From assembly GCF_031851795.1 (NCBI RefSeq), contig NZ_CP134696.1, positions 3,802,501 through 3,866,500 of the forward strand: a stretch of DNA of 64,000 bases, given 5' to 3'. The position numbers and the translations under genes were made by a program. Positions within the stretch are counted from its first letter, which is position 1, and the number at the start of each line of letters is the position of its first letter. Shown in pieces: positions 1 to 64,000 of the stretch. This stretch comes from Pontibacter sp. G13. Its GTDB lineage: Bacteria > Bacteroidota > Bacteroidia > J057. A model generated the notes under the pieces. That model did not search any database. It saw nothing but the letters and a program-made list of their open reading frames with translations, and was not told the origin of the DNA.

Positions 1-1197
1 TCCCAAATCCGAGCAAAATTGAATGGATGCATCTGCAGAAAATTCACATGGTAGATTAGTAACCGCCATGACTGATATGCCGTCAGAATGAATTCCCATT
101 TTGCTGGAATTGTCTTGAGGGAAGTATGTGAATATTGGATCATCTATCCATGTCTCCTTTGAAAACTCAATTGCTCCTTCGGGATCACAGGTGATATCCC
201 CAATTACTTGGAGCGTTTTACTATGTTCGAACCAAATCGCTGCATCTTTTCGTGTTATCAACCTTGGAAACGAGGGAGACCAAATGATGCAATTCATGAT
301 GATGGTAGAGTACGGAAATACATTCTCAAGATTTGACTCAAATCTCTCTGGATGTTGCAGATACATTTTAGAAAAATCTGGTCCAGCTAAATCGGGGTAG
401 GAGAGGGGATCTATCAAACGGTACATCTCTGGAATGGTAAGGACCAATTTATATACCTGTCGCCTATTTCCGGTTTCGTAAATACTTGGCAATTGGTCCA
501 AGGTAATTTCTTGAAACGGGAGAAGATCTAGCATCTCCTGAGACCCAGCGCTTGTTTTTCCATTTCCAAGTATCGTAACAACTACAGGCGGTTCTGACTC
601 TGGTGTTCCATAATTCCTGATGTCATCCGCGACCTCGGAAAGTATAGATTTGATTTCATCCAGATCCTCTTTTTCGATGGACTGCGGAATTTTGGAGAAT
701 GGATTGAGAATCCCTTCATCGTGCCATTTTTTACCTAATGCCCATAGAGAATCCGTCATTCCAGCGTAACCAGCATAATAGGTAAAGGCAGTAATCAACC
801 TCCTATTCGAATCGTCAGTGATCAATTCATAATCAATCAGAGTTGCTTTTTGATCCACTAATTTCTTCAACATTGGGCGGTTTTTGATCTGCCCTTTATG
901 TGTGTGTGAGAAAAAGAGGTAGGCCTTTTCCGGAATGATGGCATCTATTTGGATTTCTTTCAAACCAAAAATAAGATCTGCCTCATCCAGATTTTCCTGA
1001 ATGCTCACGTTTTCCGACATGTACTGACTGTCAGAGAAAGCACGTTTGTTTTCCTGTGTTTCTGGATGGATTCCAGGCTGAACCAAAAAACGAAAATCTT
1101 TACTGCAGAAATGAGCAACTGCTTCCGGAACCAAAGCGACTCTTTTTTCGCCTTTTTTATTGAGGTCTTCTCTTCGTATTCCTATGACATTCTTCAT
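1..1197 (-). CDS. Saccharopine dehydrogenase / lysine-ketoglutarate reductase-type protein, partial
   Basis: An open frame of 399 codons starts at the ATG at 1197-1195 and runs off the left edge without a stop. The N-terminus reads MKNVIGIRREDLNKKGEKRV followed by ALVPEAV, the signature of the alanine dehydrogenase/PNT N-terminal domain as found in the lysine-ketoglutarate reductase half of LOR/SDH enzymes. Further family-like stretches are LFFSHTHKGQ, LIDYELI and FTYYAGYAGM, then a segment starting VVVTILGNGKTSAG where the nucleotide-binding part begins. Family members join lysine and 2-oxoglutarate to saccharopine in lysine breakdown; whether this protein does so cannot be judged without its C-terminus. 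It lies 36 bp downstream of a DUF481-like gene on the same strand. Family call good, substrate open. Confidence 0.75.
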   Translation of the reverse strand, partial: MKNVIGIRREDLNKKGEKRVALVPEAVAHFCSKDFRFLVQPGIHPETQENKRAFSDSQYMSENVSIQENLDEADLIFGLKEIQIDAIIPEKAYLFFSHTHKGQIKNRPMLKKLVDQKATLIDYELITDDSNRRLITAFTYYAGYAGMTDSLWALGKKWHDEGILNPFSKIPQSIEKEDLDEIKSILSEVADDIRNYGTPESEPPVVVTILGNGKTSAGSQEMLDLLPFQEITLDQLPSIYETGNRRQVYKLVLTIPEMYRLIDPLSYPDLAGPDFSKMYLQHPERFESNLENVFPYSTIIMNCIIWSPSFPRLITRKDAAIWFEHSKTLQVIGDITCDPEGAIEFSKETWIDDPIFTYFPQDNSSKMGIHSDGISVMAVTNLPCEFSADASIQFCSDLG

Positions 1198-1233
1198 GAG
1201 GGAGGGTCTTGTGGGTTTGGGAAAGTGATTGGA

Positions 1234-1983
1234 TCAAAAATCTACATGAAGTCCATTTTTGAGTTGATAGACCAATGACGGAACATCGAATGGGGGTTCT
1301 GAGTCATAAGTCAGCAAAAGCTGGATTCTCCATGATAATTTCTTTGTGAACGAAAAGGTCCAAACATTATCCGTAGAAATCCGAAAATCGCTAAGTGCTT
1401 CAAGGTTGGGTTGTATATAACTGATATGGCTAAATCTCAACCACGATTTGAGTGCTATAGCAAATGAAGCGTAGGCACTGAGTCGATGGGACCGATTGAT
1501 GATGTTTTCAATGGTCAACTCCTCGTACTCATACATATACAGAACTCCGGTGTATAGTTTGATGGTGTCCCTATCCATGATATTCATTCTGGGACCTACC
1601 CCCCATAAGCTACGTAATCCTATTTTCTGAATCTTGTTGTGCTGTATTTGAAAAAAACTCTCGCCTGTCCACCTCTTGTTAAACGAGTAATTGTATCTAC
1701 TGTGAAAGTAAGATCGATTTACTAGTTGTTGGCCATTGACACGAGATAGCGATCCTTGACCGATGAGGAGCAAACGATGAGGAAGATTTAGATATTCTGT
1801 TCGAATTCTTGCCCCTCCTGTAATGATCTGATTGGTATTTTGGATTGCATCGAAGGTGAAATCTACTGATCCATTCCATCCAGTTTGATCAGAATTAATA
1901 CGAAGTTTCTCCGTGTTGATGACTTGTGCTTGAAGTAATGTGACAGCTGATATAAAAAAGACCGTCAAAATATTTATTTTCAT
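1234..1983 (-). CDS. Outer-membrane beta-barrel protein, DUF481-like
   Basis: A 249-residue protein, taking the ATG at 1983 so that it begins MKINILTVFF with a classical signal peptide ending about LLQAQ; an upstream in-frame ATG at 2025 would add 14 polar residues in front of the signal. The body alternates aromatic and polar residues as in beta-strands, and the last residues (YQLKNGLHVDF) end in phenylalanine, the usual C-terminus of outer-membrane barrels. The pattern, including the late SEPPFDVPSLVYQLKNGL segment, resembles DUF481 proteins. It precedes the saccharopine dehydrogenase-type gene by 36 bp and may share its transcript. Function unknown. Confidence 0.6.
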   Translation of the reverse strand: MKINILTVFFISAVTLLQAQVINTEKLRINSDQTGWNGSVDFTFDAIQNTNQIITGGARIRTEYLNLPHRLLLIGQGSLSRVNGQQLVNRSYFHSRYNYSFNKRWTGESFFQIQHNKIQKIGLRSLWGVGPRMNIMDRDTIKLYTGVLYMYEYEELTIENIINRSHRLSAYASFAIALKSWLRFSHISYIQPNLEALSDFRISTDNVWTFSFTKKLSWRIQLLLTYDSEPPFDVPSLVYQLKNGLHVDF

Positions 1984-2160
1984 GTACTTGAGGCAATTGA
2001 AAAGTGACCTTAATCGAATGGTCAAATTTCTGGATAAGGACTCAATCGGCCAAAGCGGATTGATTTATTTGGGGCAATACCTCAAATAATTGCCGTTTAT
2101 TGAGATCTCATGGAAGATTTGGTTACTTTTTCCTAGTCCTCCCGTCATAAATAAAAAGTG

Positions 2161-2177
2161 TACCCAAATCTTGGGTA
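2161..2177. promoter_or_regulatory. Perfect inverted repeat upstream of small membrane protein gene
   Basis: TACCCAA-ATC-TTGGGTA: seven-base arms with a three-base spacer, 28 bp before the ATG at 2206. It could be an operator or a small hairpin in the leader. There is no second copy near it, so the role is open. Confidence 0.3.
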
Positions 2178-2205
2178 TGGACGTTCCGCTCAACTTCTTT
2201 TGCCC

Positions 2206-2622
2206 ATGAAAAAGTTTAGACGTATTCTCACGATTTTTCTCGTTTCCGTTCTGTTGATAGGCCTAATTGGTGGTTCGGTAGCCATTTTTGGTACCTATAG
2301 TTCGGGTTTTCGAGTTGGGAGTTTGGTCAAATTCAGCAAGAAAGGTGTGGTACTCAAAACCTATGAAGGCCAAATTAACATGGGAGGAATCGGAGGCGGA
2401 GATGGTGGAGATTTATCCCCAACAGTATGGGGATTCTCGGTTTACCGATCAGACAAGCAAGTCATTAAGGAAATTGAGGAAGCTATGGATTCAGGGAATC
2501 AGGTTAAGCTTTACTACAAGGAAAAGTTCTTGCAATTCGATCTCTTTGGCGATACCAAAAACTTCATTTATAAAGTAGAGCAGATTAAGCCTAAGCCCGC
2601 CAGTTCTCCAATGACGTTGTAG
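2206..2622 (+). CDS. Small membrane-anchored protein of unknown function
   Basis: 138 residues, starting at the ATG at 2206 (MKKFRRILTIFLVSVLLIGL) because this puts a positively charged end and a single hydrophobic segment (about residues 7-30) at the N-terminus; the longer frame from 2158 adds 16 residues of no clear character. The rest is a soluble extracytoplasmic domain with a glycine-rich stretch (MGGIGGGDGGD) and a beta-rich end (VKLYYKEKFLQFDLFGDTKN). Similar short Bacteroidota proteins have carried misleading enzyme names in databases; nothing here supports an enzyme. A strong terminator follows at 2650-2680. Confidence 0.7.
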   Translation: MKKFRRILTIFLVSVLLIGLIGGSVAIFGTYSSGFRVGSLVKFSKKGVVLKTYEGQINMGGIGGGDGGDLSPTVWGFSVYRSDKQVIKEIEEAMDSGNQVKLYYKEKFLQFDLFGDTKNFIYKVEQIKPKPASSPMTL

Positions 2623-2649
2623 AAATAAATACTCAGAAAGCTGATAATG

Positions 2650-2680
2650 ATCGCCCTGCATGCTAGACGTGCAGGGCGAT
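2650..2680 (+). terminator. Rho-independent terminator
   Basis: Arms ATCGCCCTGCA and TGCAGGGCGAT pair perfectly over 11 bp around a nine-base loop, followed by TATGC and a run of seven T. It ends the small membrane protein gene and separates it from the symporter. Confidence 0.85.
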
Positions 2681-2742
2681 TATGCTTTTTTTGATTATTT
2701 TTAACCTGCTATTCATATTCTGTTTCATTGTTGTCCCATCTT

Positions 2743-4851
2743 ATGAAGAAGTTAATACCGGTACTTCTGGCCATTTTTTGTTCCTATTCAGGAATGGCGC
2801 AAGAGGGGGAATCTTCATTTACGCAAGATTCCTTACTTGCCGAACAGACTCCGATCGTTCTACAACGATCTTATTCGGCGCCTGTCAATCGCCTCAAGAC
2901 AGATGAAAAAATCAATGATGCATTCGCCAAATTCGGAGACCCCATCAGTTCACTCATATTTTGGGCTCCTGGATTTGGCGATGATCTTTTGATAGGACTC
3001 GAAGGCGGAAAGCGGGGAGATGCTGAATTTTATGATAATCCTCCTTTTCAGATTTCCTATGAAACTTCCGAATCTGCAGATCTTGGGGCGACATACTCCC
3101 TCAGAAAAGTAGATGGCAAGTTTCTCGTCTCCTACCCAAAGACTATCTCCGTGAAGTTGGGAGAATCATTTGAAGTGGCAGGTTCAGAAGTGTCGGTTGA
3201 CATAGCTGAAAATGGATATCAAGCTGATTCTGATGAATTGAAACTGGATGTCTCCATTCAAGGCGGAGAAGTAAATGACAATTCCTTTGTGTTCTCCACT
3301 CCCCAAATTGAAGAAGGAGCTTCGGTTGAAGGCATTGAGGAATTGAATTTAACTTTTACGGAGAATTTAGCGGTAGCATCTGGAGAAATGGTTTCTGTCA
3401 ATGGCGTGGAGTTCACGATTGAAGACAACCCTGAATCGAAGTATTCATTTGACCAAAATGCCACCTACACTTTCCAAGTCGTATCAGTCAGTTTCTTGCC
3501 GATTGTGATCATTTGGTTGTTGCTCGGCGCGTTGGGATTCACCATCTACTTCCGATTTGTCAATATCCGTAAATTCAAATTGGCTGTTGATGTTGTTCGT
3601 GGAAAGTACACCGATCCTGAAGATGAAGGTGAAGTTTCCCACTTTCAGGCACTTACGGCTGCACTTTCTGGAACTGTAGGCCTTGGAAATATTGCAGGGG
3701 TAGCTATCGCAATTTCAGTTGGCGGTGCAGGTGCGACTTTTTGGATGATTTTGGCTGGCCTTTTGGGGATGAGCTCAAAGTTTGTTGAGTGTACGTTGGG
3801 AGTAAAATTCCGCCAAGTGAATGAGAATGGCGAAGTTTCTGGTGGTCCTATGTACTACCTGTCTGAGGGACTGAAGGAGAAGGGATGGCCCATGCTTGGT
3901 AAAATCTTCGCGATTTTCTTTGCCATCATGTGTATCGGAGGATCGTTCGGTGGTGGAAATATGTTCCAGGTGAATCAAGCCTTTAAGCAATTTTCCAATA
4001 TCGAGTTTGTTCAGAATAGCATGCCATTCGTAGCAGAGAATGGCTGGATCTTCGGTGTATTTATGGCCGCTTTGGTTGCGATCGTTATTATCGGTGGTAT
4101 TCAAAGCATCGCCAAAGTAACGGACAAGATCGTTCCTTTCATGTGTGGAATTTATGTGATTGCTGCAATTGTAATCATTGCCATGAATGCTGGTGAAGTT
4201 CCACGTGTATTTGGAGAAATATTCGCGGGTGCCTTCTCTCCAACTGCCATTGCTGGTGGTTTTGTTGGAGTCTTGATTCAAGGATTTCGCCGTGCTGCAT
4301 TTTCAAATGAGGCTGGTGTTGGTTCCGCTTCCATTGCCCACGCTGCTGTGAAAACAAAGAATCCTGCCTCTGAGGGTATTGTGGCTTTGTTGGAGCCATT
4401 TATCGATACGGTGGTAGTTTGTACTATGACTGCCTTGGTCATTATCATCACCAATAACCATTTGGATCCCAATGCTGCAAACGGAGTAGAACTGACCTCT
4501 GCAGCATTCTCATCTGAGATTCCATTCTTCAAATACATTTTGGCGGTAGCAGTAATTCTATTCGCCTTCTCTACCATGATCACGTGGTCTTACTACGGAT
4601 TGAAGTCTTGGACCTATTTGTTCGGAGACAGCCAAATCTCAGGTATTGTATACAAAGTTTTGTTCTGCCTATTTGTTGTGGTAGGTGCTGCAGCAAGTTT
4701 GGGTTCTGTTACTGACTTTTCGGATGCAATGATCTTCGCAATGGCATTTGTGAACATTCCAGGTTTGGTATTGCTCTCTCCTGTCGTGAAAGAAGAATTG
4801 TCCAAGTACATCAGTAAAATCAAGTCCGGAGAAATCGTCAGAGTGGAATAA
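2743..4851 (+). CDS. Sodium:alanine symporter (AGCS family) with large N-terminal extracytoplasmic insert
   Basis: 702 residues from the ATG at 2743 (MKKLIPVLLAIFCSYSGMAQ, a cleavable signal peptide). From about residue 252 (LPIVIIWLLLGALGF) it is a normal AGCS transporter: FQALTAALSGTVGLGNIAGV, SSKFVECTLGVKFR, a GGPMYYL segment, FSNEAGVGSA and about ten membrane helices, expected to import alanine or glycine with Na+. Bacteroidota AGCS proteins usually open with a short amphipathic stretch like KINDAFAKFGDPISSLIFW (here residues 56-74) placed directly before the first long helix. Here about 175 mostly beta-type, acidic residues (about 75-250) lie between the two. The gene has its own terminator. 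Confidence 0.9.
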   Translation: MKKLIPVLLAIFCSYSGMAQEGESSFTQDSLLAEQTPIVLQRSYSAPVNRLKTDEKINDAFAKFGDPISSLIFWAPGFGDDLLIGLEGGKRGDAEFYDNPPFQISYETSESADLGATYSLRKVDGKFLVSYPKTISVKLGESFEVAGSEVSVDIAENGYQADSDELKLDVSIQGGEVNDNSFVFSTPQIEEGASVEGIEELNLTFTENLAVASGEMVSVNGVEFTIEDNPESKYSFDQNATYTFQVVSVSFLPIVIIWLLLGALGFTIYFRFVNIRKFKLAVDVVRGKYTDPEDEGEVSHFQALTAALSGTVGLGNIAGVAIAISVGGAGATFWMILAGLLGMSSKFVECTLGVKFRQVNENGEVSGGPMYYLSEGLKEKGWPMLGKIFAIFFAIMCIGGSFGGGNMFQVNQAFKQFSNIEFVQNSMPFVAENGWIFGVFMAALVAIVIIGGIQSIAKVTDKIVPFMCGIYVIAAIVIIAMNAGEVPRVFGEIFAGAFSPTAIAGGFVGVLIQGFRRAAFSNEAGVGSASIAHAAVKTKNPASEGIVALLEPFIDTVVVCTMTALVIIITNNHLDPNAANGVELTSAAFSSEIPFFKYILAVAVILFAFSTMITWSYYGLKSWTYLFGDSQISGIVYKVLFCLFVVVGAAASLGSVTDFSDAMIFAMAFVNIPGLVLLSPVVKEELSKYISKIKSGEIVRVE

Positions 4852-4878
4852 TACTTCTCTGGCTTTTATAGGAAATGC

Positions 4879-4913
4879 AAAATGGGGATTGCTTGAACTG
4901 CAATCCCCATTTT
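4879..4913 (+). terminator. Rho-independent terminator of the symporter gene
   Basis: A perfect 14-bp stem, AAAATGGGGATTGC and GCAATCCCCATTTT, around a seven-base loop, 27 bp after the symporter stop. The A-rich and T-rich ends let it work on either strand. Confidence 0.8.
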
Positions 4914-5002
4914 CTATGGTGCTTGGCTCGATATCGGCTTGGAATCATCAGACAAGCATGCTCACCTGCTTTTCAAGGGAATCTTAATAGCTTGGTATCA
5001 AA

Positions 5003-5040
5003 AAAAGGGACTATGCTCAATGATTGAGCTAGTCCCTTTT
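5003..5040 (-). terminator. Bidirectional terminator, mainly for the minus-strand receptor operon
   Basis: Arms AAAAGGGACTA and TAGTCCCTTTT enclose an inner GCTCAA/TTGAGC stem with a one-base bulge. Read on the minus strand it is followed by a run of seven T, 18 bp beyond the stop of the gene at 5058. Confidence 0.75.
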
Positions 5041-5057
5041 CATATAAGTCAGGATAA

Positions 5058-5519
5058 TTAAGGAATCGGTATGAAAGACTGTTCGATTTTGATTGGGCTA
5101 TACGCTTCGTCAATGACCACCTCTGCGTGTATTTCCCATTCGAACAGCTTTTGATGAAGGAGTTGGTCTATGACCATTTTGGATTTCATCAATGATTCAG
5201 AGCCCAAAGGCATCGATTGTTTATGACCATTGGGTTTGGGGATCGAAAACTGAAAAGGCAGCTTAATTTGATCTCCCGATTCGATGATCATTGATTCTTC
5301 AATCGCCAAATCATCTAGTAATACCTCCCGAAAATGCGGCTCCATTACTTTCCATTGCACAGGCTCTCTTCTTACTAGTTTGATCATGGCCCTTTGCAGG
5401 CTGGATCTTGACTGAGCGTACAAATGAAGAAAACCTGAAACAATACCCTTGTTTAGTTTAACGGGTAAAGAAATGTCAAGTGAAAGGTTTAGGTGAGGAC
5501 TATTCATGATGTGATTCAC
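5058..5519 (-). CDS. Hypothetical protein, possibly arrestin/SpoOM-like fold
   Basis: 153 residues, no signal peptide and no membrane segment. The layout (an early VSGFLHL strand, then LQRAMIKLVRREP, a charged middle, then IESGDQIKLPFQFSIPKPNG) recalls the two-layer beta-sandwich pattern of SpoOM/arrestin-type proteins, in which a lipid- or partner-binding sandwich carries a proline after the IPF-type strand. This is a weak pattern match, not a family hit. It sits 31 bp downstream of the TonB-dependent receptor and shares its strand and terminator, so co-transcription is likely. Its role beside the receptor is unknown. The start could also be the ATG four codons further in. Confidence 0.6.
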   Translation of the reverse strand: MNHIMNSPHLNLSLDISLPVKLNKGIVSGFLHLYAQSRSSLQRAMIKLVRREPVQWKVMEPHFREVLLDDLAIEESMIIESGDQIKLPFQFSIPKPNGHKQSMPLGSESLMKSKMVIDQLLHQKLFEWEIHAEVVIDEAYSPIKIEQSFIPIP

Positions 5520-5550
5520 TATTCTCTCTGGAAAATAGCTTTTTTCCTGA

Positions 5551-7941
5551 TTAATAGCTTACCACAATTCCAATTGTAGGCTGAAAAATGCCCAAATCAT
5601 TCTCTAGAAAGCGAGTTTGATATCTGGAGGGATCAGAACCATCTACTTGTGGTAGATCATTTTCATCTTTGATGACATCCAAAATTGGAGGTCCAGGGAT
5701 TCGATATCCATAAACGTTCTGAATATCGATGAATAAATTTAGGCTCCATTTGTTGAAGTACCACTTTTTGTCTACACGCATATCCAGCTGGTGGAATGAA
5801 TTCGTCCGTAGAGAATTAAGCTGGTCGTAGTCTGGGATTTCTCGTTGATTGATCTCCCAATTGGCGATCAATCTGGAAGCTTCAATATCAGCAGGAGTGA
5901 AAGGCGTACCACTTGTGAATCTCCATTTCGCGCCAACTTCCCAATCTCCTTTGAATTTTTTACCCAATGTCAGCGCAATAATGTGTCTACTATCCCAAGA
6001 TGATGGAACGTACTCATCGCGATTATTCTTGAATTCACTCCAACCAAGCGTGTAGGCCACAATTCCATAAAATCCTTTGTACAATCGCTGTTGATAGAGA
6101 AACTCCATTCCGTATGTTCGGCCTTCAGAGGTAGAAATGGCCGGTTCATTTCCTACGACTCCAAAATCTCCTCCAAGGTTTGCCAATGAAATTGAATCAC
6201 GGGTCAAAAAAGGATACTGGTCGTAATTCTTGTAGTATCCCTCGACGGATAGTTTTGAGTTGGCTTTGGTGGTGTAAGAGAATCCAGCTACAACATGCTT
6301 GTTGCGAATATATTGGATGTCTTGGTTGGCCAGATTTCCTTGATTATCCCTAAACCCAAGAATTGTATAGGGGGGAAGTTGGTAAAAAATACCCGTATTG
6401 AGGTTGAATGTGAGGTTCGGCAATATTCCCACGGAGGCAGATACGCGAGGCGAAAATTGATTAAGTGGGTTTTGCATTTGCTCGGAGAAGGTGTTTCCGT
6501 CAACTCTTGCACCTGCGGAAAGTACAAGGCGCTCATTGAAGAAGTTTTTACTCACCTGTCCAAACGCACCATATTTGTTGAAACCAAGGGCCGATTCAAA
6601 ATCGACTGTGCCAAATTGTGTCTCTGCAAAGGTAGAATTGGTGTATTTGGCATATTCATAATTCACTCCATACGTCCATTTAAATCCACTGGCTCTGGCC
6701 GTACGTTCTATGCGGAGCTTATTCTCGATCTCTTGGGATTCATAATCCAGAATCAGATCGCCTGTTTCGGCATTGTTGTCTGAATATTTGATGGACTCAT
6801 TATTCAGCATGTTCCGACTGGCAACTACCTGCCAAAATCCTCTTTCTCCGAAATACTTGTAGTTGACACCAAACGTGTAGCTCCACTGGGTTTGAACGGG
6901 TAGGTTACCTAGAATATATTTTTGGTAGTCTGTAGAGTCTGCTTCAAGATTCAATGCAAAATCGTCCAAGGCTCCCAAACTCACGATCTTGATTTCATGC
7001 TTTTGGCCTAGTCGGATTTTCTGTTTGAATTGGTAATCGTTGTAGGTGGGGAGAAATGGCAACGCCAATACCCGAAATAGGAATTGGAGATATGACCGAC
7101 GATAGGAAAACATGAAGGACGAATTATCAGAAACCGGGCCCTCCAAGGTCAAGGCAAGGTCACTTGCCCCTAATGTTGCAGTAAATCCAAGTCTATCATC
7201 GCGCGCTTCACGCTGCCGAAACTCAAAAACTGAACTAAGTGCATTTCCACGATTGGCAGGAAAGGCTCCTGAAAAGAAATCTACCTCACCGATGAAGTCC
7301 ACATTGATCAATCCAACTGGTCCACCTGAAGCACCTTGAGTCGCAAAGTGATTGATATTGGGAGTTTCAATCCCGTCAATGTAAAATCTGTTTTCATTGG
7401 GAGCTCCACCACGGATAAGGATATCATTTCGAAAGGAAACGGTACTAGCTACTCCCGGAAGAGACTGAATCACTTTTGAAATATCGCGGTTACCGCCAGG
7501 ATTTCGTTTGATCTCGCTTGTACCAATCGTCCTGAGAGAAAGAGGGGCTTCCTCTATTTTCTTGAATGGAGATGCAGTAATCACCACAGAATCGGTTGTG
7601 TTTTCTGCCTCGTTCATGGGAATCTCCAATACAGTAGGCTTGGTTCCGATTACTTCTACCTCATACAAGACGTTCACCTCATATCCTGTATATCGAGCTT
7701 CAAGGTTGTAAAGCCCTGGAGGCAATCCCTGAATTTTAAATTCTCCCAAGGAATCTGTGTAGGAACCGAAATTGGTCTCCTGTACCCGAATGGTACCAAA
7801 TGCCAATGGCGCTTTGGTCAATCCATCCACCAGGCGACCGTTGATGGTGCCAGTTTGGGCATGGATCGTAGCCGGCAAGCATATCATGACAATGAATGCC
7901 ACAAGTGCCGAAAAAGGGCTGGTGCTTTTGATTGCTCCCAT
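5551..7941 (-). CDS. TonB-dependent receptor with carboxypeptidase-like N-terminal domain
   Basis: 796 residues with a signal peptide ending near residue 29 (TIHAQ), then a carboxypeptidase-regulatory-like beta-sandwich (about 32-112; INGRLVDGLTKAPLAFGTIR), a plug (about 118-235, with GGNRDISKVIQSLPGVA, FRNDILIRGGAPNENRFYID and GIETPN) and a 22-strand-type barrel ending in an aromatic-rich tail (TIGIVVSY). Such receptors bring a ligand across the outer membrane with energy from TonB-ExbBD. There is no SusD-type partner, so the ligand is not indicated. The gene is divergent from a MarR regulator across 107 bp that holds an inverted repeat, so control by that regulator is plausible. Confidence 0.9.
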   Translation of the reverse strand: MGAIKSTSPFSALVAFIVMICLPATIHAQTGTINGRLVDGLTKAPLAFGTIRVQETNFGSYTDSLGEFKIQGLPPGLYNLEARYTGYEVNVLYEVEVIGTKPTVLEIPMNEAENTTDSVVITASPFKKIEEAPLSLRTIGTSEIKRNPGGNRDISKVIQSLPGVASTVSFRNDILIRGGAPNENRFYIDGIETPNINHFATQGASGGPVGLINVDFIGEVDFFSGAFPANRGNALSSVFEFRQREARDDRLGFTATLGASDLALTLEGPVSDNSSFMFSYRRSYLQFLFRVLALPFLPTYNDYQFKQKIRLGQKHEIKIVSLGALDDFALNLEADSTDYQKYILGNLPVQTQWSYTFGVNYKYFGERGFWQVVASRNMLNNESIKYSDNNAETGDLILDYESQEIENKLRIERTARASGFKWTYGVNYEYAKYTNSTFAETQFGTVDFESALGFNKYGAFGQVSKNFFNERLVLSAGARVDGNTFSEQMQNPLNQFSPRVSASVGILPNLTFNLNTGIFYQLPPYTILGFRDNQGNLANQDIQYIRNKHVVAGFSYTTKANSKLSVEGYYKNYDQYPFLTRDSISLANLGGDFGVVGNEPAISTSEGRTYGMEFLYQQRLYKGFYGIVAYTLGWSEFKNNRDEYVPSSWDSRHIIALTLGKKFKGDWEVGAKWRFTSGTPFTPADIEASRLIANWEINQREIPDYDQLNSLRTNSFHQLDMRVDKKWYFNKWSLNLFIDIQNVYGYRIPGPPILDVIKDENDLPQVDGSDPSRYQTRFLENDLGIFQPTIGIVVSY

Positions 7942-8004
7942 TTTTATTGTGAAATTGTACTAATCGTGATCTTAATTGCTCCGATTACGTAGCAATTATA
8001 CAGC

Positions 8005-8036
8005 TTGTTTAATAATTTTCCATATTTGTTAAACAA
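8005..8036. promoter_or_regulatory. Candidate MarR operator between receptor and regulator
   Basis: TTGTTTAA and TTAAACAA form perfect eight-base arms separated by 16 bases in the 107-bp gap between the divergent TonB receptor (start 7941) and MarR gene (start 8049). A near-consensus -7 element (CATATTTG) of the Bacteroidota type lies in the spacer, so a protein bound here would block the MarR promoter. Confidence 0.45.
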
Positions 8037-8048
8037 TAAAATTTACTT

Positions 8049-8726
8049 ATGCCCCAACAACAGCCGAGTCAACGTGGATATAGCCTGATAGAGGAATTGG
8101 TCAGAGAGGTAGCTGATTTTGAATCGACCTTTGGTCCTGAGGCGATCAATTTGGAGGATTTTCTTGCATGGATGGGGCAGAAGACTGCAAATAAACCCAG
8201 CGTGGAAATAGCGGAGGTTTCCAAGATGGACCCCCCTACCATGTCAAGGCCGTCAGTAATCACTATGTTGATTACCTATCTCTTTCGATATGCGAGGCAT
8301 TATATCAAAAAAGCACTTGAAGACACGCCTCTTTCAAAAATGGATGAATTCACTTATCTGGCTGCCTTGAACTTCCAGCCTTCTATGAAGAAAAGTGAAT
8401 TGATTCACGGACATATCATGGAATTGTCATCCGGAGTTGAAGTGATTAAGCGAATGGAAAAGAAAGGATGGGTGCATTCTTTTCCTGATCCAGAGGACGG
8501 GAGATCTACTCGAGTAGCGATTACGGATATGGGAAAGGGCGCAATGTTCGCTTCTATGTCTGCATTAGAGCAGGTTGCAAATATTGTTTCTGGAAATTTG
8601 TCAGAAGAAGAGCTGGAAACGCTGCTTCCTTTATTGAATAAATTGAATACGTTTCACAAGACCATTCATGATCAGGATAAGAAAAGCGACCTGGCTGAAA
8701 TTGCTGGAAAGTATTTGTCACAGTGA
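8049..8726 (+). CDS. MarR-family transcriptional regulator
   Basis: 225 residues, longer than the usual 140-160 because of an N-terminal helical extension of about 85 residues (YSLIEELVREVADFESTFG). The winged helix follows: helices around residues 96-150 and a wing at SFPDPEDGRSTRVAITDMGK (about residues 149-168), the MarR hallmark. Such proteins bind palindromes as dimers and let go when a ligand binds. The gene stands head to head with a TonB-dependent receptor over an inverted repeat at 8005-8036. Its stop is one base from the stop of the convergent gene at 8728, with no terminator in between. Confidence 0.85.
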   Translation: MPQQQPSQRGYSLIEELVREVADFESTFGPEAINLEDFLAWMGQKTANKPSVEIAEVSKMDPPTMSRPSVITMLITYLFRYARHYIKKALEDTPLSKMDEFTYLAALNFQPSMKKSELIHGHIMELSSGVEVIKRMEKKGWVHSFPDPEDGRSTRVAITDMGKGAMFASMSALEQVANIVSGNLSEEELETLLPLLNKLNTFHKTIHDQDKKSDLAEIAGKYLSQ

Positions 8727-8727
8727 C

Positions 8728-9264
8728 CTATTCTTCAACTTTGCTGAGCTTGGCAAATTGATAGCCAGCAATTGGATAGCTGAGAATCCGCTCAACAAAC
8801 TCTACCTCTTGGCCTGTAACTCTTGGCGAATTCTCAGGGCCTGAAATCACCTCAAAAAGTAGGTTTTCTCCGGACAAGCGATAAGAAATGGAAAGCATCG
8901 TGTTATTGACCACAAATCTCGATATCATAAAATCTCCAAATGCCTGAAGATCAAGGATGATAGAGTTCTGCTCATCAATCTGAAATTGACCGGGGCTTCC
9001 TACTGCAATCAATTGATATTTCCGTTCGTCTTTTTCCTCCAAATGATACAGAATGGTCCAATCCCAGATGCCAGTCGAATCTGTTGGGGAAATAGTCAGC
9101 TCCATTTTAAGACTCTGAGTAATTCCTGTGTCCGAATAAATTTCCAGAGTTCCCATCCATGATCCATACCATGAGCTAGAAAGCGTCTGTGCTTGAATAT
9201 TGGACAGTCCAATCAGCATTGAAAAAATGATCAAAACTGGGTATTTGGAATTTAGAGGAGGCAT
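8728..9264 (-). CDS. Hypothetical secreted protein
   Basis: 178 residues with a signal peptide (hydrophobic part VLIIFSMLIGL, cleavage near NIQAQ). The mature part opens with SSWYGSWMGTLEI and continues in evenly spaced beta-type strands (SLKMELTISP, SISYRLSG), which would fit a small calycin or lipocalin-like barrel, though no diagnostic motif confirms it. It begins nine bases after the ankyrin protein stop, so the two form an operon. Function unknown. Confidence 0.6.
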   Translation of the reverse strand: MPPLNSKYPVLIIFSMLIGLSNIQAQTLSSSWYGSWMGTLEIYSDTGITQSLKMELTISPTDSTGIWDWTILYHLEEKDERKYQLIAVGSPGQFQIDEQNSIILDLQAFGDFMISRFVVNNTMLSISYRLSGENLLFEVISGPENSPRVTGQEVEFVERILSYPIAGYQFAKLSKVEE

Positions 9265-9273
9265 GTGAACCGA

Positions 9274-10539
9274 TTATTTGGATGAGAGATTATCCATTAA
9301 GCGAATGATGTGAGGCAATTTAGCCTTTTTTGCCTTTTGTTTAGGGCTCTCTCCTTTTCGGTCCTTGAGGTTTGGATTTGCTCCGTTTTTTAGCAGTAAT
9401 TCTACCAGCTCTTGGTGATGAACAGCAAAGTGCAATGCTGTTCTTCCATGAGTATCTTGAAAATTGACTTTGGCTCCAAGGTTGATAAGAAGCTCCACTA
9501 ATTGGGGCTTTTCTTGTTTTACCGCTTCTAGGAAAGTTTCATCTAAATCGATTGAAGCTGTTCTATCCTGATCCAAAGATTCTTTTTCGGAAGATTCTTC
9601 TAATTGAAAGCCAATCATCTTGGCCAATTGGTACGCTGAAATTCCATACGGTTCTCCAATTCTCAAGATTTGATCGATAAGTGGAGAAGGTCCGAGTTTG
9701 GCAATTTGGGCGAGGGAAAGCACCAAAGGCTTTAACCATTCGGTCGGCAAAGTAAGAGGATCAAGGATCGTTTGTGCCAATCTTTGTTCCCAAGCCTTAA
9801 TCAGAGATTGGCCTTTTTCAGAGGCTAAATCTAGATTGATTGAACTCGGATTCAACTGGTTGATATCACTGAGTAACTGCATGACTCCATTCTCCTGAGC
9901 GGGGAGAGATCCACTACGGTTGGAGTTCAGCAATTTGGAGAGTCTTGGGCTTAAATGTGGGTGTTGAAAAATTGGAGTTCCATTGGGCATGGGTCTGGCG
10001 GGATCAGCTCCTGCTTCCAGAAGCTGCCGAGAAATGGTAATTCTATTGTGTTGGACTGCCATCATTAACGGAGTAACCCCCATTTCATTGACTCCGTCTA
10101 CCTCCGCACCTGCATCAATGAGCTTTTTGACCATGGATGTCTTGCCTGATTTGGCAGCATGAAAAATGGCGTTTTCCCCTGAATGATCCACTCTTTCGAG
10201 CTCTGGGTGTGATTGAAGGATTAGGTTGAATATCGGAAGGCTTCCAGATTTAACTGCTTGGATAATAGGAGTAATACCGTTGGGCCCCGAGGCATTTACA
10301 TCTGCTTGAGCTTTGATCAATAATTCTACCATTTGTGGGTGTCCAACCATCACAGCTTTGATCAAAACAGGAATACCCGAAGAGTGAATGTAATTGGCAG
10401 ATTTCCCACATTTCAACAGAATCTCTAGGCAATTGACCTGTTGATCTTCCACTGCCAGCCAGACGGTGTGATCATCGAATGTACCCAGTTCACGAATTAC
10501 CTGACTTTTTTCCCAGTATGTTTGAATTTTCCTAAACAT
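9274..10539 (-). CDS. Ankyrin-repeat protein
   Basis: 421 residues from the ATG at 10539 (MFRKIQTYWEKS); a further ATG at 10608 in frame is less likely. Ankyrin repeats of about 33 residues run from residue 25 to 185 (NGITPIIQAVKSGSLPIFNL, GENAIFHAAKSGKTSMVKKL, MGVTPLMMAVQHNR). A non-repeat helical region of about 145 residues follows, then two or three more repeats near the C-terminus (HGRTALHFAVHHQELVELLL, KNGANPNLKDRKGES). There is no signal peptide, so it should be cytoplasmic and act through protein contacts. It is the first gene of a two-gene operon with the secreted protein at 8728. No partner can be deduced. Confidence 0.85.
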   Translation of the reverse strand: MFRKIQTYWEKSQVIRELGTFDDHTVWLAVEDQQVNCLEILLKCGKSANYIHSSGIPVLIKAVMVGHPQMVELLIKAQADVNASGPNGITPIIQAVKSGSLPIFNLILQSHPELERVDHSGENAIFHAAKSGKTSMVKKLIDAGAEVDGVNEMGVTPLMMAVQHNRITISRQLLEAGADPARPMPNGTPIFQHPHLSPRLSKLLNSNRSGSLPAQENGVMQLLSDINQLNPSSINLDLASEKGQSLIKAWEQRLAQTILDPLTLPTEWLKPLVLSLAQIAKLGPSPLIDQILRIGEPYGISAYQLAKMIGFQLEESSEKESLDQDRTASIDLDETFLEAVKQEKPQLVELLINLGAKVNFQDTHGRTALHFAVHHQELVELLLKNGANPNLKDRKGESPKQKAKKAKLPHIIRLMDNLSSK

Positions 10540-10723
10540 ATACCTGATAAGGTACAGAAAGGGTGGGTGGTCGGCAATGCCAGCTTTGACCTTGCTCCTA
10601 CACCTCATTGGGGCTGAATTTTTCCGGATAAGAATCGAGGGATTTTTTTTCAGTTATTAAATGATTTGACTTTACTATATTTATTCTCCAATTATTATGT
10701 GGTAAGTAATCCTTCTTTTTCTC

Positions 10724-11239
10724 ATGAAGCAATCCGGTCATAATCCGCCTTCCGAAGAGTTAGCCTTTAAGTCGTTGTTTGACCGGTACTACGATTCCAT
10801 CCGCAATTTCCTGTATTACAAATCAGGAAATAGGGATCTCGCAGAGGATTTGGCGCAGGATGCGTTTATGATTTTGTGGAAAAAACGGGCCAATATTGAT
10901 CCGAACAAAGTCAAAAGCTATCTCTATACGATTGCCAATAATCTGTTTCTCAATGAGGTAAAGCATCAAAAGGTCGTTTTCAAATTCCAGCAACAACCCA
11001 TTTCCACCACGTCGGTTGAGACTCCTCAATACATCATGGAGGAAGAGGAATTTCGTTCTAAACTGGATCATGCTATTTCATCATTACCCGAAAAAAATCG
11101 GGTGGTATTTTTGATGAACCGAATTGAAAAACTGACCTATCGAGAGATCGCTGAGCGCTTGGAGATCAGTGTCAAAGCTGTTGAAAAACGAATGCATAAG
11201 GCACTTTTGGAACTTCGACAGATCCATGCCAAGATTTAA
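10724..11239 (+). CDS. ECF RNA polymerase sigma factor (FecI-like)
   Basis: 171 residues with sigma region 2 (residues about 20-85; LFDRYYDSIRNFLYY, LAEDLAQDAFMILWKK) and region 4 (about 115-167; SSLPEKNRVVFLMNRIEKLT, YREIAERLEISVKAVEKRM). It lacks regions 1 and 3, as ECF factors do. It leads a FecIR-type module: a FecR anti-sigma gene starts 137 bp downstream and an STN-bearing TonB receptor follows. The expected role is to redirect RNA polymerase to the receptor operon when the receptor senses its ligand from outside the cell. Confidence 0.92.
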   Translation: MKQSGHNPPSEELAFKSLFDRYYDSIRNFLYYKSGNRDLAEDLAQDAFMILWKKRANIDPNKVKSYLYTIANNLFLNEVKHQKVVFKFQQQPISTTSVETPQYIMEEEEFRSKLDHAISSLPEKNRVVFLMNRIEKLTYREIAERLEISVKAVEKRMHKALLELRQIHAKI

Positions 11240-11284
11240 TCCTATCCTGTTCTGAATCAGATAGAAAAAAAATCATTCGAACGG

Positions 11285-11303
11285 GTAGGGTATGTGTCCC
11301 TAC
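11285..11303 (+). promoter_or_regulatory. Short hairpin between sigma factor and fecR
   Basis: GTAGGG and CCCTAC pair around a seven-base loop in the 137-bp gap before fecR. No T-run follows, so it is not a terminator. It may be a leader structure or part of the sigma factor's own promoter. Confidence 0.2.
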
Positions 11304-11376
11304 ACTTGTTTTAGGGGTGAAGTCAATCCTGTATTCTGAGATTTGTTGTTAGACGACTACTGAATGGTACATATAT

Positions 11377-12336
11377 ATGAGCAAACATTTACCCACGGAT
11401 CAATTTCTTGCTCGACTGTTGAATCGTCAACTTTCTGAGGAAGAGCAGAATGCCTGGGATTTGGATGATCAACAGAAAGATTTACGGAATCTGATCAATG
11501 CCGCTGACCAGCTCAAAGTTCCCCACAAGCAATCCAAGGAAGATGCTTGGGAACAAATGATGCAGCGGATTCAATCCGAGGAAGATGCTTCCCCAGTTCA
11601 GACTCCTGTAATTCCTTTGTTTACTCGTTTGAAGCCTTGGATGACTGCCGCAGCTGCTGTTGCAGTGCTGATTGTTTCGTATTTGATCCTGACGCCTTCC
11701 AGTTCTCAGATATCCGCACCACTTGGTCAACAATTGACCCATCAATTGCCTGATCAGTCCACGGTTATCCTGAATGCTGGCTCTGAAATATCTTATGATG
11801 CTGAATCATTCGCGGAAACGCGAGTTCTCGAACTCAAGGGAGAGGCATTTTTCAAAGTTGCTCCCGGAAAGTCGTTCATCGTAGATACCGAAGAAGGTGA
11901 TGTCGAAGTTCTGGGTACGAGTTTTAATACTCGTGCGAGAGATGGAAAAATGGAAGTCATTTGTTACACGGGAAAGGTAAAAGTGACTGCCGAATCAGGA
12001 AGTGAGGAAGTAATCCTTACACCCGGTCAATCTGCAAATACTTATCAAGGTGGACTCAATACGGCGGAAATTGCGAATTTGGACGCTGCACCCCAATGGA
12101 CAAAAGGTGTGTTCAGCTTCAAGAAAAGCGATTTTTCAGATGTCGTAGCAGAGTTGGAACGTCAATTTGATGTGCAAGTTCAGTATGAAAATATGGAAGG
12201 TCGTACTTTGACTATTACATTTTTCAACGATGACATGGAGCTGGCACTCAAAACAATCTGTGAAGCTTTGGATTTAAATTATATCTTTACTGATGAAGAT
12301 AAGTCCAAAGTCGTGCTGAAACCAGCACAGCAGTAG
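11377..12336 (+). CDS. FecR-family anti-sigma factor
   Basis: 319 residues in the standard order: a cytoplasmic N-terminal region that binds sigma (residues 1-85), one membrane helix (about 89-107; TAAAAVAVLIVSYLILTP), the periplasmic FecR domain (about 112-235; TVILNAGSEISYD, GEAFFKVAPGKSFIVDTEEG) and the DUF4974 domain (about 242-315; GVFSFKKSDFSDVVAELERQ). The last two receive the signal from the STN domain of the TonB receptor, whose gene begins 25 bp downstream. All three genes of the module are intact and in order. Confidence 0.93.
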   Translation: MSKHLPTDQFLARLLNRQLSEEEQNAWDLDDQQKDLRNLINAADQLKVPHKQSKEDAWEQMMQRIQSEEDASPVQTPVIPLFTRLKPWMTAAAAVAVLIVSYLILTPSSSQISAPLGQQLTHQLPDQSTVILNAGSEISYDAESFAETRVLELKGEAFFKVAPGKSFIVDTEEGDVEVLGTSFNTRARDGKMEVICYTGKVKVTAESGSEEVILTPGQSANTYQGGLNTAEIANLDAAPQWTKGVFSFKKSDFSDVVAELERQFDVQVQYENMEGRTLTITFFNDDMELALKTICEALDLNYIFTDEDKSKVVLKPAQQ

Positions 12337-12361
12337 GGCATTCCCTCCTTGATTCGATAAT

Positions 12362-15034
12362 ATGGCGTGTTCCAGATATGTAATGATCTGGCTTCTGATA
12401 ACATTCACCTGGCTGGGCGCTAGCGCTCAGTCGGGTGTCTTGGTATCTGAGTCATTCAGAAATACGCCACTTTCCATGGTATTCGGACGCCTCGAATCCC
12501 ATTATCCCGTTTCTTTTTCCTACGACGATCGACTTATCGATGGAATCCGAGTTACCGCTCGCTTCCGAGGAATACCTCTGGATACCGTTTTGCATCGCGT
12601 TTTGCGCAATACAGAACTTGAACACGTTTCTTTGGCCCGCGGTCAGTATGTGATTCGATCCAAAAAGCGGCAAAGTAAAACTGGGGGTATTTGGTCTTAT
12701 TACAGGACCATCAAGGGACATGTTCATGATGGCGCTACCAACCAGCCTATTGATTACGCTCAGGTATATCTAGAGGTCAATAAGTCTGGCGCTCATTCTG
12801 ATGACCAAGGAATGTTCGAGTTGGAATTACCCGCAGGAAGAACTGATACTCTCCTAATTTCGCGAATTGGGTATCAGGCGTTGAGAATTCCCATTGATGC
12901 CGAAACGAAATCCTTTGATTTGGCGATTGCTCTCTCTCCGGTAGATGTCGCATTGGATCCTGTGGTCATTCCAGAAACCAACGGGCAGGTGATTGAAATC
13001 ACTGATGCTGCAAATGTTATCTCGTTGGATCCGGAAACCACTCCGAATATGGCCGGATTCGGAGAGCCAGATATCTTCAGAACGCTCCTGCTGTTGCCGG
13101 GAATCTCTAGCATTGATGAATCCGTTTCAAATCTGAATGTTCGAGGCGGAACTATGGACCAAAACTTGGTCCTCTTCGATGGTATTACGGTGTATGAACC
13201 CAGCCACATGTTTGGCAGAGTGAGCGCATTCAATGATCAGGCCGTCAAGCAAGTTTCTATCCATCGAGGCGGATTTCATTCCAAGTTCGGCGGAAGATTG
13301 TCAAGTGTAATTGACGTTGAAGGAGCTCCGACCCAACCGACTGAATGGCATGCGGGAGGTTCAATCAACTTGTTGAATGCCAATATTTTCGGAGAGGCTC
13401 CTATTTTCAAAAAACAGGGGGCAGTTAGAGTCGCTATGCGTCGGTCTTTTTCTGATCTTCTCTCCAATCCCGTTTACAGTCGATTATTCGATAATACTTT
13501 TCAAGAAGGAGTCATCTTCCAAGATCAAGTAAAGCTCGCCGAAGGACAGGCCATCGATTTGAGTCCGAGCTTCTTTTTTTCAGATATCAATCTGAAAATG
13601 GTTTATCGACCGACTCCAGAGGACAAACTATTTGTGTCCTTTTATCGTGGCAATGACAACCTCAAGTACTATAGCCTTGCATCTCACTCTGAGGGAGAAC
13701 AATCCTCCTTCGATGAGTTGAAACTGATGAATAAAGGAATCAGCTTTAATTGGTCGAGAAACTGGGGTGCTAAACTTGAGACCAGCGCAACATTGGCGAT
13801 GTCCACATTCGAAAATTCTTATGGATACTCTTTCCAAGACGTATCCGATTTGGGAGAATTACGCTACGATTACTATCTCGACAACCAAATCAAAGATTAT
13901 GGCTTCCGGTTCGATGCAACCACTCGCCTAAATGACCGGAATACCCTTGAATCTGGGATGCATCTTTCTATGCTTTCCACCAATCACCAACTTGGATATT
14001 ACCAGACTTTTCTTCCAGATATGGACAGTCTGGAATTGAATAAAACCGATTCAGATCAGGTTGGGGGGGTAATGGCTGTATATGCGCAGCACACATATCT
14101 TCCATTCAACAATCTTTCAGTGAGTATCGGAGGGAGAGGTCAATACTACTCTGGTACGTCTCAATTCTATTTGTCCCCTAGATCTACCATAAAGTGGGCG
14201 ATTTCCAATCAGGTATCTCTTAAGGGCTCGGTCGGAAAATTTCATCAATTCGTAAATAGAACCCAACATGCCAATCTGGTTCATGCTGGCGAAGATGTTT
14301 GGAGGCTTGCGGATGCGGATTCCATTGGTGTGAGTCAAGCATGGCATTACATTGTAGGAGGCGCTTATGAAGGCAAGGACTTTTTGGTGAACTTGGAGCT
14401 CTACCGAAAGGATCTCAATGGATTGCTTACTTACCATACAGATTCTTATATCGCAGATGAAGATCTTCAAGGTCAGCTCAATCTTTTCAAAGACGGATCT
14501 GGCTGGGTCAATGGGTTGGATCTATTGGTCAAGAAAGAATGGGGATCCTATGTAGGATGGGTTTCCTATACTTTGGCCAAAACCATGTACCGCTTCGAAG
14601 AAATCAATAATGGTAGTGAATTCGCTGCCAATCATGATCGACGACATACCTTGAAGTTGGTCAATATGTACCGCCTCAACCAATGGTCTTTCACCGCGAC
14701 TTGGATGTTTAACAGTGGAGCACCTTTCACCAATATTGGAAGCGTTGAAGGAGGGGCTATTCCACAGATAACCTTCGGCCCCAAAAATGCTGAAAATCTT
14801 CCCCTCTATCATAGATTGGATCTTTCTTCTTCCTACGAATTTCAATTTCGTGAAAAGTGGAATGGTCAAGTGGGTCTTTCGATTTTCAATCTTTACAACC
14901 GTATGAACATCAGCGATGTGCGGTTTATGGTTGCGCCCGGTGCTGACCCTGAGGCCAAAAACCCTCCTATCGTACAACTCAATAAGCGCTTGATGGGAAT
15001 CAGCCCCAATGTATTCCTGAATCTTGAGTTCTAA
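12362..15034 (+). CDS. TonB-dependent transducer with STN and carboxypeptidase-like domains
   Basis: 890 residues. A signal peptide (ending LGASAQ) is followed by an STN signalling domain (about 25-100; SFRNTPLSMVFGRLESHYPV, VSFSYDDRLI), a carboxypeptidase-like domain (about 120-205; IKGHVHDGATNQPIDYAQVY), the plug (about 225-330; LLLLPGISSIDESVSNLNVR, GGTMDQNLVLFDG) and the barrel, which ends with NVFLNLEF. The STN domain is what distinguishes a transducing receptor: bound ligand is reported to FecR in the periplasm, which frees the sigma factor. There is no SusD-like gene, and the next genes are two secreted metalloproteases, so a peptide or protein-derived ligand is conceivable but unproven. 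Confidence 0.93.
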   Translation: MACSRYVMIWLLITFTWLGASAQSGVLVSESFRNTPLSMVFGRLESHYPVSFSYDDRLIDGIRVTARFRGIPLDTVLHRVLRNTELEHVSLARGQYVIRSKKRQSKTGGIWSYYRTIKGHVHDGATNQPIDYAQVYLEVNKSGAHSDDQGMFELELPAGRTDTLLISRIGYQALRIPIDAETKSFDLAIALSPVDVALDPVVIPETNGQVIEITDAANVISLDPETTPNMAGFGEPDIFRTLLLLPGISSIDESVSNLNVRGGTMDQNLVLFDGITVYEPSHMFGRVSAFNDQAVKQVSIHRGGFHSKFGGRLSSVIDVEGAPTQPTEWHAGGSINLLNANIFGEAPIFKKQGAVRVAMRRSFSDLLSNPVYSRLFDNTFQEGVIFQDQVKLAEGQAIDLSPSFFFSDINLKMVYRPTPEDKLFVSFYRGNDNLKYYSLASHSEGEQSSFDELKLMNKGISFNWSRNWGAKLETSATLAMSTFENSYGYSFQDVSDLGELRYDYYLDNQIKDYGFRFDATTRLNDRNTLESGMHLSMLSTNHQLGYYQTFLPDMDSLELNKTDSDQVGGVMAVYAQHTYLPFNNLSVSIGGRGQYYSGTSQFYLSPRSTIKWAISNQVSLKGSVGKFHQFVNRTQHANLVHAGEDVWRLADADSIGVSQAWHYIVGGAYEGKDFLVNLELYRKDLNGLLTYHTDSYIADEDLQGQLNLFKDGSGWVNGLDLLVKKEWGSYVGWVSYTLAKTMYRFEEINNGSEFAANHDRRHTLKLVNMYRLNQWSFTATWMFNSGAPFTNIGSVEGGAIPQITFGPKNAENLPLYHRLDLSSSYEFQFREKWNGQVGLSIFNLYNRMNISDVRFMVAPGADPEAKNPPIVQLNKRLMGISPNVFLNLEF

Positions 15035-15348
15035 GCGCTATTTCCCCTTATTCTCCCGAGTTTATTCCCCCGTCAATAAATCTGCAATTGACCTGTTTAG
15101 CGGGGATCTCATTCCATGATTTCATTCCAAAACCCTGAACAAATTTTCAGGATTCATCATGAGGAGCTACTTAATTCCTTGGAAATAGGTAATTTGTAGG
15201 CTAGGTATCTCCGTGATCGGCAGATATACGGTCTTCGGTGAATTTTTTTTTGATTGTTCGGGAATTTCCAATTTCATCTGTTCTATTTGATGATTCCTTC
15301 TTTTGGGGAGGTATTTCCTAGACAATTACCCAACCTTAACGCGATTGT
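15035..15348. other. Intergenic region upstream of first metalloprotease
   Basis: No open frame of note. It contains a weak hairpin (CCTGAA/TTCAGG at 15134-15151) without a T-run, and an AT-rich stretch at 15245-15300 that probably holds the protease promoter, though I cannot place a clean TAnnTTTG box. No convincing terminator follows the receptor gene, so some read-through into the protease is possible. Confidence 0.4.
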
Positions 15349-18300
15349 ATGAAGAGAATGTTTACTGTCTGGGCATTGTTATGGGCGATGTGTTGCTCGT
15401 CCCTATTTGCCCAATCAAATGCCGCTAATTTTTGGCAGGACGCACCTATTTCCACGCGAGCTCAAAGATCTCATGTTGCCTACCAAGTGGACGATTTTCG
15501 TTCGCTCACATTGAATGAATCCCTCATGAAGCGATTCCTTCAAACGGTTGCACAACAACCTCAGGAACTTGTAATTCCACTTCCTGATGGCACTTTGTCT
15601 ACCTTCCGCATTCATCGCAATCGTACGATGTCTCCCGGACTGCAGGCCAAGTATCCGGAATTGATGACTTTCTCCGGAGTAGAAGTCGGAAATCCTGCCA
15701 ACACCATCCAATTGGAATGGACACCAAATGGGTTTACTGGCCAGATTCTCGGAACAGAAGGAACCATTGTCCTTGATCCATTTGGAAGTGAATTGCCTGA
15801 TCACTACGTAGTTTTTGAAAAAGAAAAAGCTTCTAGTGATTTGACCCAATTTGTCTGTAACGTCATGGGTGGAATTGCACCGCATGAACATCATCATGAA
15901 CATGCACATGCGGCCCGTTCAAATGGTCAATTAAGAACCTACCGCTTGGCGCTTGCGGCTACGGGTGAATACACCAACTTTCACGGCGGAACTGTCCAAG
16001 CTGCACTTGCTGCGATGGTCGTAGTGATGAACCGTGTAAATGGAATCTACAACAGAGAAGTTGGGGTGGAAATGGAATTGATCCCCAATACTGATCTGTT
16101 GATTTACACCAATGGTAGCACCGATCCATACTCCAACAACAGTGGTGGAGCTATGCTTGGTCAAAATCAGACTAATGTCAATAGTGTAATCGGGAGTGCC
16201 AATTACGATATCGGCCATGTTTTCTCAACTGGTGGCGGTGGTATTGCTGCGCTCGGATCAGTTTGCTCCTCTACCAACAAGGCTCGTGGGGTTACTGGAC
16301 TTCCTGCTCCAGTTGGAGACCCGTTTTCTGTAGACTATGTGGCGCACGAGATGGGGCACCAGTTTAGAGGAAACCATACCTTTAATGGTAATTCTGGGTC
16401 CTGTAGCGGCAATGGAAACCTTTCCACAGCCTTTGAGCCTGGGTCAGGATCTACCATCATGGCCTATGCTGGCATTTGTGGTGGTGATAATATCCAGAAC
16501 AATTCCAATGACTACTTCCATGCAGGTAGCTTGGATGAAATTCTTCCATTTGTCCAAAGCTTCGGTGGAAGTACTTGTGGAGTTTTGACTACTACTGGAA
16601 ACACTGATCCCGTCGTTACCACTGATCAAACACCTTATGTGCTGCCCATGATGACGCCTTTCGAATTGGAAGGAATTGCAGCCGATCTTGATGGAGATAC
16701 TGTGACTTACTGTTGGGAACAAATGAACTTCGGTCAATTTGGAGACCCTGGAGCACCAGTTGGAAATTCACCCATCTTCCGCTCTTTCTCTCCAGTTGAA
16801 GTGCCGAATCGCGTATTCCCTCGAATCGAAAATATCATCAACAATACTTCTACCAATTCTGAAGTATTGCCTACCTATAGTCGAGACTTGGACTTCCGCT
16901 TGACAGTTCGTGATAATAAAGGTGGTATTGGCTCAGCAAATATGGCGATGACCGTTGTGAGCTCCGCTGGACCATTCGAAGTTCTTCAGCCTAATGCCTT
17001 CACGACCTACACGGGAGGATTTTTGGAAGAGGTAAAATGGGATGTCGCCAATACAGACCAGATGCCTGTCAATTGCCAAGCAGTCGATATCGTCCTGTCT
17101 ACTGATGGTGGATTTACCTATGATTCCGTGCTTGCTGCAAGTGTTCCAAATACAGGATCTGCATTTGTAGTGATTCCCGACATTCAGGGACAAAACAATC
17201 GGATTCGAGTCCAGGCGGCCGATAATGTGTTTTTCGATATTTCAGACGTAAACTTTTCCATTATTTCCTCTCCGATCCAAGGATTCAAAATGTATCCGAC
17301 TCCTTCCAAAGCTTTTGGTTGTGTAGGAGATACAGTCACATTTGATTTCTTGACAACCTCTCTTGCGGGTCTTCAAGAGGCATTTGGTGTAAGTCCAGTC
17401 GGACTTCCTGCAGGAGTAACTATGGAGATGGATACAGACTCTGTAGAGATTGGGCAAAACTTCCAGGTGAGATTCATCATCCCAGATACCTTGTCTGCGG
17501 GTGATTATCCTTTTGACTTGATCGGAGTATCTGCCAGTGGCAAAGCAGAGTTCATTAATCTTGAATTGGGTATCAGCGACGAGGCAGGAATTGCCGTTAC
17601 CAATCTCTCCCCAATCAATGGTGCGAATGGAGGAAGTGGTGCTACTTCTCTGGTATGGCAATCTGCTGAAGGAGCTGTTGCCTACGAATGGCAGTTGTCC
17701 ACGGACCCTACTTTCTCTGCGGTTCTAGAATCAGGGATTACTACTCAAGACACCTTCGCGAGTCTTACTTCCAATTTTGCGGCATTGACCACATACTATT
17801 GGAGAGTTCGTTCCGAAAACGTTTGTGGCTGGGGAGAATACAACTCTACCTTTGCTTTCCGTACGGGTTTCTGTGCTCCTCAAGGTAGTATCGATGTGCC
17901 AAAAACTATCCCTACGTTTGGTATCCCGAACATCGTCACTTCTACGTTGACCTCTTTCTTGTCTGGTTCTATTTCCGATATCAATGTGGTCAACATCAAG
18001 GGAACTCATGCACGGGTCTCCGATCTGGAATTTACCTTGATCAGTCCGGGCGGAACTCAGGTACAGCTTTTTTCTGGAATTTGCGGAAATGCATCTTTTG
18101 CTGATTTCGATCTCGGGTTTGATGATGAATCCAACTTGAGCGCAATTGATTGCCCTGCTACTACTGGAGACTTGTACCAACCAACTGGTTCGTTGTCCGA
18201 CTTCATTGGAGAATCTCCTCAAGGAAACTGGATTCTTCAAGTGGAGGACAAAGTGACTGGAACGGGTGGCTTCTTGACTTCTTGGTCCCTTGAAATCTGT

Positions 18301-18930
18301 GTAGATGGAGCTGATGCGCCATTTATCGTGAATAATGCTCCAATGGCCCTGAGCAGATGGGGCGCAGGAAACTTCACTACGGCTTTGCTGGAAGCTTCCG
18401 ATGGTGCAACTGCTCCAAGTGGATTGACCTTCACGATTCTTGACGCTCCAGATTGGGGAGATATTTCCCTGAATGGAACCGACATTACTGTAGGTGATCA
18501 ATTTACTCAGGATGATATCAACAACGGAAATCTGATCTATTTCCACGATGGTGAGTATGTAGCAACTGATGCTTTCACCTTTACTGTTGAAAACCAGAGT
18601 GGAGGTTGGCTTGGGACCCCTCAATTCGTATTTGTTGTTGATACTACGAATGTCTCGAATGATCCAGCATTTGATCTGGCTGCCATCAAGGCATTCCCGA
18701 ACCCTGCCGATCATTTGGTGAATGTAGAAATTTCAGGTGCACCTGCTGGAGATTACACAGTCAAAATGCTGGATCTACAAGGTCGTCTGATCAAATCCAT
18801 GAACCTTGAATTGATGGGCAATGAAGCTCGTTCCATGAGCTGGTCTGTGGAAGCATTGCCAGCTGGAATGTATCTCATTCAGGTATCCAGCGAGCTGGGA
18901 TCATTCACACAGAAACTGATTGTGAAGTAA
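15349..18930 (+). CDS. T9SS-secreted reprolysin-type zinc metalloprotease (paralogue 1)
   Basis: 1193 residues. Signal peptide (ends SLFAQ), a pro-region to about residue 180 rich in histidine at its end (HEHHHEHAHAA), then the catalytic domain (about 195-400) with HEMGHQFRGNH, the HExxHxxxxxH zinc site, starting at His333, and a downstream STIMAYAGICG methionine turn. Next come beta-sandwich domains, a fibronectin-like domain (about 745-845; YYWRVRSENVCGWG), a proprotein-convertase P-type domain (about 850-985; GTHARVSDLEFTLISPGG) and a cadherin-like repeat (LTFTILDAPDWGDISLNG). The end is a type A T9SS sorting domain (KAFPNPADHLVNVEI to SFTQKLIVK). It should be exported by the T9SS and anchored or released outside. 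A 170-bp gap and a terminator divide it from its paralogue. Confidence 0.93.
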   Translation: MKRMFTVWALLWAMCCSSLFAQSNAANFWQDAPISTRAQRSHVAYQVDDFRSLTLNESLMKRFLQTVAQQPQELVIPLPDGTLSTFRIHRNRTMSPGLQAKYPELMTFSGVEVGNPANTIQLEWTPNGFTGQILGTEGTIVLDPFGSELPDHYVVFEKEKASSDLTQFVCNVMGGIAPHEHHHEHAHAARSNGQLRTYRLALAATGEYTNFHGGTVQAALAAMVVVMNRVNGIYNREVGVEMELIPNTDLLIYTNGSTDPYSNNSGGAMLGQNQTNVNSVIGSANYDIGHVFSTGGGGIAALGSVCSSTNKARGVTGLPAPVGDPFSVDYVAHEMGHQFRGNHTFNGNSGSCSGNGNLSTAFEPGSGSTIMAYAGICGGDNIQNNSNDYFHAGSLDEILPFVQSFGGSTCGVLTTTGNTDPVVTTDQTPYVLPMMTPFELEGIAADLDGDTVTYCWEQMNFGQFGDPGAPVGNSPIFRSFSPVEVPNRVFPRIENIINNTSTNSEVLPTYSRDLDFRLTVRDNKGGIGSANMAMTVVSSAGPFEVLQPNAFTTYTGGFLEEVKWDVANTDQMPVNCQAVDIVLSTDGGFTYDSVLAASVPNTGSAFVVIPDIQGQNNRIRVQAADNVFFDISDVNFSIISSPIQGFKMYPTPSKAFGCVGDTVTFDFLTTSLAGLQEAFGVSPVGLPAGVTMEMDTDSVEIGQNFQVRFIIPDTLSAGDYPFDLIGVSASGKAEFINLELGISDEAGIAVTNLSPINGANGGSGATSLVWQSAEGAVAYEWQLSTDPTFSAVLESGITTQDTFASLTSNFAALTTYYWRVRSENVCGWGEYNSTFAFRTGFCAPQGSIDVPKTIPTFGIPNIVTSTLTSFLSGSISDINVVNIKGTHARVSDLEFTLISPGGTQVQLFSGICGNASFADFDLGFDDESNLSAIDCPATTGDLYQPTGSLSDFIGESPQGNWILQVEDKVTGTGGFLTSWSLEICVDGADAPFIVNNAPMALSRWGAGNFTTALLEASDGATAPSGLTFTILDAPDWGDISLNGTDITVGDQFTQDDINNGNLIYFHDGEYVATDAFTFTVENQSGGWLGTPQFVFVVDTTNVSNDPAFDLAAIKAFPNPADHLVNVEISGAPAGDYTVKMLDLQGRLIKSMNLELMGNEARSMSWSVEALPAGMYLIQVSSELGSFTQKLIVK

Positions 18931-18959
18931 TTCCCATAGAAATTTGTACAACTCTTCAT

Positions 18960-18992
18960 TGCAGCAATCTCATGTATATTGAGGTTGCTGCA
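18960..18992 (+). terminator. Rho-independent terminator between the two metalloproteases
   Basis: A 13-bp stem (TGCAGCAATCTCA with TTGAGGTTGCTGCA, one wobble pair) is followed by six T. The paralogues are therefore probably separate transcription units. Confidence 0.85.
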
Positions 18993-19099
18993 TTTTTTAT
19001 ACACCCGCTTGGAAGAGCTGCTTCCTTCGAAATTGTTAGGGATCAATTTCTGAACGAAGGGAGTGAGTTTATCCATGGTGCCAATATCTTTTCCTTGCT

Positions 19100-22000
19100 A
19101 TGAAGCATTTGTTACTGTCTGTGTCTCTATTTTGGGGGATACACATTGCTTGCGCCCAATCCTTCTGGACGCCTCGACAAGCTGTCAATACCCGACACAC
19201 CACTGAACTCCCGAATCAATATTCTGCCTTTGACTTGGAGGAACGGGGGTTGTGGGCAAAACTTCAATCCGTCAAATCTGCAAGTCACTCATCTCCTCAA
19301 GTTATCTCTCTGCCGCTTGGCCAAGGAAATCAGGCCGATTTTCGGGTATGGGAGGGTTCAATCATGGCTCCTGCACTTGCCATGAAATATCCCGAAATCT
19401 GGGTATTCGAAGGGGAAATGGTTGATCAACCCAATGTCCGCCTTAAGGCCAATTGGGGGAAAGGGCAATTTCACGCTATGATTTCAGGTCCAGAAGAGAC
19501 GATTTATCTGGACCCTGTACGCGATACCGATCACCAATATGTAGTCTACGAATCTCAGCATCGCCGATCAGGTGAAGCATTTACCTGCGAAACACACGGC
19601 GAAGAAGCGCTTTTTGAGCAAATGTCTCATATTCACCATCGAGGTATATCCGGCTTGACAGGCGAGGACTTGTACACGTATCGATTGGCAATGGCTGCTG
19701 ATAGTGCCTATACGGCTTTTCATGGGGGCACAAAGTCTGATGCTTTGGCTGCGATGGCCGTGGTGGTCAATCGCGTAAACGGCGTGTTTGAACGAGAATT
19801 TTCGATTCATCTAGAACTGATTCCCAACAACGATCAATTGATTTTCACCGGAGCGGATGGATATACCAATGGGGATATTTTTGCAATGTGGGCGCAGAAC
19901 CAATCTGTTTTGAACTCTATTATCGGTTCAGGAAATTATGATATCGGCCACGTACTCGGCAAATTGAACGGATTTGGCGTAGTCGGTCTCGCTTCTTTGG
20001 GAAGTGTGTGTGGATCTTTCAAAGCTCGTGGAGCATCAGGACTTCCTTCACCTATCGGAGATGGATATATGGTAGAGGTCGTTTGCCATGAAATGGGCCA
20101 CCAATTCGGTGCTACACATACCTTCAATTCCAATGGCGGTTCATGCCAAGACAATCGAACAGGCATTACCGCCTACGAACCCGGGTCCGGGAGTACCATC
20201 ATGTCCTACCCAGGAGAATGTGGCCATGTAATTCAAACTTCAGGAGATGACTACTTCCATACGGGGAGTTTTTCACAGATTTATCAGTTTACCCGATTCG
20301 GCAATGGAAGCAATTGTGTAAGCACATCTCCTACCGGCAATCATTCCCCAACGGCTGATGCTGGCCCGAGTGGATACATCATTCCGATTTCCACTCCCTT
20401 CGAATTGGTTGGTTCTGCTTCTGATATTGACGGGGACGATCTCACCTATAACTGGGAACAGTATGATCTAGGTCCTGCGGGTGCTCCCAATAGTCCTACC
20501 GGGAATGCCCCCCTCTTTCGCAGTATTCGTCCTGATACGCTGCTGAGTCGAGCATTTCCTCGCTACCAGAATATCATCGCTGGGACACAAACGACGGGTG
20601 AAATTCTCCCAAATTACAGCCGTGATATGCAATTCCGTTTTACGGTCAGGGACAATCATCCCGGTTCAGGCGGTGTAGATTTTGATCTGATGACCATGAG
20701 TGTGACTGATCAGGCCGGTCCTTTCCGTGTATTGGAACCGAATCTAGTGACCACTTGGACATCGGGTTTTCTGTATGATGTCGAATGGGATGTTGCAGGT
20801 ACGGACCAATCCCCTGTGAATTGCCAATCCGTCAATTTGAAACTATCCACGGATGGCGGGTATACTTATCCTATTACGCTAGCAAGTAACATTCCCAATG
20901 ATGGATTTGCCCAGGTCGTGGCTCCAGATGTTTCTGGAAACACCATGAGATTGCGAGTAGAAGCTGCCGATAATGTATTCTTCGATATATCAGACGAGCA
21001 CTTCCAGATTCAGCCTTCCACGATCGCAGGGTTCAATCTCTACACCCTCTCACAAGATGAGTTGTTATGCGAATCTGATACGGTTCAATTTGATCTATTA
21101 ACCACTTCGTTGCTGGGCTTTCAGGGAGCGATCAATTTCTATCTCCTCAATGCTCCTGCGGATGTAGAATTGCTTCCCGGCGCAAATCCGGTTATTCCCG
21201 GAGACTCTGTCCAAGTAAGCTTGGTCATTCCTGATAGCCTCGCTGCGGGAACCTATACTTGGGATCTTTTGGGAGTTGCGTCAAATGGCTTTTCCGGAGC
21301 CACTCAACTGACACTAACAGTGGTCGGGAACCAAATTCAAACTGCTGATTTGCTTTACCCGCTATCAGGAGTTGGCCAAGCACAGGCACCGATATTTGGT
21401 TGGTCACCTGTGTTGGGAGCTGATTTTTATGAAGTGGAGGTCAGTGATGATCCGGCATTTGGAGCTTCTGTCATTTGGTCTGGTTCGACCAACTTGACCA
21501 GTATTCAACCGCCAGTCAATCTCGATTTTCTGAGCGTGTACTATTGGCGAGTCAAGGCACATACCCCTTGTGGATTTGGAGACTTTTCATCGGTAGGCGG
21601 ATTTCAGACAGGGTTGTGTGTATCTGCTCAAAGCTCTGGTGGGCCTCAGCCAATATCTGAGTTTTCGTTTCCTGCTGTCGCTAGTTCCCAGGTGGTTGCC
21701 CCATTCGCAGGAACTGTATTGTTTATTCGGATGAATAACATCACAGGCGATCATCCAGCTATCGATCAGTTGAGTGGGACCTTGACGAGTCCTGCTGGGA
21801 CTAAATTATCCGTATTCGAAGGATTGTGTACTGCGAACGCTTCTGCATTTGACCTGACTTTGGATGATCAATCTGTGATGGAACTATCTGATTGCCCTTC
21901 AGTGTGGAATGGTGCATTCCGTCCTTCGAATTCCCTTGCTCAATTTCATGGTGAAGATGCCCAAGGAGCTTGGACCCTTGAGGTGCGAGATTCTACTGTC

Positions 22001-22666
22001 GGTCAAGGCGGAACCCTCAATGGGTGGGAACTAGAGGTGTGTTTCGGTACATCCACTGATCTGGCGATTACGAATCTCAATCCGCTCTCAATCCTTCGAT
22101 ATGATACCAAAGCGATTGATGGCAATCTTCTGTTGGCTCAAGAGTCTGGTACGATGTCTGGGGACCTTACCTTTAAATTGTTGTCTGACCCGCTATATGG
22201 GACGGTTTACAAGAATGCCATTGAACTGGAAGTAGGGGAGACATTTACCCAATCGGACGTTGATCAAGGACTGATTGAATACAGACAAGGAGGGAGTATC
22301 ATTCCTGTCGACAGTTTCCAGATTGAGGTGAGTTCTACTTCTGGAGCATGGGTCGGTACGCCATTTTTTAAGGTGAATGTCGATCTATCCAATGTCTCGA
22401 TTGACCCAGAGGCTGGATGGGAACTTGACATTTATCCGAATCCTGTGAGCGATGTCTTGCATATCAAATTGAATGCGCTTCAAACGGGAGCTTGGAACCT
22501 CAAGGTGTTGGATCTGCAGGGGAGAGTGTTGCATCAAGCCATTCATTCTGCTGATGGAGGTCTCTTCCAGACTGAGGTACATATGAAAGACTGGGCGAAA
22601 GGAATCTACTTGATTCAATTGACGGGTCTTCAAGGGCACATTTCGAGAAAAGTGATCTTGGAGTAA
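19100..22666 (+). CDS. T9SS-secreted reprolysin-type zinc metalloprotease (paralogue 2)
   Basis: 1188 residues with the same architecture as the preceding protein: signal peptide (IHIACAQ), pro-region, catalytic domain with HEMGHQFGATH beginning at His330 and a STIMSYPGECG turn, beta-sandwich domains, fibronectin-like domain (YYWRVKAHTPCGFGDFSS), P-type domain, cadherin-like repeat and T9SS sorting domain (LDIYPNPVSDVLHIKL to SRKVILE). Long blocks align throughout (AAMAVVVNRVNGVFEREFS against AAMVVVMNRVNGIYNREVG), so the pair arose by tandem duplication and then diverged a good deal. Differences include a loss of the His-rich pro-region end. Both keep all zinc ligands, so both should be active. 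Confidence 0.93.
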   Translation: MKHLLLSVSLFWGIHIACAQSFWTPRQAVNTRHTTELPNQYSAFDLEERGLWAKLQSVKSASHSSPQVISLPLGQGNQADFRVWEGSIMAPALAMKYPEIWVFEGEMVDQPNVRLKANWGKGQFHAMISGPEETIYLDPVRDTDHQYVVYESQHRRSGEAFTCETHGEEALFEQMSHIHHRGISGLTGEDLYTYRLAMAADSAYTAFHGGTKSDALAAMAVVVNRVNGVFEREFSIHLELIPNNDQLIFTGADGYTNGDIFAMWAQNQSVLNSIIGSGNYDIGHVLGKLNGFGVVGLASLGSVCGSFKARGASGLPSPIGDGYMVEVVCHEMGHQFGATHTFNSNGGSCQDNRTGITAYEPGSGSTIMSYPGECGHVIQTSGDDYFHTGSFSQIYQFTRFGNGSNCVSTSPTGNHSPTADAGPSGYIIPISTPFELVGSASDIDGDDLTYNWEQYDLGPAGAPNSPTGNAPLFRSIRPDTLLSRAFPRYQNIIAGTQTTGEILPNYSRDMQFRFTVRDNHPGSGGVDFDLMTMSVTDQAGPFRVLEPNLVTTWTSGFLYDVEWDVAGTDQSPVNCQSVNLKLSTDGGYTYPITLASNIPNDGFAQVVAPDVSGNTMRLRVEAADNVFFDISDEHFQIQPSTIAGFNLYTLSQDELLCESDTVQFDLLTTSLLGFQGAINFYLLNAPADVELLPGANPVIPGDSVQVSLVIPDSLAAGTYTWDLLGVASNGFSGATQLTLTVVGNQIQTADLLYPLSGVGQAQAPIFGWSPVLGADFYEVEVSDDPAFGASVIWSGSTNLTSIQPPVNLDFLSVYYWRVKAHTPCGFGDFSSVGGFQTGLCVSAQSSGGPQPISEFSFPAVASSQVVAPFAGTVLFIRMNNITGDHPAIDQLSGTLTSPAGTKLSVFEGLCTANASAFDLTLDDQSVMELSDCPSVWNGAFRPSNSLAQFHGEDAQGAWTLEVRDSTVGQGGTLNGWELEVCFGTSTDLAITNLNPLSILRYDTKAIDGNLLLAQESGTMSGDLTFKLLSDPLYGTVYKNAIELEVGETFTQSDVDQGLIEYRQGGSIIPVDSFQIEVSSTSGAWVGTPFFKVNVDLSNVSIDPEAGWELDIYPNPVSDVLHIKLNALQTGAWNLKVLDLQGRVLHQAIHSADGGLFQTEVHMKDWAKGIYLIQLTGLQGHISRKVILE

Positions 22667-22690
22667 ATCAGCAAAATTCGCCAAGTAATC

Positions 22691-22719
22691 GAGGCCATTC
22701 CATTCACTGGGATGGCCTC
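22691..22719 (+). terminator. Likely terminator after metalloprotease 2
   Basis: Arms GAGGCCATTCC and GGGATGGCCTC pair over 11 bp (one wobble) around a seven-base loop. The T-rich tail (CTTTGTTTGG) is imperfect. Confidence 0.6.
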
Positions 22720-22747
22720 ACTTTGTTTGGATTCCTTAAACGCAAAA

Positions 22748-22767
22748 CGGGCACCAAATGGCGCCCG
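22748..22767 (-). terminator. Terminator of the VWA protein gene
   Basis: On the minus strand CGGGCGCC-ATTT-GGTGCCCG forms an eight-pair stem (one wobble), followed by TTTTGCGTTT, 31 bp beyond the stop at 22799. Confidence 0.6.
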
Positions 22768-22798
22768 CTTTCCCCTGTCGTGTGTTTCACTGGTGAAT

Positions 22799-23983
22799 CT
22801 ATTGCTCAAACTGATAATTCTTTTTCTTCGCTTGGGTACGGATCGCTTTACGCAAAACCATGTCAAGACCGGCTTCCTCTTGTTGGGCTTGACGTTCCTT
22901 GGCTACGAATGCTTTCATCTTCTTGTCAAGTTCCAGAATGGCTTGTTGAATGGAATCACGGGAGGCTGAGATGACCGCAATCGTATCCTGCAATTGCTCC
23001 AAACTCATGGCTTGATAGGTTTCGTCCATGGTTTCTTGATCGATTGCTCCCCAATCCATATCCTCCTCTTCGGCGGCATCCACGAGATCCCAAGAAGTGT
23101 TTTTGTAGGAGCCTTTGGACTTTGAAATTGCTCGTTTGCTCAAGTTGCTGGAGCCGTAGGTAGTGGCATTGGCATCTTGGGTCATCTGCATTTCTTTGCG
23201 CGCTCTTCCTTGTGAACCGTAGGAAATGTAGGTTTCATTCAGGCGTTGGTTGAGCATGTGCAATTCATCGTCGTAAGGAGTAGGGATATGCGATACCTCT
23301 TGGTTTTGGTCAATGTTCATGTACTGACCTTTGGCGAGATCTGCGCCATCCTTCCATTGTGTGCTGATACCTTCGTTATAGTCTCCACAAAAAATGGTGT
23401 TGACCACAATGTCTCTGCTGACGGCTTCTTCGCAGATTTGCTTGTAAAGGACGGGCCCCTGAGAAAATGGCTCATTGCCCGCGATGAAGATCAACCGTAA
23501 GTCGTTGGGCTTGTCGGACCAAGCCAATTGCTCCAATGAAGTCTTGATGACCTTCCCGCAGTACTCCTCACCTCCGTTGGTCGTGAGGGCAAAAAGTTCT
23601 TGAGAAATCAAGTCTAGATCGGTAGTCATCGGCACCAATTGCTTGATGTATCCGCTTTCCATACCGAAGTGATCTCCACCATAAGCATACAAGGCAATTT
23701 CAAGGTTGGGCTGTAGGGCATCATAGCGGGCGTCACCCAATTCGTTGACGATTTGCCAAAGGTATCCTTTGGCCTGTTCGATCAATCCATCCATACTTCC
23801 ACTCACGTCGAGCAAGATGGCTACCTGAATGGTTTGATCAGATGGTGGGGCAGGGGCTAGGGCGGCTGCCGCAACAGTTGGGGAGTTGGGTTGATTCCAG
23901 AATTGGTTCCAGAGACTCTTTGAAGCCACAAGGATCGCAAGGGCGAACGGAAGAAAGGCCAGTCGAGTGAGATGCTTTTTCAT
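22799..23983 (-). CDS. Von Willebrand factor A domain protein, membrane-anchored
   Basis: 394 residues from the ATG at 23983 (MKKHLTRLAFLPFALAIL), which gives an N-terminal membrane anchor or signal; 15 extra residues from an ATG at 24028 look spurious. The VWA domain (about 52-235) begins with the metal-ion site DVSGSM at residues 59-64 and keeps later MIDAS-type positions (MTTDLD, IFIAGNEPF). The C-terminal 130 residues are charged and helical (LQDTIAVISASRDSIQQAIL, KKMKAFVAKERQAQQEE), likely a coiled coil. VWA proteins of this kind bind other proteins through a divalent metal; a partner is not indicated by the neighbours. It is divergent from the histidine-kinase gene over 240 bp. Confidence 0.85.
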   Translation of the reverse strand: MKKHLTRLAFLPFALAILVASKSLWNQFWNQPNSPTVAAAALAPAPPSDQTIQVAILLDVSGSMDGLIEQAKGYLWQIVNELGDARYDALQPNLEIALYAYGGDHFGMESGYIKQLVPMTTDLDLISQELFALTTNGGEEYCGKVIKTSLEQLAWSDKPNDLRLIFIAGNEPFSQGPVLYKQICEEAVSRDIVVNTIFCGDYNEGISTQWKDGADLAKGQYMNIDQNQEVSHIPTPYDDELHMLNQRLNETYISYGSQGRARKEMQMTQDANATTYGSSNLSKRAISKSKGSYKNTSWDLVDAAEEEDMDWGAIDQETMDETYQAMSLEQLQDTIAVISASRDSIQQAILELDKKMKAFVAKERQAQQEEAGLDMVLRKAIRTQAKKKNYQFEQ

Positions 23984-24153
23984 TCGATTATATCTGACGA
24001 GTGGTGGGGTAATAATGTGCAGTTCCATGATTCAACCTACGGGTGAAAAAAAATTTCTTCCATGCACACTCCGTGTAGTTACCTGCTCACTCCGTCAACC
24101 CTCCAAGGCACTATGTGAAATGCCTAAGCAACTCCAGATGTGAGACCCTGTAG

Positions 24154-24161
24154 TATCTTTG
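24154..24161 (+). promoter_or_regulatory. Candidate -7 promoter element of the histidine-kinase operon
   Basis: TATCTTTG matches the Bacteroidota TAnnTTTG element, 62 bp before the ATG at 24224. No TTG is seen at the expected -33 place, which lowers the confidence. Confidence 0.3.
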
Positions 24162-24223
24162 GCCTATCTCTGAAATTGGAAAAGCATCGTTGTATATGTA
24201 TGTTTATTCGAAACGACCACTGT

Positions 24224-26197
24224 ATGAACCGCTTTTGGCTTTGCATATTCCTTGCTGGATGGTGTCTGATTGTACCTGTGGACCTGTATGGACAGAGTGC
24301 TGAAACAAGCACTAGAGCGACTTATTCCAAAAAGGGGAGAGTGGTTTCATCTAATGTGAATCACTTATATGAGTACGCCGCTGAGCAATTTGGCCAAGAT
24401 CCAACTCAGGCATTCGATGCGCTGGAAGAAGCCTTGCAAATAGGAGTTGAATCCAATGACCGGTCCATTCAGGCAGAAAGCTACCTGCGACTCGGAGGAT
24501 TCAATTTGCAGCTACAGCGATATCCCACTGCTGAAATCCAAACTGACCAAGCACTCAAGCTACTTCGAAAGCTTCGAAACCCCCAGAAACTATTCGAAGC
24601 CCAATTGCAAATGGGGGCGATTTACAAAGCTTCAGGAAATTCTCGCAAAGCGCTAAAGTCCTACCAATCCGCGCTCCCATTCGCCCAAAAACAAGGGAAT
24701 ACTCAGCAACACGTCCAGACCTTGATTGCCATTGGGGAGATTCAACTAGAAATGATGGATCTCGATGATGCCGAAAAATCCTTTCAGATGGTACTGCAGC
24801 TTGAGACTAGTCGAAAAAATGAGGCCGGAGTGGCAAGTGCCAATACCTATCTAGGGGATGTGAATGCACTCCGAGGGCAAGAGGAGCAGGCTTTGGGGAA
24901 CTACAAGATGGCCCTTAATACCAATGCGCAGGATGAAGAGCAACTCCGCAATTCTTTGGATCGAGTGGATCAGAGTTATAGGTCCAGAAAACAGAATCGA
25001 TCAGCCATAGATTTTCGACAAGAGATCCAACAGGTTGCAGACTCAATCGGAGGATATGAGCGACTTTCGACCGATAACCGCAACAAACTGGGGGAGTTGT
25101 ATCTCGAAGAAGATGAATCCGAGGATGCGATTGAGCAATTCAGTTACGGTTTGGAAGCAGCGCAGGAGGCAGGGGAATTGGAGGAGCAGCAAGCAGCCTT
25201 CACTGGTTTGGCAAGTGCCTATGAAAAAATGGGAGACTTAGATCGGGCAGTCGCCAATCTCCGGGCCGCCAATACCATCAATGATTCCCTCCTCTTTCGA
25301 AGAGAAACGGATTTCAAAAGCACCCAATCTTTGCTGGCGGAGCTGAGTGTGAGAGATCAACGGATTGCTACTATCAAACAAAATCAGCTCAATCAAGAGA
25401 CGTTACTGGAACTGCAAGATCAAAAGCTAGAGACGCAGCGTGCACAATTAGCCAGACAGAAAACACTGATGCGGGCATTGGCTTCAGGGTTGGTTGTATT
25501 GATGATTTCGGGAGTATTCATTATTCGCAGCTATCGTTCGAAGCGAAGAGCCAATCAATTGTTGGCACTGAAATCGTTGCGAAGTCAAATGAATCCCCAT
25601 TTCATTTTCAACTCACTCAATAGTATCAACAGCTTCATTTCTCGACAGGATGAGCGTAGTGCCAATAAGTATTTGGCGGATTTCTCCAAGTTGATGCGTG
25701 CGGTGATGGAAAATTCGGAACATGATTTTGTGCCATTGAATACCGAGCTCCACGTTTTGAGGCTGTATGTGGGGTTGGAGCATTTCCGTTTTCAGGACAA
25801 ATTCGACTTTGAATTCGAAGTGTCGGATGAAATTGATATAGATGAATTGGATATTCCTCCGATGCTGGTTCAGCCATATATCGAAAACGCCGTTTGGCAC
25901 GGCCTGAGATATTTACCTGAAAAGGGACATCTGTCGGTCCATTTCTCTCAGACAGATAAGAATCTCATCGTAGAAATTGTCGACAACGGTATTGGTAGGG
26001 AAAAATCTCAAGCACTGAAAACCAAAAATCAGCGCGCTCAAAAATCGACAGGCATTCGAAATACTCAGTCTAGGCTAGCGATCATCAAGGAACTGTACAG
26101 CTGGGAAGTGAAAGTGGAAATATCTGATGCTTTCCCTGATACTGATCACGTAGGCACGCGAGTAGTCATCCATTTGCCGCTTCATACTCATTCATAA
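24224..26197 (+). CDS. LytS-type sensor histidine kinase with TPR sensor region
   Basis: 657 residues from the ATG at 24224 (MNRFWLCIFLAGWCLIVP, a signal peptide). Residues 45-370 are tetratricopeptide repeats (AEIQTDQALKLLRKL, ALKSYQSALPFAQKQGN), then a coiled coil (NQLNQETLLELQDQKLETQR), one membrane helix (about 420-440; ALASGLVVLMISGVFII), the His_kinase domain with NPHFIFNSLNS (His459) and a HATPase_c domain (DNGIGREKSQ, TGIRNTQSRL). The sensor part is periplasmic, the kinase cytoplasmic. It should phosphorylate the LytTR regulator whose gene starts 18 bp downstream. Confidence 0.93.
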   Translation: MNRFWLCIFLAGWCLIVPVDLYGQSAETSTRATYSKKGRVVSSNVNHLYEYAAEQFGQDPTQAFDALEEALQIGVESNDRSIQAESYLRLGGFNLQLQRYPTAEIQTDQALKLLRKLRNPQKLFEAQLQMGAIYKASGNSRKALKSYQSALPFAQKQGNTQQHVQTLIAIGEIQLEMMDLDDAEKSFQMVLQLETSRKNEAGVASANTYLGDVNALRGQEEQALGNYKMALNTNAQDEEQLRNSLDRVDQSYRSRKQNRSAIDFRQEIQQVADSIGGYERLSTDNRNKLGELYLEEDESEDAIEQFSYGLEAAQEAGELEEQQAAFTGLASAYEKMGDLDRAVANLRAANTINDSLLFRRETDFKSTQSLLAELSVRDQRIATIKQNQLNQETLLELQDQKLETQRAQLARQKTLMRALASGLVVLMISGVFIIRSYRSKRRANQLLALKSLRSQMNPHFIFNSLNSINSFISRQDERSANKYLADFSKLMRAVMENSEHDFVPLNTELHVLRLYVGLEHFRFQDKFDFEFEVSDEIDIDELDIPPMLVQPYIENAVWHGLRYLPEKGHLSVHFSQTDKNLIVEIVDNGIGREKSQALKTKNQRAQKSTGIRNTQSRLAIIKELYSWEVKVEISDAFPDTDHVGTRVVIHLPLHTHS

Positions 26198-26215
26198 CCT
26201 CAACACTCGAATTCT

Positions 26216-26959
26216 ATGAAAGCCATAATGGTGGAGGATGAAATCGCCAGCCGTGAGACCCTCCGAAATTACTTGACCAAGTATTGCCCATCAGTCGAAT
26301 TGGTGGCTGAGGCTCCTTCTGTAGCTGAAGGCCTCAAGGCGATTGCCCTGCATCAACCAGATTTGGTATTTCTGGATGTGGAGATGCCGTATGGCAATGC
26401 TTTTGATCTATTGGAACAAGTTCAGGATATCACCTTCGAAACCATTTTTGTCACTGCGTACAGCCATTATGCTGTGCAGGCGTTGAATTTTTCGGCATCC
26501 TACTATTTGTTGAAACCCATCGATATTGAGGAACTGATCCAGGCAGTAAGCAAGGTGGAGGAAGCTCAATCTCAGAAGCAAGATCAGTTGAGGACCAAGA
26601 TTTTGATCGACAATCTCAAGACGATGAATCACCAGCTCAAAAAGGTGGTTTTGCCTGTTATGGACGGATTTGAGGTCGTTCAGGTGAAAGATATCATTCG
26701 GTGTCAGGCGAATGGGAATTTCACTGATTTTTATTTGGCAGATGGATCAAAGCGCATGATCTGTAGAACCTTGAAATTCTATGATGAGATACTGTCTCAA
26801 CTTGGGTTCTGCCGTGTCCATAAATCCCATTTGATCAACTTGGAGTACATCCTCTCTTACAAGAAAGGGAAAGGGGGTACAGTCCTACTTCAAGGCAATC
26901 ATGAGGTGGAGGTGTCTCCCTCGCGGAAAAAGGAATTTCTGAATCATTTTATATCTTGA
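26216..26959 (+). CDS. LytTR-family response regulator
   Basis: 247 residues. The receiver domain (1-120) has the acidic pair E7/D8, the phospho-acceptor D54 (VFLDVEMPYG), the threonine/serine switch (IFVTAYS) and the conserved lysine (LLKP). The LytTR DNA-binding domain (about 145-245) shows the usual VKDIIRCQANGNFTDFYLAD and FCRVHKSHLINLEYI segments. Together with the LytS-type kinase it forms a two-component system. The gene for the next membrane protein starts 53 bp after its stop and may be in the same operon. Confidence 0.94.
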   Translation: MKAIMVEDEIASRETLRNYLTKYCPSVELVAEAPSVAEGLKAIALHQPDLVFLDVEMPYGNAFDLLEQVQDITFETIFVTAYSHYAVQALNFSASYYLLKPIDIEELIQAVSKVEEAQSQKQDQLRTKILIDNLKTMNHQLKKVVLPVMDGFEVVQVKDIIRCQANGNFTDFYLADGSKRMICRTLKFYDEILSQLGFCRVHKSHLINLEYILSYKKGKGGTVLLQGNHEVEVSPSRKKEFLNHFIS

Positions 26960-27012
26960 CGGTAATTCCCAAGTTTGCCTATTTGCGCATCCAAACCCTC
27001 AAATTCACGATC

Positions 27013-27498
27013 ATGGCTCGAGATTCTCATCTCATCAAAATGACGCTTTCACAATTCAATGTGCTTTTTTATGCCATGTTGATAGGCTTGACTGTTATGG
27101 TCTCAGTCTTCTATTATTTACAGCATAATGAATTCATGTCTACGGACGAAAGTCTTTCCCAAACGCTTGAAATTCCGCTGTTTGTGATTGTGGCCATAGG
27201 CGTGTTGGGAGCAAGGTGGATCTTCCCATGGATGACGCGACAGATCGACGAGGACCTAAAAATGCCAGAAAAGCTTGCCAAACTGCGGACAGCTTACATC
27301 CTTCGACTAGCCTTGTTGGAGTTGCCTGTAATATTTGCGGGAATCGCCTTTCTGTTGACAGGCAGAGAACAGTATTTTATGCTATCGATTATCCTCATCG
27401 GATATTTTTTCCTGTTTCGGCCCAGAGCAGATCGTTTGAGAGATGCGTTGTCGCTGACCGAATCAGAAGATTTGGCATGGGAAGAAGCTGCTCGTTGA
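27013..27498 (+). CDS. Small four-helix membrane protein of unknown function
   Basis: 161 residues from the ATG at 27013 (MARDSHLIKMTLSQFNVLFY); a TTG-started longer frame overlapping the LytTR stop is less likely. Four membrane helices are evident (FYAMLIGLTVMVSVFYYL, LFVIVAIGVLGARWIF, LALLELPVIFAGIAFLL, FMLSIILIGYFFLF). A helix with charged ends (RQIDEDLKMPEKLAKLRTAY) joins helices two and three. Many Bacteroidota carry such short proteins of unknown role. It lies between the two-component system and a ProRS-like gene, all on one strand with short gaps. Confidence 0.75.
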   Translation: MARDSHLIKMTLSQFNVLFYAMLIGLTVMVSVFYYLQHNEFMSTDESLSQTLEIPLFVIVAIGVLGARWIFPWMTRQIDEDLKMPEKLAKLRTAYILRLALLELPVIFAGIAFLLTGREQYFMLSIILIGYFFLFRPRADRLRDALSLTESEDLAWEEAAR

Positions 27499-27541
27499 TC
27501 CATACTGCCTCAATTACCACTTACGTTTCAAATCCGGATTT

Positions 27542-29236
27542 ATGAGAGTATCCCAGCTCTTGGGTACGACCTTGCGACAAGTTGCCGATCACGACGGTTG
27601 GCCATCCTATGGGATGTTGCTTCGTGCAGGATACATTCGCCCAGCGTTTTCAGGACAGTATGTATGGCTTCCCCTCGCAAAAAGAGCGCTAGATAGAATT
27701 TCTCAGATCTTCATTGATCAACTTCACCTCCAAAATGGTCAGCCGATTCAGCTTCCTCATTTCCTGCCTGCTGATCTTTCGACAAATCGTGGCAGATATG
27801 ATGAAGTTCCAGGATTTGGCTTTTCCCGTTCTGGGAGAAGCTATGCACTACATGCCAATCTCGATGGATTACTTATCCAAACTGCCACTCAAGAGATTTC
27901 CAGCTATCGACAAATTCCAGTAACGATTTATCAATTGACTTGGGAATCTTTGGATACCCAATCTGGAGGCGGTTTTGCCATGCCATGGGAATCGCCTGTC
28001 CTTAGGGTATGGCAATTGGCACCTGATGAGGAAACTGGACTTGACATGTATGAAGCGGTTTGGGATGAGTGGATGAATCTATTGTTGAGTTGGGGACTCC
28101 AGCTTGAAGAGGCTTGTTCAGATCCCGGAGTTTGGGGAGGGCGAAGAGCTATTCAAGGATTTCTGGAACACGAACAGGGGCCTTCTGAGTGGATTGAAGG
28201 TCCCAATGGTTGGCAGGACCCACTTGTACATCAGTCAATATTTCCCCAAACAGGTCCAGAGAACCCAGCAACACGAACGCGAATTCACACTCCTGGTGTG
28301 TCCACTATTGCTGAATTGGCGGCATTCATGAAAGTAGAAGAAAGCCAAATTGCCAAAGCTGTCTGTTTCGTTGGGGTACATACACATAGCGGCCAAGATC
28401 AATTGATCATGGTGATGGTGAGAGGAGATCTGGAGGTCAACGAACAATCTATCCGAAAAGCTGCCAACCTACATGCACTCAGGCCCGCCACGGCCGCTGA
28501 GATTCAATCTTGCGGAGCGGTGGCAGGATTTGCCTCGCCTGTCGGGGTTGATCACGCCAAAGTTCAGGTGTTGGTCGACCTTTCCATTGATCAAGGTACA
28601 GGATGGATAGCAGGAGCCAATGAGGTCGATTATCATTGGGAAGGCGTATGTTTTGGAAAGGACTTCGAGGCTGATTTGACAGGTTCTTTTTCCAAACCAG
28701 ATCCTTCGAATGGAATTTGGACTAAAGGACTCAAGCTGCTTGAAGGAAAAGCTTTGGGAACAAAGTTCTCTGAGGCTTGGGAAGGAACCTATATGTCTGC
28801 AGATGGTAAACCTAAGCCTGTTTGGGTCAATTCATTTGAAATCAATCTGGGATCGGTATTCGCGGGGCTTGCGGAATCTCACCTAGAGGAGGATGGATTT
28901 TCCTTTCCATTTTCTGTGGCACCGTTTGATGTGGTGATCGTTTCGTTGGAAGATGGAGAGCCAACCCATGAAGCTGCCAAGAATATTTACCAATCTTTGA
29001 TTTCGGCAGGCATTTCAGTGCTTTGGGACGATAGGCACAAGAAAAGTGCGAGTCCGGGGGTAAAGTTCAAGGACGCAGAGTTGCGAGGGATCCCTTTGAG
29101 GCTAACGATTTCAAAAAAGACGCTTGCGGAGGAAGAAGTGGAATGGAAATGGCGGAATTCAGGCGAAAAGTATAGGATTCCCGTATCGTCAGTGATCGAT
29201 GAGGTTCTGGGCTTGCTGGGTGAAGTGGAGGAATGA
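27542..29236 (+). CDS. Prolyl-tRNA synthetase-like protein with degenerate catalytic core and intact editing domain
   Basis: 564 residues with the full bacterial-type ProRS layout: catalytic core halves (1-235 and 366-455), an inserted editing (INS/YbaK-like) domain (about 245-365) and an anticodon-binding domain (about 460-560; WDDRHKKSASPGVKFKDAEL). Flanking sequence still aligns (EISSYRQIPVTIYQ, ALGTKFSEAW, LEEDGFSFPFSVAPFDVVI), but the catalytic positions do not: the THEE proline pocket is NLDG (106-109), the motif 2 FRDE and arginines are replaced by ESLDTQSGGGF, and the motif 3 GxGxxR is EINLGS with serine for arginine. The editing domain keeps Lys272 and GANEVDYH (His365). It cannot be a normal ProRS; trans-editing of Ala-tRNA(Pro) is the best inference. 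It follows a two-component operon by 43 bp. Confidence 0.85.
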   Translation: MRVSQLLGTTLRQVADHDGWPSYGMLLRAGYIRPAFSGQYVWLPLAKRALDRISQIFIDQLHLQNGQPIQLPHFLPADLSTNRGRYDEVPGFGFSRSGRSYALHANLDGLLIQTATQEISSYRQIPVTIYQLTWESLDTQSGGGFAMPWESPVLRVWQLAPDEETGLDMYEAVWDEWMNLLLSWGLQLEEACSDPGVWGGRRAIQGFLEHEQGPSEWIEGPNGWQDPLVHQSIFPQTGPENPATRTRIHTPGVSTIAELAAFMKVEESQIAKAVCFVGVHTHSGQDQLIMVMVRGDLEVNEQSIRKAANLHALRPATAAEIQSCGAVAGFASPVGVDHAKVQVLVDLSIDQGTGWIAGANEVDYHWEGVCFGKDFEADLTGSFSKPDPSNGIWTKGLKLLEGKALGTKFSEAWEGTYMSADGKPKPVWVNSFEINLGSVFAGLAESHLEEDGFSFPFSVAPFDVVIVSLEDGEPTHEAAKNIYQSLISAGISVLWDDRHKKSASPGVKFKDAELRGIPLRLTISKKTLAEEEVEWKWRNSGEKYRIPVSSVIDEVLGLLGEVEE

Positions 29237-29390
29237 ATTGTATAGTTAAATTCAGATTACTTCCCGGCTCCAAGTATTTGTGCAACAGAATCACGTCAAT
29301 CATTACATCTTTCAAAATACCCATTTGGAAAAATATGGGCACCTTGCAATTACCAATATATCTGGCTGTGATCCAGTAAATTGAGATCTG

Positions 29391-30002
29391 ATGATGAAGA
29401 TGAAGAAACTAGCAAGTGTATGCCTGATCATGGTATTTGCGACCATGACTGTATTTGCCCAAAACCCGCCTGCGAATGAGCAGCAGCCGTCGTTGGATAA
29501 CGGAACCATTGAAAGCCAGTTCGATTACATGATCAAAAAGTCCAATTCATACGAGGACTACAAGGTCATCAAGAAGCATTGGCTCTACAAAATGAAATCC
29601 CATGTACTGGATTCGCTCAAAGAAGTACACAACGAGTTGCAACAGACTCGTCAAACACTCGGGAGTCAGGTACAGGAAATTGAAGACCTGAAGGCAGATT
29701 TGAACAAATCGAATGAAAGTCTGACGCAGGTGGTCGAGGAAAAAAACAGCATGACTCTGCTGGGAATTCCTATGCAAAAGAGCACCTACAACAATATCGT
29801 GTGGTCTATCGTCGGATTGTTGCTTGCTGGAATGCTGTTCTTCATTTTCAAGTTCAAGCGTTCAAATGCGATTACGATCGATACCAAAAAGGCTCATGCC
29901 ACTACGCAGGAAGAATTTGAAGCTTTCAAGACTCGTGCACGCGAACGTGAAATCAAGATCAAGCGCCAGTTGCAGGACGAGATCAATAAAAGATTGGGAT
30001 AG
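29391..30002 (+). CDS. Secreted/membrane coiled-coil protein of unknown function
   Basis: 203 residues. A signal peptide (MKMKKLASVCLIMVFATMTV, ends VFAQ) is followed by a periplasmic part with a coiled coil (residues about 75-120; NELQQTRQTLGSQVQEIEDL), a single membrane helix (about 130-150; IVWSIVGLLLAGMLFFIFKF) and a basic, helical cytoplasmic tail (REREIKIKRQLQDEINKRLG). The family is common in Bacteroidota, at times mislabelled as tRNA methyltransferase; nothing enzymatic is visible. A strong terminator follows at 30021. The start may be the first or third methionine codon (29391 or 29397). Confidence 0.8.
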   Translation: MMKMKKLASVCLIMVFATMTVFAQNPPANEQQPSLDNGTIESQFDYMIKKSNSYEDYKVIKKHWLYKMKSHVLDSLKEVHNELQQTRQTLGSQVQEIEDLKADLNKSNESLTQVVEEKNSMTLLGIPMQKSTYNNIVWSIVGLLLAGMLFFIFKFKRSNAITIDTKKAHATTQEEFEAFKTRAREREIKIKRQLQDEINKRLG

Positions 30003-30020
30003 TTTCTCCCTCAAAAATCA

Positions 30021-30055
30021 AAAACAGGCCAGTGCATCTCGCGCTGGCCTGTTTT
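30021..30055 (+). terminator. Rho-independent terminator
   Basis: Perfect 12-bp stem AAAACAGGCCAG/CTGGCCTGTTTT with an 11-base loop and T-run, 18 bp after the coiled-coil protein gene. Confidence 0.85.
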
Positions 30056-30113
30056 TTCGTATCTGTTTTCTGCTACAAAAAAAAAGCGATACATAAAGTA
30101 CCGCTCTTAGTTG

Positions 30114-30187
30114 CTCCCCCTCTTGGACTCGAACCAAGGACCTATTGATTAACAGTCAACCGCTCTAACCAACTGAGCTAAGGAGGA
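30114..30187 (-). tRNA. tRNA-Asn (anticodon GTT), copy 1
   Basis: A full 74-nt cloverleaf read on the minus strand: acceptor TCCTCCT/AGGGGGA, D arm GCTC...GAGC, anticodon stem GTTGA/TCAAT around CTGTTAA, T arm CTTGG/CCAAG with TTCGAGT. The discriminator is G and CCA is not encoded. Confidence 0.95.
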
Positions 30188-30217
30188 AAATAATGCTTTC
30201 AACAAGAACTCGTTTTG

Positions 30218-30291
30218 CTCCCCCTCTTGGACTCGAACCAAGGACCTATTGATTAACAGTCAACCGCTCTAACCAACTGAGCTAAGGAGGA
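30218..30291 (-). tRNA. tRNA-Asn (anticodon GTT), copy 2
   Basis: The 74 bases are identical to the other copy, with a 30-bp spacer, so the pair repeats with a 104-bp period. Read on the minus strand this copy comes first. A recent local duplication or ongoing gene conversion would explain the identity. Confidence 0.95.
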
Positions 30292-30439
30292 ATATTTGCT
30301 ATGCGAGCTTCTTTGTGAAAGCATGGCAAAGGTAAGTCCAGAGTATATATTATGCAAATAGAATTTTAAAAAAGATGACAATCTATTTTGGGCGTTTCAT
30401 GAATGCCTGAGGAGCAGCGGGTTTTCGATAGATTGGGGC

Positions 30440-30447
30440 TATATTTG
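30440..30447 (+). promoter_or_regulatory. -7 promoter element of the PfkB kinase gene
   Basis: TATATTTG fits TAnnTTTG exactly and lies 27 bp before the ATG. A GTTTT sits near the -33 place instead of TTG. Confidence 0.45.
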
Positions 30448-30474
30448 CGGCATCCGAACTAATTTTGCAATAAT

Positions 30475-31389
30475 ATGAGCCTAGTCGTAGTGGGATCTAT
30501 GGCTTTCGATGCCATCGAAACTCCCTTTGGAAAGACTGATAAAATATTGGGCGGTGCTGCCACCTACATTGCACTTGCCGCCTCCCAGTTTGTAAAGCCT
30601 GTCAATGCCATCTCTGTAGTAGGAAATGATTTCCTGCAAAGTGATATGCAGATGATGGAATCTCATGGTGCCAATCTCGAAGGTGTCCAGGTCAAGAAAG
30701 ATGAAAAATCCTTCTTCTGGTCAGGGAGATATCACAACGATATGAATTCCCGCGACACATTGGTCACTGAATTGAATGTATTGGGCACATTCGACCCTGT
30801 GGTTCCAGAGAGCTACCAAGGATGTGAATACCTCATGTTGGGGAATTTGTCTCCTGACGTTCAAAGACAGGTGATTGAGCGTTTGCAAACCCGTCCTAAG
30901 CTGATCGTGATGGATACCATGAACTTCTGGATGGACATCGCGCTCGATTCTTTGAAAGAGACCCTCAAGCTGATTGATGTTCTCGTCATCAATGATGAGG
31001 AAGCCAGACAGCTTTCAGGCTCCTATTCCCTGAAGGTTGCCGCTAAGCAAATCATGGAAATGGGCCCAAAATACCTTGTCATCAAAAAAGGCGAGCACGG
31101 TGCCCTGCTTTTCCACGATGGTCAAGTATTCTCAGCCCCAGGACTGCCGCTTGAAGAGGTATTCGATCCTACTGGAGCCGGTGATACATTTGCTGGAGGT
31201 TTCATTGGCTATATGGCCAAAACAGGTGGGCAAGATTTCGAAGACATGAAGCGTGCGGTCATCTTCGGAAGTGCATTGGCTAGTTTCTGTGTGGAGAAAT
31301 TCGGGCCAGAGCGCTTGATCGGTCTAGAAGAAGCTGAGATGAATGCTCGAGTGAGAGAGTTTGTTTCATTGGCTCATTTCCAGATCTAG
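30475..31389 (+). CDS. PfkB-family sugar/nucleoside kinase
   Basis: 304 residues with both family signatures: the N-terminal GGAATYIALAAS (about residue 23-34) and the C-terminal DPTGAGDTFAGG (about 235-246), which holds the catalytic aspartate and the anion hole. The NDEEARQLSG segment (about 172) marks the nucleotide-binding half. Such kinases phosphorylate sugars, nucleosides or related alcohols with ATP; the substrate is not evident. In Bacteroidota this protein often stands alone, as it does here. It ends in a hairpin at 31419. Confidence 0.9.
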   Translation: MSLVVVGSMAFDAIETPFGKTDKILGGAATYIALAASQFVKPVNAISVVGNDFLQSDMQMMESHGANLEGVQVKKDEKSFFWSGRYHNDMNSRDTLVTELNVLGTFDPVVPESYQGCEYLMLGNLSPDVQRQVIERLQTRPKLIVMDTMNFWMDIALDSLKETLKLIDVLVINDEEARQLSGSYSLKVAAKQIMEMGPKYLVIKKGEHGALLFHDGQVFSAPGLPLEEVFDPTGAGDTFAGGFIGYMAKTGGQDFEDMKRAVIFGSALASFCVEKFGPERLIGLEEAEMNARVREFVSLAHFQI

Positions 31390-31418
31390 GGATTTCACCA
31401 TCTTTTTGTAAGTTCTAT

Positions 31419-31448
31419 AGGCAGACTTGGATTGGACCAGGTCTGCCT
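31419..31448 (+). terminator. Hairpin terminator of the PfkB kinase gene
   Basis: AGGCAGACTTGG pairs with CCAGGTCTGCCT (12 bp, one wobble) around a six-base loop; only GTTT follows. It overlaps the upstream part of the longest possible frame of the next gene, supporting the later start at 31468. Confidence 0.55.
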
Positions 31449-31467
31449 GTTTGCTTACCAGAGGGAT

Positions 31468-32076
31468 ATGAAAGATTCAGAGACCCCACTCACATTGGCT
31501 TTGTTCGACTTCGATGGGACGATCACATATCGTGATAGCATGATGCCGTACTTGGAGTTCCTTCATGGAAAATGGCGTGTACGTGGTGAGATGCTAAGGT
31601 TCTCTCCGAATATGGCCAAATTCATCTGGGGAAGCGAATCAAGGACAGAATTCAAGGAGAAAATTCTGACTTACTGGCTAGGAGATAGGGAATCCGAATC
31701 TCTTTACCAACTGGGGGCAGCATACGCCGAGATGCATCTTCCCAAGAATATTAGACTCCGAGCTCTATCCAAGATTAAGTGGCATCAATCTCAAGGGCAC
31801 ATTTGCTTGCTGGTGACCGCATCCTTAGATTTTTGGACCAAGGCTTGGGCAGAAAGCATGGATATGCCCTTATTGGCTACTCAGCCGAAAATTGAGGAAG
31901 GACGTTTCTCTGGCCAGATTTTGGGGGCAAATAACTGGGGAGAAGAAAAGGTCCGGAGGGTTCAAGCTTGGCTTGGGAATCGCCCGCTCGAATCATCCTA
32001 TGCCTATGGAGATACCCACGGTGACCAGCCGATGCTAGATTGGGCAGATCATTCCTTTTTTAAACCCTTCCGCTGA
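31468..32076 (+). CDS. HAD-superfamily hydrolase, subfamily IB (phosphoserine phosphatase-like)
   Basis: 202 residues from the ATG at 31468 (MKDSETPLTLALFDFDGTIT). Motif I is FDFDGTITYRDS with nucleophile and acid aspartates, motif II is LVTASLDFW, a lysine follows in EEKVRRVQ for motif III, and motif IV is YGDTHGDQPML. Small helical cap residues lie between motifs I and II. Members remove phosphate from serine phosphate or similar small molecules and phosphate groups of lipids; substrate unknown. It lies 52 bp upstream of ispF and may share a transcript. Confidence 0.88.
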   Translation: MKDSETPLTLALFDFDGTITYRDSMMPYLEFLHGKWRVRGEMLRFSPNMAKFIWGSESRTEFKEKILTYWLGDRESESLYQLGAAYAEMHLPKNIRLRALSKIKWHQSQGHICLLVTASLDFWTKAWAESMDMPLLATQPKIEEGRFSGQILGANNWGEEKVRRVQAWLGNRPLESSYAYGDTHGDQPMLDWADHSFFKPFR

Positions 32077-32128
32077 CGTTTCAAAAATTCGGGATTCTTG
32101 GCATCTTTGACCCAAAGAATCATCCCTC

Positions 32129-32623
32129 ATGAATCCCATCCGAATTGGATACGGCTACGATACTCACCGTCTGGTTGAAAACCGGAAATTGATCCTTGGT
32201 GGAGTCGAAATTCCCCATGCCAAAGGCTTACTTGGCCATTCAGATGCAGATGTTTTGCTGCATGCCATTTGCGACGCCCTATTGGGGGCTCTCAACCTAC
32301 GAGACATCGGTTTTCATTTCCCCGATACCGATCCACAATATCACCAGGCAGATAGCCGGATTTTCGTCCGGGATACATTCAAGTTGCTCCAAGATCGTGG
32401 ATACGAACTCGGAAACTTGGATTGTACCATCATCGCCGAGAAGCCCAAAATCAATCCTCATATTCCTGCCATGCAAACGGTCATTGCAGAGCTCCTTCAA
32501 GCAGAGGAAGACCAAATCTCTATTAAGGCGACTACTCACGAAAAAACGGATGCCACTGGTCGTGAAGAAAGTATGGTGGCACAATGTGTGGCTTTAGTGG
32601 TGAAAAGGGGTTTCTGGAATTAG
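32129..32623 (+). CDS. ispF: 2-C-methyl-D-erythritol 2,4-cyclodiphosphate synthase
   Basis: 164 residues, the standard length. The metal-binding GYGYDTHRL (Asp and His) and LGHSDADVLLHAICDALLGA are present, followed by RDIGFHFPDTDP and the nucleotide site HEKTDATGREE. It closes the cyclic diphosphate in the non-mevalonate isoprenoid pathway, as a trimer in the cytoplasm. This shows that the organism makes isoprenoids by the MEP route. The gene follows the HAD hydrolase by 52 bp. Confidence 0.97.
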   Translation: MNPIRIGYGYDTHRLVENRKLILGGVEIPHAKGLLGHSDADVLLHAICDALLGALNLRDIGFHFPDTDPQYHQADSRIFVRDTFKLLQDRGYELGNLDCTIIAEKPKINPHIPAMQTVIAELLQAEEDQISIKATTHEKTDATGREESMVAQCVALVVKRGFWN

Positions 32624-32743
32624 ATATCCCTTTATCCGGAATATTTGGAATAGTGGACCGATCAGATGTAATTTCATCCAACTTCGAAATGACGGGTTAG
32701 TCCTTCCTAATCAATCGTTCATTTTCTGAATCAGCCCAATCTC

Positions 32744-33364
32744 ATGTCAATCGTATCACGATCATTTACTTGCCCATCTTGTGGGGCTCCTATTGAGCAT
32801 ACCTTCCCCGGTGCCAGATCTCTTGTCTGTAATTATTGCGGACAGACTAGTCATCTCAATGCTGATGATTTGGAAGCAGCTGGTGATAAGCATCTTCTTA
32901 TTGATTATGGATCTGTGTTTGAAATTGGACAGCGGGGAGCATTTCAGGAAAAGTCATTCACCGTGTTGGGGCGAATTCGATTGGCTTACGATGGCGGATT
33001 TTGGGATGAGTGGTTCGTCCAATTTGACGATCTCAAAGAGGGTTGGATACAAGAGGATGATGGGCAATTTGTCATGTTCCAGAAAGTCAAGGATCTTCAA
33101 ACAAGCCTGAAGGTCCATCACCTCAAAGTGGGACAGTGGACGACATTTGAGGATCAATACGAAAAGACATTCATTACCCATACCAGCAGCGCTACCGTTC
33201 AGGGGGGAGAAGGTCAGCTGCCTTTTCGAATCATCCCCGGCGAACCTGCCGATTTTGCCGATGGAATCCTGAAGGGACGCCCAGTCAGTGTTGAACTGCT
33301 TCCAGATGAGCAGGCCCTTTTCGTCGGAGTTCCTTTTCGCCTTGATCAAATTTCACTGAACTAG
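32744..33364 (+). CDS. DUF4178 protein with N-terminal zinc ribbon (short form)
   Basis: 206 residues. The first 40 hold a zinc ribbon (CPSCGAP, then CNYCGQ, about 20 residues apart). The DUF4178 domain follows (about 55-200; IGQRGAFQEKSFTVLGRIRL, WDEWFVQFDDLKEGWIQED). There is no signal or membrane segment. DUF4178 proteins have no settled function; in other bacteria they can stand near DUF350 and polyamine genes, which are absent here. It leads an operon of four: the next gene starts 11 bp downstream. Confidence 0.88.
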   Translation: MSIVSRSFTCPSCGAPIEHTFPGARSLVCNYCGQTSHLNADDLEAAGDKHLLIDYGSVFEIGQRGAFQEKSFTVLGRIRLAYDGGFWDEWFVQFDDLKEGWIQEDDGQFVMFQKVKDLQTSLKVHHLKVGQWTTFEDQYEKTFITHTSSATVQGGEGQLPFRIIPGEPADFADGILKGRPVSVELLPDEQALFVGVPFRLDQISLN

Positions 33365-33375
33365 TTCTGCATTCC

Positions 33376-34653
33376 ATGATAGCCGAGACTCAGCATAAAC
33401 ATACTACCTCTGTCAACCAGATTACTTGTCCAGGTTGTGGAGCTTCCCTTCAAACCGTTCACCCAAGAGCACAAGAAATTGCTTGTTCCTATTGCGGGTC
33501 GGTTTTGGATGCACAATCCGAGGATCACCAAGTTTTGCGTAAGTTGGCTAAGCCAGCCAAGCATATTCCTTTCTCCTTCATCAAATTGGGGCAGATGGCC
33601 ACATTCAACGGCCGGAGATATCAGGTGATCGCTCGTACTCGCCATCGGATGAAGTACAAGGAGTATTGGTCTGAAGATGGGGAATCCGGATATTCCAACG
33701 AGGTCTGGATTTTTGATGAATGGCTGTTGATGGATGAAAATCGGACCTACTTCTACCTGATAGAAGATCGGGAAGGGTTTTGGATTGCAGAGGAGATATA
33801 TCCGGAATTACCGATGCTGATGACTCGCAACAAGCGGATGCGCTTCTATGAAAAGCAGCGCAATCAGATTGTAAGAGAGTACGGAGGAATGGAGACGGTT
33901 TTTTTCGAAGGAGAAAGCAATTATCGGATCCAAGTCGGCGACAAGACGGAGTTTGCGATGTTCTCCGATCGGGGAATCAAATACTCCGCAGAATGGCGGA
34001 TGAAAGCTGGGAAAGAGATTGATGAAATCGAATTCTTCAAAGAAAAACCTATCTCTCGGCGCAAGGTCGTGGAGGCGTTTGAAGGGAATCCCGAAATTGA
34101 CGAACTACATCAAACAGCTCAGAATTGGAACTTCATCTACAAGGTGGCCATGGGAGCTGCCATTGTATTGGGACTTTTGATTCTGAAGGCATGGATTTCT
34201 GGTTCTGCCGTATATGACAAGTCTATCAATCTGGCAGACCTTCCTGCTGATAATTCTGGTTTCACCACCCAGACCATAGAATTGGAACCTGGCCTGTACC
34301 AATGGAAAATTGAAGCTACCGAGTGGCCTCAGGGAATGGAACAGACTGTTTTTATCTATATCTTGGATGAAGCCGGTGAACCCATCAACACCCTAGGAGA
34401 GTCCTTTTACTTTTATCAAGGATATGATGATGAAGGTTCATGGACTGAAAAGGAGCTTTCCACTACCAAGAAGGTACGGATTTCTGAGCCGAGTAAATTC
34501 TCAGCAAAAGTCTTTGCAGAGAGAGAACTCCAAAATCGAGGAGTCATCAGAATTACTATTCGTCAAGGCATTGTCCTTACCAGATATCTCATGATTGCCT
34601 TGATCCTTTGTTTGGGTTTTGCATTCATGATTAATCGCAGAAGAACTGTTTAA
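33376..34653 (+). CDS. DUF4178 protein with zinc ribbon and two membrane helices (long form)
   Basis: 425 residues. A zinc ribbon (CPGCGAS, CSYCGS) opens it and DUF4178 follows (about 70-225; LGQMATFNGRRYQVIARTRH, WSEDGESGYSNEVWIFDEWL). After it come a membrane helix (about 252-270; VAMGAAIVLGLLIL), an extracytoplasmic beta-rich domain (about 275-395) and a last helix (LMIALILCLGFAFMI). The zinc ribbon and DUF4178 should face the cytoplasm. It is a longer relative of the protein encoded just before and is followed, 10 bp on, by a small secreted protein. Confidence 0.88.
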   Translation: MIAETQHKHTTSVNQITCPGCGASLQTVHPRAQEIACSYCGSVLDAQSEDHQVLRKLAKPAKHIPFSFIKLGQMATFNGRRYQVIARTRHRMKYKEYWSEDGESGYSNEVWIFDEWLLMDENRTYFYLIEDREGFWIAEEIYPELPMLMTRNKRMRFYEKQRNQIVREYGGMETVFFEGESNYRIQVGDKTEFAMFSDRGIKYSAEWRMKAGKEIDEIEFFKEKPISRRKVVEAFEGNPEIDELHQTAQNWNFIYKVAMGAAIVLGLLILKAWISGSAVYDKSINLADLPADNSGFTTQTIELEPGLYQWKIEATEWPQGMEQTVFIYILDEAGEPINTLGESFYFYQGYDDEGSWTEKELSTTKKVRISEPSKFSAKVFAERELQNRGVIRITIRQGIVLTRYLMIALILCLGFAFMINRRRTV

Positions 34654-34663
34654 TTAGGCATCC

Positions 34664-34906
34664 ATGGGAAATATTCAGAAATTATTGATAGTTGGTATCT
34701 TTTCGTCAGTGGTGTTCACTGCCTATGCCGGTTCCACCAGAGGCTGGGGAATCAGAGATATCAAAGACCCAACTACCGTTCAGGAAATCCGCAAGCAATG
34801 CCCCGACTATTCCAGAACTCGTGATGGAGTATGCCTAGGGCAGACCTTTCGTAGCTATTATTTGGTGAGAGGAGTTCGCGGTGGTGGTTTCGGTAGCGGA
34901 AAATAG
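34664..34906 (+). CDS. Small secreted protein, third gene of the DUF4178 operon
   Basis: 80 residues. A signal peptide (LLIVGIFSSVVFTAYAG) leaves a mature chain of about 57 residues with two cysteines (CPDYSRTRDGVC, 12 apart in all) that could pair, and a glycine-rich end (VRGGGFGSGK). It lies 10 bp after the long DUF4178 gene and 18 bp before a barrel gene, so it is translated as part of the operon. No family recognised. Confidence 0.65.
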   Translation: MGNIQKLLIVGIFSSVVFTAYAGSTRGWGIRDIKDPTTVQEIRKQCPDYSRTRDGVCLGQTFRSYYLVRGVRGGGFGSGK

Positions 34907-34924
34907 CGTTTCCTATTTGATGAT

Positions 34925-35602
34925 ATGATTCAAAGGCTCACGTATGGCACGATCATTTGGCTATCCCTATTGACGCAAATGCTCATAGGTCAAGTGGGTC
35001 CAGGATATTTAGGTCGCCGAACACCGCTAACTGTTGAGGTAGGGATGTTTCCTTCTCTCAACCTTTTTCTCCAAGATCCTTCCAATCTCACCCTCAATAC
35101 CCGCCTTTCAGGAAAACTTGAGCACATTCTCAGCAGACGATTTGGTGTCGGGATAGATGTGCATACCCTTCAGACACGTGCGCAATATGATTACCTGAAT
35201 CGAATAGGCTCTATGAGCATATCCGGCAAAAGCGCTGGTATCTTTGCTAGTTTGTATCGATTCGTCAGTCAGGGAAATATTGCGCCAATCGGCCCATTTC
35301 AGCGATTTGGGATAAATTATCTTCGGTACGAACTGAAAGATCTGGATGGGAGATTTTTTCCAGACAATCGCAGTGTATTACCATCGGGGAACCTTTGGAA
35401 AATATCCTACACCTTGGGTACGCAACGTGTATTCGCGGAATATCTAGTGCTGAATTTAAGCATGCAAGTAGCTTGGGTTGGTACGATTTTACAATCATCA
35501 TGGACTCCGGAAGAAAGGTATCTGGCCTCTACGGTGAGTTCCCGAATGCGCGGATTCTACGCCCTCAATGGCCAAATCGGAATTGGCGTACTCCTCTTTT
35601 AG
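34925..35602 (+). CDS. Outer-membrane beta-barrel-like protein, fourth gene of the DUF4178 operon
   Basis: 225 residues with a signal peptide (TQMLIGQ). Alternating strands throughout (LSGKLEHILSRRFGVGIDVH, SAGIFASLYRFVSQGN, TLGTQRVFAEYLVLNLSM) and a final GQIGIGVLLF with C-terminal phenylalanine fit a small outer-membrane barrel of eight strands or so. No named family is clear. The DUF4178 pair, the small secreted protein and this barrel would span cytoplasm, inner membrane, periplasm and outer membrane. Confidence 0.6.
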   Translation: MIQRLTYGTIIWLSLLTQMLIGQVGPGYLGRRTPLTVEVGMFPSLNLFLQDPSNLTLNTRLSGKLEHILSRRFGVGIDVHTLQTRAQYDYLNRIGSMSISGKSAGIFASLYRFVSQGNIAPIGPFQRFGINYLRYELKDLDGRFFPDNRSVLPSGNLWKISYTLGTQRVFAEYLVLNLSMQVAWVGTILQSSWTPEERYLASTVSSRMRGFYALNGQIGIGVLLF

Positions 35603-35732
35603 CAGACTCAAACTCAATAATTTTCGGTTAGGGTGAATGACTGGCAACTTGTTTTAATTATGAAGCTTTGCCAAGCTTTCCGTCGGAGTCGATCATTCGA
35701 CTTCAAACTTTGTGCTAGTGTGTGTAGTCTGC

Positions 35733-35758
35733 AAAGAGGAGATTAAGGTCTCCTCTTT
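35733..35758 (+). terminator. Rho-independent terminator of the DUF4178 operon
   Basis: Perfect ten-base arms AAAGAGGAGA/TCTCCTCTTT with loop TTAAGG, then a T-rich run (TTCTCTTTTTTT). It lies 130 bp after the last gene. Confidence 0.75.
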
Positions 35759-35785
35759 TTCTCTTTTTTTGTCAAATACTCCCCG

Positions 35786-35793
35786 TATTTTTG
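35786..35793 (+). promoter_or_regulatory. -7 promoter element of the TonB receptor/DUF4249 operon
   Basis: TATTTTTG is an exact TAnnTTTG. A TTTG lies 14 bases upstream, closer than usual for -33. Transcription would start near 35800, giving a leader of about 140 nt. Confidence 0.4.
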
Positions 35794-35795
35794 CG

Positions 35796-35836
35796 CAAAG
35801 CTGCATGTAAGGAGCAACCATTGCTTCATGGCTTTG
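35796..35836 (+). promoter_or_regulatory. Interrupted inverted repeat in the receptor leader
   Basis: CAAAGC, CATG and AGCAA are mirrored in order by TTGCT, CATG and GCTTTG around CCA, so the RNA could fold into a long stem with small internal loops at the very 5' end of the transcript. No known riboswitch is recognised. Confidence 0.35.
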
Positions 35837-35939
35837 TATGCTATACACCCACCAAAGACGTTGCTTTTCGGATTGTTTTTTCAATCCAATTAGCATTTTC
35901 CCTTCATCTTTTTTCTTCCAATTCGCTATACCTTCCCCT

Positions 35940-38390
35940 ATGTATGGAAACCTGATTCGGGAATGTATGCTGCTGTGTATTTCATTGTGCTTGGGTACCC
36001 AAGTTTGGGCCCAAAGCTTTACCATCAGCGGCTATGTTTCTGACGCCACTTCCGGCGAAAAATTGATCAATGCCAAAGTATTTGACAGTTTAAGTCAACA
36101 GGGCATCATCACGAATAACTTCGGATTTTTTAGTCTGACCTTGCCGGCCGGCGAGGTGAATCTGATTGCTGTGTATGCGGGATTTGAAGCCAGTTCCATC
36201 CCTTTTGAATTAAAAAAGGATACTCAAGTGGTCATTTCATTGGCTCCCTACCAGACGGATGTTGTCGAAATTGTCGCGGATGAAGTAGAGAGAATTGAGG
36301 AGCGGGTAGAAATGAGTACAGTGACCCTTTCACCAGAAGAGATCAAAAAGCTTCCGATGCTACTTGGTGAGGTCGATGTGGTGAAAGCGATTCAACTTTT
36401 GCCGGGTGTTCAATCGGGAAATGAAGGCAGTACGGGTCTTTATGTGCGTGGAGGCGGTCCCGATCAAAATCTTATTCTGTTGGATGATGTACCGCTTTAC
36501 TATGTAAGTCATTTGGGCGGATTCTTCTCTGTGTTTAATGCAGATGCGATCAGCCAAGTGAAATTGACCAAAGGGGGTTTTCCTGCCAGGTATGGAGGAA
36601 GGATATCTTCCGTGCTTGATGTGAGAATGAAAGAGGGGAACATGCGAGAATTTCATGGACAAGGGAGCATAGGGATTTTGGCTTCTAAGTTTTCCTTCGA
36701 AGGCCCCATCATCAAGGACAAAGCGTCATTTATTATCTCTGGTCGGCGGACCTATTTCGATCTGCTGACAAGGCCTATTTCCAGAATTGCCTCTCGCCAA
36801 AGCTCTGGAGGCGAGGCCGTGGCAAGTTTTGGATATTATTTCTACGACTTGAATGCCAAGGTCAATTACGTTATTTCACCCAATGATCGTTTGTATTTGA
36901 GCGGATACATGGGAGATGATGATTTGGGGCTCAAGCTGACGGAAGAGTTTGGCACTCCCAATGAAGACCTGAGTATTCTGGAATTTGATACCGGCTCAAG
37001 ATGGGGAAATCGAGTGGCTGCTTTGAGGTGGAATCACATTTGGAACCCCAAGGTTTTCAGTAACCTCACCGCCACCTTCACCAATTACCGATTCAAGGTT
37101 GAAAACGACTTTTACTCCGAAGAACATTTCGAACAAGAGATTTTAAAGGCTGAGGGATATCTGGGGTATCAATCAGGGATCAGGGATTTTGCCTTGAAAT
37201 ACGATATGGAGTTTTATCCCAATCCCAAGCATGAAATCAGAGTTGGTGCCAATACTACCCTTCACAAGTTCTCACCGGGATTGATTGGATATTCTGTTTC
37301 GGAAGCGGACACCTCGCTGCTGGATACAACCATCGGAAGTGAACCTATCAATTCTTTGGAAAGCTATGTCTATGTCGAGGATCTATGGAAAGTGAATGAT
37401 CGATTGACCTTCCATTTGGGATTGCATGGAAGTCATTATCGAGTGGACCAATCTGATTATTGGTCCCTTCAGCCTCGAGTCTCAGCAAGATTCTTGGCTA
37501 CCGATCGCCTTTCTCTCAAAGGTTCTTTCGTGACCATGACCCAGTTTCTCCATTTGTTGACCAATTCTGGTACTGGATTGCCGGTGGATCTTTGGGTTCC
37601 TGCCACCGATCGAGTTCCTCCCCAGCGTTCATGGCAAGTCGCTCTCGGTGCTGCGACCACTTTGAGAGATGGATGGGAATTGTCTGTGGAGGGCTACTAC
37701 AAGGAGATGAAGACCCTGATCGAATACCGAGAGGGTACCAATTTTTTCCTGTCCCTAGAGGAATCTGATTGGCAAGATCGGGTGGTTTCCGGAGGAACTG
37801 GGACTGCGTATGGAGCAGAAGTGCTCTTGCAGAAACGAAAGGGTGCCACCACCGGCTGGTTGGGATATACCTTGTCATGGAATAATCGCCAGTTCGATGA
37901 ACTGAATCAAGGGGAAGTATATCCCTATAAGTTTGACCGACGTCATGATGCTAGCTTGGTCGTGGCCCACACTTTCAATAAGCGAGTTTCGCTGTCCGGA
38001 ACTTGGGTATTTGGTACCGGGAATGCCATGACTGTCCCTACAGGTCGCTATGCAACCCCGTCTGCCAATGGATATGATCGAAGCTTTTTCCCCATTTTCT
38101 ATGGTTCCAATTCAGTCAATCTATACGAAGAGGGTAGAAACAATTTCCGAATGGAAGCCTACCACAGATTTGATATTGGCGTCAATTTCACCAAAGACAA
38201 GAAATGGGGAGAGCGGACCATCAGTATGGGGCTTTACAATGCTTATGGCCGAAAGAACCCTTACATGTACTACATCAGTCAGGAGCGTGAATATCTCCCT
38301 AATGGAGAGTATCGATCCGAGACCAATTTGACGAGATTTTCGCTCTTCCCTGTGCCCATCCCTTATTTCACCTATAGCTTTTCATTCTAA
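35940..38390 (+). CDS. TonB-dependent receptor paired with DUF4249 lipoprotein
   Basis: 816 residues from the ATG at 35940, which gives a signal peptide (MYGNLIRECMLLCISLCLGT, ends VWAQ). The carboxypeptidase-like domain (about 28-105; ISGYVSDATSGEKLINAKVF) is followed by a plug (about 120-235; MLLGEVDVVKAIQLLPGVQS, VRGGGPDQNLILLDDVPLYY) and a barrel ending YFTYSFSF. This subtype commonly occurs with a DUF4249 surface lipoprotein, as here, where the receptor stop TAA overlaps the next ATG by one base. No STN domain is present, so it transports but does not signal through FecR. Ligand unknown. Confidence 0.92.
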   Translation: MYGNLIRECMLLCISLCLGTQVWAQSFTISGYVSDATSGEKLINAKVFDSLSQQGIITNNFGFFSLTLPAGEVNLIAVYAGFEASSIPFELKKDTQVVISLAPYQTDVVEIVADEVERIEERVEMSTVTLSPEEIKKLPMLLGEVDVVKAIQLLPGVQSGNEGSTGLYVRGGGPDQNLILLDDVPLYYVSHLGGFFSVFNADAISQVKLTKGGFPARYGGRISSVLDVRMKEGNMREFHGQGSIGILASKFSFEGPIIKDKASFIISGRRTYFDLLTRPISRIASRQSSGGEAVASFGYYFYDLNAKVNYVISPNDRLYLSGYMGDDDLGLKLTEEFGTPNEDLSILEFDTGSRWGNRVAALRWNHIWNPKVFSNLTATFTNYRFKVENDFYSEEHFEQEILKAEGYLGYQSGIRDFALKYDMEFYPNPKHEIRVGANTTLHKFSPGLIGYSVSEADTSLLDTTIGSEPINSLESYVYVEDLWKVNDRLTFHLGLHGSHYRVDQSDYWSLQPRVSARFLATDRLSLKGSFVTMTQFLHLLTNSGTGLPVDLWVPATDRVPPQRSWQVALGAATTLRDGWELSVEGYYKEMKTLIEYREGTNFFLSLEESDWQDRVVSGGTGTAYGAEVLLQKRKGATTGWLGYTLSWNNRQFDELNQGEVYPYKFDRRHDASLVVAHTFNKRVSLSGTWVFGTGNAMTVPTGRYATPSANGYDRSFFPIFYGSNSVNLYEEGRNNFRMEAYHRFDIGVNFTKDKKWGERTISMGLYNAYGRKNPYMYYISQEREYLPNGEYRSETNLTRFSLFPVPIPYFTYSFSF

Positions 38391-39367
38391 TGCAACGATT
38401 CGATATCAGACCATTATTGATTAGTAGCTTGTTGGGATCGCTATTGATGATCTTGGCGGCGTGCGAGACTGTTGTATCAATTCCATTGCCAGAACACCAA
38501 CCCAAATTGGTCGTGTATGGAATTTTGAATGCCGATTCAGCGCTTGAAATTCAGGTGTCTAGAAGCTATGGATGGAATGAGGAAGGAGGAGATTCGACCG
38601 AGTTTTTGGATGATGCAGTCGTGGAGATTCAGATTGGGAATGAATCGCCAGTTAGATTAGACTATGAGGAGGAGTACACCCCTTGGTCTTGGCCCAATCA
38701 GGTAATCGGTTCCTACATAGATCCTCAAATAGATTTGTCTGAAGGAGATTCGATTAAGTTAACTGTAAGTCATCCAGATTATCCAAGCGTAGAGGCTTCC
38801 ACCAAGATGATTCCAGAATTGACAATCTCTGCGGTTGAACTACGACAGAATATTGCTCGGGAGATTTACGAAGATGGTTCCAAGGGCGATTTTCAATCTC
38901 TCTTGTCCGTTTCGCTGACAGATGATCCAGAGACTCGGAACTACTATTCTTTCGAGATTGCTGGGGTGATTTATGAAGACTCCATGGGATTCGATACACA
39001 TCTGGGGTATAGCTCAGCTGGATTTGCAGAGATTGGAGGATCAGGAGGAGCTTACAATTCTGGAGGTTGGCTCCTTTCTGATGATGATTTCAATGGGAGC
39101 CTGGTTCAATTGGACTTACTCTTGTATCTGTATGATCCTTCATCTTGGTTTGAACCATTCACGGGCCAAGTAAAATATGTGATTCTTCACTCTAAGGTGT
39201 ATGGCGGTGAGTGGGGTACGTATTGGGAGAAATACCGAATTCAGCAACAAGCTAATTCTGGGTTTGATTTGATTCCACCAGAGGCTGTTATTGTCAACTC
39301 CAATGTTGAAGGTGGATACGGGGTGTTGGGAAGTTGGACGACCCGAACGGACACCATCAGGCTATAA
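38390..39367 (+). CDS. DUF4249 lipoprotein, partner of the TonB receptor
   Basis: 325 residues. The lipobox is LAAC, so Cys25 is the lipid anchor, followed by ETVVSIPLPEHQPKLVVYGI, the typical DUF4249 opening. Later beta-rich segments (LSVSLTDDPETRNYYSFEIA, VKYVILHSKVYGGEWGTYWE) fit the family. By place and pairing it plays the part SusD plays in other systems, though the folds are unrelated. ATG overlaps the receptor stop (TAATG), which implies coupled translation. A terminator follows at 39387. Confidence 0.88.
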   Translation: MQRFDIRPLLISSLLGSLLMILAACETVVSIPLPEHQPKLVVYGILNADSALEIQVSRSYGWNEEGGDSTEFLDDAVVEIQIGNESPVRLDYEEEYTPWSWPNQVIGSYIDPQIDLSEGDSIKLTVSHPDYPSVEASTKMIPELTISAVELRQNIAREIYEDGSKGDFQSLLSVSLTDDPETRNYYSFEIAGVIYEDSMGFDTHLGYSSAGFAEIGGSGGAYNSGGWLLSDDDFNGSLVQLDLLLYLYDPSSWFEPFTGQVKYVILHSKVYGGEWGTYWEKYRIQQQANSGFDLIPPEAVIVNSNVEGGYGVLGSWTTRTDTIRL

Positions 39368-39386
39368 ATAATCTTTCATGATAAGA

Positions 39387-39416
39387 CCTTGGGAGCAGAG
39401 GAGTTTGCTTCCAAGG
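39387..39416 (+). terminator. Rho-independent terminator of the receptor/DUF4249 operon
   Basis: CCTTGGGAGCA pairs with TGCTTCCAAGG (11 bp, one wobble), eight-base loop, then six T. Confidence 0.8.
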
Positions 39417-39474
39417 CTTTTTTGTTTAATGCTGTTAGGGTTGTGCTTCAATAGAAGTTGGCATTTTCTGTATG

Positions 39475-39490
39475 TTCAATAATTTTTGAA
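39475..39490. promoter_or_regulatory. Candidate GbsR operator 1 (autoregulatory)
   Basis: TTCA-N8-TGAA, a shortened form of the two better sites at 40090 and 40654, with the same eight-base spacer. Its right half covers the TTG of the promoter in front of the regulator gene. Confidence 0.45.
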
Positions 39491-39513
39491 AATCAGGCCG
39501 TTTGCTATATTTG
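39486..39513 (+). promoter_or_regulatory. Promoter of the GbsR-type regulator gene
   Basis: TTG at 39486-39488, a 17-base spacer, and TATATTTG at 39506-39513 (exact TAnnTTTG). The ATG at 39518 comes four bases later, so the mRNA may be almost leaderless. Confidence 0.5.
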
Positions 39514-39517
39514 TATT

Positions 39518-40042
39518 ATGCAATTTGAGGAAGGCAAGGAAAAATTTATCCAAGCATGGGGCGCAATTGGCTCCAATTGGGGCATCAACCGTACGATGGC
39601 CCAAGTACATGCATTGTTGTTGATCGCGCCAGAACCTCTGTCTGCGCAAGACATTATGGATGAGCTTAATATCTCCCGCGGGAATGCCAACATGAACCTG
39701 CGGGCACTCATTGATTGGGGGCTCATCGCTAAAGAACACAAGTCAGGAGAGCGAAAAGAGTATTTCTACGCTGAAAAAGATATCTGGCAAGTGGCCCAGC
39801 AGGTTATTCTTGAGCGTAGGAAAAGGGAATTAAAACCCGTTCTCAAGGTGCTTGAAGAAGTGAAGCACATCGAGAAAGGCGATCACTCTGAAGAGCAAAT
39901 TCAGACCTTCATCTCTACAGTTTCGGACCTTGAAGGAGTCGTTAGCCAAGCAGATAAATTCCTAGACTTGATGCTGAAGTCCAACCGCAAATGGTTCTGG
40001 GAAAGAGTCCTCAAAATGCTTCCTGACAAAAGAGAATCCTAA
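39518..40042 (+). CDS. GbsR/MarR-family transcriptional regulator
   Basis: 174 residues, taking the ATG at 39518 (MQFEEGKEKFIQAWGAIGSN); 20 extra residues from 39458 would run through the promoter. The winged helix spans residues about 30-95 (NRTMAQVHALLLIAPEPLSA, QDIMDELNISRGNANMNLRA), a GbsR-type arrangement, followed by a helical C-terminal half (LKPVLKVLEEVKHIEKGD) for dimer formation. The same spaced palindrome lies before this gene, before the membrane protein at 40172 and at 40654, so it probably controls itself and those units. Effector unknown. Confidence 0.9.
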   Translation: MQFEEGKEKFIQAWGAIGSNWGINRTMAQVHALLLIAPEPLSAQDIMDELNISRGNANMNLRALIDWGLIAKEHKSGERKEYFYAEKDIWQVAQQVILERRKRELKPVLKVLEEVKHIEKGDHSEEQIQTFISTVSDLEGVVSQADKFLDLMLKSNRKWFWERVLKMLPDKRES

Positions 40043-40053
40043 AGAAGCATATT

Positions 40054-40074
40054 AGCCCGGATGCGTTTCGGGTT
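40054..40074 (+). terminator. Likely terminator of the GbsR gene
   Basis: AGCCCGGA and TTCGGGTT pair (two wobble pairs) around a five-base loop and lead into TTCTTTTG, 11 bp after the stop. Confidence 0.5.
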
Positions 40075-40089
40075 TTCTTTTGTTAAATA

Positions 40090-40111
40090 ACTTTCATTAA
40101 TTACTGAAAGT
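40090..40111. promoter_or_regulatory. Candidate GbsR operator 2
   Basis: ACTTTCA-N8-TGAAAGT with perfect seven-base arms, 60 bp before the membrane protein gene at 40172. A looser half-site (CACTGAAGTCATG) sits at that gene's start codon. Confidence 0.6.
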
Positions 40112-40171
40112 ACTGAACTAACTAGTTGTGCTTTCGTTTAATCGATTGAACCTACTTAATTCACTGAAGTC

Positions 40172-40600
40172 ATGAGAAAAGAACATAAAATGATAGGTAA
40201 GCCGCTCCAAAGATTGGGGCTCACCTATTTCCTGTTAAACATCCCAGGTGCAATATTGGGAACCCTCATGCTGATTTATCCGCTTGGAGCTCTCTTTGAA
40301 GGGAACTGGGGAGTCCTTGGTTTGATCCCTGTTTACATCTTCGGTATGTACTTGTTCACCAGGTATTTTCGAATGGGAATAGCCAAGGATCAAAATTTGA
40401 TTCAGGCAAAACGTGCATGGATGATGACGTTCATCTATAATTTTGGAGGCCTAGTCTTGATGCTGGCAACACAGATTTTCCCGATGGCTATTTATCCGCT
40501 TTTAGGTACCGGATTTGGTCTGTTAGGTCTGAAATTGGTCAATGAACAACTGGAAGAATTTACAACTGAGGATGAGCCAATCGTTACTGCAAATAGCTGA
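40172..40600 (+). CDS. Four-helix membrane protein under putative GbsR control
   Basis: 142 residues, no signal peptide. Helices: LTYFLLNIPGAILGTLMLIY, VLGLIPVYIFGMYLF, WMMTFIYNFGGLVLMLATQ and FPMAIYPLLGTGFGLLGL. A basic N-terminus (MRKEHKMIGKPLQR) suggests it stays in the cytoplasm, and an acidic tail follows the last helix (NEQLEEFTTEDEP). No family recognised. It is preceded by a perfect copy of the operator-like palindrome and stands downstream of the regulator gene, so its level is probably set by that protein. Confidence 0.75.
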   Translation: MRKEHKMIGKPLQRLGLTYFLLNIPGAILGTLMLIYPLGALFEGNWGVLGLIPVYIFGMYLFTRYFRMGIAKDQNLIQAKRAWMMTFIYNFGGLVLMLATQIFPMAIYPLLGTGFGLLGLKLVNEQLEEFTTEDEPIVTANS

Positions 40601-40653
40601 TTATGTTCTTGGTATAGGGTTTTGAAAGTTTCGTGATATTTTTTTCGCCAAAA

Positions 40654-40675
40654 ACTTTCAATATTTACTGAAAGT
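40654..40675. promoter_or_regulatory. Candidate GbsR operator 3 (orphan)
   Basis: ACTTTCA-N8-TGAAAGT, again perfect arms; its spacer (ATATTTAC) differs from that of site 2 (TTAATTAC) at three of eight positions. It ends one base before the ATG of a 24-codon frame and has no ordinary gene downstream. Confidence 0.55.
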
Positions 40676-40676
40676 C

Positions 40677-40751
40677 ATGAACATACAGGACTTTATTTCG
40701 TTTAATGATCATAAGATAATGTTCCACAATATTGTGGTTAAGCATAGATGA
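40677..40751 (+). CDS. Possible micro-gene, 24 codons
   Basis: An ATG-started frame (MNIQDFISFNDHKIM...) of 24 residues with a TGA stop. The peptide is basic at its C-terminus (VVKHR) and has no membrane segment. What speaks for it is place only: an operator one base upstream and a strong terminator 32 bp downstream, with nothing else between. It may equally be the stump of a lost target gene or part of a non-coding RNA. Confidence 0.3.
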   Translation: MNIQDFISFNDHKIMFHNIVVKHR

Positions 40752-40782
40752 TTACATCCCAACACCCGCTGTTTACAATGGG

Positions 40783-40805
40783 GAGGCCGTCTTCAAGACG
40801 GCCTC
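40783..40805 (+). terminator. Rho-independent terminator
   Basis: GAGGCCGTC/GACGGCCTC, nine perfect pairs with loop TTCAA, followed by TGTTTTTT. It ends plus-strand transcripts from the GbsR-controlled region and does not serve the minus-strand gene, which lacks a T-run on that side. Confidence 0.8.
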
Positions 40806-40872
40806 TGTTTTTTGAGGGATGAGGAAAGTCGAAGTTGGGGGAGAGCCAAGGCAGGGAAAGAGACAGTATTAA

Positions 40873-42009
40873 TTATTCGGCTTGCTCTTCGATTTCAATC
40901 AGCCTGAAAGGCCATGGGGATTGGTTCCAGATACTCGCCGGGTCTTTGGTCAAGCTATGGTAGGCTTTCCACCACTTTTCCCCGCCTTTTTCCATTTCCA
41001 CGCTGGACCAGAATTGCCGGGCATCTAGGTAGTTTTTGCCCAACTCAGCCCAGGAGCCATATCTGTTTTGAAGGACTTGGCCTGCAGACCGCATCCGGTT
41101 GAGCGCTTCATCTTCAGAGGCGAATCCGGCTGCAACTCCAAGCTTATAGTTGTGAATATATCGGAGATAATCCCAGGCTAGAAAGCTTTGATATCTGATT
41201 CCATCTTGATTGGTACGAACCATCTCCACGCGATGCTTTTCTTCAGCTTGTTCTTGGAGGGTATCAAGACCAAATTTTCCGGCATCTACATCCTCCAGAT
41301 ATTGCTGGAGTTCTTGGGTATCCATATTCATGATGAATTCCATCTGTTCATGAAACTCTCGCCGATGACCAATCTGAAATAGCCAATCCTGTATCTCCTG
41401 AAAATCTCGTTTGGACTTCACTTCCCATTCTCTTCGGAAGTGTCTTCTAGCCGCAATCCAAGAAATGGGTCCCGAGTTGTGAGGAAAAAGACTAGAGTGA
41501 GGCTGTCCAGTAGCGTGCGATATCAAGGCATCCGCTGCCTGAAACCAGTCTTCAACCGTAAAAGGGGCAGGCTCTTCTTCCGTGACTGGTGAATCAGCAG
41601 GTTGTTCTTCTTCCACCTCCGTTAACTGCTCAACTGACTTTTTGGAGGGAAGCTTTGGTAGGGAAATTTTCAGATTGAACACTCGGATGATTCCCTTTAA
41701 GAGATAGCTAGGTAGATCCCAAAGGTGAACCCATAGCCATAGTAAAGGAAATAGTGCCAATGCCAAACCCACCGAATAAAGCGGGCCAAATTCTTGATGC
41801 ACCAACAGAACTGCCAATGCTGCAAGGAGGATGGCAGCCAGACCGTAAATACTGATTTGCAGATAATAGGAAGGAACTTCTTGGCTAGTATGGGTACCCT
41901 GAAAATTTCGAATCGACTTGTTTCGAATACCGACCCAAACCATTCTTCCCAAGAATAAAGCTGCGATGGTGAGCACAGCTATTCCCCATTGGATATTGGA
42001 CAGTTCCAT
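40873..42009 (-). CDS. Membrane protein with C-terminal DUF1266 domain
   Basis: 378 residues. Three N-terminal membrane helices (GIAVLTIAALFLGRMVWVGI, ISIYGLAAILLAALAVLLV, SVGLALALFPLLWLWVHLW) are followed by an acidic linker (VEEEQPADSPVTEEEPAPFT) and a soluble region. Its last 120 residues fit DUF1266 (FLAWDYLRYIHNYKLGVAAG, GSWAELGKNYLDARQFWSS), a domain known from enterobacterial YbeU/YbeR and of unknown function. The soluble part should be cytoplasmic. The gene starts 15 bp after the stop of the lipoprotein metallopeptidase gene, so the two are probably one operon. Confidence 0.8.
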   Translation of the reverse strand: MELSNIQWGIAVLTIAALFLGRMVWVGIRNKSIRNFQGTHTSQEVPSYYLQISIYGLAAILLAALAVLLVHQEFGPLYSVGLALALFPLLWLWVHLWDLPSYLLKGIIRVFNLKISLPKLPSKKSVEQLTEVEEEQPADSPVTEEEPAPFTVEDWFQAADALISHATGQPHSSLFPHNSGPISWIAARRHFRREWEVKSKRDFQEIQDWLFQIGHRREFHEQMEFIMNMDTQELQQYLEDVDAGKFGLDTLQEQAEEKHRVEMVRTNQDGIRYQSFLAWDYLRYIHNYKLGVAAGFASEDEALNRMRSAGQVLQNRYGSWAELGKNYLDARQFWSSVEMEKGGEKWWKAYHSLTKDPASIWNQSPWPFRLIEIEEQAE

Positions 42010-42024
42010 AAATGTGATGAATGA

Positions 42025-43095
42025 TCAAGGCAGATCAAATACTCGGAGAGATTCAACCTCCATGGAGGTATTGGGGCCAATATAAAATCCTACTTGATTT
42101 CCGGTAAACGTGCGGAAACTCAGAATATCAAAGTAGAATTCATTGATATAGATATGATACTGATCCTCCAGCTTCCTGATGGTAAGCTTATTGAATCCAT
42201 TGGGGTTGAATGAATCAACGGTTCGTCCAGTGGCCAAGCCTGAATCCCAAGTCCCAACAAATACAGCTGAATCTTTCGTCATCCCCAGATAGGACATTTC
42301 TGCAGCCTCCTGTGCTCCCCACTGAAAAATAGCTGCTCCGTCACCATCAACAATCCGGACTTCAATTTCAATTTCAAAGTTTCGATTCTCGTCGATATCG
42401 ATACTATTGCTGGTGTAAAATGCTTGACCGGGCTGCTTGGATTGGAAAAAGAATCTTCCGCCGGAAATTGTGCTGGTAGTCGCTGAGGAATTTCCGAGAA
42501 ACCAGCCATTCGTGTTATTGTCAAATTCTTCCAGGAATCGAGCTGTTTTCTGTCCTGCTGGAATGGATGAGTAGGAGGGAGCATTCAATGCCCAATCTGG
42601 AGCAGCTGTTTCCGGGTTGAATAGTTCATCCAAATAATAATCTCGCTTAAAAGCATTCAGTTGTCCTCCATACATTTGTTCGCCCGTAGAACGCATGATC
42701 GAGGCAAATGATCCATTTGGGAGGACATCATCTTTGTGGAGTCGGTTGAGGATACAGTGTCCCAATTCGTGGAAAACGAGGATTTCTCGGTGCCATTCGT
42801 TGTTTCGCCAGTTGTAGGAATTGGTATCCAGATGAATCACTGGAGTAGGGGAGGACTCGGTAGCGAACGTGCACAAACCAGCAGCATCGCCATTTTGCAA
42901 GTTGGATTCAAACTCTACGATGAGGTTGTCGACTTCTAGGGTGATGCCTCTTTTGGATGCTTCCAATTCAAATAGATCGATGTAGGGCTCGATAATATCG
43001 GGTACCTGATATACAGCTGGCGCCGGATCTGGTTGACATGCAGAAAGCAGAATCGAACAAGCAACGAGAAGTGCAAAATGAGGCGTCCTACGCAT
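42025..43095 (-). CDS. Lipoprotein zinc metallopeptidase with LamG-like C-terminal domain
   Basis: 356 residues. The lipobox is LLSAC (Cys20). A metallopeptidase-like domain (about 30-170) has HELGHC at residues 109-114, an HExxH site, with a further histidine at 120 and an Asp/Glu-rich patch after it. The C-terminal part (about 185-356) is a beta-sandwich of the concanavalin/LamG type (EFDNNTNGWFLGNSSATTST, GFNKLTIRKLEDQYHIYINE, QVGFYIGPNTSMEVESLRVF), usual for glycan or protein binding. It would sit on the cell envelope. Peptidase family not assigned; activity inferred from HExxH. Confidence 0.75.
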   Translation of the reverse strand: MRRTPHFALLVACSILLSACQPDPAPAVYQVPDIIEPYIDLFELEASKRGITLEVDNLIVEFESNLQNGDAAGLCTFATESSPTPVIHLDTNSYNWRNNEWHREILVFHELGHCILNRLHKDDVLPNGSFASIMRSTGEQMYGGQLNAFKRDYYLDELFNPETAAPDWALNAPSYSSIPAGQKTARFLEEFDNNTNGWFLGNSSATTSTISGGRFFFQSKQPGQAFYTSNSIDIDENRNFEIEIEVRIVDGDGAAIFQWGAQEAAEMSYLGMTKDSAVFVGTWDSGLATGRTVDSFNPNGFNKLTIRKLEDQYHIYINEFYFDILSFRTFTGNQVGFYIGPNTSMEVESLRVFDLP

Positions 43096-43241
43096 AGTTG
43101 GTTTTATAGCATCCTAATGGAAAAGAAGAATACCCGTTGGTGGCATTAATATACTGGATATTTCAGGAAATAATAAGGCATTAAACGGGGACTCTTCTCG
43201 ATCGGAGAATAGACACCAAGAGGGCAACAAACGCTGCCTGA

Positions 43242-43448
43242 TTATTTGAGCGGAAAGTCTTTGGGTACTCGCCCGCTGCCTTGGCACCATTCGCATCTTT
43301 CTCGATTGCGTGTATTCTGCCACCAGCCTTTTCCTTCGCATCTGGTGCAGGTTCTTGAGGATGAGAATACTTCTCCTAATAGAAATTTGACCACCCGGAA
43401 GGCAACTACCCCCAACACGATGAAAATCGCGATTCTTATGAAAGCCAT
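43242..43448 (-). CDS. Membrane-anchored mini-protein with DnaJ-type zinc finger
   Basis: 68 residues: an N-terminal membrane helix (IAIFIVLGVVAFRVVKFLL) and a zinc finger made of two CxxCxGxG units (CTRCEGKGWW and CEWCQGSGRV), the pattern of the cysteine-rich domain of DnaJ, cut to a single zinc site. There is no J domain, so it cannot recruit DnaK itself. It lies between a metallophosphoesterase gene (57 bp upstream) and a lipoprotein peptidase gene. It may bind unfolded chains at the membrane, which is inference. Confidence 0.75.
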   Translation of the reverse strand: MAFIRIAIFIVLGVVAFRVVKFLLGEVFSSSRTCTRCEGKGWWQNTRNRERCEWCQGSGRVPKDFPLK

Positions 43449-43505
43449 GGTTGATTTATGCTGTTAAAAACTAGGCCAAAATATAACTAAACAAGCGAAT
43501 TTTCC

Positions 43506-44795
43506 CTAAGCGCGTTTAAGCTCAAGAATCGTAATTTCAGGAGGCATTCCTATTCTGCCCGGCATGGCCAAATAGCCGAATCCACGGTTGACATAGAGAT
43601 ATTGCTCCCCAGCTTGGTATAGGTCTGCCCACTCGTCATAGACGTATTGAACAGGGCTCCATTTGAAATCGCCTATTTCTACCCCGAATTGCATGCCATG
43701 AGTATGACCGGATAGCATAAGATCGATATCTGGATACTCAGGAAGAACTTGGGCTCGCCAGTGACTCGGATCGTGGGACAACAACAATTTGGTAGATATA
43801 TCCTGAGTACCGGCATGCGCGAGTTGAAGCTGGCCATATTTTGGAAAGCGAGCCTTCGCGCCCCAGTTTCCAATACCTAGAACTGCAAGTTTTTCACCTG
43901 ATTCCTCCAAGATTCGATGTTCATCAATCAAGATGTCCCAGCCCATTGCTCGGTGAATCGCGATCAGATCCTGCAAGTTTTTTTGTTTGGCACCTTCTGA
44001 AGGCCATGCTACATAATCGCCGTAGTCGTGATTGCCAAGTACCGAGAATACACCGAGTGGCGCTGCTACTTTTCCGAATACATCCACATAATCCTTCATC
44101 TCGGTCGCAACATTGTTCACAAGGTCACCTGTGAAAAACACCATATCAGGCTTCTCATTCATTAGCATTTCTACACCGCCCTTGACAGCTGTGCGATTCC
44201 AGAAACTGCCAGAGTGAATATCTGAGATCTGCGCGATCTTGATTCCATCAAAACTTTTTGGAAGCGATTTGAGGCTAATGGTTTTTTTCCGTACTCGGTA
44301 ATCGTGTGCTCCACTGATAATTCCCCAGCTGATGGCAACTACCGGGGTAGTAGCGGCAATAACACCAACTTGGTTGAGGAACTGGGACCGAGAAATGGTG
44401 GATTCTACCGCTTGAGCGATTGGTGCCGTCTCAGGTTCGGAAACGGCGGAAGGGATGGTGTCTGTCGAGGTGAATAAGCTCCCTATCCATTTGAAAAACC
44501 GGATGATATCATCCAATAATACGAATAGGACCAAAATGATCTTGGCGAGGAGATTCGAGAAGATGTATACCATCAAAGAGGTCCGAATACCGGGGGAAAG
44601 CCATTTGATGGGGAGGAAGTTGTACCCAAGGATTGCTAGAAAGGTCAAACCCGTAAACGACCAGTAAACAATGTGCAAGATTCTTTGGGTAGAAGGGGAA
44701 AATGAGTCAGTGGCTGCTTTGATTCCCTGGAATGCATAGAAGTCTATCAATCCAAACAAGCATAGCAGCACTGCTACCTGAAATAATTTATCCAT
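43506..44795 (-). CDS. Membrane metallophosphoesterase (YkuE/YaeI-like)
   Basis: 429 residues. Four membrane helices fill the first 110 residues. A further hydrophobic segment (GVIAATTPVVAISWGII) precedes the phosphoesterase domain (about 170-425) with all metal motifs: DIHSGSF, GDLVNN, GNHDYG, LLSHDP and SGHTHGM. This suits the branch with members that act on lipid or UDP-linked phosphates, but the substrate cannot be named. It starts 32 bp after aroE and leads on to the small zinc-finger gene. Confidence 0.9.
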   Translation of the reverse strand: MDKLFQVAVLLCLFGLIDFYAFQGIKAATDSFSPSTQRILHIVYWSFTGLTFLAILGYNFLPIKWLSPGIRTSLMVYIFSNLLAKIILVLFVLLDDIIRFFKWIGSLFTSTDTIPSAVSEPETAPIAQAVESTISRSQFLNQVGVIAATTPVVAISWGIISGAHDYRVRKKTISLKSLPKSFDGIKIAQISDIHSGSFWNRTAVKGGVEMLMNEKPDMVFFTGDLVNNVATEMKDYVDVFGKVAAPLGVFSVLGNHDYGDYVAWPSEGAKQKNLQDLIAIHRAMGWDILIDEHRILEESGEKLAVLGIGNWGAKARFPKYGQLQLAHAGTQDISTKLLLSHDPSHWRAQVLPEYPDIDLMLSGHTHGMQFGVEIGDFKWSPVQYVYDEWADLYQAGEQYLYVNRGFGYLAMPGRIGMPPEITILELKRA

Positions 44796-44827
44796 ACGTC
44801 AATTCGCTTCTTTTGCTATGATGCTAT

Positions 44828-45571
44828 TTAGGAGTTCTGCCAAATCTCCCACGAAGCCTCTGCCTGTAAAACTAGCATGCGATATCCATTTGTCACGCTA
44901 GCTCCTTGGGCTTTTGCCAACTTCATGAAAGAGGTCATAGCTGGGTTGTATACCAGATCATAGACAAAATGGTTGTCAGTCAGATACTCATAAGGAAGAT
45001 AGGGAGCCTCATCCACATTGGGGTACGTGCCTAAGGGGGTTGTATTCACGATCAATTGATACGCGCTCCAATCTCTGTCCCTAAGCTCTTGGTAAGAAAT
45101 GTGGTCTGCCTCGCGAGGTGACCTGGATACCATATCGACTTGGTCTGTGCCCATCCATTCTTTCAAGACAAACTTGATAGCTTTTGAAGCTCCTCCCGTT
45201 CCCAACACCATCGCTTGAGAGATTTCAGCATCTCCAATCAATTCCAGTAGCGAGGTGTGAAAGCCGATACAATCAGTATTGTCGCCTATCAATTTCCCTT
45301 GATCAAATTTCACGGTATTGACCGCTCCGATATGCTCAGCAGACTCCGAAAGCTCATCCATGAATGGGATAATGTCTTCCTTGTAGGGAATTGTGACATT
45401 GAGACCCGCTAAATCTGGGTGGTCCGCAAGTAACTTAGGAAACTCCTCGATAGAAGGAAGTTCGAATAATGAGTAGTGAGACTGGATGCCTAGATCCGTG
45501 AATTTTTTCGTGAAGTACTTCTGGGAAAAGCTGTGCTTGAGCGTTTCCCCGATCAATCCGTAATGGGCCAT
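44828..45571 (-). CDS. aroE: Shikimate dehydrogenase
   Basis: 247 residues from the ATG at 45571 (MAHYGLIGETLKHSFSQKYF); an upstream ATG at 45631 would add 20 residues before the conserved start. Shikimate-binding residues sit in HSFSQ and NVTIPYKEDI with the catalytic lysine, then the nucleotide fold GTGGASKAI, and NTTPLGTYP near the NADP site. It reduces 3-dehydroshikimate with NADPH in aromatic amino-acid synthesis. Its neighbours (metallophosphoesterase downstream, porV upstream) are not of the pathway. A terminator at 45686 divides it from porV. Confidence 0.95.
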   Translation of the reverse strand: MAHYGLIGETLKHSFSQKYFTKKFTDLGIQSHYSLFELPSIEEFPKLLADHPDLAGLNVTIPYKEDIIPFMDELSESAEHIGAVNTVKFDQGKLIGDNTDCIGFHTSLLELIGDAEISQAMVLGTGGASKAIKFVLKEWMGTDQVDMVSRSPREADHISYQELRDRDWSAYQLIVNTTPLGTYPNVDEAPYLPYEYLTDNHFVYDLVYNPAMTSFMKLAKAQGASVTNGYRMLVLQAEASWEIWQNS

Positions 45572-45685
45572 TGGTTTTGTAGCTAATTGAGTGGTTGGTG
45601 CTACAAGTTGCAATTTTTCCTGAATGCCCATCGCAATTTCTAGGCTTTCAGAGTGGGATTCGTCAAAACAGTTCCCATAAAAAAA

Positions 45686-45707
45686 CAGGCCGCTATTAGG
45701 CGGCCTG
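45686..45707 (-). terminator. Rho-independent terminator of porV
   Basis: On the minus strand CAGGCCGC-CTAATA-GCGGCCTG followed by a run of seven or more T, 34 bp after the porV stop. Confidence 0.85.
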
Positions 45708-45740
45708 CAGTATCGTACTTAATGAAATCTTTGGATTTCC

Positions 45741-46886
45741 TTATTCAGCTCCAGATTCGTTGAAGTTGTAAGACAACGTGAATCGGAGGGTATTTTGAAG
45801 TGGGTGATTCTGCTGAAGTGGTGCCAAGTAGGAGAAGTCCAAACCGAACACATTGTAGCGGATACCCAATCCCAAGGTGATGTACTGACGGTTACCTTTG
45901 TCCGGGTGCTCGTAGAAATACCCTACTCGGGCTGCGAACAAATCGCGGTACCAGTACTCAGCACCGAAAGAAAGGTTGATTTCGGACAATTCTTCACCGA
46001 ACCCACCTGGAGCATCACCAAAGCTACCGAACATTCCACTCAATGCAGACTGATCTGGAGTCATGCCCAATGAGTCTGGGGAAGGAACGAGCAATTTGTT
46101 GAAGTCGTTGGTGAAGGTGAAAGAGTTGTACTCATCCAAGAAGAACCGGAATGCATAACCAATACGGAGATTGGTAGGCAAGAAGTCCTTGTCATCAGAT
46201 TGCCCAGTGTAGGAAACTTTAGGTCCGATGTTGGAGATATTCACACCAGAGGTGAATGTCACTGGAATATCGCTTGCTCCATTGATGGTGAAGTCCTTTT
46301 TGTACATGAAGGAGATATCACCGGCTACTGCATGGACAGGGTTGATATTAACCGCGTCTACAGAGTTGGAGGACAATCGGCTATAGATATAGCGCAGTGC
46401 GATACCACCGGAGAGAGACTCGGAGATTTTCAGGGAGTAACCAACGTCGAATGCAAATTCGTTTGGCTTGTCCACCCCGAGAGGTTCACCGTTGTTTCCG
46501 GTCAGTTTGATTTCACCGAGGGAGAAATATCGGAGAGAAGATCCGATTACCCCTGCGTTTCCTGTATTGTAGTACCCAGAGAGGTACATCAAGTTGATAT
46601 CAGGAATACCCAATGTCTGCAACCAAGGGGAATAAGACATTGCGAATCCCATTCTGTTATCGATAAACGCCAAAGCAGAAGGGTTCCAATGCATGGCGTT
46701 AGCATCATCCGTAATGGCTACCCCGGCATCACCAAGGGCTCCGCCCCGTGAATCAGGGGAGATTAGCAGCAATGGAACTGCGGTTGTAATAGTTTTGGAT
46801 GGCTCCGTTTGTGCCTGGGCCTTGTTTCCAAAACCAAATCCGAGAACAGTCAGACATGCTGCCGCTAGAAAAGCTTTCCTCATCAT
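45741..46886 (-). CDS. porV: Type IX secretion outer-membrane protein PorV
   Basis: About 381 residues from the ATG at 46886; an ATG seven codons upstream (46907) is possible. After the signal peptide (NKAQAQ) comes the conserved opening TTAVPLLLISPDSRGGALGD and AGVAITDDANAMHWNPSALA, typical of the PorV/LptO branch of FadL-like barrels. The barrel runs to the end (NTLRFTLSYNF). PorV takes substrates with a C-terminal sorting domain from the translocon and brings them to the PorU sortase at the cell surface. porU lies directly upstream on the same strand. Confidence 0.93.
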   Translation of the reverse strand: MMRKAFLAAACLTVLGFGFGNKAQAQTEPSKTITTAVPLLLISPDSRGGALGDAGVAITDDANAMHWNPSALAFIDNRMGFAMSYSPWLQTLGIPDINLMYLSGYYNTGNAGVIGSSLRYFSLGEIKLTGNNGEPLGVDKPNEFAFDVGYSLKISESLSGGIALRYIYSRLSSNSVDAVNINPVHAVAGDISFMYKKDFTINGASDIPVTFTSGVNISNIGPKVSYTGQSDDKDFLPTNLRIGYAFRFFLDEYNSFTFTNDFNKLLVPSPDSLGMTPDQSALSGMFGSFGDAPGGFGEELSEINLSFGAEYWYRDLFAARVGYFYEHPDKGNRQYITLGLGIRYNVFGLDFSYLAPLQQNHPLQNTLRFTLSYNFNESGAE

Positions 46887-47127
46887 GTGCGCTACCTTTG
46901 AGATCATAATTGAGAGTAAAATTCAGTGTAGCATTTTATTCATAGGCTGATCTATATGGGTTTCAAAAAGTGCAATTTTTCGTAGAATATCAAGCTGATT
47001 TCCATAAAAAACTGCTGATCTCTTTGGGCTTTAGGCAAATATAAGCCTTTTCGCCAAAAATCCACCAACTGCAAAATTATGAACCTTAATCAATAGATGA
47101 TGAATTCAATCGGCTGATTGCCAGTCA

Positions 47128-50100
47128 TCAACGGAAAAGGACCAATTTCTCAGCTCGATGTACCGTTCGCCCAGTTTCTACTTCTTTCAACTGAACGGTG
47201 TAGATATACATTCCGCTGCTCAGTGGATTCCCTAGATCGCCTCTGCCATCCCACTTCATACTCTGGAGAACATTGCCTTCAGCATCCATTTCTGCAAATA
47301 GCTGCTTCACTCTTTCACCAGAAGCGGTAAATATATCAATTTGTACTTCAATATCTCGACCATCCAGATTATGGCTAATCAAAAAACGGGTTTCTTCCCC
47401 CATTCTGAATGGGTTAGGAAAGTTGTATAGTTCTTCGATCATCGCCTGTTGATCGTCGACAACTACAAATTCTGTCGTCGCTTCTGAATAGTTGTTCCGG
47501 ACATCCCAAACGCGGATCGTCAACGTATGGGGTCCCAGTTCTAGATCGCTCAGCGGATACCGGACTTCTCCGTACTGGAAACTGTCTGATTTCGCTGTGT
47601 AGTAATCATTCAGAATCCATGTCTGGTCATCTTGCTCATCAAGATAGGCAGCGATTTCGTGACCAATACCAGTACCGATTGTATTGATTCCATTTTCATC
47701 GAATACTTCAGCATAAAGGTCTGGGCTGGAACTTGTGATCCCACCAGAGATCCAATTGCTATCATTGATATACAGCTTCACGGTAGGACCGGTAGTATCC
47801 GGCTCAGCATCTTCGTAGGTTCCACCAACATGGATATTGTCGTAGCAGCCTACTCCGTCCGTGTCTTCATTGAAGAAATAGGTTGTGATTTTCCCTTTGC
47901 CGGGCTCGTAGGAGATATCAATGGGGACGACAAACTCAAATTCAAACGCTCCATCCTTGACTGAGGTCAGGCCGTTGAAAATACGGTTCTTCTGCCAATA
48001 GAAGCTGAATCCACTTTGGCCAGTGGTAAACAAGCCGGGTTTGTCAAAGACTGTTACCTCCATTTCTCCCGCAAAATCATCCATCGGATTGCCTCCCGGA
48101 TCAGTAACAACTCCTGAAACCTTCACTCGCTGAAGCGATTTAAGGGTGTCAACAGCTGTTGGATCTATCGGAACTTCATTGACTGTCACCATCTGAGCTC
48201 GATTCTTGGGATAATTAAGAATCAACCCCGGATCGCCTAGCAGGGTGAAGTTTCTAGAGTTAATGTTCGTCAGATTGCCTCCCGGGAAGGTGATGTTTTT
48301 GGTCTGCATCATGATCTCTCCCACAGTTGGCATCCGGTTCTTTTCATGATCCCAGCTGAGGCTATACTTATAGAAGTTTCTGTTCAGGGTCGCATTCGGT
48401 GCAGAGTAGACCAATCTCACAGTTGTGAACATGGCAATTGCACCCGCATCAGGCTCTAACAAAAATTGCTCTGCGCCACTAGCTGCTTCTGGATCATCAT
48501 ACCGTCCGAATTCACAGGTGGCTGTTACCACCGCAGGATAGCTTCCTCTATTTTCTAGCTTTCCGATATCGGATACCCTAAAAATGCTGGAATTGGACCA
48601 TTCCTGTGGACTACCATGACCTGTATAATTGACAAGCAGACTTCCTTCATTGAAGCTATTGATCAAGGCTTCGCGTGCTCCTGGGTATTTTTCCCCTGAA
48701 GCGGTATTTTCAACCGGATAGTTATCGGTGTAAATCTTTTCTACTTGGTAGCAAGCTGACGCATCATAGATCTGCGAAGTATAGGCATCCGCCTGAGAGG
48801 TATGGGTAGATCCGTCCTCACGCTTGTAATCGGCAACCAATACAATTCTATTTCTCCAAGGGCCAATTGGGTTGTCGGAGGTGGAATTAACGTATCGAAT
48901 GATTTTATCCACCATGGTTTGGGCCTCATCTATGGTATTCACAGGAAGACGACCAATGGGCACATCGATAGTGTTCACCTGAGTAGTGAGATCTCCATCC
49001 ACGTTGGAACCTTCTCCCCAAAATCCTTCGCTTGGTTCCATGATACCGAAAAAGTCATCTGATGTATAGGAGGTGCTTTGGTGCCAAGAGTTCCGAGATT
49101 GATAGGTTGGGACAAAGTTGGTGGAGGTATTGAGATTGGCAGATACATCTTTGTAGACATAGGTGCCATCTCCAAATAGCAGCACATGTTGGGGAGACAT
49201 CCCCGCTGAGCGCTCATAGAACATCCGGATGAAGTCTCGAATCGCAGAAACATCTTGCTTTCCACTAGAAAATTCTTGGTAAATCTGCTCCGGTGTCACC
49301 AATGCCACAGACCGGTTGTATGCAGTCCGGTGCATGTCAGCCAATTGGTTGGCTTGGTCCCAAAAGTTGGGATGGACGATCATGAGATAATCCACCAAAG
49401 GCATTCCATGCAGATTCTGGTTGGCCATTCCTTCAGCAGAAGCAGGGGAAAGCTCTGTCCCCGTGAAAGCAATGATTCGTTTCGGCGTCTCTGCTTCTAA
49501 TTGGAAATCAAGCGCATTCCCGTTTGAAATTGTGCTGACAATAGTAGGGGAAAGTGGGTTTGTAACATCCCAAACTTTGTATCCATTCGCATTCCCTAGA
49601 GAAATCTCTGCTACTTGACCCGCACCTATTCCTTCAACCAATTCATAGGAAATGGCAGAAGCGCCACCTGTATTCCATCTTCTATCGAATTCGACCTCGA
49701 CCCAATCCAGATATCCTTTCCCGCGGCTAGATCCAGACTTGTTGTATACGAGTCGAAGGTCAAGGGTATTTGCTCCGTTCAAAATGGAAGCAGGCAATTC
49801 GTAGGTGCGTTCGTTTCTCGTGTAATAGGTCGTTTCCTTGCTAGAGGTATTTACTCCACCCAATGTCATGGCGCCTGAAAGCGCAGTACCATTTACATAA
49901 GCATTAAAGGAGGAATTCACATCCGAGTGAGCTGCCACCTGCATTGTCAAGCGAATCATTCCATTTGGATCTGCCGCTGGTACTGGCATCGAAAAGGTTT
50001 GATCCACACTGGCATCAAAGGTTTCTCCCAACCAGTATCTTCCAGAGATGATGGGATTGATCAATTCTGACTCGTGATAAGCGATGCCAACCGCACCTGG

Positions 50101-50589
50101 GGGAGAGTAGGTGGATGTGAGGTTATTGGAATTTGTGACTCGCAATCCATTTTCTGTGCCGATTCGAAGGTAATAAAAGTTGGTGTCGGCATACAGATGG
50201 GTATGGTGATTAAAGCTTGTTCCGTCCAAGGTCCAAGATCCGGGGCCTTCCGCATAGAACCTGACTATATCTCCATTGTCAAAGCTGCCATCTCCCTGCC
50301 CTGTAACCTGAATGGCGTTTTCAACCAGATCATCATGGCGATCAGCGGAATTCAATTGAGGGAGCATTTGGCCCCCATTTCCGAAGATCTGGATCTGCTG
50401 TGGATTGATAGCTGAAGCATCTATGCCAAGTTGGGAGAAGAAGCCAGCATCTAGGCGATAGATACCAGTCTCTGTGATCCCGATTTTATACCATGTTCCG
50501 TCATTCAAAACGGATTGGTTACTAAACGATTGGGCCTGAACCTGAATAGAGAGGCACAATGCGATCATGGCAGACAGACTACGAATCAT
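47128..50589 (-). CDS. porU: Type IX secretion sortase PorU
   Basis: 1153 residues from the ATG at 50589 (MIRSLSAMIALCLSIQVQAQ). Beta-rich N-terminal domains (about 30-400) lead to a gingipain-like C25 peptidase domain (about 410-790) with the catalytic histidine in NYTGHGSPQEW (His658) and cysteine in TATCEFGRYDDP (Cys692), close to the positions I recall for the Porphyromonas protein. An Ig-like part and a C-terminal sorting-type domain (YNFPNPFRMGEETRFLI to AEKLVLFR) follow. PorU cuts off sorting domains of T9SS substrates and joins the proteins to lipopolysaccharide. The metalloproteases at 15349 and 19100 are expected substrates. Confidence 0.94.
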   Translation of the reverse strand: MIRSLSAMIALCLSIQVQAQSFSNQSVLNDGTWYKIGITETGIYRLDAGFFSQLGIDASAINPQQIQIFGNGGQMLPQLNSADRHDDLVENAIQVTGQGDGSFDNGDIVRFYAEGPGSWTLDGTSFNHHTHLYADTNFYYLRIGTENGLRVTNSNNLTSTYSPPGAVGIAYHESELINPIISGRYWLGETFDASVDQTFSMPVPAADPNGMIRLTMQVAAHSDVNSSFNAYVNGTALSGAMTLGGVNTSSKETTYYTRNERTYELPASILNGANTLDLRLVYNKSGSSRGKGYLDWVEVEFDRRWNTGGASAISYELVEGIGAGQVAEISLGNANGYKVWDVTNPLSPTIVSTISNGNALDFQLEAETPKRIIAFTGTELSPASAEGMANQNLHGMPLVDYLMIVHPNFWDQANQLADMHRTAYNRSVALVTPEQIYQEFSSGKQDVSAIRDFIRMFYERSAGMSPQHVLLFGDGTYVYKDVSANLNTSTNFVPTYQSRNSWHQSTSYTSDDFFGIMEPSEGFWGEGSNVDGDLTTQVNTIDVPIGRLPVNTIDEAQTMVDKIIRYVNSTSDNPIGPWRNRIVLVADYKREDGSTHTSQADAYTSQIYDASACYQVEKIYTDNYPVENTASGEKYPGAREALINSFNEGSLLVNYTGHGSPQEWSNSSIFRVSDIGKLENRGSYPAVVTATCEFGRYDDPEAASGAEQFLLEPDAGAIAMFTTVRLVYSAPNATLNRNFYKYSLSWDHEKNRMPTVGEIMMQTKNITFPGGNLTNINSRNFTLLGDPGLILNYPKNRAQMVTVNEVPIDPTAVDTLKSLQRVKVSGVVTDPGGNPMDDFAGEMEVTVFDKPGLFTTGQSGFSFYWQKNRIFNGLTSVKDGAFEFEFVVPIDISYEPGKGKITTYFFNEDTDGVGCYDNIHVGGTYEDAEPDTTGPTVKLYINDSNWISGGITSSSPDLYAEVFDENGINTIGTGIGHEIAAYLDEQDDQTWILNDYYTAKSDSFQYGEVRYPLSDLELGPHTLTIRVWDVRNNYSEATTEFVVVDDQQAMIEELYNFPNPFRMGEETRFLISHNLDGRDIEVQIDIFTASGERVKQLFAEMDAEGNVLQSMKWDGRGDLGNPLSSGMYIYTVQLKEVETGRTVHRAEKLVLFR

Positions 50590-50845
50590 AATTGGGAAGT
50601 TTTGTACGAACACAGCCCAAAATATTAAATCCCCTTGAAGGTTGAGGGGTAAAAATACAGACCCTCATGATGTACCTACATGTGGAATGCAGGAAATATG
50701 AATGGAACGAGTGGGAGTCAAATACGGGCGCGGATGAAAGGATAGTGTACGGAACTTTCCGATTCCTGTATCCATCGACAATATGTAGGTTGGGGGCCGA
50801 TGGAAATGTTGGCTAAGGGACAATCTGATCCATAAAAGAGCAGGG

Positions 50846-50865
50846 GGGAGGGGACATCCCCTCCC
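50846..50865 (-). terminator. Possible terminator of the 34-residue gene
   Basis: GGGAGGGG-ACAT-CCCCTCCC, eight perfect GC-rich pairs just beyond the small gene's stop. On the minus strand the following bases (CCCTGCTCTTTT) give only a delayed T-run. Confidence 0.45.
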
Positions 50866-50871
50866 ATATTT

Positions 50872-50976
50872 TCAGGACTTGCCGGATTTTACAAAGTAGA
50901 ATACTGTGATGCTCATCAACAAGATGCCCACCGCCAACATTCCGGCAATAGTCATGAGTCCACCAAATACGTCCAT
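50872..50976 (-). CDS. 34-residue single-helix membrane protein
   Basis: A short frame (ATG 50976, TGA) that encodes MDVFGGLMTIAGMLAVGILL followed by more hydrophobic residues and the basic end VKSGKS: one membrane helix of about 22 residues with an inside-positive C-terminus. A TAAATTTG promoter element lies 26 bp upstream and a stem follows the stop, so this is a self-contained unit between porU and a gene at 51199. No homologue recognised. Confidence 0.6.
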   Translation of the reverse strand: MDVFGGLMTIAGMLAVGILLMSITVFYFVKSGKS

Positions 50977-51001
50977 GGAATCAGTTGTTATTGGTTTGAA
51001 A

Positions 51002-51009
51002 CAAATTTA
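51002..51009 (-). promoter_or_regulatory. -7 promoter element of the 34-residue gene
   Basis: TAAATTTG on the minus strand matches TAnnTTTG exactly, 25 bp before the ATG. No TTG stands at the best -33 distance. Confidence 0.4.
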
Positions 51010-51198
51010 GGGAATTTCACTGGAAGATCGACGAATAATTGTAACAATCGGGAGGGGGTAGGTAGTTGGTATTCAAAGAACGGCCAAAATTCGAATTTTT
51101 TATTCATGTAATATATAATACGAATGAGTGTATGGAAGTTCTGCGCCAGTATCTACTTTTGAATCAAACAGCTAGCTCGGCTGATAAGCTTGATCCTG

Positions 51199-51744
51199 AT
51201 GATCAAAAATTGCTCTTGTAGTCTTCTTTTTCTCCTGCTTCTTTCTGGTATTTGTCACGCCCAATCGGGCACCTTCCCCAAAACCTCATCTACACATTCT
51301 TCCTCGGGTATCCAGACGATAGTCGTTCCCGAATCCTCAACCCCAGATAATGATCGTATGATCGAATCATTTTCTATTCCTGAGGTTACAGATGCCTCCC
51401 AAGAGGAACTCCACAAGATTCTCGAAGAACTAAAGGAGCTCCAACAGTTTGATCCTGAATTGACTTTGGAGTCAATCAAATCAGCAACAGATCTTCAAAT
51501 GGCCATTTTGAGGCAATCTGCGGCTGCTAACAATTGGGAGCTGAATATGATCGAAGCGGATCTGATGGAAGATTTGGACAAAGATGATCCCGCTTTTGGA
51601 GCATGGATGAAGAATAATTTGGAAAACTGCCGTCAATCCATGGAGCATCAATGGCATATTGAATCCGACGGATTAACGGAACTGGATATAGCTCCCGGGG
51701 TGAATGTGCCCAACGGGATGCAAAAAAACGAACCCGGAGCCTGA
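51199..51744 (+). CDS. Hypothetical secreted protein
   Basis: 181 residues from the ATG at 51199 (MIKNCSCSLLFLLLLSGICH), with a signal peptide ending ICHAQ; the frame can also open at a TTG three codons earlier. The mature part is low-complexity and serine-rich (SSTHSSSG) at first, then acidic and helical (EELHKILEELKELQQFD, EADLMEDLDKDDPAFGAW). No family recognised. It ends 115 bp before the oxoprolinase gene. A GC-rich hairpin (51786-51811) lies in between. Confidence 0.65.
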   Translation: MIKNCSCSLLFLLLLSGICHAQSGTFPKTSSTHSSSGIQTIVVPESSTPDNDRMIESFSIPEVTDASQEELHKILEELKELQQFDPELTLESIKSATDLQMAILRQSAAANNWELNMIEADLMEDLDKDDPAFGAWMKNNLENCRQSMEHQWHIESDGLTELDIAPGVNVPNGMQKNEPGA

Positions 51745-51785
51745 TACCGGAAAGATTAAGGTAGTAGTTTAGGTTTTAGGGGTTG

Positions 51786-51811
51786 CGCCTCGCATCATTC
51801 GATGTGAGGCG
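51786..51811 (+). terminator. Weak hairpin terminator
   Basis: CGCCTCGCATC pairs with GATGTGAGGCG around ATTC (one G-T pair). The tail TTTGTG is poor in T, so read-through into the oxoprolinase gene is possible. Confidence 0.4.
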
Positions 51812-51837
51812 TTTGTGTATCCAGTTGGAATTTTTTT

Positions 51838-51859
51838 GGAGGCGTTGTAAAATGCCTCC
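51838..51859 (+). promoter_or_regulatory. Hairpin abutting the oxoprolinase start codon
   Basis: GGAGGC and GCCTCC pair perfectly with a ten-base loop and end at the base before the ATG at 51860. The left arm contains a Shine-Dalgarno-like GGAGG that would be hidden when the stem forms. Confidence 0.3.
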
Positions 51860-54800
51860 ATGCACCAACAAACGCCACATTGGCAAATCGCTATCGATAC
51901 AGGTGGGACTTTTACGGATTGTCTCGCATTCAGTCCAGATGACAAGACCCTCCGCTTGAAGGTCCTGAGTTCCGGTGTCATTCGTGGAATGATCTTATCG
52001 ACAGATCTCCCTGACCAATACCGATTGAATCTCCCTTTTGAACTTCAACAGGATATGCTCAATGGATATGAGGTTCATTGTGGACAGGAAGCTGCGGTGA
52101 TTTTAAAATGGGACCCTCGTGATTCCATCGCAACGTTGAATCGATCTTTTAGACAGCATATCTCTTCCGAGGGGATTGCTTGTGAAATTTCAGCAGCTGA
52201 AGAAGCGCCTGTCTTGGCAGCAAGATTGGCGACTCAAACACCGCTGAGCGAACCATTTCCCTCTATGAGTCTGAGGCTGGGGTTTACCAAAGGAACCAAT
52301 GCCCTTTTGGAGCGAAAGGGGGCCAAGGTGGCACTCATACTCAATGATGGTTTTCGGGATTTGTTGGAAATTGGGTATCAGGCACGTCCTAAGCTATTCG
52401 CATTGGATATTCAAAAACCAGCCCCGATTCAGTCGTGTGTGGTCACATGCCATGTAAGGTTGAATAAACATGGGGAGGTATTGACCGCATTGACCGATCA
52501 AGAAGTCCGTCGCATTGTGGAGGAAGTGAAGGCCCAAAATGTGGATTCTGTGGCGATTTCCCTCCTTCATGCCTATCGGTTTCCCGATCAGGAGGCAAGA
52601 CTGAAAGCTGCATTCCTCGCAGAAGGATTTCAGTACGTATCGGTTTCCCACGAATTGGCACCCGAAATCAAATGGATTCCCCGGACACAGACCACGGTTG
52701 TCAATGCCTATTTGCAACCCATTATCCACCAATATCTTCACCAGATTAAGGATTCCATTGGGGAGGCTCCCTTTCTGATCATGAAGAGCGATGGTGGTTT
52801 GGTCCCCATGGAACAATTTCACCCGAAAGATTCTTTGCTAAGTGGTCCAGCAGGTGGGGTGGTTGGTGCATCGGATATGGGGACGAGATATGGAACTCCC
52901 AACATTTTGACCTTGGATATGGGAGGCACCAGCACGGATGTTGCCAGAGTTTCCGGTAGCTGGGAATATAAATATGAGACTCATGTTGGAGATGCTCAAA
53001 TGACCAGTCCATCCATTGCCATAGAAACGGTGGCTGCTGGTGGAGGCTCAATTTGTGGAATAAGAGACGGGAAATTATTTGTCGGACCTGAAAGTGCTGG
53101 AGCTTATCCAGGGCCAGCGTGTTATGGAAGTGGTGGGCCGTTGACGGTATCGGATGTGAACTTGCTCTTGGGAAGACTTGATCCCGCCAAATGGTCGATT
53201 CCGCTTTATCCGCAAAATTCTGAGCAAGCGCTTTCTGCCATATTGGAAGCCTCCGGCCTTTCGAGGGAAGAGGCTTTGTCAGGGTTTCTTCGCATTGCCA
53301 ACGAGAAAATGGCGGAAGCGATCAGGAGTATTTCCGTGCGTCAAGGAATCAATCCGAGTGAATATTCCCTGCTCGCTTTTGGAGGGGCAGGAGGACAGCA
53401 TGCTTGTGATGTAGCAGAAATACTGGGAATGCACAAAGTGCTGGTCCCCTATGATGCCGGGATTCTTAGTGCAGTAGGAATCCAACATGCGCGGATCAAA
53501 CAGCAATGGGGCAAACAGATTCTCAAGCCATGGCTAGAAATTAAGTCTGAAGTTGAGCGGGTTTTTGCCGAGATGGAAGAAAATGGAAGATCTGAGATAG
53601 GTCAATGGATGGCATTTGACCATTCCATTCAGGTTTTGGCCAAATCCATTCAGGTAAGAATCACTGGGCAGGCCAATTCGTTAGATATTCCCTTTCGCGG
53701 AGTCGAGCATGTTGTCAAGGATTTTGAATCGGAATATCGTCAACAATACGGCAATTGGATTGAGGGGAATGAAATTGAGATTGAAGCTTTGCGGCTAGAA
53801 TTAGGTGAATGGAAACCCGATCGGGCGATCTTTCAGGATGAAGAGCCATATCGACTTGAAGGGCACTTCGCTCATTCAGGCATCCCTTCATCCTTTGATT
53901 GGAATGCGCTGAAACCCGGCGCCCAAATAACCGGTCCCGCACTCGTTCATAGCAGCTTGGGAACTACTTTCGTTCCTCCGGATTGGCAACTGACACTCAA
54001 TGGTGCATTACATGCCAAGTTATCCAGAATTGGGCATGACAAATCTCAGAAGACTGACCTCAATCATGAAAGCATTCAACTGGAGTTGTTTACCCAGAGA
54101 TTTAGGGCCATCGCCAATCAGATGGGAGAAATGCTGCAAAGGACCAGTTTTTCGGTCAACGTCAAAGAACGTTTAGATTTCTCATGTGCCTTACTTGATC
54201 CTGAAGGTAGATTGATTGCCAATGCGCCTCATATTCCTGTTCACCTTGGGAGCATGGGACTTTGTACCCGGCTGGTCGATCAAGAGTTGAAGCTACAGGC
54301 AGGAGATGTGGCCATCACCAATCATCCCAAATATGGCGGTTCTCATTTACCTGATATTACCCTGATAGCTCCTGTATTTGATGAGACAGGGCGAAAATTG
54401 GGCTTTGTGGCCAATCGGGCTCATTTGGCCGAGATGGGAGGAAAACGTCCAGGCTCAATGCCCATTGATGCAAGCTGTTTGGCAGAAGAAGGCGTCGTCA
54501 TCGCACCTTTCAAGCTTCAAGAAGCTGGTGAAGTCAATTGGGCCAAGCTCGAACATCTGCTCTCGTCGGCTCCATATCCTTCTCGAAATATTGCAGAAAA
54601 CCTAGCAGATATCTCCTCATCGCTCGCTTCAATTCACGCTGGTGCTCTTGCACTCAGGTCATTAGCTTCCAAATGGAGTGCCGACACAGTGAAGAAATAC
54701 ATGAATGCGCTATACGATTTCTCCAATCGATGCACCCAACGATACCTCAATAAATTCGAAGAGAAAAGATACCACGCCAAGGAGCAACTAGACGACGGGA

Positions 54801-55600
54801 CGCCCTTGGAGGTGTTTGCTCAAGCTGATTCAACTGGCTGGTTGGTGTCATTTGAAGGCTCTGGAGCTACGCACAAGGGCAATCTCAATGCAAATCCAGC
54901 CATTGTAAATTCAGTGGTGATGTATGTGCTGCGGCTCATGTTGGATGAGGATATTCCGCTTAACGATGGATTACTTGCTCAAATCGAAGTGAAGATTCCA
55001 GAAGGGATTTTGAATCCGACTTTTTCCGATGATCCTTGGCAATGTCCAGCTGTTGTGGGGGGGAATGTAGAAACGAGTCAACGGCTGACCGATACGCTAC
55101 TAAAGGCTTTTGGTCAGGTTGCATGTTCTCAGGGAACCATGAATAACCTGGTATTCGGGAATGCCCATTTCGGAAGTTATGAAACGTTGGCTGGGGGCTC
55201 TGGAGCTGGAATTGGATTTCATGGGGCAGATGCGGTTCATCAGCATATGACCAATACAAGGATCACAGATCCTGAAATCTTGGAACATAGGTATCCAGTA
55301 TTGCTGTTGGCTTCCTATATCCGGCCGGACTCAGGAGGGTTGGGTACATGGAACGGAGGGAATGGCCTAGTTCGAGGAATCCGGTTTCTTGAGCCTGTTC
55401 AGCTTTCAGTATTGACGCAACATCGGAAATACGCGCCTTATGGGCTAAATGGAGGCAAAGAAGGAAGAATAGGTAGACAATGGGTCAATCGGCTATCGGG
55501 ACAGGTAGAGCATTTGGCGGGTATTGCACAGGTCGATTTGGAGGGAGGTGAAGAGATCTGGATTGAGACACCGGGGGGAGGAGGCGCTAATCAGACTTAA
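51860..55600 (+). CDS. Fused hydantoinase A/B (5-oxoprolinase-type) protein
   Basis: 1246 residues, the usual size of full-length 5-oxoprolinase. Residues 1-690 are the HyuA half with ATP-binding motifs of the actin-like fold ([12 protein letters not shown] near the start, [15 protein letters not shown] about 350). Residues 700-1246 are the HyuB half ([54 protein letters not shown]), closing with GGGGAN. Members open 5-oxoproline or hydantoins with ATP hydrolysis, here from one chain. Start at 51860 gives the conserved N-terminus. It is followed by a strong terminator. Confidence 0.93.
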
Positions 55601-55703
55601 TGAAACCTGTAATGTATTGACATAAAATTGCTTGATCGAGTAGGAGGGTTTGCCTACCTTACTTATGTTCTAAAGGCATTACGCCAGATACAGAAGCTAG
55701 GGG

Positions 55704-55740
55704 TTAGGGTTGACTCTCCCAATGGGATCGAGTCCCCTAA
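55704..55740 (+). terminator. Rho-independent terminator of the oxoprolinase gene
   Basis: TTAGGG-GACTC pairs with GAGTC-CCCTAA (two-base bulge), and inside it TCCC/GGGA around AAT. Nine T follow at once. Confidence 0.85.
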
Positions 55741-55813
55741 TTTTTTTTTGCCCTCTTGAAATCTGAGTCCCATTTCGTTGGAATTTCCACATTTGGAGTA
55801 TGTGCAATAAAAA

Positions 55814-55837
55814 ATCAGCCCGCAATTGCGGGCTGAT
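55814..55837 (-). terminator. Terminator of the sigma/anti-sigma operon
   Basis: A perfect 24-bp palindrome (ATCAGCCCGCAA and its complement). The minus strand continues with TTTTTTATTG and the plus strand with CTGCTTTTTT, so it can act both ways. Confidence 0.8.
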
Positions 55838-55952
55838 CTGCTTTTTTCTCAAGGCGGCTAAAAAGCGTTACTTATTGAAATCGTAAATAATATACGAAAT
55901 AATTTGCAATTCAGTTACCATCTTTCGTCCCATCTGGCTGTATATCTTGGCA

Positions 55953-57896
55953 TTACTCCTTGGAGAGTGGTGCTAAATTATACATGATGGAAAATCCGAT
56001 TCCTCCCGAGTATAGTCTTTTATTGAGGCCCACTGCGTCAGCACCCTTGGTCCGTTGAAGGCTCTGTTGAAAATAGGGCTCCAGTTGAAGAGAGATACCT
56101 TTGGTAAGCTGATATTCAAGTCCCATCGAAACTTGAACATTACCGGGATAGGTATTTAAGTTCCATGTGCGGTCTTCGGAAGGCTGTCGCCTTGGATCAA
56201 CAGAAGGACCATTCTGTCCCCCATCCAACGGACTGTAATGCGTATAATCTTCCCGAATACTTACCATAGTTACCATTCCTCCCTGTAGATAAAGTGATAG
56301 CTTTCCAGTGGAAGGGAAGGTATACCGCATTAGCAATGGAAACTCGATAAACTGCATATCTCCGTCCAGCGCAAATGCGAAGCTTTGATTGCCGCTTGTG
56401 AGGTAGTACTCATGCTTGAACAGCTTTTCGGAATATTGTAACCCCATCAGAGTAGACCACCGATCATTCAATCGGATCTCCACGCGACCACCTGCATTGA
56501 ATCCTTTTTGGGTATCTTTCCGTGTCAGCTCAGCTTTGGTATTTGTGGAGGCTACATAAATACCAAACTTGATTTTGGGGCCTTTCTTGTCCACAATCTC
56601 CTCGGGGATGGTAACACCATTCTGTTTGATGCTCGGAGAAGAGAGAGAAAATGCATGCCCCATGAATAGCCGATCGATTTTGGTCCATTGATCTTTGGGA
56701 TCTGTGGTGGCTGCGGATGGGAAGACAATCGGTTCTCCATCCACGCCTACAGAAGGAGCTTCCTCTTCCTTGATTTCTTGTGCCAGAAGATCTGGGTCAG
56801 AAGGACTGGCTATTGGTTGGAGTTCTGCAAAACTTCCCTCATGTAATCCTTCAGGAGAGGTGTCGGAAAGCGCAGTGTTGGTTCGTTCACCTTCTGTGAT
56901 TTCTTGAGTCTGAGCCATGACAGATAGGGTATCTAGTGTACCCACATCATCGGTCTCTTTGGTCAGCTCGCTATCAGATTGCGCAAGGCCATTCCAAGGA
57001 ATCCAATCTCCGTGGCTACGCTGATTCTGCCAAGTTCCGAATAGAATAAGCAAGAGTATCACCGCAGCGATAGAGCCATACTTGCGTGTAGCTTCCCACC
57101 AAGCGGGTCTACCCAGCATGCCAGCTTGAGCCAGCATTCCTGCCATGGTTTTCCATTCAGGCTGAGAGAACAAGTAGGAACCATTTGAAAGCTTGGTACG
57201 GACGATTTCTTCGATGGGCGCATCCAGCTTTTCTTGCATGTATGCCCAATGAGCAGGATCATATGGTACTGCGAAATGAGCCAGCTTGGTTCTGATCCAC
57301 CCGTCAAATGGATGTGGATCAAGCATACTAGCCATCATCTCCCAATCACCAGCAGGAATTCCCACTTCTAATTGAGCCACCTTCTGCTGGATGACATGAT
57401 CGAATGTAGCCGCCTGATGTGCTTCAAAGGTCTCCCAAGCTTGAGGAGCAAGTGGAAGAGAAGCAGCGACTAGTTTATCTCGAATAGCTGTGTCAACGGG
57501 GTCTTCGTCGAGTTTTGCGGAAAAATCTTCCCAATCAGAAGCAACAAACAAAGGAGCTGCATGCTCCAATTTGTCAATCATTACTTCTTCGAAGGCTGCT
57601 CCATCTAACTTGGCGGCCATGTGAGCCCAATCAAACTCGTTGCTTGGGATCTCATGGGAGTCCAATTTTACTCGGAGCGATCCATCAGATTGTTCTGTCA
57701 ATGCCTCAGAAAACTGACTCCAATCGGATGTGCTGAAATCGGGATTGGATTCCAGTTGGTGCAAGGATTCAGCAATATGTCGATCAATAGCAAGGTCGCT
57801 AGCATGGATATATGCCTCCCATGCCCCTTCCGAAAAAGGCAGGGAATATCCTTCGAGCTTACGCTTGATGATATTGTCGAACGTATCGTTAGGCAT
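55953..57896 (-). CDS. Dual-membrane-spanning anti-sigma-like protein: eight cytoplasmic repeats, TM helix, outer-membrane barrel
   Basis: 647 residues from the ATG at 57896, which overlaps the sigma-factor stop by eight bases. Residues 6-255 are eight repeats of about 32 residues, pattern FDxxIRxKLxxxxxPxxxxxWxxMxxxLD; the tryptophans are at 26, 59, 90, 122, 154, 185, 217 and 248. A membrane helix follows (about 274-289; SIAAVILLLILFG), then an acidic periplasmic linker (about 290-450) and a PorT-like barrel (about 455-647; LMGLQYSEKLFKHEYYLTSG to YSGGIGFSIMYN). One repeat resembles the sigma-binding end of anti-sigma-linked proteins. The layout matches dual membrane-spanning anti-sigma factors (Dma) known in Bacteroides. 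It should hold the sigma factor until the barrel senses an envelope change. Confidence 0.82.
   Translation of the reverse strand: MPNDTFDNIIKRKLEGYSLPFSEGAWEAYIHASDLAIDRHIAESLHQLESNPDFSTSDWSQFSEALTEQSDGSLRVKLDSHEIPSNEFDWAHMAAKLDGAAFEEVMIDKLEHAAPLFVASDWEDFSAKLDEDPVDTAIRDKLVAASLPLAPQAWETFEAHQAATFDHVIQQKVAQLEVGIPAGDWEMMASMLDPHPFDGWIRTKLAHFAVPYDPAHWAYMQEKLDAPIEEIVRTKLSNGSYLFSQPEWKTMAGMLAQAGMLGRPAWWEATRKYGSIAAVILLLILFGTWQNQRSHGDWIPWNGLAQSDSELTKETDDVGTLDTLSVMAQTQEITEGERTNTALSDTSPEGLHEGSFAELQPIASPSDPDLLAQEIKEEEAPSVGVDGEPIVFPSAATTDPKDQWTKIDRLFMGHAFSLSSPSIKQNGVTIPEEIVDKKGPKIKFGIYVASTNTKAELTRKDTQKGFNAGGRVEIRLNDRWSTLMGLQYSEKLFKHEYYLTSGNQSFAFALDGDMQFIEFPLLMRYTFPSTGKLSLYLQGGMVTMVSIREDYTHYSPLDGGQNGPSVDPRRQPSEDRTWNLNTYPGNVQVSMGLEYQLTKGISLQLEPYFQQSLQRTKGADAVGLNKRLYSGGIGFSIMYNLAPLSKE
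57132..57881 (-). repeat. Eight tandem ~96-bp coding repeats in the anti-sigma region
   Basis: The repeats appear at protein level (Trp spacing 33, 31, 32, 32, 31, 32, 31 residues); the DNA copies have diverged widely, so the array is old and kept by selection on the protein, not a recent slippage product. Confidence 0.8.
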
Positions 57897-58461
57897 AGTT
57901 TTCCCCTTCGACTCTTTTGATGATCCTAGCACTTTTGACCATGTGCTGTAATTTGGATCTGGCCTTGGCAAGGTTGGATTTCGAGGTCCCTTCGGAAATG
58001 TTCAGCATCTTTCCTACCTCCTTGTGAGAGTGTCCCTCAATCACGTACAGGTTGAAGACCATTCGATAGGCGGGTGACAATTTTTGCACCAATCCCAAGA
58101 TTTCCTGGGCGCTCATGTCCGAGATTACATCTTGTACGTCGATTTCATGAACCGCGTGATTGATCTCTACGAGGTTGGGTCTTTTGGCCGACTTTCGGTA
58201 ATGATCGATAGCTGTATTGATCATGATTCGGCGTATCCAAGCCCCTAAATTGGTACCCTTATTGAACTGTTTGAGGTTGGAAAAAACCTTCATGAACCCT
58301 TCGTGAAGGACATCGCGTGCCTCTTCACGGTCGTTCGTGTACCGCATACATACCACCATCATACTGCCGTAGAATCGTTCGTACAGCATTTTTTGGTAGG
58401 TCCGGCCTCCGTCAATACACCCTTGGACGAGCTCGTCATCCTGCAAGTCTGAATGTCTCAT
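57889..58461 (-). CDS. ECF RNA polymerase sigma factor
   Basis: 190 residues with region 2 (about 20-90; YQKMLYERFYGSMMVVCMRY, EEARDVLHEGFMKVFSNLKQ) and region 4 (about 125-178; SPAYRMVFNLYVIEGHSHKE, VGKMLNISEGTSKSNLAKAR). A basic C-terminal tail of about 12 residues follows. Its stop lies inside the start of the repeat/barrel gene (8-bp overlap), so the two are translated together, the usual arrangement of a sigma factor with its own anti-sigma factor. Target promoters are not identifiable here. Confidence 0.93.
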   Translation of the reverse strand: MRHSDLQDDELVQGCIDGGRTYQKMLYERFYGSMMVVCMRYTNDREEARDVLHEGFMKVFSNLKQFNKGTNLGAWIRRIMINTAIDHYRKSAKRPNLVEINHAVHEIDVQDVISDMSAQEILGLVQKLSPAYRMVFNLYVIEGHSHKEVGKMLNISEGTSKSNLAKARSKLQHMVKSARIIKRVEGENYA

Positions 58462-58823
58462 TTCTTGCCAATTACACGGTTAACGCTAAGCCCCTTCAAA
58501 CGGTTGCTAGCCGCGGAAAGCAACAATCTCATTACAAGGGGAGTTGGGATTCAAAGTGATTTTTCCTGACAATCGAGAATATAGGAATTCCCAATAAGAC
58601 AAGCTACTGGTTTTTTGGCCAATTATGAAAAGGCTCCGGGACAAAATGCTTCCAATCAGTACAGCCTTTGGACTTTCGAAAAAAACAAGCATCTCCGATT
58701 CTGGATGTTTGATAATAGCAAGAAATATTGTGTAACTTTATTTGAGTGGGATATGGCTTTACCAAACCTCCCTAAGATCGGAATTACACGCATCTGTTTG
58801 CGTGATTATTTAACGTTTGGATT
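58462..58823. other. Intergenic region between divergent sigma-factor gene and recQ
   Basis: 362 bp that should hold both promoters. A hairpin (GTTGC/GCAAC at about 58503-58522) lies near the sigma gene. For recQ, TTG at 58709 and TAACTTTA at 58733 are near-consensus with a 21-base gap. A 70-codon frame (58615-58827) overlaps the recQ start and resembles no family. Confidence 0.4.
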
Positions 58824-61016
58824 GTGAACGAACAAGTAGTTGCAAGCGAAACGACCTTGCTGTCTGCTCTGAAAAAATTCTTCGGATACGACCAGTTCCG
58901 AGGTAAGCAGCAGGACGTCATTGCAAATATTCTAGCAGGTAACGATACTTTCGTCATCATGCCTACCGGTGCCGGAAAGTCTCTCTGCTATCAACTTCCA
59001 GCGGTTATGATGGAGGGGACTGCCTTGGTAATCTCCCCACTGATCGCATTGATGAAGAATCAGGTGGACCAGCTGAAAGCCTTTGGCATAGAGGCGGGTT
59101 TTCTGAATTCAAGCATGAATCGCGGCGACTACGAAGCTGTTAAGCAGAAAGTCCTGAGTCGTCAGCTCAAGCTCCTGTATGTAGCGCCCGAAAGTTTGGT
59201 CAAGGAAGAGTTCATCGATTTCCTCAAGCAAGCCAAAGTTTCCTTCGTGGCCGTGGACGAGGCTCACTGTATCTCCGAATGGGGACATGATTTCAGACCC
59301 GAATATCGTCGGATTCGTGAAATGCTCCAGCATATCGGGAATGTTCCCGTGATCGCCCTGACTGCCACTGCCACACCCAAAGTACGTCAAGATATCATGC
59401 ACAACCTCCATATCTCGGAGGCGCAGATTTATCTGACATCCTTTAATAGGACCAACCTTTACTATGAGATTCGTCCCAAGGTCACTGCAAGCAGGGCCAC
59501 GACGGAGATTATTAAATACATCAAGCAGAATCCCAATAAATCAGGCATTGTCTATTGTCTGAGCCGCCGTAAGGTGGAGGAAATAGCCGAGATTCTCAGC
59601 GTAAATGGAATCAAAGCTGTTCCCTATCATGCGGGATTGGATTCTGGCACCCGTTCTAGGCACCAAGACATGTTCCTCAATGAGGATATTCACGTCGTGG
59701 TAGCTACGATTGCATTTGGAATGGGAATCGATAAGCCCGATGTCCGGTTCGTCATTCACTATGATGTACCCAAAAGTATCGAAAGCTACTATCAGGAAAC
59801 GGGACGTGCAGGAAGAGATGGGCTTGAGGGAAATTGTATCCTCTTCTACGATTTCAATGATATCGTGAAGCTGGAGAAATTCATGAAGGATAAGCCCGTC
59901 AGCGAAAGGGAATCCGGTAAGCACTTGCTCTATGAAATGGCTGCGTTTTCGGAATCAGGCACTTGCCGCCGAAAAATGATGTTGCATTATTTTGGAGAGT
60001 TTTTTGACGACTCCAACTGCGCCAAAATGTGTGACAACTGCCGCTATCCCAAAGAGCGTTTCCAAGCTCGTGAATACGTGGCGATGGTTTTGGGATTGGT
60101 GAATGCTGTCAACCAAAAGTTTGGGATGACACATTTGGTCAATATCCTTCGGGGAAGCAACAACCAGCAGATCATTTTGTATGATCACCAATCACTTCCA
60201 TTCTTTGAACAAGGAAAAGACCTTTCAGACAAGGAGTGGAAAGCGATCATCAGCCAACTTATCACGCTGGATTTCCTCATCAAGGATATCGATGATTACG
60301 GGGTGATCAAACTGGCAACCAATGGAACGGCCTTTTTGGCCAAACCTCACGATATTGAGCTGATCAAGTTCACCGATTTCGACAAACTCATGAAGAATGT
60401 CGAGCCGGTTGAGAACTTCAAAACATACGATGAAGTGCTCTTTGATCTGCTGAAAAAACAGCGGAAGAAGATCGCCACGCAGAAACGAATTCCACCGTAC
60501 GTCATTTTCCAAGAAACCTCTCTGGAGGATATGGCCACCAAGTACCCAATCTCCATGTCTGAATTTCAGAATATCACAGGAGTGGGTCGTGGAAAAGCGC
60601 AAAAATTCGCTGCGTCGTTTATCAATCTGATCAAGGAGTATGTGGAGGAAAATGGCATCGAGCGCACTACTGAGGTAGTCGTCAAGTCAGCCGCTCGAAA
60701 ATCCATGAACAAGCTGTTTATCATTCAGCATGTGGACCGCCGAACTCCACTCGATCAAATTGCTTCCTTGAAGGGAATGGATATCGATACGCTTCTCGAA
60801 CAGGTAGAGCAAATCGTGTATTCCGGAACCAAATTGAACATCAATTATTACATCGAAGACCAAATTGATGAAGACAAGGAAGACGAAATTTTTGACTACT
60901 TTATGAATGCCGAGACTGATGACCTCGCAGCGGCAGAAAATTCGCTGGGAATTGATTATTCAAGAGAGGAAATTAGGCTGGTGAGGATCAAGTTCATGGC
61001 AGAAGTCGGAAACTAG
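58824..61016 (+). CDS. recQ: ATP-dependent DNA helicase RecQ
   Basis: 730 residues from a GTG start at 58824. Superfamily 2 helicase motifs in order: motif 0 (FGYDQFRGKQQDVI), Walker A MPTGAGKS, DEAH box (AVDEAHCISEWGHDFRPEY), LTATAT, and ETGRAGRDG with the arginine finger. The RQC zinc site (CRRKMMLHYFG, CAKMCDNC, about 375-400) and winged helix follow, then an HRDC domain (about 520-600; ITGVGRGKAQKF) and an extra C-terminal part of about 125 residues. It unwinds DNA 3' to 5' in recombinational repair. Confidence 0.97.
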   Translation: MNEQVVASETTLLSALKKFFGYDQFRGKQQDVIANILAGNDTFVIMPTGAGKSLCYQLPAVMMEGTALVISPLIALMKNQVDQLKAFGIEAGFLNSSMNRGDYEAVKQKVLSRQLKLLYVAPESLVKEEFIDFLKQAKVSFVAVDEAHCISEWGHDFRPEYRRIREMLQHIGNVPVIALTATATPKVRQDIMHNLHISEAQIYLTSFNRTNLYYEIRPKVTASRATTEIIKYIKQNPNKSGIVYCLSRRKVEEIAEILSVNGIKAVPYHAGLDSGTRSRHQDMFLNEDIHVVVATIAFGMGIDKPDVRFVIHYDVPKSIESYYQETGRAGRDGLEGNCILFYDFNDIVKLEKFMKDKPVSERESGKHLLYEMAAFSESGTCRRKMMLHYFGEFFDDSNCAKMCDNCRYPKERFQAREYVAMVLGLVNAVNQKFGMTHLVNILRGSNNQQIILYDHQSLPFFEQGKDLSDKEWKAIISQLITLDFLIKDIDDYGVIKLATNGTAFLAKPHDIELIKFTDFDKLMKNVEPVENFKTYDEVLFDLLKKQRKKIATQKRIPPYVIFQETSLEDMATKYPISMSEFQNITGVGRGKAQKFAASFINLIKEYVEENGIERTTEVVVKSAARKSMNKLFIIQHVDRRTPLDQIASLKGMDIDTLLEQVEQIVYSGTKLNINYYIEDQIDEDKEDEIFDYFMNAETDDLAAAENSLGIDYSREEIRLVRIKFMAEVGN

Positions 61017-61127
61017 CTTGATCGTCGCGTGAGAATATTTCTTGCTCTTTGGACAAAAATTATTGTTTCTGCTGTTCTTGCGCTAATTTTACTGTTTGTT
61101 TCAATACATGCCAATCTAGTCTGACCC

Positions 61128-61679
61128 ATGGACATCGTTAAGGAACTCGAACAACTTGAAGACAAATATTACGGGGAATGGGAAGAGGAAAAACAACCTC
61201 TGATCGACGCGTTGCTGAAGCTACACGCACAAGTCGGAACAGATGAAAATCTGTTCAATCGGTTTCTCGTCCAATGCTCGGATCGATTTGGTGGAGCATA
61301 CGTTCCATACTTGTTTTGGGACAAATTGGCTTATTTCCTACAAAGCCCTGAAGAGCGTGCGTATCTCCAACAATTGCTCAAAAGCTTCGTGGAATCCAAC
61401 TTCGATGAAGACGAACAGAAGAAGATGAAACCTCTGCTCGTATGCTACTTTGCTACAGAGAAGAAGTTCGAGGTGGATAAAGTGCGCGCATTGGTTATCG
61501 ATAAATCGCACCCAACCGTTCAGGATTACTTCCACAAACTCATTTCCTTCGTGGAAAAGAACCAGAAGTCTACCGAGATGTATGTGGAGAAGTTCCGCCT
61601 TCTCAAGGAAATCCATCCAGATTTCAATCTCCTGAACCTGCCCATTACACAGCTCAGAGACAAGATGCAGAATGCCTAA
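61128..61679 (+). CDS. Hypothetical all-helical cytoplasmic protein
   Basis: 183 residues, no signal and no membrane segment. Mostly amphipathic helix (VKELEQLEDKYYGEWEEEKQ, ERAYLQQLLKSFVESNFDED, YFHKLISFVEKNQKSTEMYV), acidic at both ends of the chain, possibly a helical-bundle protein. No family recognised. It lies 111 bp after recQ on the same strand, and a strong terminator follows, so it may be read from recQ or from its own promoter. Confidence 0.75.
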   Translation: MDIVKELEQLEDKYYGEWEEEKQPLIDALLKLHAQVGTDENLFNRFLVQCSDRFGGAYVPYLFWDKLAYFLQSPEERAYLQQLLKSFVESNFDEDEQKKMKPLLVCYFATEKKFEVDKVRALVIDKSHPTVQDYFHKLISFVEKNQKSTEMYVEKFRLLKEIHPDFNLLNLPITQLRDKMQNA

Positions 61680-61717
61680 GAATAGGTTAGTATCCGGTCC
61701 TGATCGTTGATCGAATA

Positions 61718-61741
61718 AGGGAGGCCAAATGTGGTCTCCCT
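61718..61741 (+). terminator. Rho-independent terminator
   Basis: AGGGAGGCCA pairs with TGGTCTCCCT (one wobble), four-base loop, then eight T. Confidence 0.85.
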
Positions 61742-61950
61742 ATTTTTTTTGCCCTACGTCACAGGCCGGAATTGCATCCTCAGCCCATAGCCCCCTGTCA
61801 CTCCCGAGCCAAGGTTACAGCCACACGGTAAGGATTTTAAGGTTAGTGTAGCAGGAATCCTCGCAAAGTCGTCAATCCCCATGTTACCTCCGTATTTTCA
61901 ATTGACTTCGGAATTCGTTTGGGGAATGTAACTTGAAAGGGTAGGAGTAT

Positions 61951-62526
61951 ATGGTAAACAGACAATTCCAAAAGTCCCATTGGGGCACCGTCAAAGACTG
62001 GTGGATGGGACTAGGAAACCCCTGGAAAACCTTGTTCTTGGAAAACCTGGAGATGGAGTATGATGATCCAATGGCGAATATTCATCGGGTATTCTCATTG
62101 GAGGAGCTGGACTTGAGCCGTTCCGAGATTCGTGACTTGTCTCCACTCAAATATTTTGGCAATCTCCGTTATCTGGATTTGTCCATGACGGATATAGACG
62201 ATCTGACTCCTCTGGAGGATTTGGTGAATCTTCAGGAGCTGCATTTCACTGGTTCAAAGAATCTGGATGTCAGCCAGCTTTCCCGAATTCCCAATCTAGA
62301 GGTATTGGATTTGTCGTATCCCGAGACGCCCCCAGTGAACTTTGATGAGCTCTACAAGCTTGATCAGCTCAAAGCTTTCTATGGCAATGGATGTTCACTC
62401 AATTCTATCGCAGAATTTGTGGCACTTGATCAGTTGGAGGTATTGTGCCTCTACTTCAATATAATCCCTGCCAAAGAGCTGAGAGCTTTCAAGGAGCTTT
62501 ATCCAGATTGCAAAGTAATGTGCTAG
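61951..62526 (+). CDS. Leucine-rich-repeat protein
   Basis: 191 residues without signal peptide. After about 45 N-terminal residues (WWMGLGNPWKTLFLENLEME) four or five leucine-rich repeats of about 22 residues follow, of the short bacterial type: LEELDLSRSEIRDLSPLKYF, LRYLDLSMTDIDDLTPLEDL, LQELHFTGSKNLDVSQLSRI, LEVLDLSYPETPPVNFDELY. Such a curved sheet binds a protein partner, unknown here. A stretch of 270 bp with only a terminator precedes it. Confidence 0.85.
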   Translation: MVNRQFQKSHWGTVKDWWMGLGNPWKTLFLENLEMEYDDPMANIHRVFSLEELDLSRSEIRDLSPLKYFGNLRYLDLSMTDIDDLTPLEDLVNLQELHFTGSKNLDVSQLSRIPNLEVLDLSYPETPPVNFDELYKLDQLKAFYGNGCSLNSIAEFVALDQLEVLCLYFNIIPAKELRAFKELYPDCKVMC

Positions 62527-62571
62527 GCTTACGGCCTATGCTCAAAGGAATCGGAATCTATATACGAAAGT

Positions 62572-62601
62572 AAAAGGCCATCTCAATTGAGGTGGCCTTT
62601 T
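62572..62601. terminator. Bidirectional terminator between LRR gene and rsfS
   Basis: AAAAGGCCATCTC pairs with GAGGTGGCCTTTT over 13 pairs (one wobble) with loop AATT. A-rich and T-rich sides serve both convergent genes. Confidence 0.8.
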
Positions 62602-62649
62602 ACTTTTGTTCAAAAAATTGGCCAGTCATTTCTGACTGCCCGTTTGGAT

Positions 62650-63021
62650 TTACATATCGGGAATTCGTTCGATATCAGCATCTCCCCAAAGGGATTCAAG
62701 CCGATAGAACTCTCTTTTCTCTTTTAAGAAAATCTGCACAATTACATTCACGTAATCGATCAATACCCATTCGCAGACATCCATGCCTTCCTTGCTGATG
62801 GGAATATCTCCGCTTTGCTCTTTGACTGTCTTCAAGACAGAATCAGCCAATGCCGAAACGTGAGTGTCAGACGTACCCGTGCAAATGACAAAATAATCAG
62901 TCATGGCACCATCTGTCTGGGACAGATCCATCCGCACGATCTCTTTTCCTTTGAGGTTTTGAAGGCCTTCAATCACCAGATCTGTCAATGCCTTCGCGTC
63001 CAAGGCGACTTTTTGCTCCAT
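62650..63021 (-). CDS. rsfS: Ribosomal silencing factor RsfS
   Basis: 123 residues, the usual length. The family core is present: GKEIVRMDLSQ, MTDYFVICTGTSDTHVSALA, EGMDVCEWVLIDYVNVIVQI and EKREFYRLESLWGDA. RsfS binds ribosomal protein L14 and keeps the subunits from joining when nutrients are short. The GMDVCEWV segment has a cysteine where many members have glycine or arginine, not a known active position. It stands alone, with a convergent LRR gene downstream. Confidence 0.94.
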   Translation of the reverse strand: MEQKVALDAKALTDLVIEGLQNLKGKEIVRMDLSQTDGAMTDYFVICTGTSDTHVSALADSVLKTVKEQSGDIPISKEGMDVCEWVLIDYVNVIVQIFLKEKREFYRLESLWGDADIERIPDM

Positions 63022-63119
63022 TCAGTAAAATTGCTCGTTTTGATATGGTTGGGCGAATTTCGGAAACACCCGCCTATTATTAAAGATAACCCTTTTTCCC
63101 TTAAAAAGGAATAAAGCAA

Positions 63120-64000
63120 TCATTTGACAGTTGGGCGCACCCGATCCGGATAATCCGTAATAAAACCGTCTACGCCCATCTCTTCCAATTGTTTGGCTGC
63201 TTTGGGATCATTCACAGTCCAAGGAATTACCCGAATGCCCGCTTCGTGAAGCTGCTGAACGGCCGCTTGGTTAAGAAGCGAATATTCCGGACTGTATATC
63301 GAAGGCGTGAATCCTAGTCGATCGAGATGAGATTGGAATGGGCCAGCTTCTTCCACCAAGAGCGCCAATGGCAAATCTGGATAGTGTTGGTGAGCTGCTT
63401 GCAAGGTGCGGACATCGAATGATTGTAGAATGGTCCGCTCTGCTATTCCGCCCTCTTGGATGACTTCAACTACCAGTTGGGTGAATACTTCTGGGGATGG
63501 ATGGAAGACATGGTCTCGACCCGGCTGTGATTTGGTTTCGATGTTGTAGGACAATGGGGCTTTTCCCTGTGAGGCAGAATATGCCTCCATTTGCTGAATG
63601 ACCTCGGACAGTAGAGGTTTCCGGACGTCCATGGAGGCTTGCTCTGGAAAACGAGGATGGGGTTTGCTGCCGCAATCATAGGATTGGATTTCCTGATAAG
63701 TCATCTGGAACATATTGTAGGATTGTTCCAATTCCTCAGAGATAGGATTGCCATCCAGATCTAAGCATATTTCGTGGGAGAGGAATGGCTCGTGGGAAAC
63801 GACCACCAAGCTGTCTTTGCTGATCACAACATCCAATTCTAGGGTGGTGACTCCAAGATCTATGGCCTTTTTGAAGGCTGGAATGGAATTCTCGGGAAGG
63901 AGTCCACGACATCCTCGATGGCCTTGGAAATCGAAGGGCTTTTCTTGGGGGGGCATCGGTTTCTTTTCGGGGGAATGGCAACTGGAAAAAATTCCTAATA
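63120..64000 (-). CDS. Glycerophosphodiester phosphodiesterase lipoprotein, 5' end outside window
   Basis: The TIM-barrel phosphodiesterase runs from QGHRGCRGLLPENS (substrate and catalytic histidine) through LELDVVISKD, VVSHEP, YNIETK and VIPWTVNDP to DGFITDYPDRV. An ATG at 63956 could start a 278-residue protein, but the frame stays open to the window edge and reads GIFSSCHSPEKKP before it. That looks like the end of a lipoprotein signal with its cysteine, so the true start is beyond 64000. It should cut glycerophosphodiesters to glycerol-3-phosphate in the periplasm. Confidence 0.85.
   Translation of the reverse strand, partial: LGIFSSCHSPEKKPMPPQEKPFDFQGHRGCRGLLPENSIPAFKKAIDLGVTTLELDVVISKDSLVVVSHEPFLSHEICLDLDGNPISEELEQSYNMFQMTYQEIQSYDCGSKPHPRFPEQASMDVRKPLLSEVIQQMEAYSASQGKAPLSYNIETKSQPGRDHVFHPSPEVFTQLVVEVIQEGGIAERTILQSFDVRTLQAAHQHYPDLPLALLVEEAGPFQSHLDRLGFTPSIYSPEYSLLNQAAVQQLHEAGIRVIPWTVNDPKAAKQLEEMGVDGFITDYPDRVRPTVK

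Follow-up and report, generated by a model that had tools for sequence, protein, structure and literature searches.

In some Crenarchaeota, ThrRS-cat charges and a second protein, ThrRS-ed, edits (PMC7916415); ThrRS-ed is a truncated ThrRS without a catalytic site (PMC9976931). According to a 2024 review, the members of the INS superfamily are all single-domain proteins except the INS domain of ProRS (PMC11295145), and in a 2022 review of duplicated synthetases the sole entry for ProRS is the active ProRSx (PMC9437257). On its own, the INS domain of E. coli ProRS does not recognise tRNA, which is selected through the anticodon-binding domain (ABD) and the anticodon (Das et al., PMC3973320). 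Editing by the E. coli enzyme slows 9- to 20-fold when G35 or G36 is changed and depends little on the acceptor stem; E. coli INS still deacylates human Ala-tRNA-Pro, although E. coli ProRS is unable to charge that tRNA (PMC3973320). How recognition of the anticodon, ~70 Å off, reaches the editing site is an open question (PMC3973320).

Since INS selects its tRNA via the ABD, a ProRS that does nothing but edit needs INS, the ABD and a spacer, and can do without the ATP site, the proline site and the motif-2 contacts to G72/A73. The published ABD-based selection therefore predicts exactly the pattern of loss and retention that we describe here for a ProRS-like gene of Pontibacter sp. G13, located in a stretch of 64,000 nucleotides that was analysed as a whole (the window).

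A full-length ProRS with a lost aminoacylation site

The open frame at 27542..29236 (+ strand) starts with ATG and encodes 564 amino acids plus stop, without an internal stop; at this composition, the chance of a 564-codon frame staying open is ~2e-14. The NCBIfam profile TIGR00409 (proS_fam_II) spans residues 1-550 of the product with 221.5 bits (cut-off 306.7), and NF006625 gives 283.7 (cut-off 558). The intact relative L008 of genome G004 scores 527.5 and 640.8 with the same two profiles. In the Pfam search, tRNA_edit (PF04073) was matched at 74.1 bits (cut-off 25.5) and HGTP_anticodon (PF03129) at 62 bits (cut-off 21); the class II core PF00587, matched at 93 bits by an intact relative, was not found. 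Among solved structures, P-type ProRSs are closest in sequence (2j3l, E=5e-59), and ThrRS matches solely via the C-terminal region. An initial annotation had described the frame as an intact, full-length ProRS-like gene whose aminoacylation site is destroyed while the editing and anticodon domains are preserved, and each part of that description holds. At the level of sequence, 27542-29236 is confirmed as a full-length bacterial-type (P-type) ProRS whose aminoacylation core is without its signature residues, and we regard it as a putative non-catalytic paralogue.

Residues were compared in an alignment of 37 sequences (the window protein and 36 relatives), with a column counted as conserved if it was at least 90% conserved among 23 intact P-type ProRSs. 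Motifs 1 and 2 lie in the N-terminal aminoacylation core (residues 1-225, 27542..28216, + strand, as for all features of the gene), which has lost its catalytic residues and keeps 29 of 62 conserved columns. At residues 106-109 (27857..27868), NLDG replaces the THEE loop, which reads T[HA]EE in the relatives. The motif-2 hairpin (residues 137-152, LDTQSGGGFAMPWESP, 27950..27997) is degenerate: the FRDE/R...REF region is replaced (R137>L, R140>Q, R149>W, F151>S), and arginines 137, 140, 147 and 149 are all gone together with Phe151. In the C-terminal part of the catalytic core (residues 395-456, 28724..28909), the motif-3 arginine is Ser438 and 7 of 18 conserved columns are kept. The TxE loop and the motif 2/3 arginines of an active P-type ligase are absent, and the protein stays under both curated cut-offs.

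Two technical explanations were considered. A shift of the motifs was ruled out, as their flanks align without a shift across all 37 sequences and the motif residues are lost rather than displaced. That the core was spoiled by a frameshift or by misassembly is unlikely because dead cores with different replacements occur in two other genera (genomes G003 and G009), where the hairpins are shortened.

AlphaFold2 models of the window protein and of its G009 relative (mean pLDDT 84.7 and 86.8) both contain the class II core fold and predict INS and the ABD well. In the window model, low confidence falls mainly on former active-site loops (84-93 and 138-146, the latter within the motif-2 hairpin) and on the linker 221-237. 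Among solved structures, its fold comes closest to E. faecalis ProRS 2j3l (Z 41.1 over 545 residues, rmsd 7.9 Å); without INS, 402 residues can be superposed on R. palustris ProRS at 4.0 Å. So high an overall rmsd to 2j3l would be expected if INS or other domains were placed differently in the model. As a separate observation, third-position GC over 27542-28910 (core and INS) is 0.39-0.41, lower than in the ABD (0.53) and in the tested neighbours (0.47-0.53).

Conservation of the editing and anticodon-binding domains

The INS editing domain (Pfam tRNA_edit, residues 250-366, 28289..28639) keeps 14 of 14 conserved columns. Lys272 (28355..28357), one of two INS positions to which the initial annotation had drawn attention, is invariant across the 37 sequences and aligns with K279 of Pseudomonas ProRS (L101), which should share the E. 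coli numbering up to that residue; in E. coli, replacing K279 with Ala makes ProRS editing-defective (PMC3973320). The other, His365, closes the GAN...H motif at residues 357-365 (28610..28636), in which G358, A and N360 are kept as well, as is D346 further upstream. The GXXXP loop, the second conserved element of the INS superfamily (PMC11286415), is present as G329-FAS-P333 (28526..28540). With PF04073 above its cut-off, the conserved lysine and this loop, the protein has the features of an INS-superfamily member. The ABD (residues 460-564, 28919..29233) keeps 15 of 15 conserved columns, including the signature D496-R498...G506-K508-F509...D511...G516-P518.

Together, the window protein keeps 29/29 conserved INS and ABD columns versus 36/80 in the core (Fisher p 1.5e-8), and the corresponding figures for the G009 relative are 28/29 and 33/80 (p=4.6e-8). 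Among intact relatives of the family (G007 against G004, L076 and L078), identity is 66-71% in the core, 44-55% in INS and 46-53% in the ABD. Between the window protein and intact G007 and G004, it is 25-34%, 37-43% and 46-53%, respectively. Because it is in the core that identity drops, INS and the ABD appear to evolve near the ordinary pace, with the aminoacylation core alone released. Even so, the chance of the 287-codon core staying open under neutral drift to saturation is ~1e-7, which argues that the core is constrained too, probably in a scaffold role. The selective constraint on INS and the ABD, as estimated from these comparisons, supports trans-editing over decay.

Intact and dead relatives in the same family

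Relatives were retrieved by querying genome contigs with an alignment; a single-protein query had matched none. Within the class sample, P-type ProRS relatives are confined to this family (4 genomes among 395 sampled), and intact P-type ProRSs occur elsewhere in the phylum sample. The named relatives are the Saprospiraceae MAGs L076 and L078, and 'Bacteroidetes bacterium J049' (L077), which is the same contig as G009. These names suggest that the host belongs to the large-genome Bacteroidota, probably close to Saprospiraceae.

Four states were found. An intact P-type ProRS is present and an E-type ProRS was not found in G007 (93% complete) and in G449, the genome of L076; the G007 gene was assembled from two contigs overlapping by 17 identical residues. 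An intact P-type ProRS with INS coexists with an E-type enzyme, both apparently complete, in G004 (L008) and in G450 (the L078 genome). In three genera of the same family, a dead P-type core accompanies an E-type ProRS of complete length: in this genome (G000), in G003 and in G009. Most other relatives have the E-type enzyme alone. From these living genomes one can read a series that starts with P-type alone, passes through both types and ends with a dead P-type together with the E-type.

The dead versions share 29-45% identity by domain across the three genera. In G009 and G003 they have a shorter motif-2 hairpin, the would-be contact to the acceptor end. The G003 gene runs into the contig end after its first 323 residues, in which retention is seen for 10 of the 14 INS columns and which stop before His365 and the ABD. 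In a tree, the dead forms are placed with support of 18-62 and two partitions disagree, so that a single clade is not decided by the tree; for the genes of G000 and G003, a common origin is indicated by the shared gene order.

The initial annotation had proposed evolution from a whole ProRS, and the relatives support this well: they carry intact P-type enzymes, once beside the same neighbouring gene, which is strong evidence that the dead gene is a descendant of a catalytic ProRS that occupied the same locus. In three family members with an E-type ProRS (G002, G010 and G012), an INS-type protein of any kind was not found; editing of Ala-tRNA-Pro by such a protein is therefore not obligatory in the family, and the function of the dead ProRS may be conditional.

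Altered motif regions were also seen in the ProRS of Candidatus Kutchimonas denitrificans (L085 8001-9752), which reads MSHEENA, LREFTLLDSYS and GLDRLL with the arginines kept and may be a divergent active enzyme.

The charging enzyme and tRNA-Pro of the same genome

A second, catalytically complete ProRS without INS had been suggested as a point to look for, and the 7.67 Mb genome has one. It lies far from the window, at C1:2.71 Mb, and is an E-type ProRS of 507 aa that scores 574.9 bits with TIGR00408 (cut-off 437); PF00587, PF03129 and PF09180 are present in it and PF04073 (INS) was not found by Pfam. The window gene as the sole ProRS of the genome is ruled out by this complete enzyme. As in the ThrRS-ed system, a separate complete charging enzyme without an editing domain is at hand.

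The tRNA-Pro genes, which were located with the Rfam tRNA model (a consensus-pattern search gave none), are two with UGG and one with GGG, all carrying the GG of the proline anticodon. An aberrant tRNA-Pro needing special handling was ruled out, the UGG isoacceptor being an ordinary bacterial one with C1:G72 and A73. A tRNA-Pro gene adjoining the ProRS-like gene was ruled out as well: the neighbouring tRNAs are a tandem tRNA-Asn(GTT) pair (30113-30187 and 30217-30291, - strand) ~1 kb downstream, for which no proline link was seen.

Elsewhere in the genome, a stand-alone INS-like protein of 161 aa is encoded (L001 1441-1923, - strand; G000:C1:7298598). Its YbaK score falls far short of the cut-off (34.9 bits, cut-off 153), which makes it no clear YbaK, and its nearest solved relative is the uncharacterised 3op6. 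This protein could carry out the tRNA-Pro editing instead.

Proposed function and alternatives

By sequence, then, the protein has lost its catalytic residues, has fully kept its INS and ABD signatures, descends from an intact ProRS and resides with a complete E-type ProRS. We infer that it is probably a trans-editing factor derived from an entire P-type ProRS, one that would read the anticodon of tRNA-Pro and clear the amino acid, probably Ala, misattached by the E-type ProRS. Ala-tRNA-Pro is the default assumption for the substrate because the INS signature is unchanged. The initial annotation had proposed an anticodon-reading trans-editor or a tRNA-binding regulator, and the present results support its interpretation in part.

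In the mechanism that we propose, the E-type ProRS, having no editing domain, would at times mischarge tRNA-Pro with a small amino acid, most likely Ala. The ProRS-like protein would grip the mischarged tRNA via its ABD, reading G35/G36, and could dispense with the contacts that motif 2 makes to the acceptor stem. Once the CCA end had swung into the pocket of INS, hydrolysis would follow, with the ester positioned by Lys272 and the GXXXP loop. As a scaffold, perhaps with a dimer interface, the dead core would hold INS and the ABD at the right distance.

The gene neighbourhood raises a different possibility. Upstream, on the same strand, 24140-27498 encodes a histidine-kinase-like protein (HFIFNSLNS motif), a LytTR response regulator (26216..26959) and, directly before the ProRS-like gene, a small membrane protein (26956..27498). 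The order response regulator, membrane protein, ProRS-like protein is kept in G003, where the regulator is 72% identical, and a homologue of the membrane protein also precedes the intact ProRS gene of G007 (BLASTP E 2e-19). Such an arrangement would suit a regulator or sensor that binds tRNA-Pro, whether uncharged or (mis)charged, and passes on a signal, for instance together with the membrane protein and the LytTR regulator, hydrolysis being unimportant; other dead class II synthetases, HisZ and GCN2, have turned into regulators. However, the residues of INS chemistry (Lys, GXXXP, GAN...H) would be needless for a pure binder and are all kept, the ProRS that follows the membrane-protein gene in G007 is intact and presumably charging, and the ProRS genes of G009 and G004 have other neighbours. 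We consider a regulatory role unlikely.

Trans-editing of a changed substrate, namely Ser, Abu, Cys or a non-proteinogenic residue on tRNA-Pro, or Ala on another tRNA, seems to us rather improbable. The INS superfamily covers a wide range of amino-acid specificities (PMC11295145) and the specificity of the pocket is not fixed by sequence alone, but INS identity to the intact cis-editing relatives is hardly lowered, and the retention of all conserved ABD columns favours the ancestral tRNA.

A subunit that edits or stabilises solely in a complex, formed with the E-type enzyme or with both ProRS and tRNA, would have a precedent in YbaK, which acquires its tRNA specificity by forming a complex with ProRS (PMC3973320); hetero-oligomers are possible for duplicated ThrRSs (PMC4787780), and a folded core is kept in the models. 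Against this, the P-type and E-type proteins are very divergent, the C-terminal ~160 residues being all that aligns (29% identity), and with its own ABD kept the protein would not need a partner for specificity, which makes this reading very unlikely. A functionless relic on its way to loss, as redundancy for charging and the absence of the gene from several relatives might suggest, is the least probable of all, given 564 codons without a stop despite a core at ~30% identity, the retention of all conserved INS and ABD columns in the window protein and of all except one in G009, and the persistence of dead versions in three genera.

Comparison with known systems

The preferred reading, a trans-editing ProRS, has a wider meaning if true. 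A multidomain INS trans-editor with its own anticodon reader would show the two tasks of ProRS separated by nature. A protein that evolved to keep solely the pathway from anticodon to editing site would isolate that pathway, and intact relatives that can be aligned with it would serve as controls. The origin of an editing factor by synthetase replacement would also become observable: a whole dead synthetase kept beside a different charging enzyme suggests that an entire enzyme was turned into a stand-alone proofreader.

With P-type ProRSs that carry INS (TIGR00409; E. faecalis 2j3l), the window protein shares the collinear core-INS-core-ABD arrangement, the INS and ABD signatures and the best sequence and fold matches; it differs in that all its catalytic motif regions are without key residues, in its scores below the curated cut-offs and in the lack of a PF00587 match. 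POLG2, the non-catalytic accessory subunit of mitochondrial polymerase gamma, likewise keeps a class II-like core and an ABD-like domain as a folded unit (Z ~30), but it is without an editing domain and works in DNA replication. ProRSx of Streptomyces is also a bacterial ProRS paralogue (PMC9437257); unlike the window protein, whose charging site is destroyed, it is catalytically active and charges tRNA-ProA.

ProXp-ala, YbaK, ProXp-x and ProXp-ST1/2 resemble the window protein in having an INS-family domain, with the Lys and GXXXP kept, outside a charging synthetase. Published descriptions give each of these a single domain, and ProXp-ala recognises the acceptor stem (PMC11295145, PMC3973320), whereas the window protein is multidomain (564 aa) and has its own anticodon-reading domain.

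The initial annotation had stated that no protein of this design was described. For ProRS this stands, as none was found in our search of open-licence papers; the idea as such is known for threonine from the archaeal ThrRS-ed (PMC7916415, PMC9976931), and among INS-type trans-editors single-domain proteins alone have been described. ThrRS-ed is a non-charging synthetase paralogue that keeps an editing domain and an ABD and edits in trans for a separate charger (PMC7916415, PMC9976931, PMC11295145); the window protein likewise keeps both domains and has lost its charging residues, and editing in trans is predicted for it. ThrRS-ed differs in being archaeal, specific for threonine, equipped with another editing domain and truncated, without a catalytic site, whereas the window protein keeps the whole core fold, has an INS domain and finds its full-length match in ProRS. 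The charging partner differs too: ThrRS-cat there, an anciently diverged E-type ProRS here. The window protein belongs to neither ProXp-ala nor ThrRS-ed. On balance, we favour the view that the window protein is the first anticodon-guided multidomain trans-editor of the INS superfamily, a whole ProRS made into a proofreader after an E-type enzyme took over charging, with intermediates that survive.

What the first reader, a model, noticed from the sequence alone, without database searches (positions are those of the whole stretch)
55953..57896. Anti-sigma/outer-membrane-barrel fusion with eight tandem cytoplasmic repeats
Seen: eight repeats of about 32 residues, marked by tryptophans at very even spacing, then one inner-membrane helix, a linker and an outer-membrane barrel; the gene overlaps the stop of an ECF sigma factor. 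Known: dual membrane-spanning anti-sigma factors in Bacteroides join a cytoplasmic sigma-binding end to an outer-membrane barrel. Inference: here that binding end has multiplied eightfold, so one receptor may hold several sigma molecules or bind one with high avidity, or only one repeat binds and the others space or tune it. This would give a graded or cooperative envelope stress response.
Basis: partly seen in the sequence, partly recalled or inferred. Interest (0 to 1): 0.8.

Follow-up and report, generated by a model that had tools for sequence, protein, structure and literature searches.

The report
Anti-sigma receptor with eight sigma clasps
A Bacteroidota gene-switch protein that spans both cell membranes carries eight tandem copies of a short two-helix module; most of its relatives have one copy, which coevolves with the partner sigma factor, so one receptor may hold several sigma molecules, though no binding has been measured.

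Summary
The minus-strand gene 57896..55953 (647 aa) starts 8 bp inside an ECF sigma gene. It encodes eight ~32-residue tryptophan-marked units, one transmembrane helix, a long linker and an outer-membrane barrel. The unit is not a new domain: in most relatives one copy is the whole cytoplasmic end (224 of 321 distinct sigma/downstream-gene pairs), and the same genome has three single-unit paralogues. Copy number runs from 1 to 8, and the sigma tree suggests at least two separate expansions to three or more units, plus several doublings. In single-unit pairs, coevolution puts the unit's helix 1 on the sigma4 DNA-recognition helix and its second half on sigma2, the dual clasp known from RseA and CnrY; the strongest charged pair is equivalent to RseA D11-RpoE R178. 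Middle and last array units match the cognate sigma as well as first units do, although the first unit looks most like a single unit and array units diverge faster. Best reading: a Dma-type anti-sigma with several sigma-binding sites. Binding, stoichiometry and graded or cooperative output are inferred, not shown. AlphaFold did not settle it. New variant of a known kind.

The parts
57889..58461 (-). ECF sigma factor gene (190 aa), partner of the array protein
   Evidence: Sigma70_r2 and r4_2 in Pfam; orthologue adjacent to an array gene in all 13 genomes of the family
55953..57896 (-). Multi-unit dual-membrane anti-sigma gene (647 aa); start codon overlaps the sigma stop by 8 bp
   Evidence: overlap of 8 or 11 bp in 10 of the 13 family genomes
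57792..57887 (-). Unit 1 (residues 4-35, W26); the most single-like unit of the array, acidic contact residue D
   Evidence: 22.6 bits with the HMM trained on single units only; coupling percentile 0.96
57693..57791 (-). Unit 2 (residues 36-68, W59); degenerate, 2-residue loop insertion
   Evidence: 10.4 bits; not scorable in the coupling test because of the insertion
57600..57692 (-). Unit 3 (residues 69-99, W90)
   Evidence: 13.1 bits; coupling percentile 0.95
57504..57599 (-). Unit 4 (residues 100-131, W122); E instead of D at the contact residue
   Evidence: 17.2 bits; coupling percentile 0.42
57408..57503 (-). Unit 5 (residues 132-163, W154)
   Evidence: 19.5 bits; coupling percentile 0.98
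57315..57407 (-). Unit 6 (residues 164-194, W185)
   Evidence: 22.7 bits; coupling percentile 0.98
57219..57314 (-). Unit 7 (residues 195-226, W217)
   Evidence: 27.5 bits; coupling percentile 0.94
57123..57218 (-). Unit 8 (residues 227-258, W248), membrane-proximal; E at the contact residue
   Evidence: 14.2 bits; coupling percentile 0.68
57030..57080 (-). Inner-membrane helix (residues 273-289, YGSIAAVILLLILFGTW)
   Evidence: hydropathy; one continuous helix in the AlphaFold model
56577..57029 (-). Periplasmic linker/tether (about residues 290-440), rich in S, T, E, D, P
   Evidence: sequence; no Pfam domain
55956..56576 (-). Outer-membrane beta-barrel domain (about residues 441-647)
   Evidence: Pfam OMP_b-brl_2, residues 452-606, E 1e-8

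Best explanation
This is a dual-membrane-spanning (Dma-type) anti-sigma receptor whose cytoplasmic end is a string of eight copies of a ~30-residue two-helix sigma clasp. In most relatives one clasp is the entire cytoplasmic anti-sigma domain. Each clasp is inferred to lay helix 1 on the sigma4 DNA-recognition helix (acidic residue u1 against sigma R168) and its second half on the sigma2 domain, blocking promoter and polymerase contacts. The array gives one receptor several sites for the same sigma. Sigma and receptor are made from overlapping genes, so sites should outnumber sigma molecules, which would give a tight off-state and a buffered store released when an outer-membrane signal is passed through the tether. 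Shown: the array, its homology to single-unit relatives, repeated expansion, coevolution of single units with sigma, and retention of sigma-matching residues in most array units. Inferred: physical binding, number bound at once, and the release step.
For: In 321 distinct pairs, 224 downstream proteins have one unit, 42 two and 40 three or more. Array units are recognised by an HMM built from single units only (means 12-21 bits, shuffled about -2). The sigma tree puts arrays of three or more in two separate groups with single-unit rows between. In 190 single-unit pairs, 8 sigma-unit couplings exceed the highest of 20 shuffles: L164, R168, Q172 and I121 of sigma4 with helix 1, V36 and R20 of sigma2 with the loop and helix 2. 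Barrel columns of the same proteins, a control for shared ancestry, give none. R168 aligns with RpoE R178, whose partner is RseA D11 (PMC7406223). Array units rank their cognate sigma at percentile 0.85 (first), 0.86 (middle) and 0.83 (last), against 0.51 for random position pairs and 0.60 for scrambled partners. u1 is acidic in 96% of middle and 83% of last units, against 18-25% at other helix-1 positions. Units of the two array families match their own sigmas better than each other's, non-first units included.
Against: First units score closer to single units than the rest (33 of 40 arrays, p 1.3e-6). At matched barrel identity 0.4-0.5, identity is 0.58 for single units, 0.48 for array first units and 0.39 for the others, so most array units are under weaker constraint. 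u24 and u12 acids are partly lost in arrays. The R/K168-D/E link rests on only 4-6 independent changes on well-supported branches and is not significant after tree correction. Inherited residues could mimic maintained binding. AlphaFold gave no confident array fold (pLDDT 60, pTM 0.22), and the one sigma-unit chain did not report a docked unit. No binding data exist.
Confidence: 0.55

Rival explanations
1. Only the N-terminal unit is the working sigma clasp. The other seven are relics or spacers that lift it away from the membrane or tune access to it.
For: The first unit scores highest against single units in 33 of 40 arrays and is the best conserved at matched barrel divergence.
Against: Middle and last units keep the coevolving residues and match their sigma as well as first units. 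In the second array family (f18) it is the first unit that departs at u1 (N or D with K168) while the later units all carry E. Arrays are kept by all 13 genomes of the family, without visible collapse to one unit.
Confidence: 0.2
2. Several sites, but one sigma at a time: the array raises local concentration so that a released sigma is rebound at once (statistical avidity), sharpening the off-state without storing several sigmas.
For: Units are diverged and probably individually weak. Overlapping genes suggest near-equal production of the two proteins, so most sites would be empty at rest.
Against: Nothing found distinguishes it from multi-sigma storage; production ratios are unknown.
Confidence: 0.15
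3. The array is a hub: different units hold different paralogous sigma factors, linking one outer-membrane signal to several regulons.
For: The genome has about 34 first-look sigma candidates, and the eight units share only about 25% identity with each other.
Against: Unit order and number are not kept between close relatives: same-index identity 0.29-0.35 against 0.27-0.29 for other indices at about 80% sigma identity. Most units match the adjacent sigma.
Confidence: 0.05
4. The protein is not an anti-sigma factor; the units serve another cytoplasmic partner and the neighbourhood is incidental.
For: No curated family covers the unit, and no biochemical test exists for this clade.
Against: Sigma adjacency across 13 genomes and hundreds of relatives; specific sigma-unit coevolution at the known anti-sigma interface.
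Confidence: 0.05

Closest known systems
[quoted passage not shown]
   Same: Same order of parts: N-terminal sigma-binding end, one membrane helix, long disordered tether, C-terminal barrel, gene beside an ECF sigma (PMC13088901).
   Different: The text read describes one N-terminal domain, not an array. Dma sequences themselves were not compared. ECF21 membership of this sigma was not tested.
Class II anti-sigma CnrY (partner CnrH), Cupriavidus metallidurans
   Same: Two helices only: the first binds sigma4, the second sigma2 (PMC7406223). Coevolution predicts the same arrangement for this unit.
   Different: No sequence match of the single-unit profile to CnrY in the PDB. CnrY has one clasp, and this family has an outer-membrane barrel.
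Class I anti-sigma domains (RseA, RsiW, ChrR, RskA)
   Same: Dual inhibition of sigma2 and sigma4; the RseA D11-RpoE R178 contact is equivalent to u1-R168 here.
   Different: Class I domains have four helices; this unit has two and is about 30 residues.
Single-unit barrel anti-sigma-like proteins across Bacteroidota (e.g. loci L024-L026 in the same genome)
   Same: Same unit, sigma neighbour and membrane helix.
   Different: One copy of the unit instead of eight.

Membership tests
[quoted passage not shown]
   Coevolution of the homologous single unit with the sigma; no binding data; not compared with the Dma1/2 sequences
[quoted passage not shown]
   Hydropathy, residues 273-289; about 150 residues of S/T/E/D/P-rich sequence without a Pfam domain
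[quoted passage not shown]
   OMP_b-brl_2, E 1e-8
[quoted passage not shown]
   Adjacent ECF sigma confirmed; no ECF-group models at hand to test ECF21
[quoted passage not shown]
   needs a knock-out
Class II (CnrY-type) anti-sigma domain | two helices, first on sigma4, second on sigma2 | tested here: inconclusive
   10 of the 12 strongest couplings follow this order; helix-loop-helix per unit in a low-confidence model; no complex structure
Class II (CnrY-type) anti-sigma domain | sequence homology to CnrY | tested here: not met
   no CnrY chain among PDB profile matches up to E 10
Class I anti-sigma domain (RseA/ZAS) | four-helix domain of 50 residues or more | tested here: not met
   single-unit relatives have about 30 residues of unit before the membrane helix

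The most novel reading that the evidence does not exclude
Bacteroidota have repeatedly evolved multivalent anti-sigma receptors: tandem arrays of a minimal two-helix clasp, 2 to 8 per protein, that hold several copies of one sigma per outer-membrane sensor, so that copy number sets the threshold and gain of the response.
Probability: 0.45. Interest if true: 0.8.

Novelty: new variant of a known kind. Interest (0 to 1): 0.62.

Why it matters
Anti-sigma factors are usually treated as one-to-one inhibitors. Proteins whose sigma-binding piece is copied up to eight times, with copy number changing between close relatives, would let evolution tune threshold and buffering by adding or losing ~32-residue units. 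The single-unit relatives and the named contact pair (unit u1 with sigma R168) make this directly testable. The work also maps, for this barrel-linked family, where a very short clasp probably grips the sigma.

Tried and rejected
AlphaFold of the eight-unit end: helices, but pLDDT 60 and pTM 0.22, no compact array fold. A complex of the window's sigma with a unit could not be predicted because the tool takes one natural chain. A natural in-frame sigma/anti-sigma ORF (L314) was used instead; the model shows a continuous helix through the junction and unit pLDDT of about 54-78, and its Foldseek matches are all sigma chains. An alignment with unpaired anti-sigma rows failed because MAFFT misplaced them, so only sigma rows were used. 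Profile search of the array against the PDB gave only designed TIM barrels, judged spurious; the single-unit profile gave no anti-sigma chain. One row of alignment A4 has a mistyped residue (MIEN for MIED), which affects only and not noticeably. The hub idea was weakened by the lack of index-by-index conservation. Tree-corrected R/K168-D/E test: right direction but underpowered. Literature searches found no tandem anti-sigma arrays in a library that lacks most subscription papers, the Dma1 paper among them.

Full report
WHAT IS THERE. On the minus strand a 190-aa ECF sigma gene (58461..57889) is followed by a 647-aa gene (57896..55953) whose start codon overlaps the sigma stop by 8 bp. The protein has eight tryptophans spaced 31-33 residues apart at 26, 59, 90, 122, 154, 185, 217 and 248. 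None of 200,000 random placements of its tryptophans gave such a chain, and sequence self-similarity peaks at a lag of 32. Then come a hydrophobic helix (residues 273-289), an S/T/E/D/P-rich linker and a C-terminal barrel with a Pfam match above threshold (OMP_b-brl_2, E 1e-8). No Pfam or NCBIfam model covers the repeated part.

THE UNIT IS THE FAMILY'S SIGMA-BINDING END. All 13 genomes of the bacterium's own family carry an orthologous sigma next to a multi-unit gene, with roughly three to eight units and 8- or 11-bp overlaps in ten of them. In relatives from across the class the gene after the sigma usually has one unit of about 30 residues directly before a membrane helix. Pooled and made non-redundant, 321 pairs gave these unit counts: 0 in 15, 1 in 224, 2 in 42, 3 in 14, 4 in 14, 5 in 7, 6 in 1, 7 in 1, 8 in 3. 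The sample was chosen by similarity to this sigma, so the fractions are not a census, and weak units are undercounted. Three single-unit paralogues lie in the same genome (loci L024-L026). An HMM built only from single units recognises array units: first units averaged 21 bits, middle 14, last 12, shuffled controls about -2. On the sigma tree, arrays of three or more units fall in two groups separated by 28 single-unit rows: the own family, and a second family in the same class. Pairs of units occur in several other places. The tree cannot tell gain from loss, and well-supported branches alone do not exclude one origin. One pair of adjacent units is 74% identical (L157), which points to recent duplication.

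HOW ONE UNIT PROBABLY HOLDS A SIGMA. I tested coevolution between sigma and the unit in 190 single-unit pairs (mean-field direct coupling, about 142 effective sequences). Eight couplings exceeded the highest value of 20 shuffled pairings. L164, R168, Q172 and I121 of sigma4 couple to unit positions u1, u1, u0 and u4 (helix 1). V36 and R20 (twice) of sigma2 couple to u13, u28 and u24 (loop and helix 2). G150-u28 is the exception. Shared ancestry alone does not give this: 34-column samples of the barrel of the same proteins gave no coupling above shuffles, although their top-ten averages were somewhat raised. The most telling pair is u1, acidic in 86% of single units, with sigma R168. By alignment to the solved RpoE chain, R168 corresponds to RpoE R178, which contacts RseA D11, a residue whose mutation abolishes RseA activity (PMC7406223). 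That paper also describes CnrY as two helices, the first on sigma4 and the second on sigma2, the arrangement seen here. The unit is therefore most simply a minimal two-helix clasp. Limits: the number of effective sequences is small, and the R/K168 with D/E u1 association (p 3e-9 uncorrected) rests on four to six independent changes on well-supported branches. These mostly go the expected way but cannot reach significance.

DO ALL EIGHT UNITS WORK? Two lines of evidence pull apart. Against equal roles: first units resemble single units more than the rest do in 33 of 40 arrays (p 1.3e-6). At matched barrel identity of 0.4-0.5, single units share 58% identity, array first units 48% and other array units 39%. 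For multiple working sites: with couplings learned from single units only, the cognate sigma ranks at percentile 0.85 for first, 0.86 for middle and 0.83 for last units. Random position pairs give 0.51 and scrambled partners about 0.60. Non-first units of each array family fit their own family's sigmas better than the other's. u1 stays acidic in 96% of middle units while other helix-1 positions are acidic in 25%. In this protein, units 1, 3, 5, 6 and 7 score 0.94-0.98, unit 8 0.68, unit 4 0.42, and unit 2 could not be scored. A fair summary is that at least five of the eight units look competent, each under weaker constraint than a lone unit, as expected of redundant sites. Inheritance from a matched ancestral unit cannot be excluded as a partial cause.

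STRUCTURE. AlphaFold2 on the N-terminal 314 residues predicts paired helices but with low confidence (pLDDT 60, pTM 0.22) and no compact solenoid. With ten aligned sequences this is weak evidence either way. A natural in-frame fusion of a sigma and a single-unit protein (L314) was folded with sigma homologues only. The sigma part is confident, but the junction is drawn as one long helix and the unit is at pLDDT 54-78, so docking is unresolved.

MECHANISM, SHOWN AND INFERRED. Shown by sequence: the array, the single-unit relatives, the repeated expansion, the sigma-unit coevolution and the retention of matching residues. Inferred: that each competent unit sequesters a sigma by covering sigma2 and sigma4; that gene overlap leads to similar production of the two proteins, so that sites outnumber sigma; and that an outer-membrane cue passed along the tether, perhaps through proteolysis as in other anti-sigma systems, frees the store. 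Graded or cooperative output remains a hypothesis.

COMPARISON AND NOVELTY. The layout is that of the Dma receptors of Bacteroides (PMC13088901), which hold a sigma through an N-terminal domain. I did not have the Dma sequences or ECF-group models, so family membership is likely but not proven. I found no report of tandem anti-sigma modules in the literature available, but that library lacks many papers, including the Dma1 paper. I rate it a new variant of a known kind.

Noticed in passing
L314:1471-3291 (genome search locus, genome G696): Sigma and single-unit barrel anti-sigma in one open frame (about 606 aa) without a stop between them: a natural fusion, or an indel in a draft metagenome assembly.
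   Followed up: partly
window 12362-15034: TonB-receptor-like protein (Plug, CarboxypepD_reg) with FecR_C/STN-type N-terminal hits; the two genes just upstream (10724-11239, 11377-12336) could be a FecI/FecR pair, a second kind of surface-signalling system in the same window.
   Followed up: no
window 15349-18930 and 19100-22666: Two adjacent, similar-sized secreted metalloproteases (Reprolysin-like, P-domain, cadherin-like, type IX sorting tail), apparently a tandem duplication.
   Followed up: no
window 30113-30291: Two tandem tRNA-Asn (GTT) genes.
   Followed up: no
window 47128-50613: Large C25-family peptidase with a FlgD-like Ig domain (gingipain or PorU type).
   Followed up: no
L157 (Saprospiraceae MAG), downstream gene: Two adjacent units 74% identical, a recent duplication of the clasp; other Saprospiraceae (L192, L198, L223) have arrays of five to seven units.
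   Followed up: partly
L051: The gene after the sigma is a second, closely related ECF sigma instead of an anti-sigma.
   Followed up: no
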